Positions 1-64,000 of a stretch of 64,000 nucleotides of DNA are shown piece after piece. Position 1 is the stretch's first letter. Each line of letters opens with the position of its first letter. Source of the stretch: Streptomyces sp. NBC_00459 (GTDB lineage: Bacteria > Actinomycetota > Actinomycetes > Streptomycetales > Streptomycetaceae); NCBI RefSeq assembly GCF_036013955.1, contig NZ_CP107903.1:8866001-8930000 (forward strand), written 5' to 3'. A program made the position numbers and the translations under genes. Below the pieces are notes generated by a model. It was not told the origin of the DNA and searched no databases. It worked only from the letters and a program-made list of their open reading frames with translations.

Positions 1-144
1 GACCGCGAGATCCGCGTCCTGGTGGACGACGACGAGCTCGTCTGCCAGGACGCGGAACGGGCCGGCTTCAGCGTCGTACGGGCCCGCTGGACCGCTGAGT
101 CCGGCGCGCTGAAAGAGGCGCAGGAGGGCGAGGGCCGGACCTGA
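1..144 (+). CDS. C-terminal end of an unknown protein (5' end outside window)
   Basis: Frame 1 is open from the first base to a TGA at 142-144, giving 47 C-terminal residues rich in Asp, Glu and Arg. The stretch VLVDDDELVCQDAERAGF resembles the motif-IV region of HAD-type phosphatases (a DD pair followed by a helix holding A-x-x-A-G), but too little is present to assign a family. It converges on the dodecin gene, 18 bp away. Coding is supported by the GC-rich third positions; function is not known. Confidence 0.55.
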   Translation, partial: DREIRVLVDDDELVCQDAERAGFSVVRARWTAESGALKEAQEGEGRT

Positions 145-162
145 GCAGGCGGCCCGGTACGG

Positions 163-378
163 CTACTCGCCGTCCTCCAGCCGGAAACCGACCTTCAGAC
201 CGACCTGGTAGTGCTCGATCTGCCCGTCCACGATCTGGCCCCTGACCTGCGTGATCTCGAACCAGTCCAGATTGCGCAGGGTCTGTGAGGCCCGGCTGAT
301 GCCGTTGCGGACGGCCTGGTCGACGCCTTCGTGCGAGGTGCCGACGATCTCGGTGACCCGATAGGTGTGGTTCGACAT
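163..378 (-). CDS. Dodecin family flavin-binding protein
   Basis: A 71-residue protein, the usual dodecin length. Dodecins form hollow dodecamers that bind flavin (or CoA/FMN in actinobacteria) and are thought to buffer free flavin in the cytoplasm. Visible family features are the N-terminal YRVTEIVGTS strand, the single helix AVRNGISRASQTLRNL, and the WFEITQVRGQI strand whose Trp and Gln stack on and contact the isoalloxazine ring. The ATG at 376-378 was chosen because it begins the conserved domain; a longer frame upstream has no family similarity. The gene lies 106 bp downstream of egtD on the same strand, so it could be read through from the ergothioneine operon. Confidence 0.9.
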   Translation of the reverse strand: MSNHTYRVTEIVGTSHEGVDQAVRNGISRASQTLRNLDWFEITQVRGQIVDGQIEHYQVGLKVGFRLEDGE

Positions 379-484
379 GCGGGTGCTCCTCTTCGCTGCA
401 CTGGATCTGCTGGCTGTAGTGGATCTTCCTGGCGGCGCTCCACGTTCCACCGTGCCCCATGTGGCGGTGGTTCGCGAGGTGTCG

Positions 485-1447
485 CTAATGGGCAACGCTG
501 AGCGACAGCGCGAAGCGGCCCTGCTGGTCGGTCCACCACCGGGTCGGTTCCAGCCGGGCCGCGTCGAGTTCGTCTGCCACACCCTCCTTCCGGAACTTCG
601 CCGACACCTCCGTACGCATCTCCTCGTCGACCGCGAAGTCGACGGCGAGATCGAGTGCGGGAATCTTCACGGTCTGCGCGGTGCGCGAGCGCAACCGCAT
701 CTCGATCCACTCGTTGTGGGAGTCCCACAGCGCCACATGCTCGAAGGCGTCGGGATCGAAGTCGGCCCCGAGCTCGCGGTTGACGACGGTCAGCACGTTC
801 TTGTTGAACTGGGCCGTCACGCCGGCGGCGTCGTCGTACGCCGGGACCAGCACCGACTCGTCCTTGACCAGGTCCGTGCCCAGCAACAGCGCGTCGCCGG
901 GCGACAGCAGGGAACGGACCGAGGACAGGAACGCGGCCCGCTCGGCGGGCAGCAGATTGCCGATCGTGCCGCCCAGGAACGCCAGCAGCCGGGGCCCCGG
1001 TGTGCCCGGCAGCGCCAGCCCGTCGGTGAAGTCGGCGATCAGCGCGTGCACGCCGAGCCCCGGCCGCTCGGCGATCAGCGCCTCGCCCGCCTGCCGCAGC
1101 GCGCTCTCACTGACGTCGACCGGGACGTACGTCTCCAGCTCCGACAATGCGTCCAGCAGGTGCCGCGTCTTCTCAGACGAGCCGGAACCCAGCTCGACCA
1201 GCGTGCGCGCACCGGTCACGGCGGCGATCTCCCCGGCCCGGGCGAGCAGGATCTCCCGCTCGGCCCGGGTCGGGTAGTACTCGGGCAACTCGGTGATCTC
1301 GTCGAAGAGCTCGCTGCCGTGGGAGTCGTAGAACCACTTCGGCGGGAGTGTCTTGGGCGTGCGGGTGAGCCCGTGGAGAACGTCGGCACGCAGGGCGGCC
1401 TCCGTGGCGTCCTCGGGCAGGGTGCGGGTGACCAGGAACGGACTCAC
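485..1447 (-). CDS. egtD: L-histidine N-alpha-methyltransferase (ergothioneine biosynthesis)
   Basis: A 320-residue SAM-dependent enzyme that trimethylates L-histidine to hercynine, the first committed step of ergothioneine synthesis. The SAM-binding loop LVELGSGSSEKTR is at about residues 80-92, after the family N-terminal block with KWFYDSHGSELFDEIT and PEYYPTRAE. Length matches mycobacterial EgtD. The GTG start at 1447 is preceded by GAGGAG with an 8-nt spacer and overlaps the egtC stop by 4 nt (GTGA), so translation is probably coupled. It is the last gene of the egtABCD operon. No egtE (PLP sulfoxide lyase) is present nearby; in Streptomyces that step is normally encoded elsewhere. Confidence 0.95.
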   Translation of the reverse strand: MSPFLVTRTLPEDATEAALRADVLHGLTRTPKTLPPKWFYDSHGSELFDEITELPEYYPTRAEREILLARAGEIAAVTGARTLVELGSGSSEKTRHLLDALSELETYVPVDVSESALRQAGEALIAERPGLGVHALIADFTDGLALPGTPGPRLLAFLGGTIGNLLPAERAAFLSSVRSLLSPGDALLLGTDLVKDESVLVPAYDDAAGVTAQFNKNVLTVVNRELGADFDPDAFEHVALWDSHNEWIEMRLRSRTAQTVKIPALDLAVDFAVDEEMRTEVSAKFRKEGVADELDAARLEPTRWWTDQQGRFALSLSVAH

Positions 1448-2235
1448 GTACGAAGCTCCTCGGGTGGTACGGATGCCAGGTCGTCGCTCAGGTCCCGGAG
1501 CGGGGTGAGCCGTACCCCGGTGCGGCTCGCGATGACGAGGGTGCGGTCGGGTACCTCCTGCCAGCGGGGATCGTCGTCGTACGGTTCGGACGCCACCACC
1601 GTGCGGGGGCCCGGCCCGGTCAGGTGGAAGAGGCTGTCGCCCCAGCTGGTCGCGGCGATCGTGGTGCCGTCGGTGAGCAGGAGGTTGAGCCGGGAGCCGG
1701 GGGCCGCCGCGTCGACCTCCAGGACGGTGCGGGCCAGTGCCCGCCCCACGTCGTCGCCCGCGTGCAGCCGGTGGAGCACCAGGGCCCACAGGAACGCCGA
1801 GTCGGAGCGCGCCTCCATCGACAGCAACTCCTCGCCGGGCAGGCCCTGTACGAGTGGCGCGAGGGACCCCGGCCAGCCCATGACCGCCCCGTTGTGCCCG
1901 AACAGCCAGGCACCGGCGGCGAACGGCGCCGCGGCGGCCTCCCCGTCGGCGCCGGCCAGTGTCGCGTCCCGCACTGCGGCGAGCAGCGCGGTGGTCCGTA
2001 CGACCCGGGCGAGGTCGGCGAAGGACCGGTCCCCCCAGATGGGTCCGGCACGCCGGTAGCGGGCCGGCACCGGATCGTCCTCCGCGTACCAACCGACCCC
2101 GAAACCATCGGCGTTGACGGTCCCGTGCCGCTGGTGCCGGGGCGCCCACGACTGCCGGTACAGCCCGTGCGGCGGCTCCGTCACCACACTGCCGATCGCC
2201 TCCGGAGGCCCCAGAAAGGCAAGTTGACGGCACAT
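1444..2235 (-). CDS. egtC: Gamma-glutamyl-hercynylcysteine sulfoxide hydrolase
   Basis: A 263-residue class II (Ntn-type) glutamine amidotransferase-fold enzyme that removes the gamma-glutamyl group from gamma-glutamyl-hercynylcysteine sulfoxide. The protein starts MCRQLAFLG, so Cys2 becomes the N-terminal nucleophile after Met removal; NADGFGVGWY and GAWLFGHNGAV are the characteristic glutamine-amidotransferase loops. The ATG at 2233-2235 has a GGAGG 7 nt upstream and overlaps the egtB stop, while the gene's own stop overlaps the egtD start. The order A-B-C-D and the overlaps make co-translation likely. A longer in-frame ORF upstream was rejected because Cys2 would then be internal. Confidence 0.94.
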   Translation of the reverse strand: MCRQLAFLGPPEAIGSVVTEPPHGLYRQSWAPRHQRHGTVNADGFGVGWYAEDDPVPARYRRAGPIWGDRSFADLARVVRTTALLAAVRDATLAGADGEAAAAPFAAGAWLFGHNGAVMGWPGSLAPLVQGLPGEELLSMEARSDSAFLWALVLHRLHAGDDVGRALARTVLEVDAAAPGSRLNLLLTDGTTIAATSWGDSLFHLTGPGPRTVVASEPYDDDPRWQEVPDRTLVIASRTGVRLTPLRDLSDDLASVPPEELRT

Positions 2236-3557
2236 CAGACTGCCTCCGGGGTACGGGCGGTGCGGAACCCGGAGAAGATCTGCCGCCGGATCGGATAGTC
2301 CCAGTTGCGGAACGTCCCCCGGCAGGCCACCGCGTCCACGGCGAACGAACCGCCGCGCAGCACCTTGTGATCGGGCCCGAAGAACACCTCCGAGTACTCC
2401 TTGTACGGGAACATGCTGAACCCCGGGTACGGCAGGAAGTCGCTCGCCGTCCACTCCCACACGTCACCGATCAACTGCCGTATCCCGAGCGGCGATTCAC
2501 CGGCCGGATACGAACCGGCGGGCGCCGGACGCAGATGCCGCTGACCGAGGTTGGCGTGCTCGGGGGTGGGGTCGGCGTCGCCCCACGGGTAGCGGGTCGA
2601 GCGGTCGGTCGCCGGGTCGTGCCGGGCGGCCTTCTCCCACTCCGTCTCGGTGGGCAGGCGGCGACCGGCCCACCGGGCGTAGGCGTCCGCCTCGTACCAG
2701 CAGACGTGCACGACGGGCTCGTCGGGCGGCACCACCTCGGTGACCCCGAACCGCCGCCGCAGCCACTGCCCGCCGTCACGGAACCAGAACAGCGGCGCGT
2801 ACAGGGAGTGCTGGCGGACATGCGCCCAGCCGTCCGGTGTCCACCAGCGCGGGTCGTCGTAGCCGCCGGCGGCGATGAAGGCCTGGTACGCGGCGTTCGT
2901 CACGGGCGTCGTGTCGATGAAGAAGGACGCCACTTCCCGCCGGTGCGCGGGCCGTTCGTTGTCCAGGGCCCATGGCTCGGCGGAGGTGCCCATGGTGAAC
3001 GGGCCACCGGGGACCAGGACTTCGGCCGGACCGGTGAAGACGGGAGCGGGCTCGGGATCGGGGGCGCTGAGAACCGCCGGCCCCTTCCTGAGCTGATGGG
3101 TGATCAGCATCGTCTCGTCGTGCTGCTGTTCGTGCTGGGCGATCATCCCGAAGGCGAACCCGGCCTCGGTCAGCCGCGCACCCGTACCTTCGAACGGAGC
3201 GCTCTCCAGCACGTCCAGGGCCCGGCCGCGCACCTCCGCCGCGTACTTACGGGCCTCGGTGGGCGGGAGCAGCGGCAACGTGGGCCGTTCGGCGCGGGAG
3301 TGCTCGAAGGCGTCGTACAGGCCGTCGATCTCGGGCCGCATCGCCTCCCGCCCGGCGACCGCACGCAGCAGCCACATCTCCTCCTGGTTCCCGATGTGGG
3401 CGAGATCCCACACCAGCGGGGACATCAACGGCGAGTGCTGCGCGGTGAGTTCGGGGTCCTCGACGGAGGTGAGGAGCGCGGTCCGCTCCCGCGCGATGGT
3501 GAGCGCGGCGAGCGCGCGCCCCCGGAGTGTCTCCGGATCGAGGGCGGGGTCGGTCAT
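2235..3557 (-). CDS. egtB: Iron-dependent sulfoxide synthase EgtB
   Basis: A 440-residue non-haem iron enzyme that joins gamma-glutamylcysteine to hercynine using O2. The N-terminal DinB-like helical domain carries the three-histidine iron site: H54 (DLAHIGNQEE) and H142/H146 (AQHEQQHDE). The C-terminal part (about 170-440) is a formylglycine-generating-enzyme/sulfatase-modifying-factor fold with GGPFTMG, PWGD, GNVWEW-like IGDVWEWTASDF and KVLRGGSF. The ATG at 3555-3557 has AAAGGA upstream and overlaps the egtA stop as ATGA. Preference for gamma-glutamylcysteine rather than cysteine is inferred from the presence of egtA and egtC in the same operon. Confidence 0.95.
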   Translation of the reverse strand: MTDPALDPETLRGRALAALTIARERTALLTSVEDPELTAQHSPLMSPLVWDLAHIGNQEEMWLLRAVAGREAMRPEIDGLYDAFEHSRAERPTLPLLPPTEARKYAAEVRGRALDVLESAPFEGTGARLTEAGFAFGMIAQHEQQHDETMLITHQLRKGPAVLSAPDPEPAPVFTGPAEVLVPGGPFTMGTSAEPWALDNERPAHRREVASFFIDTTPVTNAAYQAFIAAGGYDDPRWWTPDGWAHVRQHSLYAPLFWFRDGGQWLRRRFGVTEVVPPDEPVVHVCWYEADAYARWAGRRLPTETEWEKAARHDPATDRSTRYPWGDADPTPEHANLGQRHLRPAPAGSYPAGESPLGIRQLIGDVWEWTASDFLPYPGFSMFPYKEYSEVFFGPDHKVLRGGSFAVDAVACRGTFRNWDYPIRRQIFSGFRTARTPEAV

Positions 3558-4870
3558 GTGCGGAGATCCTTTCCGTACGAATTCGCGTGCGCACGCCGGT
3601 CCGTGTCGCGCAGGCTGTCGAGCAGGTCGTCGGCGGGGCAGCGGCCTCGGACGACATAGCGGTCGAGGTACGCGGCGACGGCGTCGACGACCTCCAGGCT
3701 CGCGCCGAGCCGGGGCAGGGCGTCCAGGGCGGCCGAGAAGCAGACGAGGGCCACCTCCTGCAGCTCGGGGTCGGCCAGGCCGTGGCGGGCCGCGTCGGAC
3801 CACAGCGGATTGTGCGGGGCGGGCAGTGACCGGGTGCGCTCGGCGAGCGGCTTGACCGCCCGGTAGGCCAGCTCGGCGGCCTCGGGGTCGTCGAAGAGCG
3901 CGGCCGTGACGGCGAGCGGGACGATCCAGCCGTCGTCGCCGGGCTGGGCGTCGATCATGCGCAGTTCGAGGTGGCCGCGTGGCCGCACCGGCGGGAACAG
4001 GGTCGTCAGGTGGTAGTCGAGGTCCTCCCGTGTCGGCGGCCGGGGCGCCCCCGACCGGATCCACTCCCGGAACGTCAGACCGTCCTCCGGCACGTCCCAC
4101 GGTCCGCTGTCCCGCCGTACGCACATCACCGGGGCGTCGAGCACATGCCGGGCCCAGGCCTGCCGCGGCTCGGCATCCAGTGGCTGGGCCCCTGCTCTCC
4201 CGGCGCCGATCTCCATCCACAGCGCCTGCCGGGTGGAACGCCAGCCGGTAGGGCTGCCCACGGCGAGCGGGGAGTTGGCGAAGGCGGCCACGAGGACCGC
4301 GCCGAGCTGGTGCGCGAGCCACCAGCGCCGTCCGTGTCCGAGGGGGCCCGGCTCCTCGTCACCGGCGTCGAGGCACACCTGTACGGAGGCCGAGGTGCAC
4401 ATCATGGCGCGGCCGGCCGGGCCCGTGAGGTCGAGGCACCGCTCCAGGGCGTCGTAGCGCGGCTCGTGCAGGAAACGACGGGGCGAGTGCCAGGGATCCT
4501 GGCCGATGCCGACGATACCGAGACCGTGCTCGCGCAGTACCGCGCGGACGGCGTCCAGGTCGGCGGAGACGGATCCGACGCACTCCATCAGGGAGTCGGC
4601 GGGAGCGGAGCTGAGCTCCAGCTGACCGCCCGGTTCGACGGTGAGCGCCGACCTGAGAGGCAGGGTCCGCAGAGCGGCGTAGGCCGCTTCGAGCCGTTCG
4701 GGTGGCACGGGGAGCTGCGGCTGCCGCAGCTCGTGGACGATCCATTCCACCTCGACACCGAGGGTGCGGGGTGGTCCGGTCTTGAAGCAGATCCCCCGGA
4801 CCAGGGCTTCGACCTCGGCCTCGGAGAGAGCGGTGCGGCGTTTCGTACAGCCGCTTACCGAATCGGACAT
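3554..4870 (-). CDS. egtA: Glutamate-cysteine ligase EgtA
   Basis: A 438-residue GCS2-family ligase that makes gamma-glutamylcysteine from Glu, Cys and ATP for the EgtB reaction. Family features include TLGVEVEWIVHEL near the N-terminus (metal/ATP-binding Glu residues), a MCTSASVQVCLD strand and FANSPLAVG. The ATG at 4868-4870 was chosen because AGGAGG lies 7 nt upstream; a longer frame to 4972 has no such signal. It is the first gene of egtABCD, 278 bp from the divergent PARG-like gene, and that interval must hold the operon promoter, although no convincing -35/-10 pair is evident there. Confidence 0.92.
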   Translation of the reverse strand: MSDSVSGCTKRRTALSEAEVEALVRGICFKTGPPRTLGVEVEWIVHELRQPQLPVPPERLEAAYAALRTLPLRSALTVEPGGQLELSSAPADSLMECVGSVSADLDAVRAVLREHGLGIVGIGQDPWHSPRRFLHEPRYDALERCLDLTGPAGRAMMCTSASVQVCLDAGDEEPGPLGHGRRWWLAHQLGAVLVAAFANSPLAVGSPTGWRSTRQALWMEIGAGRAGAQPLDAEPRQAWARHVLDAPVMCVRRDSGPWDVPEDGLTFREWIRSGAPRPPTREDLDYHLTTLFPPVRPRGHLELRMIDAQPGDDGWIVPLAVTAALFDDPEAAELAYRAVKPLAERTRSLPAPHNPLWSDAARHGLADPELQEVALVCFSAALDALPRLGASLEVVDAVAAYLDRYVVRGRCPADDLLDSLRDTDRRAHANSYGKDLRT

Positions 4871-5148
4871 GTCGGGATCCTCCTGAGATTCCACCATGCC
4901 GCCGGCCCGGCTTCGGGTGGGCCGGACAGGCAACGCTCGTCCCACCCAAACCCCTGGCGCCGAATCGCACAAGGGTGCACATGGGCACTTTCAGGACGAT
5001 GGATCTCCGTTTCCATGGCGTTTGTGAGCCGTTCGCATACCCGGGAAACTCTGTTGCACCGCGTGTCCAGCATCACCCACGATGCCTGTATGAGCACGGC
5101 GGGGGAGCGAGTACCAGGCACGGTCATGGCGCACACGGGGGTGGCGCC

Positions 5149-5970
5149 ATGAGTGCCCGCCTGCGCGACCTCGCCCGTGGTACGGAGGAGATCGTCGCGG
5201 CCGGTTCCTATCGCGCGTCCGACGGACGTGAGGTGCGACTCGCCGCGGCGATCAAGGCCGCCCGGGCGGGCACCCGCCTCTACGGCCCGGGCCCGCTGGA
5301 CGTACCCCCGGAGGCCTCGCCACTGGACACGTCCTTCGAGGTCACCGGCGAGAGCAGCCTCGAGGCCGCCCGCCGCCTCCCCGGCCCCGTGGCGGTCCTC
5401 AACTTCTCCTCGGCCCGCAACCCGGGCGGCGGCTACCTGAACGGCGCCCAGGCCCAGGAGGAGGCCCTGTGCCGGGCCTCCGCGCTGTACACCTGTCTGA
5501 CGGGGGTGCGTGAGTTCTACGACCACCATCGCACCCACCGCGACCCGTTCTACACGGACCGTGTCATCCACTCACCCGGGGTGCCGGTCTTCCGCGACGA
5601 CCGGGGCCGCCTCCTGGACACCCCGTACACGGCGGGCTTCCTGACCTCGGCGGCCCCGAACGCGGGGGTCGTACGACGAACGGCACCCGAGCGGGCGGCG
5701 GAGATTCCCCGGGCCCTGGCGTCCCGCGCGGAGCGGGTCCTGGAAGTGGCGGCGTCAGAGGGCTACGGCCGCCTGGTCCTGGGTGCCTGGGGCTGCGGGG
5801 TCTTCCAGAACGACCCGACGACGGTGGCGGCCACCTTCAGAGACCTGCTGGTGACCGGCCGTTTCGAGGGCAGATTCGAGAGGGTCGTGTTCGCGATTCT
5901 GGACCGCACGAAGAACACAGCAACGCGATCGGCCTTCGAACGTGCCTTCGCGGGAGTGAGCGTCCCCTAG
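5149..5970 (+). CDS. Microbial-type poly(ADP-ribose) glycohydrolase (TIGR02452 family)
   Basis: A 273-residue protein of the bacterial PARG family, macrodomain-related enzymes that cleave ribose-ribose bonds of poly(ADP-ribose). The diagnostic signature GGG-x7-QEE is present as GGGYLNGAQAQEE (residues 93-105), with the catalytic Glu pair at 104-105, preceded by NFSSARNPGGG. Further macrodomain-like elements are TSAAPNAGVV and LGAWGCGVFQNDP. The ATG at 5149 follows a G-rich stretch (GGGGGTGG); an upstream ATG (5126) is out of frame. It stands alone, divergent from egtA and convergent with the toxin-like gene. No ADP-ribosyltransferase is encoded in the window. Confidence 0.88.
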   Translation: MSARLRDLARGTEEIVAAGSYRASDGREVRLAAAIKAARAGTRLYGPGPLDVPPEASPLDTSFEVTGESSLEAARRLPGPVAVLNFSSARNPGGGYLNGAQAQEEALCRASALYTCLTGVREFYDHHRTHRDPFYTDRVIHSPGVPVFRDDRGRLLDTPYTAGFLTSAAPNAGVVRRTAPERAAEIPRALASRAERVLEVAASEGYGRLVLGAWGCGVFQNDPTTVAATFRDLLVTGRFEGRFERVVFAILDRTKNTATRSAFERAFAGVSVP

Positions 5971-5994
5971 GGCGCGGCCTGTTGGTGGCTTTGA

Positions 5995-6021
5995 GGGGCG
6001 CGGGGAACTGCGCGACCAGCC
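5995..6021 (-). repeat. Dispersed GC-rich intergenic repeat, copy 1
   Basis: A 27-nt core that, read on the minus strand, is GGCTGGTCGCGCAGTT followed by CCCCGCGCCCC. The same core recurs at 11255, about 11357 and about 19117. It lies between two convergent genes (ends at 5970 and 6057). The element is recognisable as a family scattered through Streptomyces intergenic regions; its role is unknown. Confidence 0.75.
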
Positions 6022-6056
6022 ACACACAACCCGCACGCGCCCCACGACCGAACCCC

Positions 6057-6512
6057 TCACCGCCAGCCGTACAGCTCCTGCAACCGCCGCACAACGGAGT
6101 TGAACCGCATCCGGTCCAACGCACACGCCTCCCGCCGCATCCCGTCCTCGAACAGCCGCAGCACCCGGTCCACGTCGACCCACGAGTCCCGCCCGGTCCG
6201 ATCCCACGGCCCGCTCCCGATCGGAACCCACTCCCGGTCCCCGTCATGCCGCTTGCTGGACAACTGCACGGCAAGAAACGTCCCGGCGGCCTCGCGGGCC
6301 ACGACCAGCACGGGCCGGTCCTTGCCCCGCCCGTCGTTCTCCTCGAAAGGCACCCAGGTCCACACGATCTCGCCCGGATCGGGATCCCCGTCGTGGGCGG
6401 GCGAGTACTCCGTACGCACCCGCCCGATGTCGCGGGGATCGGCCTCGGTGGTGGCGGAGGGGCCATAGCGCCCCGGAACATCGGCATCGGTGAAGGCAGT
6501 CACGGGGCTCAC
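6057..6512 (-). CDS. PemK/MazF-family toxin-like protein
   Basis: A 151-residue protein whose central part matches the PemK/MazF (CcdB-like barrel) RNase-toxin family as found in Streptomyces: GEIVWTWVPFEENDGRGKDRPVLVV (cf. the G-x-I-x-W-V-P-F ... K-x-R-P-V-L-V motif), then a strand with FLAVQLSSK and GSGPWD. MazF proteins are sequence-specific endoribonucleases. There is an actinobacterial N-terminal extension of about 45 residues. GTG starts at 6512 and 6503 are both possible. No antitoxin-like small ORF is adjacent: the neighbours are the convergent PARG-like gene and, 30 bp beyond the stop, the flotillin gene end. A free-standing toxin, or a domain used for another purpose, must be considered. 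Confidence 0.75.
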   Translation of the reverse strand: MSPVTAFTDADVPGRYGPSATTEADPRDIGRVRTEYSPAHDGDPDPGEIVWTWVPFEENDGRGKDRPVLVVAREAAGTFLAVQLSSKRHDGDREWVPIGSGPWDRTGRDSWVDVDRVLRLFEDGMRREACALDRMRFNSVVRRLQELYGWR

Positions 6513-6542
6513 GTTAGAGCCTGAGCCCCGCGACCGCCCGCA

Positions 6543-8030
6543 TCACCCCTCGTCCTTCTCCACCGGCACCTTCTGAACCGTCGGCGCCGCCAGCCCGTTC
6601 AGCGCCGAAGTCCCGTTCGGTGTCTGCCCGTTCTGGTTCATGGACGTGAGCAGCTGCCGCGCGAGCCCCAGCCCCGTACCGCCCATGGTGAGTGCCTTGG
6701 CGAGCATCTCCGCCATGCCGTCCGCACCGTTGAGCACCACCATGTTGTCCACGCTGCCGAACGCGGACGCACCGGCCTTCACGATCTCCGGCCAGTTCTC
6801 GGCGAGTTGCTGGGCGACCACCGCTTCCTGGTTCTCCGCGAGCGCGGCGGCCCGCGCCTTGATGGTCTCCGCCTCCGCGAGACCCTTCGCCCTCGTCGCC
6901 TCGGCGGCGGCGAGGCCCTTGGCCTGGGACGCGGCGGCCTCGGCCTCACCCGTGGCCCTGGTCGCCATGGCGGCGGCCGCACCTCGTGCCTTGATCGACT
7001 CGGCCTCGGCGTTCGCGGCCGTCTTGACCCGGTTCGCCTCGGCCAGGGCCGCGAGCTCGGTCTCCTTGGCCTTGGCCTGCGCCGCCGAGATACGCGCGTC
7101 ACGCTCGGCCTCGGCCCGTGCCCGAGTCTCGTAGGCCTGCGCGTCGGCAGGCTTGCGGACGTCCGCCTGGAGCTGCTGCTCCCGGCGCAGGGCGTCGAGT
7201 TCGGCGATGCGCGTCTCCTGGACGACGACGTCCTGCCGGGCGGCGGCGTCGGCGAGAGGTCCGGCCTGCCGGGCCTTCGCCGCCGCCTTGTCGCGCTCCG
7301 CCTGGTACCCGGCCTGCAGGATCTCGCTGTCCCGGGTGGCCTCCGACATCCGCGCCGCGGCCTTCTGCTCGGCCTCGGTGGCGAGACGGTTCGCTTCCGC
7401 CTGCGCGATGCGCGCGTCCCGCTGGACGGCGGCGGCGTGCGGCATGGCGAGGTTCTTGATGTACCCGGTCGGGTCCTCGATCTCGTGGATCTGGAGGGAG
7501 TCGACGATCAGGCCGAGCTTCTCCATCTCCGTGCCGCACGCGGCCCGGGTCTGCCCGGTGAGCTTCTCGCGGTCGCGGATCATCTCCTCGACGGTCAACC
7601 CGCCGACGATGGACCGCAGATGACCGGCGAACACGTTGTGCACGCGCTCCGCCATCATCTTCTGCTGGTCGAGAAAACGGCGGCCCGCGTTGGCGATCGA
7701 CACGAAGTCGTCGCCCACCTTGAAGATGACCACGCCCCGCACCTTGAGCGGAATGCCCTGGGTGGTCACACAGTCCACATGCAGTTCGGTCTCGTTCAGG
7801 TCGAGCGAGATCTTGCGCACCGCCTGGACCCCGGGCAGCACGAGGGTGCCCCGCCCGGTGACGATACGGAACCCCATGCCTGCTTCAAGGCCTTCGGTCC
7901 TGTGCTTGGAACCGGAGATGATGAGTGCCTCGTTGGGTTCAGCGACCCGCCACATCATCTTGAAAATACCGATGAGTGCGAGGACGGCTACTACAGCGAC
8001 CCCCGCAACGACGCCGACGAACATCGGCAT
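6543..8030 (-). CDS. floT: Flotillin / SPFH-domain membrane protein
   Basis: A 495-residue protein with an N-terminal membrane segment (VGVVAGVAVVAVLALIGIF), an SPFH/band-7 domain (about 35-220) and a long Ala/Glu/Lys/Arg-rich coiled coil (about 220-430) full of AEA and KAKETELA repeats, ending in a flotillin C-terminal region with AQQLAENWPEIV. Flotillins scaffold functional membrane microdomains. The start MPMF at 8028-8030 follows AGGGGGCGT; a longer frame to 8138 lacks a ribosome-binding site. The NfeD-like gene lies 156 bp upstream on the same strand; flotillin and NfeD genes are commonly paired in bacteria. The protein resembles the YqiK/FloT type. Confidence 0.9.
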   Translation of the reverse strand: MPMFVGVVAGVAVVAVLALIGIFKMMWRVAEPNEALIISGSKHRTEGLEAGMGFRIVTGRGTLVLPGVQAVRKISLDLNETELHVDCVTTQGIPLKVRGVVIFKVGDDFVSIANAGRRFLDQQKMMAERVHNVFAGHLRSIVGGLTVEEMIRDREKLTGQTRAACGTEMEKLGLIVDSLQIHEIEDPTGYIKNLAMPHAAAVQRDARIAQAEANRLATEAEQKAAARMSEATRDSEILQAGYQAERDKAAAKARQAGPLADAAARQDVVVQETRIAELDALRREQQLQADVRKPADAQAYETRARAEAERDARISAAQAKAKETELAALAEANRVKTAANAEAESIKARGAAAAMATRATGEAEAAASQAKGLAAAEATRAKGLAEAETIKARAAALAENQEAVVAQQLAENWPEIVKAGASAFGSVDNMVVLNGADGMAEMLAKALTMGGTGLGLARQLLTSMNQNGQTPNGTSALNGLAAPTVQKVPVEKDEG

Positions 8031-8186
8031 ACGCCCCCTTTGCCTGGTGCCCTTTCGGCACCGAACGACGCAAGGGTGCTCCTGCGCGAGGCCTGGGTAC
8101 AGCCGCTGAGGAATCCTTGTTGCAAGCTTGACGCACACGTGATCGTCCGCAGACCTGCGGACCCCCCGACCGGACGTCCGCCGGGC

Positions 8187-8405
8187 TCAACTGTCGTACG
8201 CGGAGGTGACGTACACGGTGCGTGGCGGCAGGTACTCGACGACCATGACCACCGTCCCCCGCTCGATGCGCTCCTGGGTCGCGGAGGCGTACGCCAGGAA
8301 GTGCTCGGCGCCGCCGCGCACCCGGACGATCACCTCGCCGACCAGCCCCGGCCCGATCGTGCCCGTCACCCGCCCCATCAAGCCGACCATCGCCGCGTCG
8401 TCCAT
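8187..8405 (-). CDS. NfeD-like small OB-fold protein
   Basis: A 72-residue protein that looks like the isolated C-terminal OB-fold of NfeD: LMGRVTGTIGPGLVGEVIVRVRGG, followed by a run of beta strands (ERIERGTVVMVVEYLPPRTVYVTSA). NfeD proteins are partners of flotillin/SPFH proteins, and this gene sits just upstream of the flotillin gene in the same orientation. ATG 8405 is taken as start; a GTG two codons earlier is equally possible. It has no membrane segment, so it would have to associate with the flotillin from the cytosol. The assignment rests on short sequence similarity plus context. Confidence 0.7.
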   Translation of the reverse strand: MDDAAMVGLMGRVTGTIGPGLVGEVIVRVRGGAEHFLAYASATQERIERGTVVMVVEYLPPRTVYVTSAYDS

Positions 8406-8605
8406 GGTCACAGCGTACGGGCCCAAGCCCCCTTGTGCCGCCGCCGAGTCGACGACCGGTTCGAGCGGCGGCCGACGGCGTGTTCCCCATAGTGATTTCA
8501 CAGCTTCGCTACCGCACGGCAACGGCTGACGGAGCGGTGCGGTCCGAGATGTCGAATGCACCGCGTCCGGGCGCAAGTTCACAGGTCCGGAGCGTGTCCG
8601 AAGTA

Positions 8606-8634
8606 TTGACGTGCGCACGACCCGGATTTACGGT
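8606..8634 (+). promoter_or_regulatory. Likely promoter of the secreted GH43 gene
   Basis: TTGACG at 8606-8611 and TACGGT at 8629-8634 are separated by 17 nt, an almost ideal spacing for a vegetative (HrdB-type) promoter. The predicted start near 8641 gives a leader of about 68 nt before the GTG at 8709. Confidence 0.6.
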
Positions 8635-8654
8635 CTGACCGATTTACCGAACTG

Positions 8655-8672
8655 CGTTCGCAATGTCGAACG
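8655..8672. promoter_or_regulatory. Inverted repeat in the GH43 leader (possible operator)
   Basis: CGTTCG and CGAACG form perfect 6-bp arms around CAATGT, just downstream of the predicted transcription start and upstream of the AAGGAG ribosome-binding site (8697-8702). The position suits a repressor roadblock. The regulator is not identified. Confidence 0.45.
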
Positions 8673-8708
8673 TAGAGAGCCGTCGGTTGGATCACCAAGG
8701 AGCCGTAC

Positions 8709-10097
8709 GTGAACACTCCCCGCCCCACGCCCTCCCGTCGTAGCCTGCTGCGTGCGCTGGCCGTCCTGCCCGCCTCGGCGCTCGTCGTGGGCGAACTGCC
8801 CGGGCTGCTCGGCACCGCCGCCGCGGCGGCCCCGCCCAGCGGCTCCGCCACGCGCTACACCATCGTGCCGTTCCTCAACAGCAACGACGGCACGGTGAAC
8901 GTCTACCAGTCCGACGACGCCACGGACTTCCGGCTCGTGCAGTCCTCGGCCTACACCCCGCCGAGCAACCGCATCCGCGACGCGAGCGTCCTCAAGCACA
9001 CCAACGGCTACTACTACGTCACCTACACCACGCACACCTGGCAGGACACCAGCACGACCATCGGCTTCGCCCGCAGCTCGGACCGCGTCAACTGGACCTT
9101 CCTGTACGACTACACGGTCCCGATCACCAACCTGTCCCGCGCGTGGGCACCCGAGTGGTTCGTCGACAGCGACGGCAGCGTGAACATCATCGTGTCCTGC
9201 TCGGTCACCAGCGACGAGTGGATCTTCACCCCGTATCTGCTGAAGGCGACCAACTCCGCGCTCACGGCGTGGAGTTCGCCGGTGGCGCTGTCGGGCATCG
9301 GATCGAACCACATCGACACGTGCATCGTGAAGATCGGCTCGACCTATCACGCCTTCCCGAAGAACGAGACGACGAAGTACATCGAGTACGCCACCGCCAC
9401 CAGCCTCGCCGGCCCCTACACCATCTCCAAGACCGGCAACTGGGCCGGCTGGGGCAGTTACCGCGAGGGCCCGTCCGTGATCCAGCTCGACAACGGCGGC
9501 TGGCGGATCTTCTTCGACGGCTACGGCGACGGGAAGTACTACTACAGCGACAGCTACGACACGTTCGCCACCTGGACCGCCGCGAAGGCACTGCCCTCGA
9601 TCTCCGGAACCGCCCGTCACTTCACAGTGGTCAAGGAGACGGTCAGCGGCGGCCCGAGCCTGTCGAAGAACGTCACGCGCTCCTTCCAGTCGGTCAACTA
9701 CACGACGCGGTACTGGCAGGTGCAGTCCTCGCTGCTCAACCTCCCGGTGGTGAGCAGTTCCAGCACCACCGCGCTCAAGCAGGCGTCCACCTTCACGGTC
9801 GTCGCCGGACTGGCCGACGCGAGCGGCTACTCGTTCCGCGACAGCTCCGGCAACTACCTTCGCCACTACGACTACCGCGCCCGTTTCGACGCCAACGACG
9901 GCACGTCGACCTTCGCGAAGGACGCCACGTTCATCGCCCGGACGGGCACGGCGTCGGGGTCGGTGCGTTTCGAGTCGTACAACTACCCGGGGTACTTCCT
10001 GCGGCACTACAACTACCAGCTGCGGGTGGACGTGACGGACGGCACGGACACCTTCCGCCAGGACAGCTCCTTCCTTCCGGTGACGGCCTGGGCGTAG
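8709..10097 (+). CDS. Secreted GH43-family arabinofuranosidase-like enzyme with AbfB (CBM42) module
   Basis: A 462-residue exported glycosidase. The N-terminus has a twin-arginine-like signal (SRRSLLRALAVLPASALVVG ... AAAAA). The catalytic part (about 48-310) is a five-bladed GH43-type beta-propeller: RDASVL places the first catalytic Asp, and PEWFVDSDGSVNI and YREGPSVIQLDNGGWRIFFDGYG follow the family pattern, the last containing the likely general-acid Glu. The C-terminal 140 residues match an arabinose-binding AbfB beta-trefoil, with YLRHYDYRARFD and FLRHYNYQLRVD as repeats. The GTG start has AAGGAG 6 nt upstream. Substrate is probably arabinan or arabinoxylan side chains. It is transcribed alone, convergent with the PucR-type regulator. 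Confidence 0.88.
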   Translation: MNTPRPTPSRRSLLRALAVLPASALVVGELPGLLGTAAAAAPPSGSATRYTIVPFLNSNDGTVNVYQSDDATDFRLVQSSAYTPPSNRIRDASVLKHTNGYYYVTYTTHTWQDTSTTIGFARSSDRVNWTFLYDYTVPITNLSRAWAPEWFVDSDGSVNIIVSCSVTSDEWIFTPYLLKATNSALTAWSSPVALSGIGSNHIDTCIVKIGSTYHAFPKNETTKYIEYATATSLAGPYTISKTGNWAGWGSYREGPSVIQLDNGGWRIFFDGYGDGKYYYSDSYDTFATWTAAKALPSISGTARHFTVVKETVSGGPSLSKNVTRSFQSVNYTTRYWQVQSSLLNLPVVSSSSTTALKQASTFTVVAGLADASGYSFRDSSGNYLRHYDYRARFDANDGTSTFAKDATFIARTGTASGSVRFESYNYPGYFLRHYNYQLRVDVTDGTDTFRQDSSFLPVTAWA

Positions 10098-10108
10098 TCG
10101 CCGCCCCG

Positions 10109-11194
10109 CTAAGTACGCCCCAAATGCCGCATGGTCAGGGCCAGTTGCAGTCTGAGCCGGCCCTGCGGGGTACGGACGGGCCAGCCGAGGAGTGCCTCGG
10201 CGTGGCCCAACCGGTCCTGAAGCGTGGAGTGATGGACGCTGACCTCGACGGCGGCAGCACGCAGGCTCGCCGTCGAGGCGACGGCGTGCAGTGTCGTCAG
10301 CATCCAGGGCGCGTCCGCGACCGCGGCCTCCAGCGCCCGCACATCGGGCGGCGGCTCCGCCCCCGGCACGACGAGCTCGGCGAGCAGCCCGATACCGCCG
10401 AGCTCGTCGGCGTACACGACCCGTGGTCCGGGGGAGTACGGGGTGCCGTCGGCGGTGAAACGGAGCGCGGTGCGGGCGGCGGCCCAGGAGCCCGGCAGTT
10501 CGAGCACAGGCACGGCGGGGCCGACCCCGACCCGGCCGGACGGGAGAGCGAGGCCGGCGGATCCGTTGTCGGCGGCGGCCGGCCTGGCACGGGCCGAGTC
10601 CTCCGAGGCCGGCAGCCGGCCTTCGACGGGGACCGGCGCGCGCAGGGCTGAGGCGGCGAGGACACGGGGCGGACCGCCCAGCGGGGCGACCGCGTGGGCC
10701 GGAGCGGCCGGGTCCAGGCCCAGCCGGCCGGCCGCGTGCAGCCGTATCTGCTCCGGGGCGGTTGCGTCCAGAAGGGTCTCGACGAGCGCCGGGTCGTCGG
10801 CGTGGGCCGAGGGCGCGCGACCGCGGGTGCGGTCGAGGACGAGGCGGATGGCAGCCGCCGCCCGTTCCAGGATCACCGCGTCGACGACGTTGGGCGGCCC
10901 CGCCCGCTCCAGCCACAGCGCCGGGGCACCGTCCGGCGACAGTGCGGCGGACGGCCAGTCGGGGTCAGGCGGCTGCTCGGTGTCCCGACGGCGTCCGTCG
11001 GTCTCGACGCGCAGACGCACCCGCCGTCCGGCGTCCGACAGGCGCGCAGGACACCCGGCCAGCACGGCGGCCCCACGCACCAGCGCCTCGAGGCCGGCCC
11101 GGTGCTCGGTCAGCCGGTCGAAGTAGGCGATGACCCGGACGGCGGCGCCGGCATCCGGATCCAGCGCGGTCAGCCGCCCCGCCAGCTCTTTCAT
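10109..11194 (-). CDS. PucR C-terminal helix-turn-helix transcriptional regulator
   Basis: A 361-residue regulator. Only the C-terminal 70 residues are easily recognised: VASTASLRAAAVEVSVHHSTLQDRL followed by GWPVRTPQGRLRLQLALTMRHL, the PucR/CdaR-type helix-turn-helix that ends many actinobacterial regulators. The upstream 290 residues are Ala/Pro/Arg-rich with no clear sensor domain. The start at 11194 (MKELAGRL) is the first ATG of the frame. The gene converges with the GH43 gene, so it is not obviously its regulator; the 243 bp upstream contain two copies of the dispersed repeat. Confidence 0.75.
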   Translation of the reverse strand: MKELAGRLTALDPDAGAAVRVIAYFDRLTEHRAGLEALVRGAAVLAGCPARLSDAGRRVRLRVETDGRRRDTEQPPDPDWPSAALSPDGAPALWLERAGPPNVVDAVILERAAAAIRLVLDRTRGRAPSAHADDPALVETLLDATAPEQIRLHAAGRLGLDPAAPAHAVAPLGGPPRVLAASALRAPVPVEGRLPASEDSARARPAAADNGSAGLALPSGRVGVGPAVPVLELPGSWAAARTALRFTADGTPYSPGPRVVYADELGGIGLLAELVVPGAEPPPDVRALEAAVADAPWMLTTLHAVASTASLRAAAVEVSVHHSTLQDRLGHAEALLGWPVRTPQGRLRLQLALTMRHLGRT

Positions 11195-11254
11195 GGCCCC
11201 ATGGTGCCAGGTGCTCCGCAGGTTGTGCGGTTCCTTGGCTGCGGGCCCGGTGGG

Positions 11255-11287
11255 GGCTGGTCGCGCAGTTCCTCGCGCCCCTGGGGG
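11255..11287 (+). repeat. Dispersed GC-rich intergenic repeat, copy 2
   Basis: GGCTGGTCGCGCAGTT followed by CCTCGCGCCCCTGGGGG. The element continues into a small hairpin GGGGGC-TGC-GCCCCC. It lies in the 243-bp gap between the PucR-type gene start and the 3' end of the esterase gene, 88 bp before copy 3. Confidence 0.75.
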
Positions 11288-11342
11288 CTGCGCCCCCCCA
11301 GCCCCCGGTCACGTGTCCTGCGGGTTGTTGTCCTGTGTTCTG

Positions 11343-11389
11343 CTGCGGTCCGGGTGGGGCTGGTCGCGCAGTTCCTCGCGCGCCTGGGG
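11343..11389 (+). repeat. Dispersed GC-rich intergenic repeat, copy 3
   Basis: A second tandem copy in the same gap, with the same flank (CTGCGGTCCGGG-type leader, then GGCTGGTCGCGCAGTTCC), differing in the final CGCGCGCCTGGGG. Together with copy 2 it shows that the element can occur as direct repeats. Confidence 0.7.
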
Positions 11390-11398
11390 CCGCCCCTG

Positions 11399-11431
11399 GG
11401 GGCCGCGCCCCAGCAGGGGAGGCGCGGCCCC
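11399..11431 (-). terminator. Terminator hairpin after the esterase gene
   Basis: GGGGCCGCGCC (11399-11409) pairs perfectly with GGCGCGGCCCC (11421-11431) across an 11-nt loop, starting 7 bp beyond the stop of the esterase gene (11438). There is no U-tract, as usual for Streptomyces terminators. Confidence 0.65.
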
Positions 11432-11437
11432 ATGCGC

Positions 11438-12412
11438 CTACTCCGCCAGCAGCCTGCGCAGCCAGTTCACCTGGGCTGCCTGGCAGGCCTGGGAGAGGAC
11501 GGCCTGGGGGGCGAAGCCGTCGAAGCCGTGGAAGCCGCCCGGCCATACGTGCAGCTCGGCGACACCTCCGGCCTGCCACAGGCTCGTGGCGTAGGCGACG
11601 ACCTCGTCGCGGAACGTCTCGGCGGAGCCGACGTCGAGGAAGGCCGGGGGCAGCCCGGACAGGTCCGTCGCGCGGGCCGGAGCGGCGTACGGGGAGACGT
11701 CCGGGCCGCCGCGCCGTTCGCCGAGCAACGCAGTCCAGCCCGTGTCGTTGGCCGTGCGGTCCCACACGCCGAGGCCCGCCATCTGGTGCGTGGACGCGGT
11801 GTCGTTGCGGTCGTCGAGCATCGGGCACATCAGCAGCTGGCCGATGGGCCGCGGACCCTTGCGGTCCCTGAGGAGCAGCGCCAGCGCCGCCGTCAGGCCA
11901 CCGCCCGCACTGGCGCCCGCGATGACGATCCGCTCGGGGTCGGCGCCGATCTCCTCGGCGTGATCGGCGGTCCACAGGAGTCCGGCGTACACATCGTCGA
12001 TGGGCGCCGGGTGCGGGTGCTCAGGCGCCAGCCGGTACTCCACGGACACCACGATGGCGCCAAGTTCCCCGGCCCACCGCAGAGCGGCGTCCACGCCGAC
12101 GCGGTTGTTGCCGATCACCATGCCGCCGCCGTGGACGTGGTAGATCACGGGCAGCGGACCGTCCGTCGCCGGAGCGACCGGGCGGCAGATCAGCAGCGAG
12201 ATGTCCGGAGCGTTCTCGGGGCCCGGCACGACCCGGTCCTCGACCTCGAAGACCCCGCCCAGCGTCAGGTCCAGGTCCGCCAGCATCGCGAGACCGGGCC
12301 CGTTGCGCGTGGCCTCGATCTCGTCCATGGTCAGCTGGGGCGGCACCGCATCCTTGATCATTTCCAGGACGGCGGCGAGTTCCGGGTCGAACGGGGGCGG
12401 CGTAAGCGTCAT
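11438..12412 (-). CDS. Alpha/beta-hydrolase (hormone-sensitive-lipase family esterase)
   Basis: A 324-residue cytoplasmic esterase of the HSL (family IV) group. The oxyanion-hole motif HGGG is at residues 94-97 (VIYHVHGGGMVIG) and the nucleophile Ser168 lies in GASAGGG; the acid and His are expected in DVGSAETFRDE and GGFHGFDGF. Natural substrates are short acyl esters, unspecified here. It is monocistronic, followed by a strong hairpin. No secretion signal is visible. Confidence 0.9.
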   Translation of the reverse strand: MTLTPPPFDPELAAVLEMIKDAVPPQLTMDEIEATRNGPGLAMLADLDLTLGGVFEVEDRVVPGPENAPDISLLICRPVAPATDGPLPVIYHVHGGGMVIGNNRVGVDAALRWAGELGAIVVSVEYRLAPEHPHPAPIDDVYAGLLWTADHAEEIGADPERIVIAGASAGGGLTAALALLLRDRKGPRPIGQLLMCPMLDDRNDTASTHQMAGLGVWDRTANDTGWTALLGERRGGPDVSPYAAPARATDLSGLPPAFLDVGSAETFRDEVVAYATSLWQAGGVAELHVWPGGFHGFDGFAPQAVLSQACQAAQVNWLRRLLAE

Positions 12413-12669
12413 TGCTTCTGCTCCTCATGCTGCGTGCGGCGGATCGTACGGCGATGGTCCGCGCGCCCGTCGGGTTCCGGCAGCCGCCGTACGGCGGGAC
12501 TTGCCCGCCATCCGGCGGGTAGCCTGGTCGGCCCCGCGTCGCCGCAGGAGAACCCGCACCACTGACCTGGGGATTTTGCCAGGTGATGAATCGTTGTTCA
12601 CCGCATTGGGGTGGAAATGATCAGGGGTGATGACAACGCTGCCAATGCCCCCCTTCCTCTGGAGTACCT

Positions 12670-13641
12670 GTGAACGTCTCATTCGCCGTCTGGACGCTGA
12701 CGGTCGTCGGCCTGTGCGTCCTCGTCGCCGTCGACTTCTTCATCGGCCGCAAACCCCACGACGTGTCCCTGAAGGAGGCCGGCACCTGGACCGTGGTGTG
12801 GGTCGTCCTCGCCTGTCTGTTCGGGCTCGGGCTCGCGATCTACGGCGGATCCAAGCCCACCGGTGAGTTCTTCGCCGGGTACATCACCGAGAAGTCGCTG
12901 AGCGTCGACAACCTCTTCGTCTTCGTCCTGATCATGGGCAAGTTCGCGGTGCCCTCGCAGTACCAGCAGCGGGTGCTGATGGTCGGCGTCCTGGTCGCCC
13001 TGGTGCTGCGAGCCGGGTTCATCGCGGCGGGCGCGGCGATCATCTCCACGTTCTCGTGGGTCTTCTACATCTTCGGCGCCTTCCTCATCTGGACCGCCTG
13101 GAAACTGGTCCAGGACGCCAAGAAGGGCTCGCACGAGGAAGAGTACGAGGAGAACAAGCTCCTCAAAATGGCCGAGAAGCGATTCGGCGTCGCGGACCGG
13201 TACCACGGCACCAAGCTGTTCATCGTGGAGAACGGCAAGCGGATCATGACGCCGATGATGGTCGTCATGCTCGCGATCGGCTCCACGGACGTGCTGTTCG
13301 CGCTCGACTCCATCCCCGCCATCTACGGGCTGACCCAGGACCCGTACATCGTCTTCACCGCCAACGCCTTCGCCCTGATGGGCCTGCGCCAGCTGTACTT
13401 CCTCATCGGCGGTCTGCTGAAGAAGCTGGTCCACCTCAGCTACGGCCTGTCGATCATCCTCGGCTTCATCGGTGTGAAACTCGTCCTGCACGCGCTGCAC
13501 GAGTCCGGCGTCCACGTCCCGGAGATCTCCATCCCCTTCTCGCTCGGCTTCATCGTCCTTGTACTGGCCGTCACGACCGTGACGAGTCTGCGGGCCTCGA
13601 AGAAGCAGGAGGAGGCCGAGGCCGCCCAGCCGCAGGCTTGA
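12670..13641 (+). CDS. TerC/Alx-family integral membrane protein
   Basis: A 323-residue polytopic protein with seven to nine hydrophobic segments. Family motifs are clear: SLSVDNLFVFVLIMGKF (acidic pair in a membrane helix), FLIWTAWKLV and the paired GSTDVLFALDSIPAIYGLTQDP / FTANAFALMGLRQLYFL. TerC proteins are linked to metal (manganese) export, tellurite resistance and loading of metal onto exported proteins. The GTG at 12670 has GGAG close upstream (12661-12664). The 257-bp upstream region was inspected for a yybP-ykoY manganese riboswitch, which often precedes terC genes, and none was recognised. Confidence 0.92.
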   Translation: MNVSFAVWTLTVVGLCVLVAVDFFIGRKPHDVSLKEAGTWTVVWVVLACLFGLGLAIYGGSKPTGEFFAGYITEKSLSVDNLFVFVLIMGKFAVPSQYQQRVLMVGVLVALVLRAGFIAAGAAIISTFSWVFYIFGAFLIWTAWKLVQDAKKGSHEEEYEENKLLKMAEKRFGVADRYHGTKLFIVENGKRIMTPMMVVMLAIGSTDVLFALDSIPAIYGLTQDPYIVFTANAFALMGLRQLYFLIGGLLKKLVHLSYGLSIILGFIGVKLVLHALHESGVHVPEISIPFSLGFIVLVLAVTTVTSLRASKKQEEAEAAQPQA

Positions 13642-13710
13642 CTTCGCGTGCGCTCCAGGAGCTAGCGTCGCTCGTCGAACACCGCTGGATGCAGGCGAAC
13701 GGAGACGGAC

Positions 13711-14592
13711 ATGCGGCTCGGCGTGCACATCAATCGGTTCAACCACTCCGGGGGTGGCCCCGCGCTCGGCGCCGAGCTGGCGGCGGCCGGTGCCGCTGCC
13801 GAGGCGGCGGGCGTCCACCGGCTCACGGTCATGGACCACTACTTCCAGATGGAGTTCAACGGCGGCGCCGAGGACCCCATGCTGGAGGCCTACACGACTC
13901 TGGGCTTCCTCGCCGCCCACACCTCCACGGTCCGCCTCGGCGCCCTGGTCACCGGCGTGACGTACCGCCACCCCGGACTGCTCGCCAAGATCGCCACGAC
14001 GCTCGACGTGCTCTCCGGCGGCAGGGCGACCCTCGGCATCGGGGCGGCCTGGTACGACCGTGAGCACGAGGGGCTCGGGGTGCCGTACCCCGCGACGGCC
14101 GAGCGGTTCGAGCGGCTGGAGGAGACCCTGCGGATCTGCCTCCAGATGTGGGACCCGGACACCAACGGGCCCTTCGAGGGCACGCACTACCGGCTCGCCG
14201 AGACCCTCTGTGTCCCGGCGCCGGTCAGCTCACCGCGCCCCGAGATCATGATCGGCGGCGGGGGAGAGCGGAAGACCCTGCGCCTGGTCGCCCGGTACGC
14301 GGACGCCTGCAACCTGTTCGCGAGCACCCCGGAGGAGGTCGGGCACAAGCTCGACGTCCTGCGCGGCCACTGCGACAGCGTGGGACGCCCGTACGACGAC
14401 ATCACCAGGACGCTTCTCTACATGGGCGACGCGCCCGAGAAGAACGACGTCGACGCCTTCGTCCGGGACATCGAGGGCTACGCGAAGTTCGGCATCGAGA
14501 CAGTGATGCTGGGGCCGCGCACGGGCGAGCCGGCCGCATGGATCGAGCAGTTCGCGGCCCCGGCGGCGCGGCGCGCGGCAGAGCTGGGCTGA
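13711..14592 (+). CDS. LLM-class F420-dependent oxidoreductase
   Basis: A 293-residue TIM-barrel of the luciferase-like monooxygenase superfamily, of the type that uses coenzyme F420 in actinobacteria. Features are the N-terminal MRLGVHI strand, LTVMDHYFQ, RLGALVTGVTYRHPGLLAKIATTLDVLSGGR-type core (the most conserved LLM region), LGIGAAWY and PEIMIGGGGERKTLRLVARYADACN. The ATG follows GGAG 9 nt upstream. Substrate cannot be predicted. The gene lies 69 bp after terC, so they could share a transcript, and ends at a strong bidirectional terminator. Confidence 0.88.
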   Translation: MRLGVHINRFNHSGGGPALGAELAAAGAAAEAAGVHRLTVMDHYFQMEFNGGAEDPMLEAYTTLGFLAAHTSTVRLGALVTGVTYRHPGLLAKIATTLDVLSGGRATLGIGAAWYDREHEGLGVPYPATAERFERLEETLRICLQMWDPDTNGPFEGTHYRLAETLCVPAPVSSPRPEIMIGGGGERKTLRLVARYADACNLFASTPEEVGHKLDVLRGHCDSVGRPYDDITRTLLYMGDAPEKNDVDAFVRDIEGYAKFGIETVMLGPRTGEPAAWIEQFAAPAARRAAELG

Positions 14593-14602
14593 GGCCGGGG
14601 GC

Positions 14603-14643
14603 AAGACGGAGGGCCCAAGACGGAGGGCCCAAGACGGAGGGCC
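14603..14643. repeat. Three direct repeats of a 14-nt unit
   Basis: The unit AAGACGGAGGGCCC occurs at 14603-14616, 14617-14630 and (last base changed) 14631-14644. The third copy forms the left arm of the downstream hairpin, so the array appears to be an expansion of a terminator arm. Confidence 0.8.
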
Positions 14644-14671
14644 GGAGCCTGTGCGGCTCCGGCCCTCCGTC
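14633..14671. terminator. Bidirectional terminator with a perfect 17-bp stem
   Basis: Bases 14633-14649 are perfectly complementary to 14655-14671 with a TGTGC loop. It sits between the convergent LLM oxidoreductase (stop 14592) and FMN reductase (stop 14685) genes. Confidence 0.88.
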
Positions 14672-14684
14672 ACAGTTGCGTCGA

Positions 14685-15242
14685 TCAGGCGGCGACGGAC
14701 GTGGCCTCGCCGTGGATCAGGCCGATGACCTCGGCCAGCTGCCCGGCGACCTCGGCGTCGTCGGAGGGGTGCGTCTCGGCGAAGCGGACCAGCGAACCCG
14801 GGATGGCGAGCTTGACGTCGAGAACCTTGGCACCGGCGATGCCGGCGGCCTTGCGGGCCTCGTCCTGCGCCCAGACGCCGCCGAACTGGCCGTAGGCGGT
14901 GCCGACCACCGCGAGCGGCTTGTCGGTGAGGGCGCCGGCGCCGTACGGGCGGGACAGCCAGTCGATGGCGTTCTTCAGGACGGCCGGAATCGTGCCGTTG
15001 TACTCGGGCGAGAAGAGCAGCAGCGCGTCGGCCGAGTCGGCCGCCTCGCGCAGTGCGACGACGGAGGCCGGGAGGCTGCCTTCCACGTCGATGTCCTCGT
15101 TGTAGAACGGGACGTCGGCGAGGCCTTCGAAGAGCACGACCTCCGCGCCCTCCGGGGCGTGCTTGACGGCCGCCTCGGCGAGCTGGCGGTTGGTGGAACC
15201 GGCACGAAGGCTGCCGACGAGGCCAAGGATACGAACTGACAT
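14685..15242 (-). CDS. NADPH-dependent FMN reductase
   Basis: A 185-residue flavodoxin-fold reductase. The FMN phosphate loop GSLRAGSTNRQLAEAA is at residues 10-25 and SPEYNGTIPAVLKNAIDWLSRP (about 78-99) is the family signature. Such enzymes reduce free or bound FMN, quinones or chromate with NAD(P)H. The ATG at 15240-15242 has GGAG 7 nt upstream. It is divergent from a TetR gene across a gap that holds two matching palindromes, so it is very probably the TetR target. Confidence 0.92.
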   Translation of the reverse strand: MSVRILGLVGSLRAGSTNRQLAEAAVKHAPEGAEVVLFEGLADVPFYNEDIDVEGSLPASVVALREAADSADALLLFSPEYNGTIPAVLKNAIDWLSRPYGAGALTDKPLAVVGTAYGQFGGVWAQDEARKAAGIAGAKVLDVKLAIPGSLVRFAETHPSDDAEVAGQLAEVIGLIHGEATSVAA

Positions 15243-15282
15243 GGGGGACTCCACAGAGGGTTGAAACACTGCCGTCACGATC

Positions 15283-15331
15283 CGGACCGAGGTCCGTTTA
15301 AAGTTCTACCAGTGAAACGGACCGTGGTCCA
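15283..15331. promoter_or_regulatory. Pair of TetR-type operators between the FMN reductase and TetR genes
   Basis: Two copies of the palindrome CGGACC-NN-GGTCC(G/A): CGGACCGAGGTCCG at 15283-15296 and CGGACCGTGGTCCA at 15318-15331, centred 35 bp apart. The arms continue into GTTTA and GAAA flanks. The location in a divergent TetR/target gap supports autoregulation plus control of the reductase. Confidence 0.8.
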
Positions 15332-15348
15332 GTTTTCTTCCGAGGCGT

Positions 15349-15354
15349 TACGCT
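15349..15354 (+). promoter_or_regulatory. Possible -10 box for a leaderless TetR transcript
   Basis: TACGCT lies 6 nt before the ATG at 15361, which would put the transcription start at or beside the start codon; no ribosome-binding site precedes the ATG. The -35 position would fall within the second operator (15318-15331). Leaderless mRNAs are common in Streptomyces. Confidence 0.4.
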
Positions 15355-15360
15355 GGCTTC

Positions 15361-16071
15361 ATGTCCGACTCCCTGCCGCCCTTCCCGGAGCCCCAGTGGC
15401 CGGCCGGCGAGCACCTGCTGCTGGAACTGGGTAACGGCATCGGCGCCGATACCGACACCGACACCGATACCGACACCGAGGTCGGAGCCGACGAGCCGTG
15501 CCTGCGAGCCGACGCCGCCCGCAACCGCGCCCGCCTCCTGGAGGCCGCCGCACGGCTGGTCGAACAGTTCGGTGCGGCCGGCGTGACGATGGAGGCGGTG
15601 GCCGCCGCCGCGCAGGTGGGCAAAGGGACCGTGTTCCGGCGCTTCGGGGACCGCACGGGCCTGCTGATGGCCCTGCTCGACCGCTCCGAGCGGAGCCTGC
15701 AGGCCGCCTTCCTGGCCGGCCCGCCGCCGCTCGGACCCGGGGCGCCGCCCGTGGAGCGGCTGCGCGCGTTCGGCGTCGAGGTGCTGCGCCGGACCGTCGA
15801 CGAACTGGAACTGCAGCTGGCCGCCGAGGGCCAACCGGGCCGCCGCTTCGCATCCGCACCCCGCATGGTCCGGTCCGGTCACGTCGCCATGCTGCTGCGT
15901 CAGGCGATTCCGGGCGCCGACTGCGAACTCCTCGCGAAAACGCTGATGGGATATCTGGACCCGGCCCTCATCCATCACTTGACCAAGCAGTGCGGGATGT
16001 CGCCGGCGCGGATCGAGGCGGGCTGGATCGATCTCGTCGACCGGATCGCGGGCGGCGCGCCTCCGCGTTGA
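15361..16071 (+). CDS. TetR-family transcriptional regulator with an Asp-Thr repeat
   Basis: A 236-residue repressor. The DNA-binding domain is at about 50-100: RNRARLLEAAARLVEQFGAAGVTMEAVAAAAQVGKGTVFRRFGDRTGLLMALLD. The C-terminal ligand domain is of the type common in actinobacterial TetR proteins. The unusual N-terminal extension of about 48 residues contains five Asp-Thr pairs (residues 30-39) encoded by a GA(T/C)ACC hexanucleotide array at 15448-15477. Operators matching a TetR site lie just upstream. An internal start is possible but none has a better signal. Confidence 0.88.
   Translation: MSDSLPPFPEPQWPAGEHLLLELGNGIGADTDTDTDTDTEVGADEPCLRADAARNRARLLEAAARLVEQFGAAGVTMEAVAAAAQVGKGTVFRRFGDRTGLLMALLDRSERSLQAAFLAGPPPLGPGAPPVERLRAFGVEVLRRTVDELELQLAAEGQPGRRFASAPRMVRSGHVAMLLRQAIPGADCELLAKTLMGYLDPALIHHLTKQCGMSPARIEAGWIDLVDRIAGGAPPR
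15448..15477 (+). repeat. Hexanucleotide microsatellite inside the TetR gene
   Basis: Five units of GA(T/C)ACC in frame, encoding (Asp-Thr)5. Slippage by whole units would keep the frame and change only the length of the N-terminal tail. Confidence 0.85.
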
Positions 16072-16247
16072 GCGCGATTTTCGGCCAACTGCGCCGGTCG
16101 CACTCCGGCGTGCGGGGGTGGTCAACCCATGGGACCTGTCCGGGACTTGATCCCGGCTGTCCGGAAAGCGCGTTCGGTGCGCGGCGATACGGGGTGGGGT
16201 CGTGAAGTGGTCGTACGACAGGCTCGGGACAGCTGGAAATGATCATT

Positions 16248-16286
16248 CCAAAGCGTTTTGGTAAAGCGCTTTCCTGAAGCGCTTTC
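16248..16286. promoter_or_regulatory. Three LacI-type operators upstream of a LacI gene
   Basis: CCAAAGCGTTTTGG (16248-16261), AAAGCGCTTT (16263-16272) and GAAGCGCTTTC (16276-16286) are three adjacent copies of the AAAGCG(C/T)TTT palindrome with the central CG typical of LacI-family sites. They are 13-15 bp apart centre to centre and lie 85-123 bp before the LacI start codon, so autoregulation is likely. Confidence 0.75.
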
Positions 16287-16370
16287 GTCAACCGCGTTTG
16301 CTATCAGGTCGATTGCGAAGTTCCCCCGGTCAAAACTGTGCCCCGAGCTTCTGCAAAGATGCCGTACGTC

Positions 16371-17405
16371 ATGGTGCAGATACCGAATTCGGCCGCCCCG
16401 GCGACGCCCCAGCCGCGCTCCGTGCCCACGAGCGCGGATGTGGCACGCCTGGCCGGCGTCTCGCGCGCAACCGTCTCCTACGTCCTCAACAACACCAGTG
16501 CCGTCCGGATCAGCGAACCCACCCGCCGTCGCGTCCACGAGGCCGCGAAGGAACTCGGGTACGTTCCGCACGCGGCGGCCCGCAGCCTGCGGGCCGGACA
16601 CAGCCGCCTGGTCCTGATGCCCGCGCCGAGCGTGCCCATCGGCCCGCTCTACAGCCAGTTCATCAACGAGCTCCAGTGGGCGCTCAGCCGCCTCGACTAC
16701 ACCGTCGTCCAGTACGCCTCCGTCGGTCTGCGCGGCGACGAGGCCGCCCGGGCCTGGGCCGAACTGCGGCCCGCCGCGGTCCTCGTGCCCGTCGGCGGGA
16801 TCGGACCGGAGGGTGTGGCCGTTCTCAAGCGCTCCGGCGCCCGGGCCGTCGTCACGCTCGGCACCGAACGCATCGAGGGCGCGCACAGCCTGCTCGTCGA
16901 CCATGCCGGAGTCGGCCGCGTCGCAGGCGCGCACCTGTACGCCCGTGGCCGCCGCCGGATCGGCGTCGTCGTGCCCGAGGAACACGGACTGAAGGTCTTC
17001 TCCAAGCCCCGCCTCGACGGGGTGCGCAGCGCGGTGGAGGGTACGGACGCCTCGGTGACCGTGCTGCCGCTCGCGTACGAGGAGGAGTCCGCCGCCCGCC
17101 TCGCCGACCGCTGGCCCGAACTCGGCCTGGACGGCGTGTTCGCGTTCAACGACGAGTACGCGATGCTCCTGATGCGGGCCCTGCAGGACGCGGGCGTCAC
17201 CGTCCCGGACGACACGGCACTGGTCGGCGCCGACGACCTGCTCCTCGGCCGGCTGCTGCGGCCCAGACTGAGCACGGTGCACATCGAACTCCCGGCCGGT
17301 CGGGATCTCGCGGAACTCGTCGACCGCGCCGTGCGCAACCCCGGTGCCGCCCCTGAGGCCCACCACGTCCACGGAGCGATGCTCGTCCACCGCGACTCCA
17401 GCTGA
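16371..17405 (+). CDS. LacI-family transcriptional regulator
   Basis: A 344-residue regulator. The LacI helix-turn-helix is at about residues 18-65 (TSADVARLAGVSRATVSYVLNN ... RRVHEAAKELGYVPHAAARSL), followed by a periplasmic-binding-protein-like effector domain (FAFNDEYAMLLMRALQDAGV, DDTALVGADDLLLGRL). The ATG at 16371 (MVQIPNSA) is preferred because homologues begin at a similar point; ATG 16359 and GTG 16338 are in frame too and none has a strong Shine-Dalgarno. Its probable operators are directly upstream. The next gene, 224 bp away in the same direction, is an aldehyde dehydrogenase and a candidate target, although no AAAGCGCTTT site was seen in that gap. Confidence 0.88.
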   Translation: MVQIPNSAAPATPQPRSVPTSADVARLAGVSRATVSYVLNNTSAVRISEPTRRRVHEAAKELGYVPHAAARSLRAGHSRLVLMPAPSVPIGPLYSQFINELQWALSRLDYTVVQYASVGLRGDEAARAWAELRPAAVLVPVGGIGPEGVAVLKRSGARAVVTLGTERIEGAHSLLVDHAGVGRVAGAHLYARGRRRIGVVVPEEHGLKVFSKPRLDGVRSAVEGTDASVTVLPLAYEEESAARLADRWPELGLDGVFAFNDEYAMLLMRALQDAGVTVPDDTALVGADDLLLGRLLRPRLSTVHIELPAGRDLAELVDRAVRNPGAAPEAHHVHGAMLVHRDSS

Positions 17406-17629
17406 ACCGGCGTCCGCACGCGGCGACTTGGGCGGCGCGGTTCTCGTACGGCGTGACTAGGATGTTGCACGCTCAACCAGTGGGGATGCCGTCGACCACC
17501 GGACGCCGTGTGCTGCTTCGCCGCGCGCCGGATCACCGCATCCCGCCCCGCGGCTGACGAACGGCCGCGAACCACACGGGACTCGCGTTCGCTCCGCGTG
17601 TCCCTCCGGTGACTGATCGGAGAGCCGCA

Positions 17630-19075
17630 ATGCCGTTGCTCGACCCCAAGACCTGGCAGTCCCACGCCGCCCGTCCCCTGTCGGGCCCCGAGTACACCGT
17701 CACCGAGCCCGCCACCGGCGAGGCGCTCGGCACGGTCGTGCTCGCCACCGGCGAGGACGTCGGACCGGCCGCGCAGGCCGCCCTTACCGCCCAGGCGGCC
17801 TGGGCACGCACCCCGCACTTCGTCCGTGCCGGAGTGCTCCGCAAGGCGGGTGACCTGTTCGCCGCGCACGCCGACGAACTGCGCGACTGGATCGTCCGCG
17901 AGTCCGGCTCGATACCCGGCAAGGCCGAGTTCGAACTGCACGTCGCCGCCCAGGAGTGCTACGAGGCAGCCGCCCTCGCCTCCCGCCCGGCCGGGCAGGT
18001 GCTGGCCTCCGAGGCGCCCCGGCTGTCGTACACACGGCGGGTACCCGTCGGAGTGGTCGGCGTGATCTCGCCGTTCAACGCCCCGCTGATCCTCTCCATC
18101 CGCTCCGTCGCCCCGGCCCTGGCGCTCGGCAACGCGGTCGTCCTGAAGCCGGACCCGCGCACGGCGGTCTGCGGCGGGCTGTCGCTGGCCGCGGTCTTCG
18201 CCGAGGCCGGCCTGCCCGAGGACCTGCTGCAGGTCCTGCCGGGCGGCCCGGACGCGGGCCAGGCTCTGGTCGCCGACCCGCTGGTGCCCGTCATCTCCTT
18301 CACCGGCTCCACAGCGGCCGGACGGGCCGTCGGCGAGGCGGCCGGCCGCCACCTGAAGCGCGCCCACCTCGAACTCGGCGGCAACTCCGCCATGATCGTC
18401 CTGGAGGACGCCGACCTCGACGCGGTGATCTCCACCGCCGCCTGGGGCTCCTTCTTCCACCAGGGCCAGATCTGCATGACGACCGGCCGTCACCTCGTCC
18501 ACCAGTCGTTGTACGGGGAGTACGTGGAGCGGCTCGCCGCCAAGGCCGACTCCCTCGCCGTCGGTGACCCGTACCGCGCCCAGGTGCACCTCGGTCCGAT
18601 CATCGACGGCTCCCAACTCGCCAAGATCCACGGCTTGGTGGAGTCCAGCACGGCCGCCGGCGCCAAACTGGCGGCGGGTGGCACGCACGAGGACCTCTTC
18701 TACCGGCCGACGGTCCTCGCCGGCGTCGACGACGGGACCCCGGCCTACGCGGAGGAGGTCTTCGGTCCGGTCGCCCCCGTACGCCCCTTCTCCACCCTCG
18801 ACGAGGCCGCCGCCCTCGCCTCGGCGGGCCCCTACGGGCTCTCCCTGGGCATCATCACCCGTGACACCGCGCGTGGCCTCGACCTCGCCGAACGCATCCC
18901 GACCGGGATCGTCCACATCAACGACCAGACGGTCAACGACGAGGCCGTGGCCCCCTTCGGCGGGGTCGCCGCGTCCGGCACCGGTGCGAGGTTCGGTGGC
19001 GAGGCCAACCTGGAGGCGTTCACGGACGTGCGGTGGACGACCGTACGGGGCGATGTGGCCCCGTACCCCTTCTAA
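17630..19075 (+). CDS. Aldehyde dehydrogenase (benzaldehyde/vanillin dehydrogenase-like)
   Basis: A 481-residue NAD(P)-dependent aldehyde dehydrogenase. The catalytic Glu lies in LELGGNSAMIVL and the nucleophilic Cys in FFHQGQICMTTGRH; GFTGS-type ISFTGSTAAGRAV marks the cofactor fold. The N-terminus MPLLDPKTWQS is the pattern of the benzaldehyde/vanillin dehydrogenase branch, suggesting oxidation of an aromatic aldehyde to the acid. ATG 17630 is chosen over GTG 17609 because GGAGAG sits 8 nt upstream. The adjacent LacI-family regulator may control it. It ends in a convergent gap holding copy 4 of the dispersed repeat. Confidence 0.9.
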   Translation: MPLLDPKTWQSHAARPLSGPEYTVTEPATGEALGTVVLATGEDVGPAAQAALTAQAAWARTPHFVRAGVLRKAGDLFAAHADELRDWIVRESGSIPGKAEFELHVAAQECYEAAALASRPAGQVLASEAPRLSYTRRVPVGVVGVISPFNAPLILSIRSVAPALALGNAVVLKPDPRTAVCGGLSLAAVFAEAGLPEDLLQVLPGGPDAGQALVADPLVPVISFTGSTAAGRAVGEAAGRHLKRAHLELGGNSAMIVLEDADLDAVISTAAWGSFFHQGQICMTTGRHLVHQSLYGEYVERLAAKADSLAVGDPYRAQVHLGPIIDGSQLAKIHGLVESSTAAGAKLAAGGTHEDLFYRPTVLAGVDDGTPAYAEEVFGPVAPVRPFSTLDEAAALASAGPYGLSLGIITRDTARGLDLAERIPTGIVHINDQTVNDEAVAPFGGVAASGTGARFGGEANLEAFTDVRWTTVRGDVAPYPF

Positions 19076-19103
19076 AGGCTCTGCCGGAAGGTCTCCATAC
19101 AGC

Positions 19104-19160
19104 CTGCGGTGCGTTGTGGCCGGTCGCGCAGTTCCCCGCGCCCCTGGGGGCTGCGCCCCC
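19104..19160 (+). repeat. Dispersed GC-rich intergenic repeat, copy 4
   Basis: TGCGGTGCGTTGTGGCCGGTCGCGCAGTTCC-type sequence (core at about 19117-19145) followed by hairpin-forming GGGGGC-TGC-GCCCCC. It lies between the convergent aldehyde dehydrogenase and thioredoxin genes and may serve as their terminator. Confidence 0.75.
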
Positions 19161-19184
19161 TCGGGGGCGCGGGCCCCGGTCGAG

Positions 19185-19562
19185 TTACTCGCCCTGCTGG
19201 GCCTGCTGCTCGGCGACCGACTTGCGGACCTCGTCCATGTCCAGCTTCCGGGCCTGCCCGATGACGTCCGTCAGGGCGGCCTCGGGCAGGGCACCCGGCT
19301 GCGCGAACACGGCGACCTGGTCCCGGACGATCATCAGCGTCGGGATCGACTGGATACCGAAGGCCTGCGCCAGCTCCGGCTGCGCCTCGGTGTCGATCTT
19401 GCCGAACACCAGGTCGGGGTTGTCCTCGGCGGCCTTCTCGTACACCGGGGCGAACTGACGGCACGGACCGCACCAGGACGCCCAGAAGTCGATCAGCACG
19501 AACTCGTTCTCCGTGACCGTCTGGTCGAAGTTCTCCTTGGTGAGCTCCACGGTGCTGCTCAT
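19185..19562 (-). CDS. trxA: Thioredoxin
   Basis: A 125-residue thioredoxin with the WCGPC active site (C31, C34), preceded by FVLIDFWAS and followed by the cis-proline loop IQSIPTLMIV. It reduces protein disulfides in the cytoplasm; no signal peptide is present. The ATG at 19560-19562 has AGAGGA upstream. The C-terminal tail (MDEVRKSVAEQQAQQGE) is slightly longer than in minimal thioredoxins. It is divergent from a disulfide-type flavoprotein gene, although no thioredoxin reductase is encoded here. Confidence 0.95.
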   Translation of the reverse strand: MSSTVELTKENFDQTVTENEFVLIDFWASWCGPCRQFAPVYEKAAEDNPDLVFGKIDTEAQPELAQAFGIQSIPTLMIVRDQVAVFAQPGALPEAALTDVIGQARKLDMDEVRKSVAEQQAQQGE

Positions 19563-19687
19563 GACCTGATTCCTCTTCCTGCTGTCGGGTCTTTGCCGGT
19601 GGCGCTCGCACAACACGGCCCGGCCACCGCGTATTCCGCGCCCATACCCGTGTGGCCACGGGCCACGCCACCTACCAGACTGAGCCC

Positions 19688-21124
19688 ATGACGGAAACGG
19701 AAACCAACGTGTACGACGTCGTGGTGCTCGGTGCCGGACCCGTGGGGGAGAACGTGGCCGACCGCACCCGCGCGGCCGGCCTGTCCACCGCGATAGTGGA
19801 GAGCGAACTCGTCGGCGGCGAGTGCTCCTACTGGGCCTGCATGCCCAGCAAGGCCCTTCTGCGCCCGGTCATCGCCCGCGCCGACGCCCGACGGGTACCC
19901 GGCCTGCGCCACCTCGTCCAGGGCCCCCTGGACGCCGAAGCGGTCCTCGCCCACCGCGACTACGAGACCTCGAACTGGCAGGACGACGGACAGCTCGGCT
20001 GGCTGGAGAGCATCGGCGCAGACCTCTACCGGGGCCAGGGACGCCTGGCCGGCCCGCGCACGGTGACCGTGACGGGTGAGGACGGCTCGACGCGGACGCT
20101 GACGGCCCGGCACGCGGTCGCGGTGTGCACGGGCACCAGCGCCCAACTGCCCGACCTGCCGGGCCTCGCCGAGGTCGGGCCCTGGACCAGCCGCGAGGCG
20201 ACCAGCGCCAAGTCGGTGCCCGGCAGTCTGATCGTCGTCGGCGGCGGTGTCGTCGCCGTTGAGATGGCCACGGCCTGGCAGGCACTCGGCTCGCGGGTCA
20301 CCCTGCTCGTCCGCGGCAAGGGCCTGCTGCCCCGTATGGAACCGTTCGCCGGCGAACTGGTCGCCGAGGCACTGGCGGAGGCGGGCACCGACGTCCGTAC
20401 CGGTACCTCGGTGCAGTCGGTGACCAGGGAGAACGGCACCGTCGTGGCGGTCACCGGCACCGGCGACCGGATCGAGGCCGACGAGATCCTCTTCGCCACC
20501 GGACGCGCCCCGCGCACCGACGACATCGGCCTCGACACGGTCGGCCTGGAGCCGGGCTCCTGGCTGTCGGTCGACGACAGCCTCCGGGTCACCGACAGCG
20601 AGTGGCTGTACGCGGTCGGCGACGTCAACCACCGCGCCCTCCTCACCCACCAGGGCAAGTACCAGGCCCGGATCGCGGGCGCCGCCATCGCCGCCCGCGC
20701 GGCCGGAGTACCGCTCCTGGAGACCGACCCCTGGGGCGCCCACTCGGCGACAGCCGACCACGGCGCCGTCCCGCAGGTCGTCTTCACCGACCCGGAGGCG
20801 GCGTCCGTCGGCCTCTCCCTCGCCGAGGCGGAGCAGGCGGGCCGCCGGGTGCGCGCGGTCGACGTGGAGTTCTCCTCGGTGGCGGGCGCCGGCCTGTACG
20901 CCGACGGCTACCGGGGTCGCGCCCGCATGGTCGTCGACCTGGACCGCGAGACCCTGCTCGGCGTGACCTTCGTCGGCCCCGGCGTCGGTGAACTGATCCA
21001 CTCGGCGACCGTCGCCGTCGCCGGCGAGGTGCCGCTGGGACGGCTGTGGCACGCGGTGCCGTCGTATCCGACGATCAGTGAGGTCTGGCTGCGGCTGCTG
21101 GAGGCCTTCCGGGACGGGAAGTAG
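19688..21124 (+). CDS. Class I pyridine nucleotide-disulfide oxidoreductase
   Basis: A 478-residue FAD enzyme of the dihydrolipoamide-dehydrogenase/mercuric-reductase type. FAD loop: VVVLGAGPVGENVA; redox disulfide: C46-SYWA-C51 in GGECSYWACMPSKALL; NAD(P)H loop: LIVVGGGVVAVEMATAWQALGSRVTLLVRG; FAD ATG motif: WLYAVGDVN. In place of the usual C-terminal HPTxSE, which carries the catalytic His, it has YPTISE (VPSYPTISEVWLRLLEA), so the His-Glu dyad is absent or shifted. The ATG at 19688 is preferred to the longer GTG/ATG frame at 19652. The substrate is unknown. Divergent from trxA. Confidence 0.87.
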   Translation: MTETETNVYDVVVLGAGPVGENVADRTRAAGLSTAIVESELVGGECSYWACMPSKALLRPVIARADARRVPGLRHLVQGPLDAEAVLAHRDYETSNWQDDGQLGWLESIGADLYRGQGRLAGPRTVTVTGEDGSTRTLTARHAVAVCTGTSAQLPDLPGLAEVGPWTSREATSAKSVPGSLIVVGGGVVAVEMATAWQALGSRVTLLVRGKGLLPRMEPFAGELVAEALAEAGTDVRTGTSVQSVTRENGTVVAVTGTGDRIEADEILFATGRAPRTDDIGLDTVGLEPGSWLSVDDSLRVTDSEWLYAVGDVNHRALLTHQGKYQARIAGAAIAARAAGVPLLETDPWGAHSATADHGAVPQVVFTDPEAASVGLSLAEAEQAGRRVRAVDVEFSSVAGAGLYADGYRGRARMVVDLDRETLLGVTFVGPGVGELIHSATVAVAGEVPLGRLWHAVPSYPTISEVWLRLLEAFRDGK

Positions 21125-21151
21125 GAACCGGCGGTCGGCGGGGACGGGCGG

Positions 21152-21793
21152 TCAGAGGGGGAATCCGAGCTCCTCGGCCGCCTGCGCGGGGGTCGGCTGG
21201 GCCCACCGCTCAGCCATGGCGGCGCCGGAGGACAGCGAGCGCAGCTCCGCACGGTCGAGATAGAGCGTGCCGTCCAGATGGTCTGTCTCGTGCTGGACGA
21301 TCCGGGCCGGCCACCCGGTGAACACCTCGTCCACCGCGTGCCCGTACTCGTCCTGGCACGTGAGCCGCACCGCCGCGGGCCGCGACACCACCGCCTGCCA
21401 GCCCGGCACACTCAGACAGCCCTCGAAGAACGCGGCCCGCTCGGCACCCACAGCCTCGTACGACGGATTCACCAGCACCCGGAACGGCAGCGGCACGCGC
21501 CCGCGCACCACCCGCACCTCCTCCGGCACCGGCGCCGGGTCCTCGATGACGGCGATCCGCAGCCCCACCCCGACCTGCGGCGCCGCCAGACCGACGCCCG
21601 GTGCGGCACGCATGGTCTCGCGCAGCGCCTCGACGAAACGGGCCAGCAGCTCCGGACCGAGCTGCCCGTCGAAGGGCACGGTGCCACGGCGCAGCACCGG
21701 GTCGCCGGCGGCGACGATCGGCAACGGGCCGCCGACGGCGAGGAGTCGTTCGACCCGGTCGACAAGGGTGCTCGGGTCATGGGGAGTTGCCAT
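21152..21793 (-). CDS. def: Peptide deformylase
   Basis: A 213-residue metalloenzyme that removes N-formyl groups from nascent proteins. All three motifs are intact: GVGLAAPQ (66-73), EGCLS with metal ligand C126, and QHETDH (167-172) with the two His ligands and catalytic Glu. There is an N-terminal extension of about 25 residues, as in several actinobacterial PDFs. ATG 21791-21793 starts the protein; the longer upstream frame is non-homologous. It is convergent with the flavoprotein gene (27-bp gap). Streptomyces carry several def paralogues, so this may not be the main one. Confidence 0.93.
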   Translation of the reverse strand: MATPHDPSTLVDRVERLLAVGGPLPIVAAGDPVLRRGTVPFDGQLGPELLARFVEALRETMRAAPGVGLAAPQVGVGLRIAVIEDPAPVPEEVRVVRGRVPLPFRVLVNPSYEAVGAERAAFFEGCLSVPGWQAVVSRPAAVRLTCQDEYGHAVDEVFTGWPARIVQHETDHLDGTLYLDRAELRSLSSGAAMAERWAQPTPAQAAEELGFPL

Positions 21794-21996
21794 GGCGCCA
21801 GGATGCCATGCGCCTCTGACACCCGGCGCCCGCGAATGTGACGTACGCCACTGACGTGGCCGGGAACTCGACGGCCCGGCGGTCCGACTACTGAACCGTC
21901 CCCACCGTCGTACCGCCCGGAGTCGTCCCCACCCGGCCGCCACCCCCACAGCCGTCTTGCCCGCTCACACTCCCCAGCCCACCGGAGAGCCCGCCG

Positions 21997-23421
21997 ATGT
22001 CCATCGCTCCCACGACCACGACGGACGAATCCCCGGATGCACCGGACTCGTCGAAACCCTCCGCCCCGGTGAAGCCGTCCGCAGCCGCCACGCTCCGTCC
22101 GCTCGTCCTGCGGCTGCACTTCTACGCGGGTCTGCTCGTCGCCCCGTTCCTGCTGGTCGCTGCTCTGAGCGGGGCTCTGTACGCGGCCTCCTTCCAGGCC
22201 GAGAAGATCATCTACGCGGACGAGTTCACGGTCTCCGCAGGGGACACCAAGCTGCCGATCTCCGAGCAGGTGGCCGCGGCCCGCAAGGCCCATCCCGAGG
22301 GCACCGTCGCGGCCGTGCGCCCCTCGCCCGAGGACGACGCCACGACGAGGGTCATGCTGTCCGGCGTCGCCGGTGTCGGCGAGGGACATACGCTCGCCGT
22401 GTTCGTCGACCCGTACACCGCCAAGGTGGAGGGCGCGCTCGAACAGTACGGGTCGACGGGCGCGCTGCCCCTGCGTACCTGGCTCAGCGAGTTCCACCGC
22501 AATCTGCACCTGGGTGAGAGCGGCCGCCTCTACAGCGAACTCGCCGCGAGCTGGCTGTGGGTGATCGCGGGCGGCGGCCTGGTGCTGTGGTTCGCCCGCC
22601 GCCGTACCCAGCGCAAGGTGCGCGGCACCAGCGGACGCCGCCGCACCCTCGGGCTGCACGGCACCGTAGGAGTCTGGGCCTCGGCCGGCTTCATCTTCCT
22701 CTCCGCCACCGGCCTGACCTGGTCGACGTACGCGGGCGCCAACATCGACGTCCTGCGCACCTCCCTCGGCCAGTCCACCCCCTCCATCTCGGCGGCGGGC
22801 GGCGAGCACACGGGCCATGGCGCGGCGGCCGGCACCGGGAGCACCGGCGAGCACGGTGTCGGCCTCGACAAGGTGCTGGCCGCGGCCCGCGCCGAGGGCC
22901 TGAGCGACCCGGTGGAGATAGTCCCGCCCGCGGACGAGTCCTCCGCGTACGTCGTGAAGCAGGTCCAGCGCAGCTGGCCCACCAAGCAGGACGCGGTCGC
23001 CGTGGACCCGTCGACCGGCGAGGTCCTCGACGTCCTCCGGTTCGCGGACTACCCGGTGCTCGCGAAGCTGACCCGCTGGGGCATCGACGCGCACACCGGG
23101 GTCCTGTTCGGGATCGTCAACCAGCTCGCGCTGATGGCCCTCGCGCTCTCGCTCGTCCTGCTCATCCTGTGGGGCTACCGCATGTGGTGGCAGCGTGGCC
23201 GGGCCTCCGCCTTCGGCCGCCCGATCCCGCGCGGCGCCTGGCAGCAGGTGCCCCCGCTGCTCCTCGTGACGCTGATGGCGGGCGTGGCCGTCGTGGGCTA
23301 CTACGTTCCGCTGCTCGGCATTCCGCTGGCCGCCTTCATCGCCGTCGACGTGGTCCTGGGCGAGATCGACCACCGGCGGGGCGGACGCACGCGCGGGGAG
23401 CGGGTCGTCGGCGCGAAGTAG
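21997..23421 (+). CDS. PepSY-associated transmembrane protein
   Basis: A 474-residue membrane protein with four main hydrophobic segments: about 45-65 (HFYAGLLVAPFLLVAALSGA), 185-200, 225-245 and 370-390, plus a C-terminal pair. Two extracytoplasmic PepSY-like regions contain the DPYTAKVEGAL and DPSTGEVLDVL turns, and paired His residues flank the helices (LRLHFYAG, FHRNLHLG, LGLHG, DAHTG). The family (PF03929) includes putative iron/haem-linked membrane reductases. The ATG follows GGAGAG. It is divergent from def and is not followed by iron genes, so the role remains unassigned. Confidence 0.82.
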   Translation: MSIAPTTTTDESPDAPDSSKPSAPVKPSAAATLRPLVLRLHFYAGLLVAPFLLVAALSGALYAASFQAEKIIYADEFTVSAGDTKLPISEQVAAARKAHPEGTVAAVRPSPEDDATTRVMLSGVAGVGEGHTLAVFVDPYTAKVEGALEQYGSTGALPLRTWLSEFHRNLHLGESGRLYSELAASWLWVIAGGGLVLWFARRRTQRKVRGTSGRRRTLGLHGTVGVWASAGFIFLSATGLTWSTYAGANIDVLRTSLGQSTPSISAAGGEHTGHGAAAGTGSTGEHGVGLDKVLAAARAEGLSDPVEIVPPADESSAYVVKQVQRSWPTKQDAVAVDPSTGEVLDVLRFADYPVLAKLTRWGIDAHTGVLFGIVNQLALMALALSLVLLILWGYRMWWQRGRASAFGRPIPRGAWQQVPPLLLVTLMAGVAVVGYYVPLLGIPLAAFIAVDVVLGEIDHRRGGRTRGERVVGAK

Positions 23422-23430
23422 GTACGAGAG

Positions 23431-23467
23431 ACGGCCCGGTTCCCCTCCTGGGCGGGGGCCGGGCCGT
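23431..23467. terminator. Bidirectional terminator hairpin
   Basis: ACGGCCCGG (23431-23439) pairs with CCGGGCCGT (23459-23467), extended inward by CCCC/GGGG past a small bulge. It lies between the convergent PepSY and TPR genes. Confidence 0.8.
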
Positions 23468-23487
23468 CGTGTCCGTCGTACGGGGAT

Positions 23488-23838
23488 CTACTCGAAGTCG
23501 CCCGCGAGGGCCGAGGCGAGCTTCATGTGCGGTGCGGCCTCCTCGTGGCGGCCCTGGCGCTGGAGCGTGCGTCCGAGCATCAGCCGGGCGTACTGCTCCA
23601 CCGGGTCGCGCTCCACGAGGACGCGCAACTCGGCCTCGGCTCGCTGCAGTTGGGCCGAGTGGTAATAGGCACGGGCCAGCAACAGCCGGGGCGCGGTCTG
23701 CTCCGGCACCTCCTTGACCAGCCCGTCCAGAACACGCGCCGCGCCGGCGTAGTCCTTGGCGTCGAAGAACAGCCCCGCCCGCTCCCAGCGCTCCGCGGCG
23801 GTTCCGTGGTCGTAGTACGTGTACGTCGTGGTCTCCAC
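23488..23838 (-). CDS. Small tetratricopeptide-repeat protein
   Basis: A 116-residue protein made almost entirely of helical TPR-like repeats: AERWERAGLFFDAKDYAGAARVLDGLV, PRLLLARAYYHSAQLQRAEAELRVLV and YARLMLGRTLQRQGRHEEAAPHM. TPR proteins act as protein-binding scaffolds. GTG 23838 is chosen because AAGGAGG lies 5 nt upstream; ATG 23883, 45 bp earlier, has no signal and would overlap the upstream gene's stop. It follows the two MarR-type genes in the same direction and may be their co-transcribed third gene, 41 bp downstream. Confidence 0.8.
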   Translation of the reverse strand: METTTYTYYDHGTAAERWERAGLFFDAKDYAGAARVLDGLVKEVPEQTAPRLLLARAYYHSAQLQRAEAELRVLVERDPVEQYARLMLGRTLQRQGRHEEAAPHMKLASALAGDFE

Positions 23839-23879
23839 TCGTGCCTCCTTCGGCAGTGCTAACCGGCCGGAGCGGTTAT

Positions 23880-24341
23880 TCATTCCGCCGCTGATCCGGC
23901 CATCGCGGCCAGTTCCCTGTTCGCCCGCTCGTTGATCAGTGACAGCACCCGGCCGGCGGTGACCAGGTCGGCGTCCGGGATGTCGGCGTAGATCCGCGCG
24001 GAGATCGGGGCGGTCTCGGCGCTGGTGGCGCGGTACAGCTCGCGTCCCGCGTCCGTCATGGTGAGGAAGGACGTGGACCCGGCTGTCAGCAACCGGCTCT
24101 CGACGAGTTCCTCGACGACCGACCGCACGGTTGCCTCGTCGATCTTCAGCGCGTGGACGACGTCACCGACCAGCCGCTCGCGGTCGACGGGCCCGTCGGC
24201 GACGGAGACGAGCCCGAGTGTCACCGACTGCTGGAAGGTGGCGCCGTGCCGGGCCAGCACGGTCTCGAGGATCGCCCGCCCGGCGTAGTGGGCGAGCGCT
24301 ATGACGCGGGGATTCAGGGCGGGAGCGGTGGATGTGGTCAT
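23880..24341 (-). CDS. MarR-like winged-helix protein
   Basis: A 153-residue protein with a predicted winged helix: VVHALKIDEATVRSVVEELVESRLLTAGSTSFLTMTDAGRELY. The flanking N- and C-terminal helices (NPRVIALAHYAGRAILETVLARHG; DLVTAGRVLSLINERANREL) would form the MarR dimer interface. Its ATG overlaps the stop of the preceding MarR gene by 4 nt (ATGA), so the two are translationally coupled. It may be a second regulator of the same stimulus or a heteromeric partner. Confidence 0.8.
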   Translation of the reverse strand: MTTSTAPALNPRVIALAHYAGRAILETVLARHGATFQQSVTLGLVSVADGPVDRERLVGDVVHALKIDEATVRSVVEELVESRLLTAGSTSFLTMTDAGRELYRATSAETAPISARIYADIPDADLVTAGRVLSLINERANRELAAMAGSAAE

Positions 24342-24814
24342 GACTGCTCCTTCTCGGGGTCGGCGTGGAGCGGGGTGTCGAGCAGTAGTGCCAGTTCGCG
24401 GGTGAAGTCCCGGGTGCGCTCGCTGTCCAGGCCGCCGAGGGGCTCCAGCAACTGCTGAAGCAGCCGCTGTACGACCTTGATCGCACGCCGGGTGACGTCA
24501 CTGCCCTCCTCGGTGAGGGCCAGTCGCACCGCTCGGGGGTCCTGTGGGTCCCGGGTGCGTTCGAGCAGACCGGCGGTCTCCAGGGCTCGGGCGAGCTTCG
24601 ACACGTAGAGCGGTTCGAGGCCGGTGCGGTCGGCGAGCTGCCGCTGGCTGGGGCGCGGACCGGCGCGCCGCATGCCGTGCAGCGAGGCGACCAGTGCGTA
24701 CTGCGCGTGGGTCAGCCCCAGGGGGGCGACCGCCCGGTCGACGGCCACGCGCCACTTCGTCGACAGACGCCAGACCAGGTAACCGGGTGTCTCACCCTCG
24801 GATGTCGAACTCAT
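24338..24814 (-). CDS. MarR-family transcriptional regulator
   Basis: A 158-residue MarR repressor: APLGLTHAQYALVASLHGM, the recognition region RPSQRQLADRTGLEPLYVSKLARALETAGLLERTRDPQDPRAVRLALTEEG-type wing, and C-terminal dimer helices. The wing carries the conserved D-x-R motif (DPRAVRL). It is first in a two- or three-gene operon. A 15-bp tandem repeat overlapping the likely -10 box just upstream is the probable autoregulatory operator. Confidence 0.9.
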   Translation of the reverse strand: MSSTSEGETPGYLVWRLSTKWRVAVDRAVAPLGLTHAQYALVASLHGMRRAGPRPSQRQLADRTGLEPLYVSKLARALETAGLLERTRDPQDPRAVRLALTEEGSDVTRRAIKVVQRLLQQLLEPLGGLDSERTRDFTRELALLLDTPLHADPEKEQS

Positions 24815-24825
24815 GGCCGATACCG

Positions 24826-24853
24826 TACATGGCTACTATATACATGGCTACTA
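24826..24853 (-). promoter_or_regulatory. Tandem operator-like repeats over the marR promoter
   Basis: On the minus strand TAGTAGCCATGTA occurs twice with a 15-bp period (rc of 24841-24853 and 24826-24838). TATAGT (rc of 24835-24840), a good -10 box, overlaps the second copy, with the ATG 20 nt further on. A head-to-tail pair rather than a palindrome is unusual for MarR. Confidence 0.55.
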
Positions 24854-24935
24854 AATTCTCGCGAGGCTCCGAACCGGGCCGTCACGGTCATCTGCTCCGC
24901 AGCGGCGGTGGCGGCAGCGCCGGTGACGGTGTCGG

Positions 24936-25670
24936 TCAGGTGCCGGTGGCGGCTTTCGTCGGCGCTCGGTAGGCGAGGGCGTCGGCGGAGCGCAGGTGAT
25001 CTCTCAGCCCCTGCTCGGTGCTGCTCACATGCAGCAGAGCGGCGGCCTGGCTGAGGGAGGCGTCACGGGTGGACAACGCCCGGTAGATCGCCTCGTGCTC
25101 GGCGAGGGTGCGTCCCGCGGCCTGGGCGTCCACCAGGCCACGCCAGATACGGGCGCGCAGCGTGCGGCCGGAGATGGCCTCCAGAAGGGTGAGCAACGTG
25201 TCGTTGCCCGTCGCCGAGACGACGGCCCGGTGGAAGGCCGCGTCGTGGGCATTGAGCCGTTCGACGTCGTCGCGGGCCTCGCGCATGGCGTCGAGATGGC
25301 CCTTGACCTCGGCGAGCTGCTCGTCGGAGATCCGGGTGGCGGCCAGCGCGGTGGCCATCGGTTCGAGGAGCCGGCGTACCTCCATGAGGTCCTGCAGGGC
25401 GGCCGAGTCCCCCTGGAGCAGTTCCACCGCCCCGCCGAGGCCCTCGAACAGCAACCGGGGCTCCAGGCTGGTCACATACGTGCCGTCGCCTCGGCGGACC
25501 TCCAGGATCCGCGCGACGGCGAGGGCCTTGACCGCCTCGCGGGCGAGGTTGCGGGACAGACCGAGCTGGGCGGCCAGTTCCGGTTCCGGCGGGAGCTTCG
25601 ATCCCGGTGGCAGGGCGCCGGTGCGGATCAGCTCACGGATCTGCTCGATGGCCTTGTCCGTCAGTGACAA
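24936..25670 (-). CDS. GntR-family (FadR/FCD subfamily) transcriptional regulator
   Basis: A 244-residue regulator. N-terminal winged helix: AIEQIRELIRTGALPPGSKLPPEPELAAQLGLSRNLAREAVKALAVARILEVRRGDGTYV; C-terminal FCD ligand domain with the all-helical, metal-binding pattern (EVRRLLEPMATALAA, LNAHDAAFHRAVVSATGN, EHEAIYRAL). FCD regulators usually sense small organic or sugar acids. The start is a TTG at 25668-25670, chosen because AAGGAG stands 8 nt upstream. It is the last gene of the minus-strand sugar-acid block and the likely repressor of that operon. Confidence 0.9.
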   Translation of the reverse strand: MSLTDKAIEQIRELIRTGALPPGSKLPPEPELAAQLGLSRNLAREAVKALAVARILEVRRGDGTYVTSLEPRLLFEGLGGAVELLQGDSAALQDLMEVRRLLEPMATALAATRISDEQLAEVKGHLDAMREARDDVERLNAHDAAFHRAVVSATGNDTLLTLLEAISGRTLRARIWRGLVDAQAAGRTLAEHEAIYRALSTRDASLSQAAALLHVSSTEQGLRDHLRSADALAYRAPTKAATGT

Positions 25671-25699
25671 CGCGAACTCCTTCCATGACCGCTGTCCGC

Positions 25700-26029
25700 G
25701 GGCACGTCCGACCTGATCAGTTCCTGGGCACGAAGATCGTCCCAGAGACCTTCGGGGATGTGCCGACGGCGGAGTTCCACGTACCGTGCCACTTGCTCGG
25801 GGCTCCGCATGCCGAGGGTGACGTCGATGATACTGGGACGGCCGTACGGGAAGGCCGTCGCGGCGGCGGGGAGGGCGGTGCCGTGGGCGGTGCGGACGTC
25901 CGCGATCGTCCGGGGGCGGGTGATCGGGGCGGCTCCCCGACGCTTCTCGGAGAGGCCCAGGCCCAGGTGCGGTGCCGTGTCGTAGTACCGGATGCCGGCG
26001 TCCCGGGCCACGTCGACGGTGCCCGTGAT
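25700..26029 (-). pseudogene. Aldo/keto reductase remnant (L-fucose-dehydrogenase type), internal deletion
   Basis: The frame joins the N-terminal part of an aldo/keto reductase (TVDVARDAGIRYYDTAPHLG then GLSEKRRGAA, normally residues about 30-60) directly to the C-terminal part (TIADVRTAHGTALPAAATAF, then SIIDVTLGMRSPEQVARYVE and LWDDLRAQELIRSDVP, normally after residue 230). The central 170-180 residues with the catalytic Lys/His and most of the NADPH site are missing, and there is no normal start. The C-terminal pattern is that of the D-threo-aldose 1-dehydrogenase / L-fucose dehydrogenase branch. It lies between the kinase and the GntR gene in an operon otherwise fit for L-fucose oxidation. 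Confidence 0.8.
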
Positions 26030-26089
26030 CTTTCGGTGTCGCGCGATGAGGTCTCCTTGGCGGTGAGGGCCGGGGACGCTGGCCGGGCT

Positions 26090-27127
26090 TCAGCGTCTGA
26101 CCGCTGCCGAGCCGCCCGCGATGAGCGCTTCGACTTCGGCGAGGGTGGCCATGGAGACGTCGCCGGGCGTGGTCATGGTGAGGGCGCCGTGGGCGGTGCC
26201 GTAGGCGAGGGCGTGTTCGAGGGAGGCGCCGGTGAGCAGTCCGTAGATGAGGCCGGCGGCGAAGGCGTCGCCGGAGCCGATGCGGTCCAGGATGTGCAGA
26301 CCTGGCATCCGCGGCCCCGGGACGAAGCCCGTTTCGGCGGACCACGCGGCCGACGACCAGTCGTTGACCCCGGCGGAGGGTACTTCGCGCAGGGTCGTGG
26401 CCAGGACCTTGGCCTGGGGCACGAGGCCGGCCGCGGCGGAGAGCGCGTCGGGTACCTCGTCCGCTGCTGTGTGTGTCGCGCCGGGATGCTCTCCGGTCAG
26501 GGCGAGGGCTCCGACGACGACGTCGGCGTGGCCGGCGAGTCGTAGGTCGGTTTCGCGGGCTCGTTGTGGGCCGCCCCGGTCGGCCCAGAGGCTGGGGCGG
26601 TAGTTGGGGTCGTAGGAGACGGTGACGCCGTGGCGGCGGGCGGTGGTCATGGCCTCCTCGGCGACGTCGGCGGTGCTGTCGGAGAGGCCGGCGAAGATGC
26701 CGCCGGTGTGGAACCAGCGGGGGCCGGTGGCGAAGAGGGTGTCCCAGTCGACGTCTCCCTTCCCGAGTTGCGAGACGGCGGTGTGGGCGCGGTCGCTGAC
26801 GCCGAGGGCGCCGCGAATGCCGTAGCCGCGCTCGACGAAGTTGAGGCCGTTGCGGGTGGTGCGGCCGATGCCGTCGTCGGGTGTCCAGCGGATGTGGGCG
26901 GTGTCGACGCCGCCCTGGAGGATCAGGTCCTCGACGAGCCGGCCCACCGCGTTGTCGGTGAGGGCGGTGGCGATGGCGGTGCGCAGTCCGAAGCAGCGGC
27001 GCAGTCCGCGGGCGACGTTGTATTCGCCGCCGCCTTCCCACACCTGGAAGGTGCGTGCGGTGCGGATGCGGCCTTCGCCCGGGTCGAGGCGGAGCATCAC
27101 CTCGCCGAGTGCGATCACGTCGGTCAT
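26090..27127 (-). CDS. kdgK: PfkB-family sugar kinase (2-keto-3-deoxygluconate kinase type)
   Basis: A 345-residue ribokinase-fold enzyme. MTDVIALGEVMLRLDP and WEGGGEYNVARGLRR are the N-terminal substrate-binding elements, SYDPNYRPSLW is the KdgK-like middle block and DRIGSGDAFAAGLIYGLL carries the catalytic Asp and anion hole. KDG kinases phosphorylate 2-keto-3-deoxy sugar acids at the terminal hydroxyl. The ATG overlaps the stop of the aldolase gene by 4 nt, so kinase and aldolase form a coupled pair as in hexuronate catabolism. If the operon substrate is a 6-deoxy sugar, the terminal hydroxyl is absent, so the kinase probably serves another acid. Confidence 0.88.
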   Translation of the reverse strand: MTDVIALGEVMLRLDPGEGRIRTARTFQVWEGGGEYNVARGLRRCFGLRTAIATALTDNAVGRLVEDLILQGGVDTAHIRWTPDDGIGRTTRNGLNFVERGYGIRGALGVSDRAHTAVSQLGKGDVDWDTLFATGPRWFHTGGIFAGLSDSTADVAEEAMTTARRHGVTVSYDPNYRPSLWADRGGPQRARETDLRLAGHADVVVGALALTGEHPGATHTAADEVPDALSAAAGLVPQAKVLATTLREVPSAGVNDWSSAAWSAETGFVPGPRMPGLHILDRIGSGDAFAAGLIYGLLTGASLEHALAYGTAHGALTMTTPGDVSMATLAEVEALIAGGSAAVRR

Positions 27128-27756
27128 GGCGTGCTCCTGTCCACGGCTTCGGCGGTGAGGCGGCGGATGGCCGTGTAGTCGCCGTGGGCGAGATGGGTGC
27201 GGGTGGCCATCCAGCTGCCGCCGACGGCGAGCACCGCCGGTTCGGGGAGATAGGCGGTCAGGAGTTCGGCGTCGATACCGCCGGTCGGCACGAAGCGTGC
27301 CTGCGGGAAGGGCGCGCTGAGGGCCCGCAGGGTGGCCAGGCCGCCCAGGGCTTCGGCGGGGAACAGCTTCACCGTGTCGAGACCGGCTCGCAGAGCCCGC
27401 ATCAACTCGGTCGCCGTCGCGATTCCAGGAACGACGGGCACACCCAACTCCCCGCATTTCGCTACGACTTGCTCGTCGTAGCCGGGGGAGACGATGAATC
27501 GGGCGCCGGCTGCGACGGCGCGTTCTGCCTGTTCGGGGGTGAGGACGGTGCCTGCGCCGACCGTCAGGCCGCCGTGGGCGGCCATCGTCTTGAGTGCCTG
27601 TTCGGCGTCGGGGGTGCGGAAGGTGACTTCGGCACAGGTGGCGCCGCCCGCCGTCAGGGCGTCGGCCAGCGCACCGGCCGTCGCTGCGGACGGGATGGTG
27701 AGGACCGGCACGATTCGGGCGCCTGCCAGGAGCGAAGCCAGACCGGTGCCGCTCAT
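27124..27756 (-). CDS. eda: KDPG/KHG aldolase family protein
   Basis: A 210-residue class I aldolase that cleaves 2-keto-3-deoxy-6-phosphogluconate-like acids to pyruvate plus an aldehyde. Catalytic Glu43 lies in EVTFRTPDAEQAL and the Schiff-base Lys130 in DTVKLFPAE; GAGTVLTPEQ and FIVSPGYD complete the active site. Both ends overlap neighbours by 4 nt (upstream SDR, downstream kinase). Together with the kinase it makes the bottom of an Entner-Doudoroff-type route. Confidence 0.92.
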   Translation of the reverse strand: MSGTGLASLLAGARIVPVLTIPSAATAGALADALTAGGATCAEVTFRTPDAEQALKTMAAHGGLTVGAGTVLTPEQAERAVAAGARFIVSPGYDEQVVAKCGELGVPVVPGIATATELMRALRAGLDTVKLFPAEALGGLATLRALSAPFPQARFVPTGGIDAELLTAYLPEPAVLAVGGSWMATRTHLAHGDYTAIRRLTAEAVDRSTP

Positions 27757-28514
27757 CGGCCCAGCCATCCGCCGTCTACGGGCAGGGTGATGCCGTGGAC
27801 GTAGGTGGCGGCGTCGGAGGCGAGGAAGACGGTGGCGCCCGCGAGGTCGTCGGCGTCGCCCCAGCGGCCGGCGGGGATGCGGTCGAGGATGGCCCGGCTG
27901 CGTGCGGGGTCGTCCTGGAGGGCTTGGGTGTTGTCGGTGGCGATGTAACCGGGGGCGACGGCGTTGACGTTGACGCCGTGCGGGGCCCATTCGTTGGCGA
28001 GGGCCTTGGTCAGGCCGGTGATGCCGTGCTTGGCCACTGTGTAGCCGGGGACGGTGATGCCGCCCTGGAAGCTGAGCAGCGACGCCGTGAAAATGACCTT
28101 GCCCCGGCCTCTGGCCACCATGGCCGCTCCCACCGCGCGGGTGAGGGTGAACTGGGCGTTGAGGTTCACCTGGAGGACCAACTCCCAGTCCGCGTCGGTG
28201 TGTTCGGCGGCCGGTGCGCGACGGATGGTGCCCGCGTTGTTCACGAGGATGTCCACGGGCCGTTCCCGCTCCGCGAGGTCGGCGCCCAGAGCCCGTACGG
28301 CTTCGGGATCGGCGAGGTCGGCGCGGATGGCTTCGAAGGCGCGGCCGGCGGCGGTGACGTCCTTCTCCACCGCGCTGCCGGACTCCTCCAGGTGGGCGCT
28401 GACGCCGATGACGTCCGCGCCGGCTTCGGCGAGTGCGCGCGCCATGGCCCGGCCGATGCCGCGCCGGGCGCCGGTGACGACCGCGAGCCTCCCGGTGAGA
28501 TCGAACATGGTCAT
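27753..28514 (-). CDS. SDR dehydrogenase, KduD / 2-keto-3-deoxy-sugar-acid dehydrogenase type
   Basis: A 253-residue classical short-chain dehydrogenase: TGARRGIGRAMA cofactor loop, NNAGTIRR, catalytic Ser/Tyr/Lys in ASLLSFQGGITVPGYTVAKHG, and APGYIATDNT. The LSFQGGI-x-VP-x-Y block is characteristic of KduD (2-dehydro-3-deoxy-D-gluconate 5-dehydrogenase) and of related enzymes that oxidise 2-keto-3-deoxy-L-fuconate or -rhamnonate at C4. The ATG at 28514 overlaps the preceding stop; a second ATG two codons later is also possible. In this operon either role fits: oxidation of a 6-deoxy keto acid for the FAH hydrolase at 52977, or reduction of a diketo acid to KDG for the kinase/aldolase pair. 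Confidence 0.85.
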   Translation of the reverse strand: MTMFDLTGRLAVVTGARRGIGRAMARALAEAGADVIGVSAHLEESGSAVEKDVTAAGRAFEAIRADLADPEAVRALGADLAERERPVDILVNNAGTIRRAPAAEHTDADWELVLQVNLNAQFTLTRAVGAAMVARGRGKVIFTASLLSFQGGITVPGYTVAKHGITGLTKALANEWAPHGVNVNAVAPGYIATDNTQALQDDPARSRAILDRIPAGRWGDADDLAGATVFLASDAATYVHGITLPVDGGWLGR

Positions 28515-29554
28515 ACGGCGGCTCCCTGGGTGTCGTCGGTGCAGTCGATGAGGATCTTCATCACGTCGCCGCCGCCCTCCAGCGCCTCGAACGCCGAGGG
28601 CGCCTCGGTGAGCGGGACGACCTTGCTGATCAGCCGGTCGGCGGGGATCGTGCCGTCGGCCACCAGGGTCACGGCCTTCTCGAAGTCGGTGCGGTCGTAC
28701 AGGCGGGCGCCCACGAGGGTGAGTTCGCGCCAGAAGAAGCGGTGGAGGTTGATCTCACGGGGCCGGGGGTGGATGGCCACCAGGCACAGCCGGCCCCGCA
28801 CCCCCAGCACCTCCACCGCCGTGTCCACACCGGCCGCGGCGCCGGACACCTCGAACGCGACGTCCGCGCCGGCGTCGCCGGTCCAGTCGCGGACCAGGGC
28901 GGGCACGTCGGTGTCGGCCGGGTCCCAGGTGGCCAGTCCCGACTCCTCGGCCAGCAGCCGTCGGTGGGCGCTGAGCTCCACCACCCGGACCTCGGCTCCG
29001 GCGGCGCGTGCGACGAGGGCGATGAGGATCCCGACGGGTCCGCCACCGACCACGACGACCTTCTCGCCCTCGGCGACGGCGGCACGGCCGACATCGTGCA
29101 CGGCGACCGCTGTGGGCTCGACCAGCGCCGCCCGGTCCAGCGGAAGGAATTCGGGCAGCCGGACCAGGGTGGAGGCGGGCACCGTCCAGCGTTGTTGCAT
29201 GGCACCGGGGGAGTCGATGCCGATGAAGTCGAGGTGCTGGCAGATGTGCTGATGGCCGGCGTTGCAGGCGGGACAGGTGTCGTCCCAGCGCAGCGGCATC
29301 ACGGTGACCGCGTCCCCGGGCGCCCAGCCCTCCACGCCGGGGCCGACGCGGACCACGCGGCCGGACATCTCATGTCCGAGGACGGCGGGTGTGCGGACCC
29401 GGGTGTCCATGTCGCCGTGGAAGATGTGCAGGTCGGTGCCGCAGATACCGACGAAGGCGGGGGCCAGTTCCACTTGGCCGGGTCCGGGCTCGACGGTGTC
29501 GACGGGAGAGGTGTCGAGAGCTCGGGCGGCCAGGTAACGCACGGCGAGTGTCAT
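28511..29554 (-). CDS. Zinc-containing alcohol/polyol dehydrogenase
   Basis: A 347-residue medium-chain dehydrogenase. Catalytic zinc ligands are in GICGTDLHIFHGD and GHEMSGRV; NAD loop is VVVVGGGPVGILIALVARAAG. The structural-zinc loop is DDTCPACNAGHQHIC, with Asp in place of the first of the usual four Cys. Such enzymes oxidise a secondary or anomeric sugar hydroxyl. Because the aldo/keto reductase of the operon is broken, this enzyme is the best intact candidate for the first oxidation of the free sugar. Overlaps both neighbours by 4 nt. Confidence 0.87.
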   Translation of the reverse strand: MTLAVRYLAARALDTSPVDTVEPGPGQVELAPAFVGICGTDLHIFHGDMDTRVRTPAVLGHEMSGRVVRVGPGVEGWAPGDAVTVMPLRWDDTCPACNAGHQHICQHLDFIGIDSPGAMQQRWTVPASTLVRLPEFLPLDRAALVEPTAVAVHDVGRAAVAEGEKVVVVGGGPVGILIALVARAAGAEVRVVELSAHRRLLAEESGLATWDPADTDVPALVRDWTGDAGADVAFEVSGAAAGVDTAVEVLGVRGRLCLVAIHPRPREINLHRFFWRELTLVGARLYDRTDFEKAVTLVADGTIPADRLISKVVPLTEAPSAFEALEGGGDVMKILIDCTDDTQGAAV

Positions 29555-29988
29555 CGCGGGGTCAGGGTCCTTTCAGCGCGGACGCCGATCGTCAGCAGCA
29601 GGTTGGCGTAGGTACGGGTGTCGGCGGTGACGAGCGCCAGCGCCAGGTCGGGGGAGCGGGCGGCGTCGTAGAACTGGAAGCGGCCGAGTGTGTCGACCGG
29701 GAGGGGAGTCAGACGGGCGCGGTACTCGGCGATGGCCGGCGGTTCCGGTTCGCCCGGGGGCGGCACCATCACATGGGCGGACTCGACGGGTATCGCCCGC
29801 AGCAGGACGTCCAGCACGGTGGTGACGTCCAACAGGCCGGGGGCCAGGTTGAGATGGACGGTCCGGGCGCGTTCCCCGGTCGCGGTGCTCGCCGGGTAGT
29901 GGCCGTCGGCGAGCAGGACGCGGGCGCCGTGGCCGGCTCCGGCCAGCGCTTCCAGTATTCCGGGGTGCAGCAGGTCGGTCAGGAGCAC
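29551..29988 (-). CDS. RbsD/FucU-family sugar mutarotase
   Basis: A 145-residue pyranose mutarotase that interconverts anomers of a freshly imported sugar. Family features are GHGARVLLADGHYPAS near the N-terminus with the catalytic His, and RFQFYDAARSPDLALALVTADTRTYANLLLTIG at the C-terminus; the R-x-x-F-Y-x-x-A element favours the FucU (L-fucose) branch over RbsD (ribose). The GTG start at 29988 has GGAGG about 9 nt upstream. It lies between the lactonase and dehydrogenase genes, which suits feeding the correct anomer to a sugar dehydrogenase. Confidence 0.88.
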   Translation of the reverse strand: MLLTDLLHPGILEALAGAGHGARVLLADGHYPASTATGERARTVHLNLAPGLLDVTTVLDVLLRAIPVESAHVMVPPPGEPEPPAIAEYRARLTPLPVDTLGRFQFYDAARSPDLALALVTADTRTYANLLLTIGVRAERTLTPR

Positions 29989-30006
29989 GATGTGCCCTCC
30001 TTCCTC

Positions 30007-30897
30007 TCAAAGAGGCGTCAGGGAAAGGGAGTTCAGGTGGTAGAAAGCGGTCGCGGTGTCGGCGAGGATCGCCGACGTCTCGGCGGCGGAGCAGCCGACG
30101 AGCAGTTCCTCGACGGCGGCGGCCCAGCGGTTCCAGCCGCCCGCGAGGACACAGACCGGCCAGTCGGAACCGAACATCAGCCGGTCGGAGCCGAAGGCGG
30201 ACAGCAGCACGTCCCACACCGGGCGGATGCCGGCAGTCGTCCAGTTCCGCCGGTCGGCCTCCGTGACCAGGCCCGACACCTTGCAGCGCACCTGAGGGTG
30301 CGCGGCCAGCCTCCGCAACTGCCTTTCCCAGTTGCCCAGTTCACCCCGGACGATGGGCGGCTTGCCCGCGTGGTCGAGGACGATCGGCAGATCGGGGAAG
30401 CGTTCCGCGAGGTGGACCGCCTGGTCGAACCGGTGGCTGCGGATCAGGACGTCGTACGCCAGTCCGCGCTCGCCCACCGCCCGCAACCCCCTCTCCACGG
30501 AAGGCCGTTGCAGCCACGCCGGGTCCGATTCGCCCTGTACGAGGTGGCGCAGGGCGCGGAGGTACGGGCCGCCGGGCCCGGCGAGCAGGTCGTCGAGCGT
30601 GTCCCCGGCGGCCGGGGAGGTGAGGTCCACCCAGCCGACGACCGCGCCGATCAGCGGGTCGGCGCCGGCCAGGGCGAGCAGTTCCCGTGTCTCGGACACG
30701 GAGGCCACGCACTGGACGACCACCGTGCTCGTCGGCTCCCGTCCGGCGATCGGCCGGGTCGCCGCCGAGCGCAGGTCGGCCGCGCCGAAGGAGCGGCGGA
30801 CGGGCTCGTGACCGGGCTCGTCCAGCCAGGGCTGCGGTCGGCGGTCCAGGTCCCACAGGTGATGGTGGGCGTCCACCAGACGCCGGCTGTCAGACAC
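30007..30897 (-). CDS. Amidohydrolase-fold sugar lactonase (L-fuconolactonase type)
   Basis: A 296-residue amidohydrolase_2 TIM barrel: DAHHHLWD metal motif at residues 9-16, [11 protein letters not shown] and [13 protein letters not shown] near the C-terminus. This branch hydrolyses sugar lactones, notably L-fucono-1,5-lactone or L-rhamnono-lactone, to the open acids. The GTG at 30897 overlaps the fuconate dehydratase stop by 8 nt. With the dehydratase directly upstream, L-fuconolactonase is the most likely activity. Confidence 0.87.
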
Positions 30898-32224
30898 GGG
30901 AGGCCCAGACCGGCCCGTCCGGATACGTGTACTCCTTGAGGGAGTCCTGGTGCATCTGCGCGCTCAGCCCGGGAAGGGCGGGAGCGAGATAGTGGCCGTC
31001 GGTGATGCGCACCGGGTCGACGAAGTGTTCGTGCAGGTGGTCGACGTACTCGATGACGCGGTCCTCAAGGGTGGCGGAGACGGCGATGTAGTCGAACATC
31101 GACAGGTGCTGGACCATCTCGCACAGGCCGACCCCGCCGGCGTGCGGGCAGACGGGCACGCCGAACTTCGCGGCGAGCAGCAGGATCGCGATGTTCTCGT
31201 TGACGCCGCCGACCCGGGCGGAGTCGATCTGCACGATGTCCACCGCACCGGCCTGGAGCAGCTGCTTGAAGACGACCCGGTTGGCGATGTGCTCGCCGGT
31301 GGCGACCTTGATGGGGCTGAGGGCCTTGCGGACGGCGGCGTGGCCGAGGATGTCGTCGGGGGAGGTGGGCTCCTCGATCCAGTACGGGTCGTAGGGGGCC
31401 AGTTCGCGCATCCAGTCGATCGCGGGCTGGACGTCCCATCTCTGGTTGGCGTCCACGGCGATGCGAATGCCGTCCCCGACCGCCTCACGGGCGGCGCGCA
31501 TCCGCCGTACGTCGTCCTCCAGGGAGGCGCCGACCTTCAGCTTGATCTGGGTGAAGCCGTCCGCGACGGCCTCGCGGGCGAGGCGGGCCAGTTTCTCGTC
31601 GGAGTAGCCGAGCCAGCCGGGGGTGGTGGTGTAGGCGGGGTAACCGCGCTCCAGCAGCCGGGCGATGCGCTCCTCGCGGCCCGGTTCGGCGCGGCGCAGG
31701 ATCTCCAGCGCCTCTTCGGGGGTGAGGGCGTCGCTGAGCCAGCGGAAGTCGACCTGGGCGACCAGTTCCTCCGACGGCATCTCGCCGAGGAAGCGCCAGA
31801 CGGGCTTGCCGGCGCGCTTGGCGGCGAGGTCCCAGGCCGCGTTGACGACCGCGCCGGTCGCCATGTGGATGGCGCCCTTCTCCGGGCCCAGCCAGCGCAG
31901 TTGGGGATCGTGCACCAGGGAACGGGAGAACGCGCCGAGGTCGGCGCAGACCTCGGCGACCGACAGGCCCACCACGTGCGGGGCGAGGGCTGCGATGGCC
32001 GCGGCCTGGACGTCGTTGCCGCGGCCGGTGGTGAAGGCCAGGGCGTGGCCCTCCAGGCCGTCGGCGGCGTCGGTGCGCAGCACGACGTAGGCGGCGGAGT
32101 AGTCGGGTTCGGGGTTCATCGCGTCCGAGCCGTCCAGGTGCTCGGACGTCGGGAAGCGCACGTCGAGCACGTCCAGGGCGATGATGCGGGCAGATGCCGA
32201 TACGGGGGACTCGGTCGCGGACAT
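30890..32224 (-). CDS. L-fuconate dehydratase (enolase superfamily)
   Basis: A 444-residue mandelate-racemase-group enolase enzyme that dehydrates L-fuconate to 2-keto-3-deoxy-L-fuconate. The full-length pattern matches L-fuconate dehydratase: [22 protein letters not shown] at the start (only part quoted), [11 protein letters not shown] with the K-x-K acid/base pair at 228-230, metal ligands D258 (DANQRW), E284 (IEEPTSPDD) and E311 (ATGEHIANR), and H361 in [12 protein letters not shown]. Length (about 440) and the long 20s-loop region are diagnostic versus other sugar-acid dehydratases. The ATG has AGGAG 5 nt upstream. First enzyme gene after the transporter. Confidence 0.93.
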
Positions 32225-32329
32225 GGCAACTCCTAGGGGGCAGGGGCGTGGACCCTGCGGCGATTGGGGAACGACGACGGCGGAGGGCGGGGCCGCGCGG
32301 TCACGGTGGATCCGGCGACGGCCGCCCGT

Positions 32330-33373
32330 TCAGTCCTGGACCTTGCCGCCCGTGATGCGCGAGATCATCAGCGCGACCAGGATGATCAGGCCGTTGAGGG
32401 CGCCGATCCACTGCGCGGGCACGCCGCCCAGGGTGAGCACGTTCTGGATCATGAAGAGCAGCAGGATGCCGCTGAAGGCCCCGAACATGGTGCCCTTGCC
32501 GCCGTTGAGGCTGATCCCGCCGATGACGGCGGCGGCGAAGACGGTGAAGATGTAGCCGTTGCCCTGAGCGGAGGCCACCGAGGCCAGCCGTCCGGACAGC
32601 AGCAGTCCGGCGAGGGCGGCCAGCAGGCTGCCGGTGACCAGGACGATCCACAGCACCCGGTCGGTACGGATCCCGGCCGCCTTCGCGGCGTCGACGTTGC
32701 CGCCGATGGCGTACAGGGAGCGGCCGAAGCTGGTCCAGCCGAGGACCACGACGGCCACCGCGAACAGTGCCAGGCAGAGCCAGATGGAGGCGGGCATCCC
32801 GAACCACTGTGCCGTGCCCAGGTAGAGCATCGACTCCGGCAGCTGGAAGAAGGTCTGGCCGCCCGAGATGCCGGTCAGGACACCGCGCAGGACGATCAGC
32901 ATGCCGAGGGTGACGATGAAGCCGTTGAGGCCGAAGCGGATGATCAGCAGCGCGTTGACCACGCCGATCAGCGCGCCCACGGCGAGCGTGACCGGGATCG
33001 CCCAGGCGCCGGGAAGGAGCCCCAGTCCGTGTCCCGCGCCGGTCGGCACCACCAGCCAGGCGGCCACACCGGGCGCGAGGCCCATGGTCGATTCCAGGGA
33101 GAGGTCCATCTTCTTGACGATCAGGATCATCGTCTGGGCGAGGACCAGCAGCGCGATCTCGGACATGGTCTGCAGTACGTTGATCAGATTGTCGGCCTGA
33201 AGGAAGACAGGGCTGACGATCTGGCCGACGATCGCGATCACCACGATGGCGGGGACGAGCGCGAGGTCGCGCAGCCTGGCCACCGGTATCCGGCCGCCGA
33301 ACAGCGCGGTCCGCCCGGTCCCGGACTCGGTGGCCTTGGGCGCGGGTGTCTCGGCGAGGACGGTTTCAGGCAT
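32330..33373 (-). CDS. CUT2 sugar ABC transporter permease (RbsC family)
   Basis: A 347-residue membrane protein with eight to ten hydrophobic segments and the BPD_transp_2 pattern (ISEIALLVLAQTMILIVKKMDLSLESTMGL-type block, FGLNGFIVTLGMLIVLRGV, AAVIGGISLNGGKGTMFGAFSGILLL). It forms the channel of a ribose/fucose-type importer. Its ATG overlaps the ATPase stop by 8 nt. The 105 bp between this stop and the dehydratase start hold no terminator, so transporter and enzymes are probably one transcript. Confidence 0.93.
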   Translation of the reverse strand: MPETVLAETPAPKATESGTGRTALFGGRIPVARLRDLALVPAIVVIAIVGQIVSPVFLQADNLINVLQTMSEIALLVLAQTMILIVKKMDLSLESTMGLAPGVAAWLVVPTGAGHGLGLLPGAWAIPVTLAVGALIGVVNALLIIRFGLNGFIVTLGMLIVLRGVLTGISGGQTFFQLPESMLYLGTAQWFGMPASIWLCLALFAVAVVVLGWTSFGRSLYAIGGNVDAAKAAGIRTDRVLWIVLVTGSLLAALAGLLLSGRLASVASAQGNGYIFTVFAAAVIGGISLNGGKGTMFGAFSGILLLFMIQNVLTLGGVPAQWIGALNGLIILVALMISRITGGKVQD

Positions 33374-34928
33374 GGAGGTCCACTCCTTCCATCGCGGCCA
33401 CGAGGTCGTGGTCGTGCCAGCCGCGGGTGATCTCTGAGGTCACTCGGCCCTGGAACATCACCAGGACCCGGTCGCACATGCGCAGGTCGTCGAGCTCGTC
33501 GGAGGCGATGAGCACACCGGTGCCGGTCCGAGCGGTCTCCTCGACCTTGTCGAGGAGGAACTCCTTGGAGCGCACGTCCACACCCGCCGTCGGGTTGATC
33601 AGCACCAGCAGCCGAGGGGCGTCGGCCAGGGCGCGGGCCATGACGACCTTCTGCTGGTTGCCCCCGGACAGGGAGGAGACGGGCAGCTCGGGACCGGGTG
33701 TCTTGATCGCCAGGTTCTCGATCATGCCCTCGGCGAGCCGGTCCCGGGTGCGGCTGCTGAGGAACCCGTTCCTGCCGATCCGGTGGGGCACGGACAGGGT
33801 GGCGTTGTCCGCGATCGACATGTCGGGTACGAAGCCCTGGTGGTGGCGGTCCTGCGGGACGAATCCCGCGCCCGCGGCGAGCGCGGCGGGGACACTGCCC
33901 GGCCGGGGACGCTGACCGGCGATGGCGACCTGGCCGCCGTCCGCCGCCCTGAGTCCCACGACGGTCTCGGCGACCTCCGTGCGACCGCTGCCGGCCGCCC
34001 CCGCGAGCCCGACCATCTCGCCGGCGCCCACCCGGAAGGTGACGCCGTCGTAGGTGTCGCCGCTCAGTTCGCTGACGCTCAGAGCCGCGGTCGCCTCGGC
34101 GGCCAGGGAACCGGCCCGCTCCTCGCGACGGTCGGTCGCTGCCTCGCCGGTCATGGCGGCGACGAGTTCGGTTCGGGGGAGTTCGGTCACCGGCGCGGTC
34201 AGGATGTGCCGGGCGTCCCGGAACACCGTCACCATGTCGCAGATCTCGTAGACCTCCTGGAGGTGGTGACTGATGAACAGGAAGGTCACGCCCTGGCGTT
34301 GCAGGTCGCGGATGCGGTCGAAGAGCCGGTTGATCGCCGCGCCGTCGAGCTGGGCGGTCGGCTCGTCGAGAATGATGAACCGGGCGCCGAAGGACAACGC
34401 GCGGGCGATCTCGACGAACTGCCGCTGCTCCACGTCCAGTTCACCGGCCAGGGTCTGCGGATCCACGTCCACCGACCAGGCCGACAGCAGTTCCCGCGCA
34501 CGACGCCGCACACCCCGCCAGGTGATGAGCCGGCCCCGGCCGTGCTCGTGCCGGTTCAGGAAGAGGTTCTCGGCGACGGTCAGGGTGGGGATGATCGTCG
34601 ACTTCTGGTAGACACAGGCCACCCGTCTGCGCCAGGCGTCCCGGTCCGCGGGCCGGGGGGCCGGGACGCCGCCGAAGGCGACCGTGCCCTCGTCCGGGGC
34701 CTGAAGCCCGGTGAGGACGGACACCAGGGTCGACTTGCCGGCTCCGTTGCGACCGACGAGTGCATGTGTCTCGCCGGGCCTGATGGTGATCCGGGCGCCG
34801 TTGAGCGCCACCGTCGGACCGAATCGTTTGACTATGCCCGTCGCCTCGACGACGGGCGGGCCCGCCGGGGCCCGGCCGTCGTCCGCCGGGGCGGGCGCGG
34901 GGGTGACTGCTCGCTCCCCGTCGCTCAT
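33366..34928 (-). CDS. CUT2 sugar ABC transporter ATP-binding protein (tandem ATPase domains)
   Basis: A 520-residue RbsA/MglA-type protein with two ABC domains. Domain 1 is complete: Walker A GRNGAGKST, signature-like LDVEQRQFVEIARAL, Walker B FIILDEPTAQLD, H-loop FISHH. Domain 2 has the degenerate Walker A common in the family (GAAGSGRTE) and LSGGNQQKVVMARAL, but its Walker B reads LLVLINPTAGVD, replacing the usual Asp-Glu with Ile-Asn, so site 2 is probably not hydrolytic. ATG 34928 (MSDGER) is chosen with AAGGCGG upstream; ATG 34955 is an alternative. Confidence 0.9.
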   Translation of the reverse strand: MSDGERAVTPAPAPADDGRAPAGPPVVEATGIVKRFGPTVALNGARITIRPGETHALVGRNGAGKSTLVSVLTGLQAPDEGTVAFGGVPAPRPADRDAWRRRVACVYQKSTIIPTLTVAENLFLNRHEHGRGRLITWRGVRRRARELLSAWSVDVDPQTLAGELDVEQRQFVEIARALSFGARFIILDEPTAQLDGAAINRLFDRIRDLQRQGVTFLFISHHLQEVYEICDMVTVFRDARHILTAPVTELPRTELVAAMTGEAATDRREERAGSLAAEATAALSVSELSGDTYDGVTFRVGAGEMVGLAGAAGSGRTEVAETVVGLRAADGGQVAIAGQRPRPGSVPAALAAGAGFVPQDRHHQGFVPDMSIADNATLSVPHRIGRNGFLSSRTRDRLAEGMIENLAIKTPGPELPVSSLSGGNQQKVVMARALADAPRLLVLINPTAGVDVRSKEFLLDKVEETARTGTGVLIASDELDDLRMCDRVLVMFQGRVTSEITRGWHDHDLVAAMEGVDLHA

Positions 34929-34975
34929 CTCAACCGCCTTGTGTCCGTGTGTCATTGGGGCTGTCTGGCAGGGGT

Positions 34976-36040
34976 TCAGCCGAGGTTGTTGCCCCACAGG
35001 GACTTGTCGTCGCTCTTCAGGCTTGCCACGCCGCCGTAGGTACCGCCGTCGGCGGTGACCAGCGGGGCGGAGAGCTGGTCCTCCAGCAGGCCGTCACGGA
35101 CCTGGATGATGGTGCTGTCGTGGTCCGTCCTGCCGGGCTTGAACGTCTTCCCGTCGATGGCGGCCTTCAGGTAGTACAGGGCGTACTTGGCGTAGAGGTC
35201 GGCCGGCTGGGAGACGGTGGCGTCGATCCTGCCCTCGGCGATGGACCTGAGTTCCTCGGGGATGCCGTCGTTGGAGACGACGAACACGTGCTTCTTGTCC
35301 GAGGGTTCGACCAGCAGGCCCTTCTGCTTGAGGACCTGGAGGGTGCCGGCCAGGGCGAAACTGGACTGCATGTAGACGCCCTTGATGTCCGGGTTGGCCG
35401 TCAGGTCCGTCTGGAGCTTCTGCGCGGCGACGGCACCGTCCCAGTTGGTGGCCTCGCCGAACACCTTGATGTCCGGGTAGTTCTTCTTCATGCAGTCGTT
35501 GAACGCCTCGGTGCGGTCACGGCCGTTGATGGAGTCCAGGCCGCCCTGGAGCATGACGACCTTGCCCTTGCCGCCGAGCTTGGTGCCCAGGAACTGGCAT
35601 GCCTTCTCGCCGTACGCCCGGTTGTCGGCGCGGACCACCATGAAGACCTTGCCGCTGTCGGGGCGGGTGTCGACGGTGACGACCGGGATCTTCTTCGCCT
35701 CCAGCTGCGCCAGCGTCGGCGCGATGGCGGCGGTGTCCTGCGGGGCCATCGCCAGGCCCTTGACGCCCTGGCTGATGAACGTCTGCGCGTTGGCGGTCAG
35801 CTTGGCGACGTCGTTCTGCGAGTTGGTGGTCTTGAGGGAGAGGCCGAGTTCCTTCGCGTACTCCGGCGTGTACTTGATGTACGAGTTCCAGAAGTCGGTG
35901 TCGGAGCGCGGGTAGTCGACGCCGATCAGCGGTGTGCCGTCACTCGACGCGCCGGTGCTGCCGGAGCCGCCGCAGGCGGTCAGCAGAGCCAGCGCGGAGA
36001 GGACGGAGGCGGCGGAACAGAGGGCGGTTCTGACTCTCAT
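34976..36040 (-). CDS. CUT2 sugar ABC transporter substrate-binding lipoprotein
   Basis: A 354-residue periplasmic-binding-protein type 1 (Peripla_BP_4) lipoprotein. The signal peptide ends in the lipobox LLTAC with Cys23, followed by a Gly/Ser linker. The binding fold shows GVDYPRSDTDFWNSYIKY, GVKGLAMAPQDTAAIAPTL and VVTVDTRPDSGKVF, the usual pattern for monosaccharide binders. It is first in the 11-kb minus-strand block and is preceded by the AT-rich gap that must contain the promoter. The substrate is inferred from downstream genes to be L-fucose or a similar 6-deoxyhexose. Confidence 0.92.
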   Translation of the reverse strand: MRVRTALCSAASVLSALALLTACGGSGSTGASSDGTPLIGVDYPRSDTDFWNSYIKYTPEYAKELGLSLKTTNSQNDVAKLTANAQTFISQGVKGLAMAPQDTAAIAPTLAQLEAKKIPVVTVDTRPDSGKVFMVVRADNRAYGEKACQFLGTKLGGKGKVVMLQGGLDSINGRDRTEAFNDCMKKNYPDIKVFGEATNWDGAVAAQKLQTDLTANPDIKGVYMQSSFALAGTLQVLKQKGLLVEPSDKKHVFVVSNDGIPEELRSIAEGRIDATVSQPADLYAKYALYYLKAAIDGKTFKPGRTDHDSTIIQVRDGLLEDQLSAPLVTADGGTYGGVASLKSDDKSLWGNNLG

Positions 36041-36450
36041 CGGTACTTCCTCACGCTGGTCCCGTAGCGGGAGATGTTTCGGATGGGCGACAACCGTGTG
36101 TCACAGCTCGGAGAGATGGGATGTATATATAGGCGAGCAGTTGAAGGCCTGTCCAGTCTCTCGCGCAATGTGCCCGTTAAATACGGTTTTGCGTGTGAGC
36201 TCGGCACTCAAGGTGGCAGGTTCAAGGTCAAATCCATCCCATCAATCGCGAAGGATTCATGAGGCGATTCAGCCATGCCGCGGCGGCGAGACATACCATG
36301 TCTTCAGAGTGTTCAAGCATGATGAAATATGAAGAAAGAGACAAAACCCCTGGTCAAGGAGTGCTTTTCATCCCTGCGTAACCGTTGACATGCCCGGGAC
36401 GCATGGACGACCTTCGTCCGTAACTACCGGCACCGCATCAGGGATGTCCC
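36041..36450. other. AT-rich divergent regulatory gap between the importer operon and the fucosidase gene
   Basis: 410 bp without a gene. Bases 36301-36360 contain 24 G/C of 60 (40%), far below the surroundings. TATATATA lies at 36124-36131 and TTGACA at 36385-36390. No clear paired -35/-10 or palindromic GntR operator was found by eye, but the region must contain the promoters of both divergent transcripts. Short ORFs here have no recognisable product. Confidence 0.6.
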
Positions 36451-38682
36451 ATGTCGAGTTCGATCAACAGGCGCCACTTCCTCGCGAGCGCCACCTTCGT
36501 GGCCGCGGCAACGGTCGCCGACGGCCTGTTCGGCGCTGGTGGCGCGCAGGCGGCACCCAGCACGTACACACCCGACTGGAACTCGGTCGACCAGCACCCG
36601 CCGGCTCCGGAGTGGTTCCAGGACGCCAAGTTCGGCATCTACTTCCACTGGGGTGTCTTCAGCGTTCCCGCGTACGACAACGAGTGGTACCCGCGCAGCA
36701 TGTACTCGGCCGGCAGCAACGCCAACACGCACCACATCGCGACCTACGGACAGCCGTCGGCCTGGCCGTACCACAACTTCATCAACGGAGCGAAGGACCT
36801 GGCGGGCAACACCGTCCAGTTCGCCCCGAAGCTGAAGTCGGCGGGCGGCAACTTCGACCCCGACGAGTGGGTGCAGCTGTTCGTCGACGCGGGCGCGAAG
36901 TTCGCCGGGCCGGTCGCCGAGCACCACGACGGTTTCTCGATGTGGGACAGCCAGGTCAACGAGTGGAACTCGGTCGCCAAGGGGCCGAAGCTCGACCTGC
37001 TGGGCCTGTTCACCACGGCCGTCCGAAGCCGGGGCCTCAAGCTGCTGGTCGCCATGCACCACGCGTACAACTACAACGGCTTCTACGAGTTCGCGCCCGC
37101 GCAGACGGACACCAGTCTGAAGAAGCTCTACGGGCAGCTCGGCGCGGCGGCGGAGAACCAGCTCTGGTACGACAAGCTCAAGGAGGTCATCGACCGGGCC
37201 GAGCCCGACATCCTCTGGCAGGACTTCAAGCTGGACGCGGTCGACGAGACGCAGCGCCTGAAGTTCCTGTCGTACTACTACAACCGGGCCAACAGCTGGG
37301 GCCGTGAGGTCGTCGCCACGTACAAGGACGGCATGAACGGCAAGGGCGAGGTCTTCGACTACGAGCGGGGCGGGCCGGGCGACCTCACCACGCCCTACTG
37401 GCTGACCGACGACAGCATCTCCAGCTCCAGCTGGTGCTACACGCAGGGCATCGGCTACTACAGCACCCGGCAGATGCTGCACTCGTTCCTCGACCGGGTC
37501 AGCAAGAACGGCAACGTGCTGCTGAACATCGCACCCATGGCCGACGGCACCATCCCCCAGGCCCAGAAGGACATCCTGCTCGGCATCGGTGACTACCTGA
37601 AGCGCTTCGGCGAGTCGGTGTACTCGACCCGCGCGTGGAGCGTGTACGGCGAGGGTCCGACGAAGATGGGCGGCGGCTCCTTCACCAACCCGACCGCCGG
37701 GACGGCCCAGGACATCCGCTTCACCCGGAACAAGACGAACAACGTCCTGTACGCCACCGTCCTTGGCTGGCCCGGCAGTTCCCTGACGATCACGACCCTC
37801 GGCTCGGGCCGGATCAACCTCTCGTCCCTGACATCGGTCGAACTGCTCGACTCGACCGCGGGCAGCTACATCAACCTGCCGACACCCGTGCAGAACGCCT
37901 CCGGGCTGACGGTGTCCCTGCCGTCCTCGGCGCCCCACACCGCCAACGCCTACGTCCTGAAGCTCACCTTCTCCGACGCCATTCCCAGCCTGCGGCCGCG
38001 GACCGGAGCCGTCGCCTTCGGTGACGTCGACTACTCAGGTACCGGCGCCGTACTCGCCGTCGGCGACTACACCGCGAACCAGCTGCAGCAGGCCGGACTG
38101 GGCGCACTCAGCCTCTCCTCGCTCTGGCTGGCCCCCGGCTACCGGCTCGTCGGCTACTCGGGCGACAACTTCACCGGCACCTCGTGGACCTTCACCGCAG
38201 ACAATCCCGACCTCAGAGTCACGGGCAACAACGACCAGGTCACCTCGCTGAGGGTCCAGTTCAACCCGGCGACGTACTTCAGGATCGGCAACATCACCAA
38301 CGGCCTCGCGCTGGACGGCGGCGGCAGTACCACCTTCGGGGCCAACCTCAAGCAGTGGACATGGGACGGTTCTCCCAACCTTCAGTGGCAGGCGGTCGAC
38401 GTCGGCAACGGCTACTACAGGCTGGTCAACCGGACCACCGGAATGGTCGCGGACGGCTGGGGTGCCACGTCCGACGGTGCCGTCGCCCGGCAGGCGGCCT
38501 GGAACGGCGGAAACAACCAGCAGTGGACGATCACCCACCGGGGTGCCGGCCAGTACTCGATAGCCAACCGCACCACCGGCCTCGTCCTCGACGGCGGCGG
38601 CAACGTGGCCTCGGGCTCCGTCACCAAACAGTGGACGTACGGCAGCAGCACCAACCTGCTGTGGACCTTCACGGCCCAGTAG
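36451..38682 (+). CDS. Secreted alpha-L-fucosidase (GH29) with crystallin-like and ricin-type modules
   Basis: A 743-residue exported enzyme that removes terminal alpha-L-fucose. Tat signal: SINRRHFLASATF ... GAQAAP. GH29 domain (about 40-430): KFGIYFHWGVFSVPAY, YEHHDGF-like AEHHDGFSMWDS, nucleophile Asp258 in DILWQDFK, and SKNGNVLLNIAPMADG. A beta-sandwich region follows, then a beta/gamma-crystallin-like unit (about 518-604: DVDYSGTGAVLAVGDYTANQ, GYRLVGYSGDNFTGTSWTF), then a ricin-type beta-trefoil (605-743) with NLQWQ, NNQQW and NLLWTF. Divergent from the importer that would take up released fucose. Confidence 0.93.
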   Translation: MSSSINRRHFLASATFVAAATVADGLFGAGGAQAAPSTYTPDWNSVDQHPPAPEWFQDAKFGIYFHWGVFSVPAYDNEWYPRSMYSAGSNANTHHIATYGQPSAWPYHNFINGAKDLAGNTVQFAPKLKSAGGNFDPDEWVQLFVDAGAKFAGPVAEHHDGFSMWDSQVNEWNSVAKGPKLDLLGLFTTAVRSRGLKLLVAMHHAYNYNGFYEFAPAQTDTSLKKLYGQLGAAAENQLWYDKLKEVIDRAEPDILWQDFKLDAVDETQRLKFLSYYYNRANSWGREVVATYKDGMNGKGEVFDYERGGPGDLTTPYWLTDDSISSSSWCYTQGIGYYSTRQMLHSFLDRVSKNGNVLLNIAPMADGTIPQAQKDILLGIGDYLKRFGESVYSTRAWSVYGEGPTKMGGGSFTNPTAGTAQDIRFTRNKTNNVLYATVLGWPGSSLTITTLGSGRINLSSLTSVELLDSTAGSYINLPTPVQNASGLTVSLPSSAPHTANAYVLKLTFSDAIPSLRPRTGAVAFGDVDYSGTGAVLAVGDYTANQLQQAGLGALSLSSLWLAPGYRLVGYSGDNFTGTSWTFTADNPDLRVTGNNDQVTSLRVQFNPATYFRIGNITNGLALDGGGSTTFGANLKQWTWDGSPNLQWQAVDVGNGYYRLVNRTTGMVADGWGATSDGAVARQAAWNGGNNQQWTITHRGAGQYSIANRTTGLVLDGGGNVASGSVTKQWTYGSSTNLLWTFTAQ

Positions 38683-38715
38683 TCCTCGCCCGACGTCACG
38701 AGCCAGGTCAAAAGG

Positions 38716-38747
38716 ACAGCCGGTCCCGGACTTCCGGGACCGGCTGT
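38716..38747. terminator. Bidirectional terminator with a perfect 14-bp stem
   Basis: ACAGCCGGTCCCGG (38716-38729) pairs with CCGGGACCGGCTGT (38734-38747) across an ACTT loop. It separates the convergent fucosidase and rhamnosidase genes. Confidence 0.88.
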
Positions 38748-38823
38748 GACCTGCCGGGCCCGCCAACTCGCGGTCGGCGCGCCCGGTGTGCCGAGGCCCG
38801 CAGGCCTCCAGCGGCTTTTCCGC

Positions 38824-41800
38824 CTAGCCGCGGACGGTGTGGACGTCGAAGCGGTAGGAGCCCGACCCGACCTCGAACACGGCAGCCCCGTTCTCCATCC
38901 GGAGGAAGCGGACTCCCTTGGCGGTCTCGGCCGGTCGGCCGCCCTCGGTGACGGCCCGGCGGGGCGCGGACGGCACGTGAACCTCCGCGACGGTGTTGAC
39001 CGGCACGGTCACCTTCAGGTCGAGAGTGCCGTCGCGGGTGCTCCACTTCGAGGAGAGAAGGCCGTAGACGGTCTTGAGGCTTCCGGAGCCCTCGGTCAGG
39101 TCTCCGCCGGGCACCGGTGCGATCCGGGAGCGCTTGTAGCCGGGTTCGAGAGCGGAGAGTCCGCCGATGTTCTGGAACATCCAGTCGCCCACGGCGCCGT
39201 AGGCGTAGTGGTTGAAGGAGTTCATGTCGACCGGCCCGAAGTCACCGTTGGGCATGATCGAGTTCCACCGCTCCCACATGGTGGTGGCACCGCTGGCCAC
39301 CTCGTAGCCCCAGGACGGGTAGTCCTTGTGGAGCAGCATCCTGTAGGCGAGGTCGTCGCGGCCGATCCTGCTCAGGGCGGGCAGCAGCAGTGGTGTGCCG
39401 ATGAAGCCGGTCCGCAGGTGGTAATCGGTCAGTGCGAGCTTGGCGACGAACTTCGCGCCGACCTTCTCGACCAGTGCCGGGTCGGAGACGAGGTTCATGC
39501 CGAGAGCCATGGCGTACCCGGTCTGCGAGTTGCCCTTGACCGTGCCGTCGGCGGCGACGTAGGCCGTGGTGAAGGCGGTGCGGATGTCGGCGGAGAGCTT
39601 GCCGTATTCGGACGCCGCCGCGTCGTCGCCGAGGGCCTTGGCCATCTCCGCCATCATGCGGGCGTTCTCGGCGTAGTAGGCCGTGCCCAGGATGCCCTGC
39701 TCGGTCGGGTCGTTCAGGTGCAGCCAGTCGTTGGTGAAGAACGTGGTGCGGCCGGGCTCGAGAAGATCCGGTCCGGCGCTGTCGCGCACGAACTGGAAGA
39801 ACTTCCGCATGGCGGGGTAGTTCTCCCGCAGGATGCGGGTGTCGTCGTACGAGCGCCACACCGAGTACGGCACGGTGATCATCACGTCGGACCAGCCGAC
39901 GCCGCTGTCGCCGAACTGGCCCTGCGGAGTCGGGACGACCGCGGGCAGGTCACCGTTGGTGTACTGGGAGTTGCGGACGTCCGCCATCCAGTGGGACAGG
40001 AACGCCCGGGTGTCGACGAGGTAGTTGGCCGTGGGGGCGAACAGGCTGATGTCTCCGGTCCATCCCAGACGCTCGTCGCGGGCGGGGGTGTCGGTGGGGA
40101 TGGAGAGGAAGTTGCCCCGCTGGCTCCAGGAGATGTTGCTCACCAGTTGGTCGAGCATGGCGTCCGAGGTTTTCAGCGTGCCGGTGGACGGGAGGTCGGA
40201 TCCCCACACGACGCCCTTGACGGCGGAGAGCGCGGGAGGCCCGCTCACCCCGGTGATCTCGATGTAGCGGAATCCGTGCTGTGTGAAGGTGGGTTCGTAG
40301 GTGACCGTTCCGGCCTTGGCGAAGGTGTAGCGGTCGGTGACCCGGGCGGTGCGGAAGTTGTCGGTGTAGAGGGTGCCGTTCTTGTTGAGCACCTCCGCGT
40401 AGCGGATCCGGACGGTCTGGCCGGCGGACCCGGTGAGGGTCAGCCGGGAGACTCCGACCATGTTCTGCCCGAGGTCGTAGACGTAGGTGCCGGTGGTGGG
40501 CTCGGTCAGCTCGCGGGCCTTGAGCACCTGGGTCGCACGCACCGGTTCGTCGCTCTGCGGAACCAGGAGGGCGGTCCGGGACTCCACGCTCGCGACGGGC
40601 TCCCACGCCGAGTCGTCGAAGCCGGGCCGGCTCCAGCCCGACGGCTTCAGACGGGCGTCGTAGGTCTCGCCGTCCTGCAGGTCGGCCCGGGTGTAGGGGC
40701 CTTCAGCCGCTTTCCAGGAACCGTCCGTGGCGATCCACTGGACCGAGCCGTCGGTGTAGGTGATGCGCATCTTCGCCACGAGCGCGGGGGTGTCCCCGTA
40801 CTGGTGGCTCCAGCCGATGCCGACCTTGCCGGCCCACCAGCCGTTCGCCAGGGACGCGCCGATCGCGTTGTCGCCGCGGGCGAGCAGTTTCGTCGCGTCG
40901 TACGTCTGGGACTGGATGCGCTTGTGGTAGTTCGTCCAGCCCGGGGCGAGCTTCTGGTCGCCGACCGGCTTGCCGTTGATCTCCAGCGCGTACACACCGA
41001 GCGCCGACGCGTAGACCCGTGCGGAGGCGATCTTCTTGCCGGTCTTGGTCGCGAAGCCCTTGCGCAGCAGTGGCAGCGTCCGGACCGAGGGCTCGGCCAG
41101 GGCGTCCGTGGTGCCGGACACCACGAGGGCGGAGCCGACGATCGCACCGCCGGTGAACGGGTTCTGGTCGGCGGCGAAGTCGGTGTCGAGCAGCGTGCCG
41201 CCGTCGGCCGCCGTCACCACGGCGTCGTAGACGGTTCCCTGCTCGCCGCAGCATCCGTGGGTACGGAAACCGACGTAGCCCTTGCTGAACGTGGTGTCCG
41301 TGAAGGTGTTGACCAGCTTGCCGTCGAGGGTCGTCCTGATCGTGCTGCCCGTCACGTCGAAGCGGACGGTGTGCCGGTCGGCGAGGAGACTCGCGTCGGT
41401 GAAGCCGAACGGTGCGAGATCCACCTCCTGCAGCACGCTGTAGTTGCCCTTGACCTGCTTGTGCAGCCTCAGCATCGGGGTCGGGCCCGTGACGTTGAAC
41501 TGCCACATGTAACCGTTGGTCGTGTCGGAGGCGCGCAGGAACATGCCGAGGGCGGCGCTGTCGATCTTGAACTCGACCGTGGCGACGTAGTCGGTCCACT
41601 TGTCCAGCTCACTCGCCGCCTCGGGCCGCGTGATCCACTGGGCGCCGTCCCAGTCGCCGGAGTCCAGCAGACCCGTCTCGAAGTGCGCGGGCACGCTCCA
41701 CCGGCTCGCGGCGTTCCTGTCGTCCCAGGCCCGCACGCGCCAGTAGTAGCGGGTGCCCGGCTTCAGGGCAGGACCGCCGTACCGGACACCGGTCTGGCGG

Positions 41801-42108
41801 TCGGACGCGACCTTGCCGGACTTCCACACATCGGCGGACCCCGGTGCGAGTCCGACCTGGATCTCGTACGCCTTCTGCGAGGTCCCCCGCCGGTCCGACG
41901 TGGACTGCCAGCCGAAGACGGGGTCCTCACCGCCGATGCCCAGGGGGTTCACCCGGCCGTTGGTGGTCGGAGTCGTCACGGAGATCCCCGCGTCCTGGAC
42001 CGACGAGGCAGGAGACGCGGACGCGGGCACGACCGCTGTGCCTCCGACCACGGCGAACACGAGAAAACCTCTGAGAAGTACGTACAGCAGCGAGCGTTTA
42101 CGGAGCAT
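38824..42108 (-). CDS. Secreted alpha-L-rhamnosidase (GH78)
   Basis: A 1094-residue exported rhamnosidase. A Sec-type signal (KRSLLYVLLRGFLVFAVVGG ... ASAS) is followed by a fibronectin-like N-domain, an inserted CBM67-like region (about 170-320, WDGAQWITRPEA to VVTAADGG), the Bac_rhamnosid N and barrel domains and a C-terminal sandwich. Catalytic region: PARDERLGWTGDISLFAPT carries the general acid Glu, and TTMWERWNSIMPNGDFG the catalytic base region. Size and domain order are like the characterised S. avermitilis GH78 enzyme. It lies 87 bp downstream of a second GH78 gene in the same direction. Confidence 0.93.
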   Translation of the reverse strand: MLRKRSLLYVLLRGFLVFAVVGGTAVVPASASPASSVQDAGISVTTPTTNGRVNPLGIGGEDPVFGWQSTSDRRGTSQKAYEIQVGLAPGSADVWKSGKVASDRQTGVRYGGPALKPGTRYYWRVRAWDDRNAASRWSVPAHFETGLLDSGDWDGAQWITRPEAASELDKWTDYVATVEFKIDSAALGMFLRASDTTNGYMWQFNVTGPTPMLRLHKQVKGNYSVLQEVDLAPFGFTDASLLADRHTVRFDVTGSTIRTTLDGKLVNTFTDTTFSKGYVGFRTHGCCGEQGTVYDAVVTAADGGTLLDTDFAADQNPFTGGAIVGSALVVSGTTDALAEPSVRTLPLLRKGFATKTGKKIASARVYASALGVYALEINGKPVGDQKLAPGWTNYHKRIQSQTYDATKLLARGDNAIGASLANGWWAGKVGIGWSHQYGDTPALVAKMRITYTDGSVQWIATDGSWKAAEGPYTRADLQDGETYDARLKPSGWSRPGFDDSAWEPVASVESRTALLVPQSDEPVRATQVLKARELTEPTTGTYVYDLGQNMVGVSRLTLTGSAGQTVRIRYAEVLNKNGTLYTDNFRTARVTDRYTFAKAGTVTYEPTFTQHGFRYIEITGVSGPPALSAVKGVVWGSDLPSTGTLKTSDAMLDQLVSNISWSQRGNFLSIPTDTPARDERLGWTGDISLFAPTANYLVDTRAFLSHWMADVRNSQYTNGDLPAVVPTPQGQFGDSGVGWSDVMITVPYSVWRSYDDTRILRENYPAMRKFFQFVRDSAGPDLLEPGRTTFFTNDWLHLNDPTEQGILGTAYYAENARMMAEMAKALGDDAAASEYGKLSADIRTAFTTAYVAADGTVKGNSQTGYAMALGMNLVSDPALVEKVGAKFVAKLALTDYHLRTGFIGTPLLLPALSRIGRDDLAYRMLLHKDYPSWGYEVASGATTMWERWNSIMPNGDFGPVDMNSFNHYAYGAVGDWMFQNIGGLSALEPGYKRSRIAPVPGGDLTEGSGSLKTVYGLLSSKWSTRDGTLDLKVTVPVNTVAEVHVPSAPRRAVTEGGRPAETAKGVRFLRMENGAAVFEVGSGSYRFDVHTVRG

Positions 42109-42195
42109 GGCATCCCCATGTGAAGTGTTTGACGCCGTCAGGTGTTCGCGGCCGGTGTCGACGCGAAGCGCGGTGTGCGGTGGGCGGTGTGGAGG

Positions 42196-45000
42196 TCAGT
42201 CCGTGGTGCTGCTCAGCAGGGTCTCCAGGGCGGTGGCGGCGTCGGCGCCGCCGTCCTCGAAGAGGACCCTGTTCAGCAGCGCGGGCAGCTCACGGGCCGG
42301 TATGTCCAGGAAGGGCGCGAGCCGCCGGGCCAGTTGTGCGGGGTCGTCACCCAGGCCGTGCCGGGTGAGGGCGTCGGCCGCGCGTCCCCAGAGGCCCGGT
42401 TCGTCCATGAGGTCCCGCACGGTGACCACTTCGGACGGTGCCGGGGCGGGGCAGGGATCCTCGATCGTCCAGAAGTGTTTGCCGTGCCTCGCGGTCAGGG
42501 CCGGCCAGCCCTCGCCGGGCAGGTGAATGGTGGCCCGTGTTCCCACGGGTACGACGACGTCCAGGCGGAAGCGGCCGTTCTCGCGCCGCCAGCTCACCGA
42601 TGCCTCGCCGTAGGGGGTGAGGTGTCGGGCGGAGGCGTGGGTGAGGGCCCGGTACGGCAGCGGGCGTACGGTGAACTCCCGGTATCCGGGGGCGGCGGGG
42701 GCGAGTCCGGCGACCGTACGGTGCATCCAGTCGGCGACGGCTCCGAGGGCGTAGTGGTTGAAGGACGTCATCTGGCCGGGGTTGACGGTGCCGTCGGGCA
42801 GCATGCTGTCCCAGCGTTCCCAGACAGTGGTGGCGCCCATCGTCACGGGATACAACCAGGAGGGGCAGCCCTTCTCCAGCAGCAGGCGGTGGGCGAGATC
42901 GGGATGGCCGGCGGCGGTGAGGGCGTCGGTCATCAGCGGGGTGCCGACGAATCCGGTGGCGATGCGGAAGCCGTTCGTGCGGACCAGGTCGGCGAGCCTG
43001 TCTCCGGCCACCGCACGATGGTGGGGGGAGGCCAGCAGGTCCCATTGCAGGGCCATGGCGTACGCGGTCGGTGAGTCGCCCAGGATCCGGCCCGCGGGGG
43101 TGACGAAGGCACGGGCGAACGCCTCGCGGGTGCGGGCCGCGAGCGTGGAGTACCGTGCCGCGTCCTCGTGGCGGCCCAGTACTTCCGCGGTGCGGGCGAC
43201 GACGTCCGCGCAGCGGGCCAGGCACGCGGTGGCGACGACGTCGGTGGGAGTGCGGGCGGCGAACGGGTCGTCGGGCGGTGCGGTGGGGTCGAGCCAGTCG
43301 CCGAACTGGAAACCGCCCGCCCAGACTCCGTCGGTGGTCAGCGAGGCCGTCTTGTCGACCCAGGCGCGGGCACTGTCGAACTGCCGCCGCAGGATGCCGA
43401 GATCGCCGTACCGTTCGTACAGCACCCAGGGGACCACGGGGGCGGCGTCGCCCCAGGCCGCGGCGGTGGGGGCGGTGTCTTCCAGGATGTCGGGGATCAC
43501 CCAGGGGACCGCGCCGTCGGGGTGCTGGTCGGCGCTGAGGTCGGCGAGCCAGGAGGAGAGGAAGCCGGCGGAGTCGAAGAGGAAGGCGGCGGTGGGGGAG
43601 AAGACCTGGATGTCGCCGGTCCAGCCGAGGCGTTCGTCGCGCTGCGGGCAGTCCGTCGGTATGTCGAGGAAGTTGCCGCGCGTGCCACGGACGACGTTCT
43701 CGTGGAACTGCTCCAGGTCCGGGTCGGAACAGGAGAACCAGCCGGTCCTGCGCAGATCGCTGCCGACCACCATGGCGTGCAGGTCCTCGACCGCCAGGTC
43801 AGGTATGCCGGTGATCTCGGCGTACCGGAAGCCGTGGAAGGTGAGCGAGGGTTCGAGGACGGCCTCGGCGGCTTCCGCCAGCAGATAGGTGTCGATGGCG
43901 TCGGCCGTGCGCAGCGGCCTGGTGCACAGTTCCTCGCCCTCCAGGACCTCGGCGTGGCGGACCGTGACCTCCCGGCCGTCCGTGGCGTCACGCACCCGCA
44001 ACCGGACCCAGCCGACGACGTTCTGCCCGAAGTCGACGAGCGTACGGCCGGACGGCGACTGCCAGACCTTGAGCGCGGGCAGCACCTCGGTGACCCGTAC
44101 GGGCGGCCCTTCCGGGGCGACGAGTCGCGACAGGTCCGCCTCCTCGTCGGACAGGACGTCCACCGGCCCGGTCGCTTCGCCGGGCGCGATGCGCAGATCG
44201 GCGCGCTGCCCCTTGTAGAGGTCGTCGGCGAGCACCCCGGTGTCGCGGGCCCGCCACTGCTCGTCGGTGCCGAAGGTCTCCACCGACCCGTCGGCGTACC
44301 GGACTTCCAGCTGGGCCAGCAGGGCGAGCCGGTCGCCGTACAGGGCGCGGGCGCCCCACCAGCCGAGATGGCCCCGGAACCAGCCGTTGCCCAGCAGGAC
44401 GCAGAGAGTGTTCTCGCCCTCCGTCAGCAGTGCGGTGACGTCATGGGTCTGGTAGCGCAGCCGGTGGCGGTAGCTCGTCCAGCCAGGTGCGAGGACCTCG
44501 TCACCGACCCGGACGCCGTTGACGGAGGCGGTGTAGACACCGTGAGCGGTTGCGTAGAGGCGGGCCGAGACCACGCCCGCGCGCAGTGTGACCGTCCGGA
44601 CGAGTTCGGGGGCCGGCGAGTCCAGGGCGCCGTGATCGCGGGGGGTGACGAACCGGGCGCTCCAGTCGGAGGGGTGCAGCAGTCCCGCCTCCACGGTGGC
44701 GGGCGCACTCCATTCGCTCCAGCGCTCTCCGGAGGCCACCCGGACCCGGACGCTCCCCCGGCTCCGCGAGGCCAGAGGGGCGAAATGCCATGGCACCAGA
44801 ACCTGTTCGGCCGACTCGACCCGCACGGTCGTGGCACCGTCCAGCTCCACCTCGTACGCCGTCTGTCGCCAGGCAGGGTCCTCCGTGCGGACCTGCCAGG
44901 ACAGGCGGGGCTCCGGGGTGCCGACGCCGAGTGAGTCATCCCGGTGTTCGAACCGGACGGAGACCACCGTGGTGTCGGGTTCCGGACGCTCAAGGCTCAT
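42196..45000 (-). CDS. Cytoplasmic alpha-L-rhamnosidase (GH78)
   Basis: A 934-residue GH78 enzyme without a signal peptide or CBM67-like insert, so it probably trims rhamnosyl oligosaccharides after import. The catalytic elements are retained: PQRDERLGWTGDIQVFSPT and TTVWERWDSMLPDGTVNPG. There is an extra C-terminal region of about 90 residues (VVTVRDLMDEPGLWGRAADALTRHG...) rich in short helices that is not part of the catalytic core. The ATG at 44998-45000 is chosen over 45021 because homology starts there. A LacI-type palindrome lies at 45023-45040. Probably transcribed with the secreted rhamnosidase. Confidence 0.9.
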   Translation of the reverse strand: MSLERPEPDTTVVSVRFEHRDDSLGVGTPEPRLSWQVRTEDPAWRQTAYEVELDGATTVRVESAEQVLVPWHFAPLASRSRGSVRVRVASGERWSEWSAPATVEAGLLHPSDWSARFVTPRDHGALDSPAPELVRTVTLRAGVVSARLYATAHGVYTASVNGVRVGDEVLAPGWTSYRHRLRYQTHDVTALLTEGENTLCVLLGNGWFRGHLGWWGARALYGDRLALLAQLEVRYADGSVETFGTDEQWRARDTGVLADDLYKGQRADLRIAPGEATGPVDVLSDEEADLSRLVAPEGPPVRVTEVLPALKVWQSPSGRTLVDFGQNVVGWVRLRVRDATDGREVTVRHAEVLEGEELCTRPLRTADAIDTYLLAEAAEAVLEPSLTFHGFRYAEITGIPDLAVEDLHAMVVGSDLRRTGWFSCSDPDLEQFHENVVRGTRGNFLDIPTDCPQRDERLGWTGDIQVFSPTAAFLFDSAGFLSSWLADLSADQHPDGAVPWVIPDILEDTAPTAAAWGDAAPVVPWVLYERYGDLGILRRQFDSARAWVDKTASLTTDGVWAGGFQFGDWLDPTAPPDDPFAARTPTDVVATACLARCADVVARTAEVLGRHEDAARYSTLAARTREAFARAFVTPAGRILGDSPTAYAMALQWDLLASPHHRAVAGDRLADLVRTNGFRIATGFVGTPLMTDALTAAGHPDLAHRLLLEKGCPSWLYPVTMGATTVWERWDSMLPDGTVNPGQMTSFNHYALGAVADWMHRTVAGLAPAAPGYREFTVRPLPYRALTHASARHLTPYGEASVSWRRENGRFRLDVVVPVGTRATIHLPGEGWPALTARHGKHFWTIEDPCPAPAPSEVVTVRDLMDEPGLWGRAADALTRHGLGDDPAQLARRLAPFLDIPARELPALLNRVLFEDGGADAATALETLLSSTTD

Positions 45001-45022
45001 ACCGACCTGCGCTCCCTGCATT

Positions 45023-45040
45023 GTGTGGCACGTTCTACAC
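45023..45040. promoter_or_regulatory. Probable LacI-family operator before the GH78 genes
   Basis: GTGTGGCAC-GTTCTACAC is an imperfect 18-bp palindrome with central CG; 7 of 9 arm positions match. Its left half GTGGCACGTT resembles GTGGAACGTT at 46340-46348, upstream of the neighbouring LacI gene. Confidence 0.55.
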
Positions 45041-45178
45041 TTGAAACGACTCAACCCTGAGGTGAAAATGTCCGGCGCGTCAAGAGGCGAGGCACGGGAA
45101 TTTCCCGGCGGCACTCGGCACAGGTCCGGAACCCGTTCGGCGCGGGTGCGCACGTGAGAGGCGGGGAAGCGGACCGGA

Positions 45179-46222
45179 TCAGGCGCCGGACAGCGGCGCG
45201 GTGCTGCCCCGTGTCACCAGGCGTGGCGTGGAGGCCATGACGACTGAGCGGTCGCGCCGTTTCTCGATCCGCTCCAGCAGCAGCCGGGCCGCGGTCTCGC
45301 CCATCATGGCGCCCGCCTGGTCGACGCTGGTCAGGCTCACGGGGGTGAGGGCGGCGATGGAGGTGTTGTTGTACCCGGTGAGCGAGAGGTCCTCGGGGAT
45401 GCGCAGGCCGAGTTCGGCGGCGGCCCGGAAGACGCCGGTCGCGGCGACGTCGGCGCCGGCGAAGATCGCGGTGGGCGGGCGCGTGGAGGTGAGCAGTTCC
45501 ATGGCGCCGCGGTAGCCGCCCTCGTCCGAGTAGCCCGATTTCACGACCCGGGCCAGGTCGGCCAGGCCGTGCCGGGCCATCGCGTCACGGTAGGCGGCCC
45601 GTACGTGGTGCTCGGGCCGCTGTTCCCACTGGCTGTCGCGCACCGTCGGATGCGACACATGGGCGATGTCCCGGTGTCCGAGTGCGACCAGGTGATCGAC
45701 GATCAGGTCGACGCCGGCCCCGTCCTGGTTGACCACGCGGTCGTACGCCGGTGAGGGGTCGTGGTGTCCGACCACCACCGTCGGCACATCGGCCGCTATG
45801 CGCACCACTTCGGCGCGGGCCACGGCGGGCGCGACCAGGATCAGGCCGTCCATCTGGCGGTCCACCATGGCATGGATCAGCTTCGTCTGTTCCTCGGTTT
45901 CGGCGGAACTGCTGGAGCCGATGAAGAGCGCGTACTCGGTGCCCCGCAGCGTGGCGTTCACCCCGTCCAGGAGGTCGGCGTAGAAGGCGTTGCGGACGCT
46001 CGCCAGCAGCACGCCGATCGTGTAGGTGCGGCCCCGCATGCCCCGGGCGGCGGCGTGCGGGCGGTAACCCAGCTCGGCCATCGCCGCCTGCACGCGCTCA
46101 CGCATCGCGGGGCTCACCCCGTAGGCGTTGGTCAGCACCTTCGACACGGCGGAGGTCGACACGCCCGCACTGCGCGCGACGTCCGTGATGGTGACTCTCT
46201 TCGAGCCGCTTGCCGCTTGCAC
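45179..46222 (-). CDS. LacI-family transcriptional regulator of the rhamnoside/CUT1 locus
   Basis: A 347-residue LacI regulator: TITDVARSAGVSTSAVSKVLTNAYGVSPAMRERVQAAMAELGY is the DNA-binding and hinge region, with the AAARGMRGRTYTIGVLL link to the sugar-sensing domain and a C-terminal RPPTAIFAGADVAATGVFRAAAELGLRIPEDLSLTGYNNT block. The GTG start is at 46222. It lies between the two GH78 genes and the divergent CUT1 importer, and similar LacI-type boxes occur on both sides (45023, 46272, 46332), so it probably controls both. Confidence 0.9.
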   Translation of the reverse strand: MQAASGSKRVTITDVARSAGVSTSAVSKVLTNAYGVSPAMRERVQAAMAELGYRPHAAARGMRGRTYTIGVLLASVRNAFYADLLDGVNATLRGTEYALFIGSSSSAETEEQTKLIHAMVDRQMDGLILVAPAVARAEVVRIAADVPTVVVGHHDPSPAYDRVVNQDGAGVDLIVDHLVALGHRDIAHVSHPTVRDSQWEQRPEHHVRAAYRDAMARHGLADLARVVKSGYSDEGGYRGAMELLTSTRPPTAIFAGADVAATGVFRAAAELGLRIPEDLSLTGYNNTSIAALTPVSLTSVDQAGAMMGETAARLLLERIEKRRDRSVVMASTPRLVTRGSTAPLSGA

Positions 46223-46331
46223 AGGTGCGCACCTCCGTTGTCATGCACCGCTCTGCCCGTTTTGCGTTTCCGGAACGTTACTCGCGGATGACTTGACGAC
46301 TCGGGCCCGTTCGCTTCAATCTTTGGGGCAA

Positions 46332-46359
46332 CTGCTTCGTGGAACGTTACACGAAGCAG
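46332..46359. promoter_or_regulatory. LacI-type inverted repeat near the lacI promoter
   Basis: CTGCTTCGTG and CACGAAGCAG are perfect 10-bp arms around GAACGTTA. The centre contains the GGAACGTTAC core that recurs at 46272-46281. A likely autoregulatory operator, although a stem-loop role cannot be excluded. Confidence 0.6.
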
Positions 46360-46723
46360 ATCGCATGACCGGGCCCACTGATGGGTGGCTGCGCAGAAAC
46401 CGGGCCGCCCAGGGTGTCAGATGTGCCGACCGCGACCGGAGGGCCCGGAACCGGAAGTCGCAACCGCGTCGTTGTCGCCCCGCTTTCCCGCACCGGAGTC
46501 GTCCGGAGGCGGAAATCCCAGCCCGCCCCCGTTCCCCGTCTCCCCACAGGCCGCCCCCGGGTCGGCCGCGACCCAGTGGAGGTTCTCCATGAACCGACGC
46601 GCCGCCTCCGTGACGGCCTCCCTGTGGCCGATGTGTGTGCCAGTAGGGCATGACGGCGGGTGGGTGCTCGTGTTCGCCGCAGGGTCATCAGTCCGTAGCA
46701 GCGCTGTCTTGAGGTATCACACC

Positions 46724-46743
46724 CAACCGGTTGAATCGATTCA
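46724..46743. promoter_or_regulatory. Overlapping palindromes before the CUT1 binding-protein gene
   Basis: CAACCGGTTG (46724-46733) and TGAATCGATTCA (46732-46743) are perfect palindromes sharing two bases, 28-47 bp before the ATG. The second has the central CG and TGAA/TTCA arms of LacI/CcpA-type operators. Confidence 0.6.
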
Positions 46744-46770
46744 GTCGGCGCTTGGAACGAAGGAAAAGCC

Positions 46771-48099
46771 ATGAGGTCAATCACTCGCACCAAGAGAAGA
46801 GCCGCAGTCGCGGCAGCCGCTGTGCTGCCGCTCGTGCTCAGCGCCTGCAGCGCGGGCTCGCTCGGCTCGTCCAGTGGGAACGACAGTGCCACGACGTCGA
46901 TCAAGCTGCTTGTCGACAACGCGCCCGACAACCTGAACGCGGCCAAGCAGCTGGCGAAGGACTTCGAGGCGAAGAACCCGAAGATCAGGGTGAGCGTCGA
47001 GACGCGCCCGGGCGGGACCGAGGGCGACAACCTCATCAAGACGCGGCTGCAGACGGACAGCATGTCCGATGTCTTCTCCTACAACACCGGTTCGCTGTTC
47101 CAGCAGATCGACCCGACGAAGACACTCACGCCGATCACCCAGGACTCGTATGTGAAGAGCCTGGAGAAGTCCTTCCTCCCGCAGGTCACGGTCGGTGGCC
47201 AGACCTACGGTGTGCCTTTCGGCTCGGCTCTGGGCGGCGGTGTCCTCTACAACAAGAAGGTCTACGCCAAGCTCGGTCTGACGGTGCCCAGGACCTGGGC
47301 GGACTTCATCGCCAACAGCGAGAAGATCAAGGCCGCCGGTATCGCACCGGTCATCCAGACCTACCAGGACACCTGGACCTCCCAGCTTCTGGTCCTGGGG
47401 GACTTCCACAACGTGTCCGCCGCGGAACCCGACTTCGCGGAGAAGTTCACCGCCAACAAGGCGAAGTTCGCGACTGACGCGAACGCGGTGAAGGGCTTCG
47501 AGCGCGTGGAGCAGATCCACGACCTGAAGCTGCAGAACTCCGACTACGCGTCGGCCACGCTGGTCAAGGGCCTGCAGATGCTGGCCACCGGCAAGGGCGC
47601 CCAGTACCCGATGCTCTCCACCGTCATCGGCGCGATCAAGGCGAGCAACCCGGACGAACTCGACGACATCGGCTTCTTCGCGCTGCCGGGTGAGAACGCC
47701 GCGGCCAACGGCCTGACGGCGTGGTTCCCGAACGCCTTCTACGTCCCGAAGAGCACCACGGGAGACAAGCTCTCCGCGGTGAAGAAGTTCCTCGCGTTCG
47801 CCGCGAGCCCGGCCGGCTGCACCTCCCAGGCGAAGGCGTCGACACCGACCGGCCCGTACCTGGTCAAGGGCTGCACCCTGCCGTCGGACGTGCCGACGAT
47901 CACCAAGGACGTCGCCGCGTACTTCACCAGCGGTGCCCAGAGCCCGGCCCTGGAGTTCCTGTCCCCGGTGAAGGGCCCGAGCCTGGAGCAGATCTGCGTG
48001 CAGGTGGGCTCCGGTATCACGGGGGCCGAGGACGGCGCTGCCCTGTACGACAAGGACACGAAGAAGCAGGCCCAGCAGCTCGGTCTGCCGGGCTGGTAG
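46771..48099 (+). CDS. CUT1 sugar ABC transporter substrate-binding lipoprotein
   Basis: A 442-residue extracellular solute-binding protein of family 1. Lipoprotein signal: TKRRAAVAAAAVLPLVLSAC with Cys26 in the lipobox LSAC. Mature domains show the oligosaccharide-binder fold with DVFSYNTGSLFQQIDP, VPFGSALGGGVLYNKKVY and GLTVPRTWADFIANSEKIKAAG. It captures an oligosaccharide, plausibly a rhamnosyl or arabinosyl fragment given its neighbours. Its TAG stop lies inside a 27-bp sequence that is duplicated just downstream. First gene of a three-gene importer set; the ATPase is not encoded and is presumably the shared MsiK. Confidence 0.92.
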   Translation: MRSITRTKRRAAVAAAAVLPLVLSACSAGSLGSSSGNDSATTSIKLLVDNAPDNLNAAKQLAKDFEAKNPKIRVSVETRPGGTEGDNLIKTRLQTDSMSDVFSYNTGSLFQQIDPTKTLTPITQDSYVKSLEKSFLPQVTVGGQTYGVPFGSALGGGVLYNKKVYAKLGLTVPRTWADFIANSEKIKAAGIAPVIQTYQDTWTSQLLVLGDFHNVSAAEPDFAEKFTANKAKFATDANAVKGFERVEQIHDLKLQNSDYASATLVKGLQMLATGKGAQYPMLSTVIGAIKASNPDELDDIGFFALPGENAAANGLTAWFPNAFYVPKSTTGDKLSAVKKFLAFAASPAGCTSQAKASTPTGPYLVKGCTLPSDVPTITKDVAAYFTSGAQSPALEFLSPVKGPSLEQICVQVGSGITGAEDGAALYDKDTKKQAQQLGLPGW

Positions 48100-48191
48100 G
48101 AAGCCACGTCAGTGCCTCCCCGCCTTCGTCAAGGGGAGTAGGAACGCACGTCAGTGCCTCCCCGTGTTCCTCATGGGGTGCGGGGAGGCAC
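48096..48191 (+). repeat. Stop-codon-spanning direct repeat forming a hairpin between binding protein and permease
   Basis: GTAGGAA-NN-CACGTCAGTGCCTCCCCG occurs at 48096-48122 (with TAG the stop codon of the binding protein) and at 48138-48164, 42 bp later, differing only by GC/CG at two positions. CGGGGAGGCAC at 48181-48191 is complementary to GTGCCTCCCCG in either copy, so two mutually exclusive hairpins can form just before the permease ribosome-binding site. Confidence 0.8.
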
Positions 48192-48208
48192 CCGAGAGAG
48201 GTCGATCG

Positions 48209-49159
48209 ATGACCACAGTTGTACCGAGCGGGCCGAAGCGGGCCGAGGAGCCGAAGGCGGCGGACAGGACGGGCCGGGCGGGCGGGGTGTTGCGGTCCCG
48301 GGGGACGCGCAGTTCCTATCCCGGCTGGTTCTATCTGCCCGCGGCGGTCGTCTACGGGGCGTTGTTCCTCGTCCCGACCCTCGCGTCGTTCTACTTCAGC
48401 CTGACCCGGTGGACGATCTTCAAGTCGACGTTCATCGGCCTGGACAACTACACCGCGTTCTTCCAGGAACCCGCCCTCGTGAAGGGCTTCGTCAACACGT
48501 TCCTCTACGCGGTCGTCACCTCCGGCCTCAAAGTCGTCCTCGGCCTCTTTCTCGGGATCCTCCTGACCAGCCAGATCCGCGCCCGCGGCTACCTGCGCTC
48601 GGTGGTCTTCTTTCCCGTCCTGGTCAGCACCGTGGGTGTCGGCATCACCTTCACCGCGTTCATGGACCCCTCCACCGGCGCCATCAACAAGGCCCTGGCC
48701 GTGATCGGCATCGACGGCCCGGGATGGCTGACCGAGCCCTCCCTCGCCCTGTTCTCCGTCGCTCTGGTCGACGTGTGGAAAGGCGTCGGCCTGGCCACCG
48801 TCATCTACATCGCCGGCATCGTCTCCATCCCCGACGACTACTACGAAGCCGCGAAACTCGACGGCGCCAACACCCGACAACTCCTGCGCAACGTCGTCCT
48901 GCCCCTGTCCTGGCCCGCCACCTCCACCGTCATCATCCTGTCCCTCATCGGTGGCCTGCGCTCCTTCGACCTCATCTGGGCCATGACCCGCGGCGGACCC
49001 GGCTTCAGCTCCGACGTCGTCGCCTCCGTCATCTACAAGCAGTACCAGGCAGGCTTCTACGGCCTGTCCACCGCCGGGAACGTCATCCTCTTCCTCGTCG
49101 TGACCGCGATCGTCGTCCCGCTCTCCCGCTTCCTGGCCCGCAAGGAGGTCCAGCGATGA
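48209..49159 (+). CDS. CUT1 sugar ABC transporter permease (MalF/UgpA type)
   Basis: A 316-residue inner-membrane permease with six membrane segments after a 45-residue cytoplasmic tail. The EAA loop, which contacts the ATPase, is seen as YYEAAKLDGANTRQLLRNVVLPLSWP. The ATG at 48209 has GAGAGAGG upstream and is preferred over 48164, which lies inside the repeat element. Its stop overlaps the second permease start by 4 nt. Confidence 0.93.
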   Translation: MTTVVPSGPKRAEEPKAADRTGRAGGVLRSRGTRSSYPGWFYLPAAVVYGALFLVPTLASFYFSLTRWTIFKSTFIGLDNYTAFFQEPALVKGFVNTFLYAVVTSGLKVVLGLFLGILLTSQIRARGYLRSVVFFPVLVSTVGVGITFTAFMDPSTGAINKALAVIGIDGPGWLTEPSLALFSVALVDVWKGVGLATVIYIAGIVSIPDDYYEAAKLDGANTRQLLRNVVLPLSWPATSTVIILSLIGGLRSFDLIWAMTRGGPGFSSDVVASVIYKQYQAGFYGLSTAGNVILFLVVTAIVVPLSRFLARKEVQR

Positions 49160-49983
49160 ACAAGTCCACCCGCACCTGGCTGGGCGCCCTCTCGGTCACC
49201 GCCAGCATCGTCGTCTTCGTCGTCCCCTTCGCGTTCATCGTCCTGACCGCCGTCAAGGACCCCCAGCAGGCCGCCCGGCTCGACTTCTCCTGGCCCCACC
49301 ACTTCCAGCTGATCGACAACCTCGTCGAGGTCGTGCGGGCCCGGGACTACATCCTCGTCATCGCGTTCGTCAACAGCGTCATCCTCACCGTCGCCAGCGT
49401 GAGCGCGATGGTCGTCCTGGGCGCGATGACCGCTTTCGTGCTGCAGCGCCGCACCACCCGCTGGACCGGCCTGATCAACTTCCTGGTCCTGTCCGGGCTG
49501 ATCATCCCCCCGGCGGTCGTGCCCACGATCTGGGTCCTGCAGAAGGCCGGGCTGTTCGGCACGCTCCCCGGACTCATCCTCGTGGAGATCGCCTTCGGGC
49601 TCTCCTTCTCCATCCTGCTGTTCCGCGCCTTCATCGCCACCATCCCGCGCGAACTCGACGAGGCCGCGATCATCGACGGCGCGTCCCCGCTGCGGCTCTT
49701 CTTCCGGATCATCCTCCCCATGCTCCGCTCGGTCGTCGTCACCGTGATCGTCGTCCAGTCCGTCGCCGTCTTCAACGACTTCACCAACCCCCTCTACTTC
49801 CTGCCGGGCGAACAGAACGCCACCGTCCAGCTCACCCTCTTCAACTTCCAGAGCCAATACACCACCAGCTACAACCTGCTCTTCATGGACATCCTGCTCA
49901 TCACCATCCCGCCGCTGATCATGTTCCTCTTCTTCAACCGGCAGATCGTCGCGGGCATGACCGCAGGAGCAGTCAAGGGTTAG
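49156..49983 (+). CDS. CUT1 sugar ABC transporter permease (MalG/UgpE type)
   Basis: A 275-residue permease with six membrane helices and the EAA loop LDEAAIIDGASPLRLFFRIILPMLRS. The ATG overlaps the stop of the first permease (ATGA) with AAGGAGG nearby (49142-49148). Together with the lipoprotein it makes an oligosaccharide importer lacking its own ATPase, as is usual for Streptomyces CUT1 systems. Confidence 0.93.
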   Translation: MNKSTRTWLGALSVTASIVVFVVPFAFIVLTAVKDPQQAARLDFSWPHHFQLIDNLVEVVRARDYILVIAFVNSVILTVASVSAMVVLGAMTAFVLQRRTTRWTGLINFLVLSGLIIPPAVVPTIWVLQKAGLFGTLPGLILVEIAFGLSFSILLFRAFIATIPRELDEAAIIDGASPLRLFFRIILPMLRSVVVTVIVVQSVAVFNDFTNPLYFLPGEQNATVQLTLFNFQSQYTTSYNLLFMDILLITIPPLIMFLFFNRQIVAGMTAGAVKG

Positions 49984-50223
49984 CCACACCGCCCGAGTCG
50001 TCTTGTCGGCGGCCCCCCGAGCCGGGCCCGGCCGGCCCGCCGACCCCACGTACGTCCCTCAGCGCCGCGATCCAGCACCACTGCTGGTCCCCGGCCTGCG
50101 CCCGCGCCTCATCTCCTCCCCGACGGGGCGCGGGCACGGGACGCAGCGCAGCCCCCAACAGTCGCTGTGCACAAGGGGGATGGCCCCCCGACCTCTCTGA
50201 ACAGCGCCACGAAGGAACCTCCC

Positions 50224-51654
50224 ATGCAGATCCACTCCCACCCCGGGCCACGTCCCGGCACAGCCGCACGACGAGGCCGGTCCGCACTCGCGACCGTTCT
50301 GGTGGCATTCCTGACCGTCCTCGGCCTGGTCACCGCCTCGCCCGCCGGAGCGGTCAGCGGTGACACCCGCATGCACGACCCGAGCCTGATCAAGGTGGGC
50401 AGCTGTACCTACGGCTTCTCCACCGGGTTCGAGCACGACTCGCTCAACCCGAGCGGCTCCATCACCATCCGCAAGTCGTGCGCGGCCAACGCGGCGTCCG
50501 GCTGGACGAAGGTGGGCAACGTCTGGGGGGCGACCCCGTCCTGGATCAAGGCCAAGCTCGGCTCGACGCCACCGAACATCTGGGCACCCGAGATCAAGAA
50601 CTTCAACGGCAAGTACCACCTGTACTACGCCGGTTCGCTCTGGGGCTCCTCGTACGCCGTCATGGGCGTCGCCACCGCGACCAACATCGAGGGCCCCTGG
50701 ACCGACCAGGGCATGGTCACCGACGTCAACTACCCCATCGACCCCAACGTCGACTGGGGACCGGACGGCCGGCTGTACATCACCTGGGGCTCCTTCACCG
50801 GCCCCGGCACCTACATGCACGTCCTGGACCAGGCCACCGGCAAGCTGTCCACCACCGACCACAACCTCTGGCACCTCGCCGTCGGTATCGAGAACCCCAC
50901 GATCATCCTCAACGGCGGTTTCTACTACCTCTTCGGCTCCAAGGGCCTGTGCTGCAGCGGGACCAACAGCACCTACTACACGGTGGTCGGACGATCCACC
51001 AGCATCACCGGCCCCTACCTGGACCAGAGCGGCAAGAACATGCTCTCGAACGGCGGAACCACCGTCCTCACCGGTGCCCGCCCCAAGGTGGCCGCCGGTG
51101 GTGCCGACGCCTTCGACGACGGTGTGTCCCAGTCCCTCGCCTACCACTACTACGACGGCGACAACTCCGGGCGGGAGACCCTCGGCATCCGCAAGGTGAG
51201 CTTCGCGGGCGGCTGGCCCGTCTTCGGCGGTCCTGTCGGGGCCGCGAACAACCACCTGTCGAACAAGAACGCCGACAAATGCGCGGACGTCTGGTCCGCG
51301 AGTACGGCTGACGGGGCGTCGGTGAACGCCGGGAACTGCAACTCAGGGTCCAACGAGCAGTGGGTCACCACCGCCGTCGGCTCCAACTACCGCCTGGTCA
51401 ACGTCAACAGCGGCAAGTGCCTGCAGATCGCCGGGGCGTCCACCGCCAACGGCGCGGCGGCCGTCCAGTCGACGTGCACCGGCGCCTCGCACCAGCTGTG
51501 GAAGAAGACCGCGGTGATCGGCGGCTACGTCACGTACACCAACGTCAACAGCGGCAAGTGCCTCCAGGTCGCCGGGGCGTCCACCGCCAACGGCGCGCCC
51601 CTGGACCAGTCGACCTGCAACACCGGCGCGAACCAGCAGTGGATGATCGTCTGA
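50224..51654 (+). CDS. Secreted GH43 arabinanase-like enzyme with ricin-type module
   Basis: A 476-residue exported enzyme. Sec signal: ATVLVAFLTVLGLVTASPAGA. The GH43 propeller (about 45-335) shows RMHDPSLIKVG with the catalytic Asp, NIWAPEIKNFNGKYHLYY, WGPDGRLYITWGSF and GIENPTIILNGGFYYLFGS with the likely general acid Glu, the pattern of endo-1,5-alpha-L-arabinanases. The C-terminal 130 residues are a ricin-type trefoil with NEQW, HQLW and NQQW repeats and repeated NSGKCLQ(I/V)AGASTANGA units. The ATG is preceded by AAGGAA; a longer frame at 50167 lacks a signal. Follows the CUT1 importer in the same direction by 240 bp. Confidence 0.9.
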   Translation: MQIHSHPGPRPGTAARRGRSALATVLVAFLTVLGLVTASPAGAVSGDTRMHDPSLIKVGSCTYGFSTGFEHDSLNPSGSITIRKSCAANAASGWTKVGNVWGATPSWIKAKLGSTPPNIWAPEIKNFNGKYHLYYAGSLWGSSYAVMGVATATNIEGPWTDQGMVTDVNYPIDPNVDWGPDGRLYITWGSFTGPGTYMHVLDQATGKLSTTDHNLWHLAVGIENPTIILNGGFYYLFGSKGLCCSGTNSTYYTVVGRSTSITGPYLDQSGKNMLSNGGTTVLTGARPKVAAGGADAFDDGVSQSLAYHYYDGDNSGRETLGIRKVSFAGGWPVFGGPVGAANNHLSNKNADKCADVWSASTADGASVNAGNCNSGSNEQWVTTAVGSNYRLVNVNSGKCLQIAGASTANGAAAVQSTCTGASHQLWKKTAVIGGYVTYTNVNSGKCLQVAGASTANGAPLDQSTCNTGANQQWMIV

Positions 51655-51870
51655 GGCGAAGCAGTTCCCTCGCGGGACAGGCGAAGAACCCGGGCGGCCG
51701 AGACAGGCCTCGGCCGCCCGGACTCGCGCGTCGGCGACGGTTGACGCGTCCTGCCTCGCCGAGGCCGCCGACGTCCGGTACGACGGGTTCGGCGACGAGG
51801 TGGGCCGACGGCCTCAACGCCGACGGCGCGACCGTCGTCGCTGGACACGACCACGAGGGCCCGATTCTCG

Positions 51871-51927
51871 CCGGTCATGTGTGACGCCTGCGCCAGAACC
51901 CTGGCGCGGGGCGTCACACATGACCGG
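51871..51927. terminator. Long bidirectional hairpin terminator
   Basis: CCGGTCATGTGTGACGCC pairs with GGCGTCACACATGACCGG, and after a small bulge GCGCCAG pairs with CTGGCGC around AACC, giving about 25 bp of stem. It stands 216 bp after the GH43 stop and 19 bp after the end of the convergent dehydrogenase gene. The rest of the 291-bp gap holds no recognisable gene. Confidence 0.85.
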
Positions 51928-51945
51928 CAGCCGTCCGTCCGTCCG

Positions 51946-52962
51946 TCAGTCCAGCCGCGGGTCGACATGGACCTTGGGCCCCGGCCCGGCTCCGGCCGGA
52001 CGTTCACCGGCGAGGACGGGACCGGCCTGCTCCAGGCCGACCGTCGCGGCGATGAGCGGCCTGGGGTCGACCGATCCGTCGGCGTACGCGCGGATGGTGG
52101 CGTCGAGGCCGGGCGAGGCGGACAGGATGCCCACGGCGGTGACGTCCTTGAGGACGAGGGTGCGGGTGTCGATCCTGCTGGGTTCACCGGCCAGGCCGAT
52201 GCAGACGATACGGCCACCCGGTTCGACCAACCGGAGGGCCAGGTCCGGGAGATGGGTGGCGTTGGAGGCGTCGACCACGGCGTCGTACGGCAGGTCCGGG
52301 ACGGTGTCCTCCCGCCAGGCGTGCTCGAAGCCCAGCTCGCGGGCGAAGGCGAGGGAGTTGTCGGTGGCGCCCATCAGGTGGACCTCCGCACCGGCGGCGC
52401 GGGCGAACATCGCGACCAGCAGTCCTATGGTTCCCGGGCCCAGGACCAACACCCGGTCCCCGGGGCGCAGTTCGGCCGCGCGGGCGGCGCGCAGGGCGTT
52501 GCCGCCGGGCTCGACGAGGGCGCCCAGTACCGCGTCGACGGAGTCGGGCAGGGCGTGCAACGAGGAGGCCGGCACCGCGAGTTGTTCGGCCAGGGCGCCG
52601 GCCCGCTCCCCGCGGATGCCGACCTCCTGCCGTTTCTCGCACACGTGCTGGTGGCCTCGTCGGCAGCGGCGGCAGGAGCCGCAGCCGAGCATGGTGTCCC
52701 CCATGACCCGGCGGCCCACCCACACGGGGTCGACCCCGGCGCCGACCGCCGTCACACGCCCCGCCCACTCGTGGCCCAGACGCATCGGGTAGGAGGAGTG
52801 GCCCTGGTGGAGGTAGGCCATGGCGCCGGTGAAGAACTCCATGTCGGTGCCGCACACGCCGACCCGCTCGACGTCGACGACGACCTCGCCGGGGGCCGCC
52901 ACCGGGGCGGGGACTTCCTGGACCTCGTACTTCCCGGGAGCCGTGAGGACGAACGCGCGCAT
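51946..52962 (-). CDS. Zinc-containing alcohol/sugar dehydrogenase
   Basis: A 338-residue medium-chain dehydrogenase with a complete structural-zinc site (GCGSCRRCRRGHQHVC, four Cys) and catalytic ligands in GVCGTDMEFFTGAM and GHEWAGRV; NAD loop VLVLGPGTIGLLVAMFARAAG. It probably oxidises a sugar or sugar-acid hydroxyl in the pathway served by the neighbouring hydrolase and dehydratase. The ATG is at 52960-52962, 14 bp after the FAH gene stop, so the two form an operon. Confidence 0.88.
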   Translation of the reverse strand: MRAFVLTAPGKYEVQEVPAPVAAPGEVVVDVERVGVCGTDMEFFTGAMAYLHQGHSSYPMRLGHEWAGRVTAVGAGVDPVWVGRRVMGDTMLGCGSCRRCRRGHQHVCEKRQEVGIRGERAGALAEQLAVPASSLHALPDSVDAVLGALVEPGGNALRAARAAELRPGDRVLVLGPGTIGLLVAMFARAAGAEVHLMGATDNSLAFARELGFEHAWREDTVPDLPYDAVVDASNATHLPDLALRLVEPGGRIVCIGLAGEPSRIDTRTLVLKDVTAVGILSASPGLDATIRAYADGSVDPRPLIAATVGLEQAGPVLAGERPAGAGPGPKVHVDPRLD

Positions 52963-52976
52963 GGGGCGGCGGGTGT

Positions 52977-53837
52977 TCACCGGGGGCCGAGCACGTGCTG
53001 GCGCTGGCTGCCGAGGCGGGTGATGCCGAGTTCCATCACGTCGTCCGGCTGGAGATACACGGGCGGGTTGAGGCCCATACCGACGCCGGGAGGGGTGCCG
53101 GTGTTGATGAGGTCGCCGGGTTCCAGGACGAGGAACCGGCTGAGGTAGTGCACGATGAAGTACGGGTCGAAGATCATGGTTCTGGTGTTGCCGGTCTGGC
53201 GGCGGACACCGTTGACGTCGAGCCACATGTCGAGCGCGAGGACGTCGTCGATCTCGTCGGTGGTGGCCAGCCAGGGGCCCGCCGGGTTGAAGGTCTCGGC
53301 GGACTTGCCCTTCGCCCACTGTCCGCCCCGCTCCAGCTGGAAGGCACGCTCACTGACGTCGTTGACGACGACGAAGCCGGCGACGGCGTCGCGGGCTTCG
53401 TCCACCGAGTCCAGGTAGCTGGTGCGGCGGCCGATCACGATGCCGAGCTCCACCTCCCAGTCGGTCTTGGTGGACCCGCGCGGGATCCGCACGTCGTCGT
53501 TCGGGCCGACCAGGGTGTTGGGCGACTTGGTGAACAGGATCGGCTCGTCCGGCACGGCCATCCCGCTCTCGGCAGCGTGGTCACGGTAGTTGAGGCCGAT
53601 GCACAGGATCTGGTGCGGTCGGGCGATGGGTGCGCCGATCCGCTCCCCGGCGAAGCGGGACACCTGCCCGGCAGCCGTCCGCTCGGCCACGACAGGGCGG
53701 ATGCGGTCGAGGCCGCCGGATCCGAAGAACGCCTCGTCGAAGTCCGTGACGGTGTCCGAGAGGTCGACGTATGTCTCGTCGTCGATGCGGGCGACGGGCT
53801 TTTCGGCACCCGCGGCACCGATGCGCATGAGGAACAC
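52977..53837 (-). CDS. Fumarylacetoacetate-hydrolase family protein (diketo-deoxy sugar acid hydrolase candidate)
   Basis: A 286-residue FAH-fold hydrolase. ILCIGLNYRDHAAESG, EPILFTKSPNTLVGPND and DWEVELGIVIGR (the metal-binding E-x-E) are the family core, with NDVSERAFQLERGGQW and NTGTPPGVGMGL further on. FAH-family enzymes of this kind include the hydrolases that split 2,4-diketo-3-deoxy-L-fuconate or -rhamnonate into pyruvate and L-lactate. The GTG at 53837 has GGAG 8 nt upstream; the ATG three codons later has no such signal. The role is inferred from the dehydratases and dehydrogenases around it. Confidence 0.85.
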   Translation of the reverse strand: MFLMRIGAAGAEKPVARIDDETYVDLSDTVTDFDEAFFGSGGLDRIRPVVAERTAAGQVSRFAGERIGAPIARPHQILCIGLNYRDHAAESGMAVPDEPILFTKSPNTLVGPNDDVRIPRGSTKTDWEVELGIVIGRRTSYLDSVDEARDAVAGFVVVNDVSERAFQLERGGQWAKGKSAETFNPAGPWLATTDEIDDVLALDMWLDVNGVRRQTGNTRTMIFDPYFIVHYLSRFLVLEPGDLINTGTPPGVGMGLNPPVYLQPDDVMELGITRLGSQRQHVLGPR

Positions 53838-53954
53838 GAGCTCAACTCCAGTGGTGGGGCGGTGGGACAGGGGGATGCCAAGGGCGAACGGGACAGCTGG
53901 ACCAGGTCGGGAGGGTGGCGCGGCGCCCGTGTCCGCGCTGTCGAGTCGCTCTGC

Positions 53955-54779
53955 TCACCGGTGCGGCTCTCCCAGGGCCCCGAGCCGAGCGCGGATCTCG
54001 TCGACCGCGTCGACCAGGGCACGCAGAGGAGTGCGGTAGGTGAGCGCGCTGACGCTCACGGCGCCGGAGGGCGTGGCCGGCGAGGTGGCGTAGACGGGCA
54101 CGGCAAGGCAGTTGACCCCGGTCTCGTTCTCCTGGCCGTCGACGGCGTAACCCCGTTCGCGGATGTTCCGCAGCTCACGGTGCAGGTCGGCCCCCGTGCA
54201 CAGGGTGTGCGGTGTGCGGCGTACCAGGGGCGAGTCACCGATCCATGCTTCGACGTCTCCGAGGGTGCCCAGCCGGTGGGCGAGCAGCAGCTTGCCGACG
54301 CCGGTGGCGTGGGCGGGGTTGCGGCCGCCGACCGTCGAGGTCAGCCTGACGGCGCCGGTGGGCGGGTCGACCTTGGCGCGGTAGACGACCTCACGGCCGT
54401 CGAGGACCGCGTAGTGCGCCGTCTCGCCGAACCGGTCGGCCAGCGCTTCGAGTACGGGCCTGATGCGGACGTGCTCGGGGCGGTCCTCGTGGTGGGCGAA
54501 GGCCATCCGGAGGAACTCGTCGCCGAGCACGTAGCGGCCGTGGGTGTCCTGGTCGGCGAGGCCTGCCCGGCGCAGGGCTCCCAGGGCCCGGTGCACGGTC
54601 GGCTTGGGGCTGTCGATCACCCGGGTCAGCTCCTCGAGGCCCACGCCCTCCGGGTATCGGGCGAGCTCCTTGAGGACCGCGAGTACCCGGTCCGAGCCCA
54701 CGAGTCGGCTGGTGTCGGCACTCGTCGCGCCGTCTTCACCGGGGGCTGTCGATCCGTCGGATGCCTGCGTATGCTTCAT
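53955..54779 (-). CDS. IclR-family transcriptional regulator
   Basis: A 274-residue regulator. Winged helix: SDRVLAVLKELARYPEGVGLEELTRVIDSPKPTVHRALGALRRAGL; effector domain: GETAHYAVLDGREVVYRAKVDPPT, NPAHATGVGKLLLA, RERGYAVDGQENETGVNCLAVPVY. It is divergent from the IlvD/Edd dehydratase with a 47-bp gap that contains an inverted repeat, and 117 bp downstream is the FAH/dehydrogenase pair, so it probably represses all three metabolic genes. Confidence 0.92.
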   Translation of the reverse strand: MKHTQASDGSTAPGEDGATSADTSRLVGSDRVLAVLKELARYPEGVGLEELTRVIDSPKPTVHRALGALRRAGLADQDTHGRYVLGDEFLRMAFAHHEDRPEHVRIRPVLEALADRFGETAHYAVLDGREVVYRAKVDPPTGAVRLTSTVGGRNPAHATGVGKLLLAHRLGTLGDVEAWIGDSPLVRRTPHTLCTGADLHRELRNIRERGYAVDGQENETGVNCLAVPVYATSPATPSGAVSVSALTYRTPLRALVDAVDEIRARLGALGEPHR

Positions 54780-54783
54780 GGCG

Positions 54784-54818
54784 TTCCAAATTTTAGACCG
54801 CCGTGTCAATTGTTGGAA
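54784..54818. promoter_or_regulatory. Probable IclR operator in the divergent gap
   Basis: TTCCAA (54784-54789) and TTGGAA (54813-54818) form inverted arms, extended inwards by AATT on both sides, in the 47 bp between the iclR and dehydratase start codons. The AT-rich centre fits a site overlapping both promoters. Confidence 0.6.
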
Positions 54819-54826
54819 GGGGCTCC

Positions 54827-56542
54827 ATGGTGAGGCTCCGGAGCGCACAGTGGTACGCGGGTGACGACCGAAACGCCTATATCCACCGGGCCTGGATGCG
54901 CCGGGGCGCACCGGACGACGCCTTCACGGGCCGGCCGCAGATCGCCATCGCCAACACCGCCTCGGACCTGACACCTTGCAACGCGCACCTGAACGAGGTG
55001 GCGGCCTCGGTCCGCAACGGCGTCTACGAGGCGGGCGGTATCCCCCTGGACCTGCCCGTGGTGTCGCTGGGCGAGACCCAGGTGAGGCCCACGGCGATGC
55101 TCTGGCGGAACATGGCGGCGATGGCCACGGAGGAGATGCTGCGGGCCAACCCGATCGACGGTGTCGTCCTGCTCGGCGGCTGCGACAAGACCATCCCGTC
55201 GCTGCTCATGGCCGCCGCCTCGGTGGACCTGCCCGCCGTCGTCGTACCCGGCGGCCCGATGCTCAACGGGACCTTCCGCGGCACACCGCTCGGCTGCGGC
55301 ACCGACGTGTGGCGGCTGTCGGAGGAGGTGCGGGCCGGCACGCTCTCCCAGGAGCAGTTCACCCGCTCCGAGTCGTCGATGATCCGCAGCCGCGGGCACT
55401 GCAACACCATGGGTACCGCCTCGACGATGGCTCTGGTCGCCGAGGCCCTGGGCACTGTCGTCCCGGGTGTGGCCGGTATCCCGGCACCCGACAGCCGGCT
55501 ATTGGAGGCCGCCCACGGCACCGGCAGGCTGGCGGTCGACATGGTCGCCGCCGACCGCAGGCCGGGCACCTTCCTGACCAAGGCGTCCTTCCACAACGCG
55601 ATCGTCGCCCTGGCCGCCATCGGCGGATCCACCAACGCGGTCGTGCACCTGCTGGCCATCGCGGGCCGACTCGGGATCGATCTGTCCCTCGACGACTTCG
55701 ACCGCATCGGCTCCCACGTCCCGGTCCTGGTCGACCTCCAGCCGGCCGGGCGCTTCCTCATGGAGGACTTCCATCGCGCCGGCGGCCTGTCCGCCGTCCT
55801 GCGCGAGGTACGCGACCTGCTCGACCCCGACGCCCTGACCGTCACCGGCGAGCCGCTGGTCGACCACCTCGACGATGCGCCGATCTGGGACGCCGAGGTG
55901 ATCCGTACGCGTGCGAAACCGCTGGTGGCCGAGGGTGGCATCGCCGTCCTGCGCGGCAATCTGGCCCCCCGCGGCGCGCTCATCAAACCGGCCGCCGCCT
56001 CCCCGCACCTGCTGCGTCACCGGGGCCGGGCGATCGTCTTCGACTCGATCGAGGACTTCCACGCCCGGATCGACGACCCGGACCTCGACGTGGACGCCGA
56101 CTCCGTGCTCGTCCTGCGCGGCTGCGGCCCCAAGGGCTATCCGGGCATGCCCGAGGTGTCGAACATGCCGCTGCCGAAGAAGCTGCTGGAACAGGGCGTC
56201 CGTGACATGGTCCGCGTCTGCGACGGCCGGATGAGCGGCACCGCCTACGGCACCGTCGTCCTGCACGTGGCCCCGGAAGCGGCGGCCGGCGGCCCCCTCG
56301 CACTGGTGCGTACGGGGGATTTCATCAGCCTCGACGTCGAAGCCCGCCGCCTCGAAGTCGACGTACCCGCCGACGAACTCGCCCGCAGGACCCCCACCGA
56401 GGCCACCGTCAACGGCTACGCCAATCCCAGGCGCGGCTGGGAACGCCTCTACGTCGACCACGTCCAGCAGGCCGACACCGGCGCCGACCTGGACTTCCTC
56501 ATCGGCTCCAGCGGCTCCGAAGTGAGCCGTGAATCGCACTGA
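54827..56542 (+). CDS. IlvD/Edd-family sugar-acid dehydratase
   Basis: A 571-residue iron-sulfur dehydratase of the group acting on L-arabinonate, D-xylonate or similar aldonates. The conserved Cys ligands are C51 (TPCNAHL), C119 (GGCDKT) and C192 (HCNTMGTAS); further family motifs are GGSTNAVVHLLAIAGRLG, LRGCGPKGYPGMPEV and CDGRMSGTAYGTVVLHVAPEA. The N-terminus MVRLRSAQWYAGDD and length match the L-arabinonate/aldonate dehydratase branch rather than IlvD proper. The ATG has GGAAGGGG 6 nt upstream. Regulated with the divergent iclR gene. Confidence 0.9.
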   Translation: MVRLRSAQWYAGDDRNAYIHRAWMRRGAPDDAFTGRPQIAIANTASDLTPCNAHLNEVAASVRNGVYEAGGIPLDLPVVSLGETQVRPTAMLWRNMAAMATEEMLRANPIDGVVLLGGCDKTIPSLLMAAASVDLPAVVVPGGPMLNGTFRGTPLGCGTDVWRLSEEVRAGTLSQEQFTRSESSMIRSRGHCNTMGTASTMALVAEALGTVVPGVAGIPAPDSRLLEAAHGTGRLAVDMVAADRRPGTFLTKASFHNAIVALAAIGGSTNAVVHLLAIAGRLGIDLSLDDFDRIGSHVPVLVDLQPAGRFLMEDFHRAGGLSAVLREVRDLLDPDALTVTGEPLVDHLDDAPIWDAEVIRTRAKPLVAEGGIAVLRGNLAPRGALIKPAAASPHLLRHRGRAIVFDSIEDFHARIDDPDLDVDADSVLVLRGCGPKGYPGMPEVSNMPLPKKLLEQGVRDMVRVCDGRMSGTAYGTVVLHVAPEAAAGGPLALVRTGDFISLDVEARRLEVDVPADELARRTPTEATVNGYANPRRGWERLYVDHVQQADTGADLDFLIGSSGSEVSRESH

Positions 56543-56568
56543 GCGGCGTATCCGGCGCAGCCGACGGT

Positions 56569-57207
56569 TCAGTTGCTGATGACAGGCATGGCCTGGTGGT
56601 AGCGGTTGTCGGTGAGCTGGGAGACCAGGAAGGCGGCGATGTCCGTGCGGGTCATCGCGGAGCCGACCTTGTCGTGACCCAGGAAGCCGGACCTGATGCG
56701 GCCGGTTGCGGGCTTGTCGACCGGATTCGTGATCCGGGCGATGGTGTAGTCGAGCGGTGAGGAGGTGACCGCCTCGGTCATGCCTTGGAGCTCGGTCAGG
56801 GCGTTGGGGAAGGCGAGCTTGGCCATGACGGGCAGGACCTTCGGCTTCCAGTGCGGTTTGTCGCGCGGGTCGGTCAGCGAGGGGGTGGCCAGACCGATGA
56901 ACCGGGTGACGTTCTCGGCCTGCATGGCCTCGACGACGGTGCGGGTGCCGTCCGTGACGGCGGTGCCTTTCACGGAACGCTTCAGCGACGGGCCGAGTGC
57001 GCTGATCACCGCGTGCGCGCCTGCCACGGCCTTTCTGACCGCTGCGGTGTCGGAGAGTTGACCGGTGGCCACGGTCGGTTTCCCGTCGGCGAGGGTGAGT
57101 TTGGCGGGGGTCCGGACGGAGGCGGTGACGTGGTGTCCGGCGTCCAGCAGTTGCCGGACGACCAGGTGGCCGATGGCGCCGCTGGCGCCGAAGACGGTGA
57201 TACGCAT
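56569..57207 (-). CDS. NmrA-like NAD(P)-binding protein
   Basis: A 212-residue atypical short-chain-dehydrogenase fold with the nucleotide loop TVFGASGAIGHLVVRQLLDAG at the N-terminus (GASGxxG) and no catalytic Tyr-x-x-x-Lys in the usual place, as in NmrA/biliverdin-reductase-B-like proteins. LDYTIARITNPVDKP is a typical substrate-site block. It may be a redox-sensing protein or a flavin/quinone reductase. The ATG is at 57205-57207. It is last in a minus-strand cluster of redox genes. Confidence 0.85.
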   Translation of the reverse strand: MRITVFGASGAIGHLVVRQLLDAGHHVTASVRTPAKLTLADGKPTVATGQLSDTAAVRKAVAGAHAVISALGPSLKRSVKGTAVTDGTRTVVEAMQAENVTRFIGLATPSLTDPRDKPHWKPKVLPVMAKLAFPNALTELQGMTEAVTSSPLDYTIARITNPVDKPATGRIRSGFLGHDKVGSAMTRTDIAAFLVSQLTDNRYHQAMPVISN

Positions 57208-57242
57208 CAAGGTGCTCCTGCGGTGCGGGGGCGGAGGGCCGT

Positions 57243-57471
57243 TCACGATGACGGCTGCATGGCCAGGACGGCGCCGGGCTCCCGGTCGAAGTAGCCGACG
57301 GGGATGGTGATGCGGCGTCCGGACTTACGGCCGGTGCAGGTCAGCAGCATCAGGAATCTGCTGAGCACGCCGTGCAGGCGCGAGGCGAGCAGAGGGCGGA
57401 CGAGGCGGTTGGCCGCCCGGAACAACGCGACCGGGGACCCGCTTGCGGCAGGTGATTTCGGCCTGGCACAT
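57243..57471 (-). pseudogene. Broken deazaflavin-dependent nitroreductase-type gene
   Basis: One frame (stop at 57243) encodes PVALFRAANRLVRPLLASRL, then HGVLSRFLMLLTCTGRKSG and RRITIPVGYFDREPG, the N-terminal half of the F420/deazaflavin-dependent nitroreductase fold, then stops after about 75 residues instead of about 140. The only ATG with a good ribosome-binding site (AGGAG before ATG 57471) is in another frame, so a frameshift just after the start and a truncated 3' end are both indicated. The in-frame extension to an ATG at 57554 is not homologous. Lies between azoreductase and NmrA-like genes. Confidence 0.65.
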
Positions 57472-57577
57472 GAGGTGCTCCTGAGGGGGATGCCGGTGGC
57501 GTGGAACGACTGGCCCAGGGCGCGGAGGAACCGGGGTGCCGTGCGGGCCCCCATCGCCACCGGCTCTGCCGGATCGC

Positions 57578-58222
57578 TCAGACGGTGACCTGCCGGCCGA
57601 TCTTCTGAGCCCGGGCTCGGGCCTGCTCGTGCGACTCGGCCAGGGACGCCTCGTGGAGCGGGAGGAGGTGGGCGAGGTCCGGGACGACGGTGGCCATGGT
57701 CAGTTCGGGGGTGAGCGTGGTGACGTCGAGGCCGAGGGTGTGGGGATCGCCCAGGACGGTCTCCAGCGCGGGCACGAGGTGGTCCTTGCCGTGGTTGGGG
57801 GTGCCGGGGCCGTAACCGCCGCCGCGGGCGGAGATCAGCAGGGCCGGGCGGCCGGTCGTCGCTGGTCCGTTGGTGAAGTCCAGGGTGCGGCCCTGGACCA
57901 TGATCTGGTCGAGCCATGCCTTGAACACCGAGGGCATCGTGTAGTTGTACATCGGCACGGTGAAGAGGTAGGCGCTCGCTCCGAGGAACTCCTCGATGAG
58001 TTCGTCCTGGACCGCTGCCGCCGTGGCCTGCTCGGGGGTGTGCTGGGCGGGGTCGGTGAAGCGGGCCGAGACGCCTGCCGCGCTCAGGTGCGGCACGGGC
58101 GACGCGGCCAGGTCGCGGTGGACGACCTCGCCCGTCCAGGTGTCCCGGAAGGACCGGGCGACCTGGTGGGAGACCGAGGCGGTGCCGATCGAGGACGAGT
58201 CGATGTGCAGCAGGTAGGACAT
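57578..58222 (-). CDS. azoR: FMN-dependent NADH-azoreductase
   Basis: A 214-residue flavodoxin-fold reductase that uses NADH to reduce quinones and azo compounds by two electrons. HIDSSSIGTASVSHQVARSF holds the FMN phosphate loop, VPMYNYTMPSVFKAWLDQI is the AzoR signature and SARGGGYGPGTPNHGKDH the second FMN loop. Divergently placed HxlR-type regulator and an intervening DsbA-like gene suggest control by electrophile stress. Confidence 0.92.
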   Translation of the reverse strand: MSYLLHIDSSSIGTASVSHQVARSFRDTWTGEVVHRDLAASPVPHLSAAGVSARFTDPAQHTPEQATAAAVQDELIEEFLGASAYLFTVPMYNYTMPSVFKAWLDQIMVQGRTLDFTNGPATTGRPALLISARGGGYGPGTPNHGKDHLVPALETVLGDPHTLGLDVTTLTPELTMATVVPDLAHLLPLHEASLAESHEQARARAQKIGRQVTV

Positions 58223-58279
58223 GGTGACCTCTGTGTGTGTCGAAAGGAAGTGGGGGAGAGGGGCTGTGCGGATCGGGGA

Positions 58280-59005
58280 TCAGACGCCGACGGGACGGGT
58301 GGCGGGCACCGCGCAGCCGTCCGGCCCGCACACCTCCGCCTCCGTGTCGGCCGGTGACAGGGGGGAGTGGGCCTCGTTCCACACCTGCCGCAGCGCCTGC
58401 AGGAGGGCCGCGGTGTCCTGGGCGCCGGGGATGGCGTGACGCCCGTCGATCAGGAGGAACGGCGCGCCGGTGGCGCCCAGACGCCGTGCCTGGAGTCCCT
58501 CGTCCCGCACCTGCTGCCGGAATCGGCCGTCGGTCAGGACCTGCCGGGTCCGGACCGGATCCAGCCCCAGCTCGGGGGCCAGCTCGACCAGGGCTTCGAC
58601 GGTGAAGACCGACCGCCTCTCGCCGTAGTAGGCGCGGAAGACCCGGTCCCATGCCGCACGGTTCTTGCCCTGTGCCGAGGCGTGGGCGAGGAACTCATGC
58701 GCCCGCCAGGTGTTGCCGACCATGTTCTCGAGCACGTGGTACGGCGCGAGTCCCTCCTTCGCGGCCAGCGCCTCCACCCGGCGCGGCCCCTCCTCCAGGC
58801 GCTCGTCCGACAGGCCGTGGACCCGCTTGAGGGCCTGGCGCACGGTTGCCACTCCCTCGCCCGGCACATCGGCGGTGAGGGGGAACGAGCGGTGGACCAG
58901 TTCGACCTCGTCGCGGTGCTCGAACAGGTCGATGGCCTTGTCCAGGCGGTGACTGCCCAGGCCGCACCAAGGGCATGTGATCTCGGACCAGATTTCTACC
59001 TTCAT
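58280..59005 (-). CDS. DsbA-family oxidoreductase (FrnE-like)
   Basis: A 241-residue cytoplasmic thioredoxin-fold protein with a helical insertion. The N-terminus KVEIWSEITCPWCGLGSHRL carries the CPWC active site (C11, C14); GATGAPFLLIDGRHAIPGAQ is the cis-Pro loop and substrate site of FrnE-type DsbA proteins. The C-terminal CGPDGCAVP supplies a second Cys pair, as in FrnE proteins of oxidative-stress loci. The ATG at 59003-59005 follows GGAGG by 8 nt. Divergent from the HxlR gene. Confidence 0.9.
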   Translation of the reverse strand: MKVEIWSEITCPWCGLGSHRLDKAIDLFEHRDEVELVHRSFPLTADVPGEGVATVRQALKRVHGLSDERLEEGPRRVEALAAKEGLAPYHVLENMVGNTWRAHEFLAHASAQGKNRAAWDRVFRAYYGERRSVFTVEALVELAPELGLDPVRTRQVLTDGRFRQQVRDEGLQARRLGATGAPFLLIDGRHAIPGAQDTAALLQALRQVWNEAHSPLSPADTEAEVCGPDGCAVPATRPVGV

Positions 59006-59016
59006 GGCTCTGACCT

Positions 59017-59033
59017 CCAATGCTTACGATTGG
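59017..59033. promoter_or_regulatory. Inverted repeat in the HxlR/dsbA gap (probable operator)
   Basis: CCAAT-GCTTACG-ATTGG is a perfect 5-bp inverted repeat in the 108-bp divergent gap; it also overlaps the looser GCTTAC-N9-GTAGC pair. GCGCCA occurs twice 10 bp apart (59041-59056) beside it. The likely target of the adjacent HxlR regulator. Confidence 0.5.
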
Positions 59034-59113
59034 TATGTAGCGCCATGATGCGCCAGTATGGGAGGCGTTACAAAAGGAACACCCGTGTCCGTAACCGAGG
59101 GAGGATGTCTGTA

Positions 59114-59539
59114 ATGGACGCTGCCGCAGCTCAGGAGAACACCGCCGCGCCGGACACCCTGGTGCTCCCGGAGCCCTGCTCCCGGGTGCCGGTCGAGCAC
59201 GCGGACTTCATCCGCCAGGTCCTGGACCGGGTCGGGGACAAGTGGACGCTGATGGTGGTCGCCAACCTGTACGGCGGCTTGATGCGCTACAGCGACCTGC
59301 AGCGCAGCATCCCCGGGATCTCGCAGCGCATGCTCTCGCGCACTCTGGCCCAGCTCCACCAGGACGGCCTGGTCACCAGGACCGCCTACGCAGAGGTGCC
59401 GCCGCGCGTGGAGTACGCCCTCACCCCGCTGGGTGCCAGCCTCAACCACATCGTGGCCTCCCTCATCGAATGGGCGGCCGACCATCACGACGAGATCCGC
59501 CGGCACCGGGAGAGCTCCGGCGCGGCCGGCAAGCGCTGA
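59114..59539 (+). CDS. HxlR/DUF24-family regulator with a single N-terminal cysteine
   Basis: A 141-residue winged-helix protein: DFIRQVLDRVGDKWTLMVVANLYGG, RYSDLQRSIPGISQRMLSRTLAQLHQDGLVTRTAYAEVPPRVEYALTPLG. The only Cys is Cys22, in LPEPCSRVPV just before the first domain helix, the position of the quinone/diamide-sensing Cys in YodB- and QorR-type regulators. ATG 59114 is chosen (GGGAGG 9 nt upstream) over ATG 59105, which abuts the same signal. Divergent from DsbA and azoreductase genes, its likely targets. Confidence 0.9.
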   Translation: MDAAAAQENTAAPDTLVLPEPCSRVPVEHADFIRQVLDRVGDKWTLMVVANLYGGLMRYSDLQRSIPGISQRMLSRTLAQLHQDGLVTRTAYAEVPPRVEYALTPLGASLNHIVASLIEWAADHHDEIRRHRESSGAAGKR

Positions 59540-59764
59540 CCGGGCAACCGGCAGACGATCGAGCGGACCCCGCTGCGCGAGCGCGGCGGCAACCTCCGCG
59601 ACGAGGACAAGAGAGATCAGGTCAACAGGCCGACGGCGTCGGCATGGTGCTCCACATCGCCGACGGCGTCGACGTTGTCCACAACGGCCGAGAGCCGGCG
59701 GTCTCGGTGAACGGCTGACAGCCGGTCCCGGACGCCCGAGACCGGAGGGTCGGATCGCCCCTGG

Positions 59765-60730
59765 TCAGCGCACCCTTCCCCGTGGCTTCAGCGGCGTTTC
59801 GGGCAGCGACGGAGCGCGGAGAGGATCTCCGTCATAGCCCTTCACCTCGCCGAACCGGGTCCCCGTCGCCCAGTCCTCGCGGGCCTGCACGATCTCTTCC
59901 TGGGTCCGGCCCACGAAGTTCCACCACATGATCAGCTCCTCCTCGAACGGCTCACCGCCCAGGAGCATCACGCTCGCGTCGGACGCGGCACGCAACGGGA
60001 GTTCGGCGCGGCCGCAGCCGAGGTAGAGCATCGAGCCCGGCAGTACCGGCACCCCGTCGACGTGCACCTCCCCGGACATCGCCAGCACCCCGTACTCGAA
60101 GTCGGGTACGAGCGGAAGGCGTACGTCGGCGTCGGCGGCGAGTGTCAGGTCGGCGCCGACGATCGGGGTGTACGTCGTGCCGGGCGAGGCCGCGCCGTCG
60201 AGGTCGCCGAGAACCACGGTCGCGGTCACGCCGGGTGCCGTGACCGTGGGCAGGTCGGCGTGGTGTTCGAAGCGGGGGTCGGTGTGGCGGTGGCCGTCCG
60301 GCAGGGCGACCCACAGCTGCGCCCCGTGCAGGAACCGCGCGTGGGATCTCGGGCTCTCCTCGGAGTGGCTGATGGCCCGGCCGGAGGTCATGAGGCCCAG
60401 TTCGCGCGGGCGGATCGTCTGGAGGCTGCCGGTCGAGTCACGGTGCAGCACCTCGCCCTCGTGCAGCCAGCTCACCGTCTGGAGGCCCATGTGAGGGTGC
60501 GGCGGGACCTGCATACCGGGCTCGTCCGCGATGTCGTCCGGCCCGTAGTGGTCGACGAAGGCCCACGCGCCGATCATGCGCCGGCCCAGGTTCGGCAGCA
60601 GTCGGCGTACCTCGGTGCCCTCCCCGAGCTTGACGCGCCGGGGACTCAGCAGCTCGCGCACGGGTTCGGCGACGACGAATCCACGGCCGCCACAGACGCT
60701 GGGCACGGGCGCGCGGTCAAGGTTGCTCAT
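59765..60730 (-). CDS. Pirin family protein
   Basis: A 321-residue bicupin. The iron site of the N-terminal cupin is visible as PPHPHMGLQTVSWLHEGEVLHRDS, with LMTSGRAISHSEESP following, and a C-terminal cupin ends at FVGRTQEEIVQAREDW. Bacterial pirins include quercetin dioxygenases and regulators of pyruvate metabolism; the activity here is unknown. The ATG is at 60728-60730. The 225-bp gap before it (59540-59764) contains no recognisable gene. Confidence 0.92.
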   Translation of the reverse strand: MSNLDRAPVPSVCGGRGFVVAEPVRELLSPRRVKLGEGTEVRRLLPNLGRRMIGAWAFVDHYGPDDIADEPGMQVPPHPHMGLQTVSWLHEGEVLHRDSTGSLQTIRPRELGLMTSGRAISHSEESPRSHARFLHGAQLWVALPDGHRHTDPRFEHHADLPTVTAPGVTATVVLGDLDGAASPGTTYTPIVGADLTLAADADVRLPLVPDFEYGVLAMSGEVHVDGVPVLPGSMLYLGCGRAELPLRAASDASVMLLGGEPFEEELIMWWNFVGRTQEEIVQAREDWATGTRFGEVKGYDGDPLRAPSLPETPLKPRGRVR

Positions 60731-60836
60731 GGCGCACAACCTAGTCCGGGAGCAAGCCTGCGCGCACGGGAGCGGTGCCTGGGGCCGCTCTCGTGGTGAC
60801 ACTCGCCGCCGTCTCCAAATGACTTTGCGTTCGCCT

Positions 60837-60854
60837 GGTGAAAGCTAATTCACC
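60837..60854. promoter_or_regulatory. Inverted repeat upstream of the carboxylesterase gene
   Basis: GGTGAA-AGCTAA-TTCACC, perfect 6-bp arms, 5 bp upstream of TACCGT (60860-60865), a plausible -10 box. The left arm would coincide with the -35 position (17-nt spacing). Possible repressor or activator site. Confidence 0.45.
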
Positions 60855-60906
60855 TCCGCTACCGTGTCGTGGACCCCCATTGTCAGGCGTTCCTGAGGAG
60901 TCCGCG

Positions 60907-62427
60907 ATGAGTACAGGCGAGTTTCCCGAGGTCAGGACGGGCGCAGGAACGGTCCGGGGGCGTCGGGAGAGCGGCCTCGCGGTCTTTCGCGGGATTCCGT
61001 TCGCGCAGCCGCCGGTGGGGGAACTGCGGTTCGCGGCGCCGCGGCCGGCCGGACGCTGGGACGGGGTACGGGAGGCCTTCGCGTTCGGGCCGCCTCCTCC
61101 GCAGGAGGTGGCGGTGAATCCCGGGGCACCGTTGATCGGGGACGACTGGCTGACCGTCAACGTCTGGACGCCCGACGCGGATCCGGCGGCGCGTCGGCCG
61201 GTGATGGTGTGGCTCTACGGCGGTGCCTACAAGCTGGGCTCCGCCGACGACCCGAACTACGACGGCAGCCGTCTCTCCCGCGACGGAGACGTCGTCGTGG
61301 TGACCCTCAACTACCGGGTCGGCATGGAGGGGTTCGCCCGGATCGAGGGCGCCCCGGCCAACCGCGGGCTGCTCGACCAGGTCGCCGCCCTGGAGTGGGT
61401 GCGCGAGAACGTCGACGGGTTCGGCGGCGACCCGGACCAGGTCACCGTCTTCGGGGAGTCGGCGGGCGCCGGGTCCGTCGCCGCACTGCTGGCCATGCCA
61501 CGGGCACGAGGACTGTTCCGGCGGGCGATCGCACAGAGCGTGCCCGGCACGTACTTCTCGGACGAACTGGCCGGGGACATCGCCGAGGCGCTGGCCGGCG
61601 AACTCGGGCTGCGTCCGACGGTCGCCGACCTGTCCGCCGTGGATCCCCGCAAGCTGCCCGAGGCGGGGGCCGCGCTCGCTCCCCGGATGCGCGAGTACGT
61701 GCCGAGATGGGGCGCGGTCGCCCTCACACCCACCCCGTTCTCGCCCGTCGTCGACGGCGACGTCCTGCCCACCGCTCCGTGGGAGGCGCTGACCGGCGGC
61801 GCCGCGCGGGACGTGGACCTGATCGTCGGACACACCCGGGACGAGTACCGCCTCTTCCTCATGTTCGGCGGGCTCTTCGGCCGCGTGGACGAGGAGACGG
61901 CGGCGACGGTCCTGCGCCTGTTCGGACCGGGAACCGACCCCGAAAAGGCCTACCGTGCCGCGTTCCCGGCCGCCTCGGCGGAGTACCTGTTCGAACTCGT
62001 CCAGTCCGACTGGCTGTTCCGTATGCCGTCGCTGTACCTGGCCCACGCCCAGGCGGCCGGCGGCGGCCGGGCTCATGTGTACGAGCTGACCTGGCCCGCC
62101 CCGGTCAACGGCGGCGCCCTCGGCGCCTGTCACGGTCTGGACGTGCCGCTGACCTTCGGCAACTACGGCGACAGCGTCGGCGGGCTCGGCGGCATGCTGA
62201 TCGGACCCACGCCGCCGCCCGGGACCGAGGCACTGTCCGCCCGCTTCCGCACCGCGTGGACCTCCTTCGCGGCTACGGGCGACCCGGGCTGGCCCGCGTA
62301 CGACGACGAGCGGCGACTCGTCCAACTCCTCGACGCCGAACCGGCCGTGGCCGCCTACCCGGAGGAGGCCTCCCGGCGCCTGTGGGAGCGGCACACCTTC
62401 GGCGTGCTGCCCTTGACGACGCCGTGA
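60907..62427 (+). CDS. Type B carboxylesterase (para-nitrobenzyl esterase family)
   Basis: A 506-residue alpha/beta-hydrolase of the carboxylesterase/cholinesterase family: FRGIPFAQPPVGELRFAAP, DWLTVNVWTPDA, oxyanion loop WLYGGAYKLG (normally HGGG/GGAF), nucleophile Ser185 in FGESAGAGSVAALLAMPRARGLFRRAI-type context, catalytic His in ACHGLDVPLTF. It hydrolyses carboxylic esters; no signal peptide is seen. ATG 60907 has GAGGAG 6 nt upstream. Divergent from pirin. Confidence 0.92.
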   Translation: MSTGEFPEVRTGAGTVRGRRESGLAVFRGIPFAQPPVGELRFAAPRPAGRWDGVREAFAFGPPPPQEVAVNPGAPLIGDDWLTVNVWTPDADPAARRPVMVWLYGGAYKLGSADDPNYDGSRLSRDGDVVVVTLNYRVGMEGFARIEGAPANRGLLDQVAALEWVRENVDGFGGDPDQVTVFGESAGAGSVAALLAMPRARGLFRRAIAQSVPGTYFSDELAGDIAEALAGELGLRPTVADLSAVDPRKLPEAGAALAPRMREYVPRWGAVALTPTPFSPVVDGDVLPTAPWEALTGGAARDVDLIVGHTRDEYRLFLMFGGLFGRVDEETAATVLRLFGPGTDPEKAYRAAFPAASAEYLFELVQSDWLFRMPSLYLAHAQAAGGGRAHVYELTWPAPVNGGALGACHGLDVPLTFGNYGDSVGGLGGMLIGPTPPPGTEALSARFRTAWTSFAATGDPGWPAYDDERRLVQLLDAEPAVAAYPEEASRRLWERHTFGVLPLTTP

Positions 62428-62437
62428 GGGAGCGGCT

Positions 62438-63220
62438 TCACCGCGCGGCCAGCAGCCGCAGCACCCGGTCGGAGACCGGCGCGGGCAGGGCACGCAGCGT
62501 ACGGACCAACGCCGATGTCTGCCAGGGGAAACAGGCCTGCGCCGGTTCCCGCTCCAGGGCGCGTACGACGTACTGCGCCGCGCGCTCCTGACTCACCTGG
62601 AAGGGCTTGGGCAGGCCGTCCGCGTCGACCCGGTCCGTCCCCACGAAACCCGGGTGGATCGAGGTGAACCGGATGCCCCTGGGCGCCAGTTCGACACGCG
62701 CCGAGTCCAGGAGGGTGCGCACGGCCGCCTTCGCCGCCGAGTACGGGCCCTGGCGTGGGATGCCCATCAGTCCCGCCAGGGAGTTGGTGTGGGCGATCAG
62801 GCCGCCGCCCCGCTGCTCGCCCAACTGCCGGATCAGCGGGACCAGATAGTTGACGACGACGTCGTAGTTCAAGGCCATGATCCGGGAGACGTCCGCCGTG
62901 CTCACCTTGGCCATGGCCATGTCCGGCCCCTGGCCGGCGTTGAGCAGCGCGACGTCGATGGACCCGAACTCCGCGACGGCCGCCGCCACGACCCCGGCCG
63001 CCGCCTCCGGATCCAGGGCGTCGGCGGCGATGTCGAGGCAGGCGCTGCCCGCGGCCCGTACCTCCTGGGCCACGGCGGCCAGTTCGGGGGCGCGCCGGGC
63101 CGTGAGGACGAGCCGGTTGCCCGCCGGGGCGAGCCGCCGGGCCACCGCCGCCCCGATACCGGAGGAGGCGCCGACGATCAGGACCGTCCGGCCGGTGATG
63201 GTGGTGGCTGGGACGCTCAC
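62438..63220 (-). CDS. Short-chain dehydrogenase/reductase
   Basis: A 260-residue SDR: VLIVGASSGIGAAVARRL cofactor loop, LLNAGQGPD, catalytic Ser/Tyr/Lys in HTNSLAGLMGIPRQGPYSAAKAAV, and IHPGFVGTD. The C-terminal tail EPAQACFPWQTSALVRTLRALP resembles SDRs acting on lipid-like or ketone substrates, but substrate is unknown. The GTG start overlaps the stop of the upstream PLP-enzyme gene by 4 nt, so the two are co-translated. Confidence 0.9.
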   Translation of the reverse strand: MSVPATTITGRTVLIVGASSGIGAAVARRLAPAGNRLVLTARRAPELAAVAQEVRAAGSACLDIAADALDPEAAAGVVAAAVAEFGSIDVALLNAGQGPDMAMAKVSTADVSRIMALNYDVVVNYLVPLIRQLGEQRGGGLIAHTNSLAGLMGIPRQGPYSAAKAAVRTLLDSARVELAPRGIRFTSIHPGFVGTDRVDADGLPKPFQVSQERAAQYVVRALEREPAQACFPWQTSALVRTLRALPAPVSDRVLRLLAAR

Positions 63221-64000
63221 AGGAAGTGGTGGCCCTCACCGCGGAAGGTGGGCACGGTGTCGACCACCGCGCCGCCGCTGACCAGGTGCAGATCGCCGAT
63301 GCGCTCGCACAGTTCACCGGCCTTGGCGTGCCGCAGCCACACCCGGTCCCCGATGTTCAGCACGCTCGCGGCTTTGCCCACCAGCGGGGTCTGCACCTCA
63401 CCGAAGGACTCGGTGGCGGTGACACGCAGCCCGGGCGGCCAGGCCAGCGTGGGCAGTCGGTCCTTTCCGAGCGGCCCGGAAGCCACCCAGCCGCCGCCCA
63501 GGAGCGTCGCGATCGAGGACGAGGGACGGCGTACGACGGGCAGTACGAAGTACGCGGCCGGGACGGGCCGGAAGGCCCGGTAGAAGTCGAACAGCCCCGG
63601 ACCGTACAGGCCGGAGCCCGCCGCGAGTTCGGTGACGGAGTCCTCGCGGGTCGTGGTCTCCAGGCTGCCCGTGCCGCCGCCGTTGACGAACCGCAGCGGT
63701 GTCACGGCCCGCACGGCCGCGACCGCGGCTTCCCGGCGGTGGCTCAGCTCCTCGACGGAGGAACGCTGCATCGCCCGGATCACGGCCCGCTTGACGGCGT
63801 TGCCGGGCTGGTTGTCGCCCATGCCGGCGACCTGGCCCTCGTACCCCATGATGCCCGTCAGTTCGAAGCCCGGACGGGACACGATCTCGCGCGCGAAGGC
63901 CTCGGCCTCCTGCGGGGTGTGCACCGGGGACCTGCGCGGTCCCAGGTGGAGACGGCCGCCCGCGAGGCGGAGGGCCGCGTCCAGTTCCAGACAGACCTGG
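63217..64000 (-). CDS. PLP enzyme of the alanine racemase/D-threonine aldolase fold (5' part outside window)
   Basis: The frame is open to the right edge: before the apparent GTG at 63924 it continues as CLELDAALRLAGGRLHLGPRR-type sequence, so the gene starts beyond the window. The visible 260 residues include the end of the PLP barrel (PGFELTGIMGYEGQVAG; LRFVNGGGTGSLETTTRED) and a C-terminal D-serine-dehydratase-like beta domain (WLRHAKAGELCERIGDLHLV). This matches the amino acid deaminase/aldolase branch of actinobacteria, which acts on D-threonine, D-serine or related beta-hydroxy amino acids. Overlaps the SDR gene downstream. Confidence 0.82.
   Translation of the reverse strand, partial: QVCLELDAALRLAGGRLHLGPRRSPVHTPQEAEAFAREIVSRPGFELTGIMGYEGQVAGMGDNQPGNAVKRAVIRAMQRSSVEELSHRREAAVAAVRAVTPLRFVNGGGTGSLETTTREDSVTELAAGSGLYGPGLFDFYRAFRPVPAAYFVLPVVRRPSSSIATLLGGGWVASGPLGKDRLPTLAWPPGLRVTATESFGEVQTPLVGKAASVLNIGDRVWLRHAKAGELCERIGDLHLVSGGAVVDTVPTFRGEGHHFL

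Follow-up and report, generated by a model that had tools for sequence, protein, structure and literature searches.

The 3' end of a decayed aldo/keto reductase (AKR) gene in Streptomyces sp. NBC_00459 putatively carries the promoter of the FadR/GntR-type regulator gene that follows it, an element which appears to survive loss of the AKR gene or of the whole operon; we place the probability of this reading at roughly 65%. The window, by which we mean the entire 64,000-nucleotide stretch of DNA analysed, contains the features listed in Table 1. We infer that a TATCAT hexamer in the 3' coding region of the AKR gene acts as the -10 element of the regulator promoter. Upon loss of the AKR gene or operon the coding sequence would decay, whereas the hexamer would tend to stay, together with a second block that lies 40-60 bp ahead of the start of the regulator, in our proposal because the regulator is still needed, partly for a fucosidase gene that now lies beside it. 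The window would represent an intermediate in this process, with the AKR gone, the other operon genes constrained and the hexamer intact.

Table 1. Features of the operon region, in positions of the window.
Feature	Position	Strand	Remarks
FadR/GntR-type regulator	24936..25670	-	TTG start
AKR pseudogene	25661..26026	-	N block 25928-26014, junction 25907-25927, C block 25697-25906
M2 CTGATCAGGTCGGACGTG	25703..25720	-	conserved block
M1 GTATCATCGACGTCA	25819..25833	-	conserved block; TATCAT hexamer 25827-25832, proposed -10 of regulator promoter
PfkB-type kinase, 2-keto-3-deoxy sugar acid kinase-like	26090..27127	-
KDPG/KHG aldolase (Eda)	27124..27756	-	221.7 bits, cut-off 156.05
KduD-like SDR	27753..28514	-	332.9 bits, cut-off 338.85
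Zinc-dependent dehydrogenase	28511..29554	-
FucU-like mutarotase	29551..29988	-
Fuconolactonase-like amidohydrolase	30007..30897	-
Fuconate-dehydratase-like enolase superfamily enzyme	30890..32224	-
Sugar ABC importer	32330..36040	-	permease 32330-33373, ATPase up to 34997, binding protein 34976-36040 (subunit names presumed)
Palindrome GACATGGTATGTC, candidate operator	36290..36302	-	between binding protein and fucosidase
Alpha-L-fucosidase-like gene	36451..38682	+	presumably GH29 plus lectin

The AKR is represented in the window by an AKR-like open frame of 116 aa (25661-26011, minus strand, GTG start), and its two ends can be matched to AKR sequence by codon as an N block of 29 codons (26014-25928) and a C block of 70 codons (25906-25697). 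A plasmid BLAST search with positions 25200-26600 returned ten records, one of which, from S. mirabilis NBC_01248 (NZ_CP108478.1), matched over a longer stretch, with 83% identity over 95% of the query. This plasmid locus is syntenic with the window, its flanks are about 85% identical at the nucleotide level, and its AKR, which follows the kinase and precedes the regulator, is intact at 333 aa. Alignment to this intact copy confirms the truncation read by the first-pass annotation, which had described two AKR ends joined in one frame with the core missing: positions 12707-13247 of the S. mirabilis locus (541 bp, about 180 codons of AKR core) are absent from the remnant, and both ends stay in one frame across this internal loss. 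The start and first ~35 codons are gone as well, and the 139 bp from the N block to the kinase stop in S. mirabilis (13370-13508) are reduced to 63 bp in the window. The span of 25661-26090 originally given to the remnant holds as AKR frame to 26011, but positions 26027-26089 show no alignment with the AKR of S. mirabilis and translation from 26090 is out of frame, the true frame being that of the 26011 open reading frame. The earlier assignment to the fucose dehydrogenase type stands, here widened to fucose/L-galactose dehydrogenases in view of the intact syntenic orthologue, whose five best PDB matches are all L-galactose dehydrogenases (8scc, 9w6y, 7ezi, 7smi and 7lh6).

Several further observations bear on the state of the remnant. 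The Pfam Aldo_ket_red model (PF00248) gives 148.2 bits with the intact orthologue; with the remnant it gives 12.6 bits, below the cut-off of 24, and covers residues 16-42 only. The catalytic tetrad Asp-Tyr-Lys-His is invariant in 38 of 38 intact orthologues; the remnant keeps Asp, has Leu in place of Tyr and has lost Lys and His by deletion, so that three of the four are missing. Values of pN/pS are raised in both surviving blocks, to 0.40 in the N block and 0.46 in the C block, versus 0.15 and 0.35 in intact AKRs. A kinase-based genome scan yielded 80 loci. Thirteen (L040-L051 and L053) bear Streptomyces titles, and an AKR of near full length follows the kinase in 12 of these 13 as well as in the plasmid locus (L039). 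S. fuscichromogenes (L050) has lost the AKR and also the aldolase, and a Nocardia-titled locus (L052) has neither the AKR nor this regulator. The window AKR is thus a true pseudogene, disrupted where its syntenic orthologues are intact, and judged from its sequence it cannot be a working AKR enzyme. That the assembly simply dropped ~540 bp deserves hardly any credence. The genome is known from one assembly, but that assembly is a single contig with a completeness of 100, and an error of this kind accounts poorly for two separate losses (start region and core), for the Tyr-to-Leu change and raised pN/pS in the surviving blocks, or for the likewise missing intact AKR in S. fuscichromogenes, which belongs to the same regulator clade (support 0.97).

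Every operon gene other than the AKR is an open frame in the window, which upholds the earlier statement that the rest of the operon is intact. We compared pN/pS for nine genes (binding protein, dehydratase, lactonase, mutarotase, zinc dehydrogenase, SDR, aldolase, kinase and regulator) between the window and 26-30 complete operons. The window values of 0.18-0.43 lie near the 0.16-0.36 seen among complete operons, being slightly higher in eight of the nine genes and lower in the aldolase. Since the remnant has raised pN/pS and these nine genes remain near complete-operon values, the AKR stands out as clearly freed from constraint, and mild relaxation of the other operon genes is possible. Scores against curated L-fucose families fall below the cut-offs for fuconolactonase (189 of 400) and L-fucose mutarotase (33 of 141), as does the best match of the dehydratase, to talarate/galactarate dehydratase (146 of 500); though below these cut-offs, the lactonase, mutarotase and dehydratase of the window appear to be of the right kinds. 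Positions 36041-36450 hold the promoter region of the operon, which is conserved and in complete operons carries AGACATGNNATGTCT and ACATCCCATCTCT motifs. Adjoining the fucosidase at 38824-42108 is the gene for a large protein that we presume from its sequence to be a secreted alpha-L-rhamnosidase-like enzyme.

The first oxidation step of the pathway would be supplied in trans by one of two intact paralogous AKRs. Among 25 AKR-family matches in the same genome, two are of this AKR kind, sharing 56% and 54% identity with the syntenic orthologue, and both sit in other fucose-type operons. The paralogue at 8822755 is accompanied by a regulator, binding protein, permease, SDR, lactonase and a dehydratase 72% identical to that of the window, and the one at 1069732 by an SDR, a lactonase and what we take to be a FAH-family-hydrolase-like protein. 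The first-pass annotation had instead favoured the zinc dehydrogenase as the simplest replacement, a view against which both these paralogues and the gene content of complete operons speak. Takeover of L-fucose/L-galactose oxidation by this enzyme after AKR loss is in our judgement improbable: the gene is intact in the window and its family includes polyol and sugar dehydrogenases, with D-arabinose 1-dehydrogenase (2h6e) as a distant match, but the 41 loci with full-length AKR, kinase and SDR all have a zinc dehydrogenase of full length as well, and the PDB entries that match it best are threonine, butanediol and sorbitol dehydrogenases, whose substrates are secondary alcohols. Because it coexists with the AKR in all of these complete operons, the zinc dehydrogenase probably has a pathway step of its own. 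The case also shows that a step missing from an operon should be sought elsewhere in the genome before an unrelated enzyme of the operon is credited with it. We also noted a mirror image of the window in S. dysideae (L053), where the zinc dehydrogenase (7561-8605) is cut to its ends (residues 1-53 and 262-347) and the AKR is of full length.

The combination of zinc dehydrogenase, KduD-like SDR, keto-deoxy-acid kinase and Eda suggests a non-deoxy substrate such as L-galactose rather than L-fucose alone. The 6-deoxy acid derived from L-fucose has no 6-hydroxyl for phosphorylation, and for this reason an L-galactose-type substrate, with inversion at C5 by the zinc dehydrogenase and SDR, would fit the gene set better. 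The C5-inversion route is drawn from work on anhydrogalactose catabolism. Of this, formation of 2-keto-3-deoxygalactonate in S. coelicolor is the one point supported by PMC9706016. Three loci (L256, L257 and L260) lack a full kinase and aldolase yet have the AKR and zinc dehydrogenase, which weakens the substrate assignment; the SDR is whole in L256 and L257 and in two pieces in L260, and L257 and L260 come from another genus of Streptomycetaceae.

To follow the regulator beyond the window we used its protein sequence, which had matches in 75 of 392 Streptomyces genomes (E up to 1e-70). We fetched 73 regions, leaving out matches below about 78% identity and two partial matches, and these regions, the named loci and the window gave 89 regulator copies for classification. 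AKR, kinase and SDR accompany 36 of them; two have just AKR and kinase, of which one lies at a contig end and the other has a broken SDR, two have kinase and SDR without AKR (the window and S. fuscichromogenes), and 49 have no operon directly upstream and are referred to as lone. A second sample of 394 Streptomycetaceae genomes, 35 of which had matches (E up to 1e-108), added 33 further regions, with three repeats, and 18 lone copies after L254, where the contig ends 0.65 kb upstream, was dropped. The loci L268, L270 and L247 were left out as repeats, and L232 was kept with only 1.2 kb of upstream sequence. In the regulator tree operon-less and operon-bearing copies are interleaved, giving 28 operon losses under a losses-only count, 22 changes by Fitch parsimony and at least 13 losses once weak branches are collapsed and lone siblings pooled. 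These counts were made after removal of four rows, which left 37 copies with the operon and 48 without; L227 (contig end) and L048, L202 and L045 (duplicate regulator sequence) were dropped from the tree and from the constraint, hexamer and block counts, and L269, whose class derives from a neighbouring copy, from the constraint, hexamer and block counts. Since several genomes carry both kinds of copy, some of the apparent losses of the operon may instead stem from duplication or transfer. Lone regulators are under constraint, with pN/pS of 0.164 versus 0.182, and no stop codon was found in 67 of them, L254 included, by a search that favours open frames. Six loci (L216, L223, L226, L265, L266 and L269) have two nearby regulator copies, one ending the operon and the second beyond it, and in all but L216 and L269 the second copy is divergent from a fucosidase gene.

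In the tree of regulators the window groups with S. fuscichromogenes and with two operon-less species, G264 and G323. The latter two are its nearest relatives, with regulators 97-98% identical, and in both the AKR tail at window position 25747-25749 is joined to window position 59720. This single shared 34-kb difference removes the operon and spans the fucosidase and rhamnosidase-like genes as well. Gene order in the window is the usual one, which makes a deletion in the common ancestor of G264 and G323 the simpler reading.

A short AKR tail is often left in front of the lone regulators in many Streptomyces genomes. The first-pass annotation had held that homologues of the same short length, conserved under purifying selection in many genomes, would refute its reading of a truncated gene; short tails do occur widely, but in them it is short DNA blocks that are conserved, more than the protein. 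Across the 45 of 66 lone loci that can be aligned over the hexamer (the other 21 cannot), differences from the nearest intact AKR are 0.136, 0.158 and 0.228 at codon positions 1, 2 and 3, against 0.074, 0.080 and 0.192 for 47 loci with intact AKR, so that the added changes fall on all three positions and are not concentrated at the third. We located conserved blocks by a leave-one-block-out procedure, in which each 16-nt block was hidden from the alignment and read once this had been made. In the first sample M1 reaches an identity of 0.88-0.90 at -176 to -168 before the second codon of the regulator (flanks 0.76-0.80, n=25-27) and M2 one of 0.88-0.89 at -60 to -56 (flanks 0.78, n=29-30). Just upstream of M1 identity is 0.61-0.67 in lone loci versus 0.90-0.93 in intact genes, and another raised block lies at -288 (+0.09, n=9). 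Both peaks were repeated less sharply in the 18 lone loci of the second sample, where M2 (+0.11 over flanks) and M1 (+0.08) are among the best blocks and M1 is not unique, being matched by blocks at -212 (+0.08, n=6) and -124 (+0.07, n=10).

Within M1 the TATCAT hexamer sits in Ser-Ile-Ile-Asn/Asp-Val codons (AGT ATC ATC RAC GTC) on the same strand as the regulator. Its position is unchanged in 39 of 45 lone loci over both samples, the highest count of all offsets; the next best, 29/41 and 29/42, both overlap it. The pattern TAnnnT is found in 44 of 45 lone loci versus 31 of 47 with intact AKR, the other 16 being without it (Fisher p 7e-5, a value that ignores relatedness). At this place 8 of the 47 loci with intact AKR naturally carry CGTCGT. 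Exact TATCAT is no commoner in lone than in intact loci (35/48 vs 23/35, p 0.63, again ignoring relatedness), and lone loci with no exact copy within 260 nt number 13 of 48 in the first sample and 4 of 18 in the second. In several loci the element stands nearer the regulator, at 47-120 nt rather than 171, and four of these (L212, L206, L224 and L259) keep TAnnnT where tblastn finds no AKR. This uneven survival is as expected of a promoter -10 element and unlike the effect of protein constraint alone, and points to conservation of a -10-like hexamer beyond the need of the protein, less sharply so in the second sample. A scan of synonymous sites in intact AKRs with 7-codon windows gives M1 no support, since its peaks fall elsewhere, around MLARFLRE. 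In M2 the Arg codon AGG is kept in 31 of the 37 intact genes with Arg at that place, which is a hint only. Outside the remnant the window has no match to M2 (up to 4 mismatches) and two weak ones to M1 (up to 3).

Two other explanations of these blocks have to be weighed. The tail could be a plain pseudogene and the blocks passive debris, left in place as deletions tend to stop before a regulator that is needed. Other loci do range widely in partial erosion of the operon, M1 is not the sole peak of the second sample, and the 34-kb difference in the two nearest relatives took most of the tail, including the hexamer, while the regulator was kept, which also counts against the promoter reading. 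Yet the hexamer outlasts the DNA that separates it from the regulator and comes to lie close to the regulator after internal deletions, and the operon genes of the window show no marked loss of constraint; we regard passive debris as unlikely.

Alternatively, M1 may be no -10 element: a regulator may bind there, the GntR protein itself being one candidate, or M1 may be a feature of the leader RNA. Conservation runs past the hexamer to CRACGTCACCCTCGG, and M2 is conserved too. No -35 hexamer is present at 16-18 nt, a sigma-70 scan of positions 25400-26200 was empty, and no conserved -35 was found across lone loci, which likewise counts against the promoter reading. Substitutions at the hexamer nevertheless respect TAnnnT (TATCGT, TACCAT), Rfam returned no match, and no M1 or M2 core stands before the first gene of the operon in 30 loci, 16 of which had 433 nt to examine. 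A role of this kind is a somewhat unlikely but serious competitor, and we prefer to read the hexamer as part of a promoter.

The proposed continuing need for the regulator draws on its neighbours. A fucosidase gene lies divergent within 2.5 kb of the lone regulator in 19 of 49 first-sample and 7 of 18 second-sample loci; in the window it flanks the operon on the side far from the regulator. A palindrome, GACATNNNATGTC, stands about 155-205 bp before the fucosidase in six lone loci and at the regulator itself in three others (L219, L225 and L228). The form GACATN2-4ATGTC has 16 matches in 1.21 Mb of loci, most near a fucosidase or regulator gene and two not. We infer that the regulator controls the fucosidase. 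A broader generalization can be offered only tentatively, and we would not call it probable: the tail of a catabolic gene would serve as promoter for the regulator of its own operon, so that independent losses (at least 13 in the sampled Streptomyces) would leave the regulator with a promoter-bearing stub, reused for fucosidase control, and operons whose AKR has TATCAT rather than CGTCGT at these codons would be the ones most readily lost while the regulator stays.

Among the titles and abstract openings we surveyed, which are far from a full search, we found no literature on this operon or promoter arrangement. Comparison can be made with better-known classes of genes and elements. The L-fucose/D-threo-aldose 1-dehydrogenases and L-galactose dehydrogenases (PF00248) resemble the intact syntenic orthologue, which is a full PF00248 protein, and the paralogues of the same genome likewise stand in fucose-type operons; the window copy differs in having no barrel core, no start region and only one of four catalytic residues. 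In its internal deletion, lost start and relaxed constraint the remnant is like other bacterial pseudogenes in intact operons, but differs from them in that part of it appears to be kept at the DNA level for the next gene. Intragenic promoters that drive a downstream gene are known in general, and the present case is alike in that the hexamer lies inside upstream coding sequence on the same strand as the downstream regulator. It differs in the repeated loss of the host gene, which isolates the element, and we know of no described case of this. Dozens of decaying copies of one gene thereby form a natural experiment that reveals a likely regulatory element within coding sequence, and offer a reason why gene stubs stand before orphan regulators.
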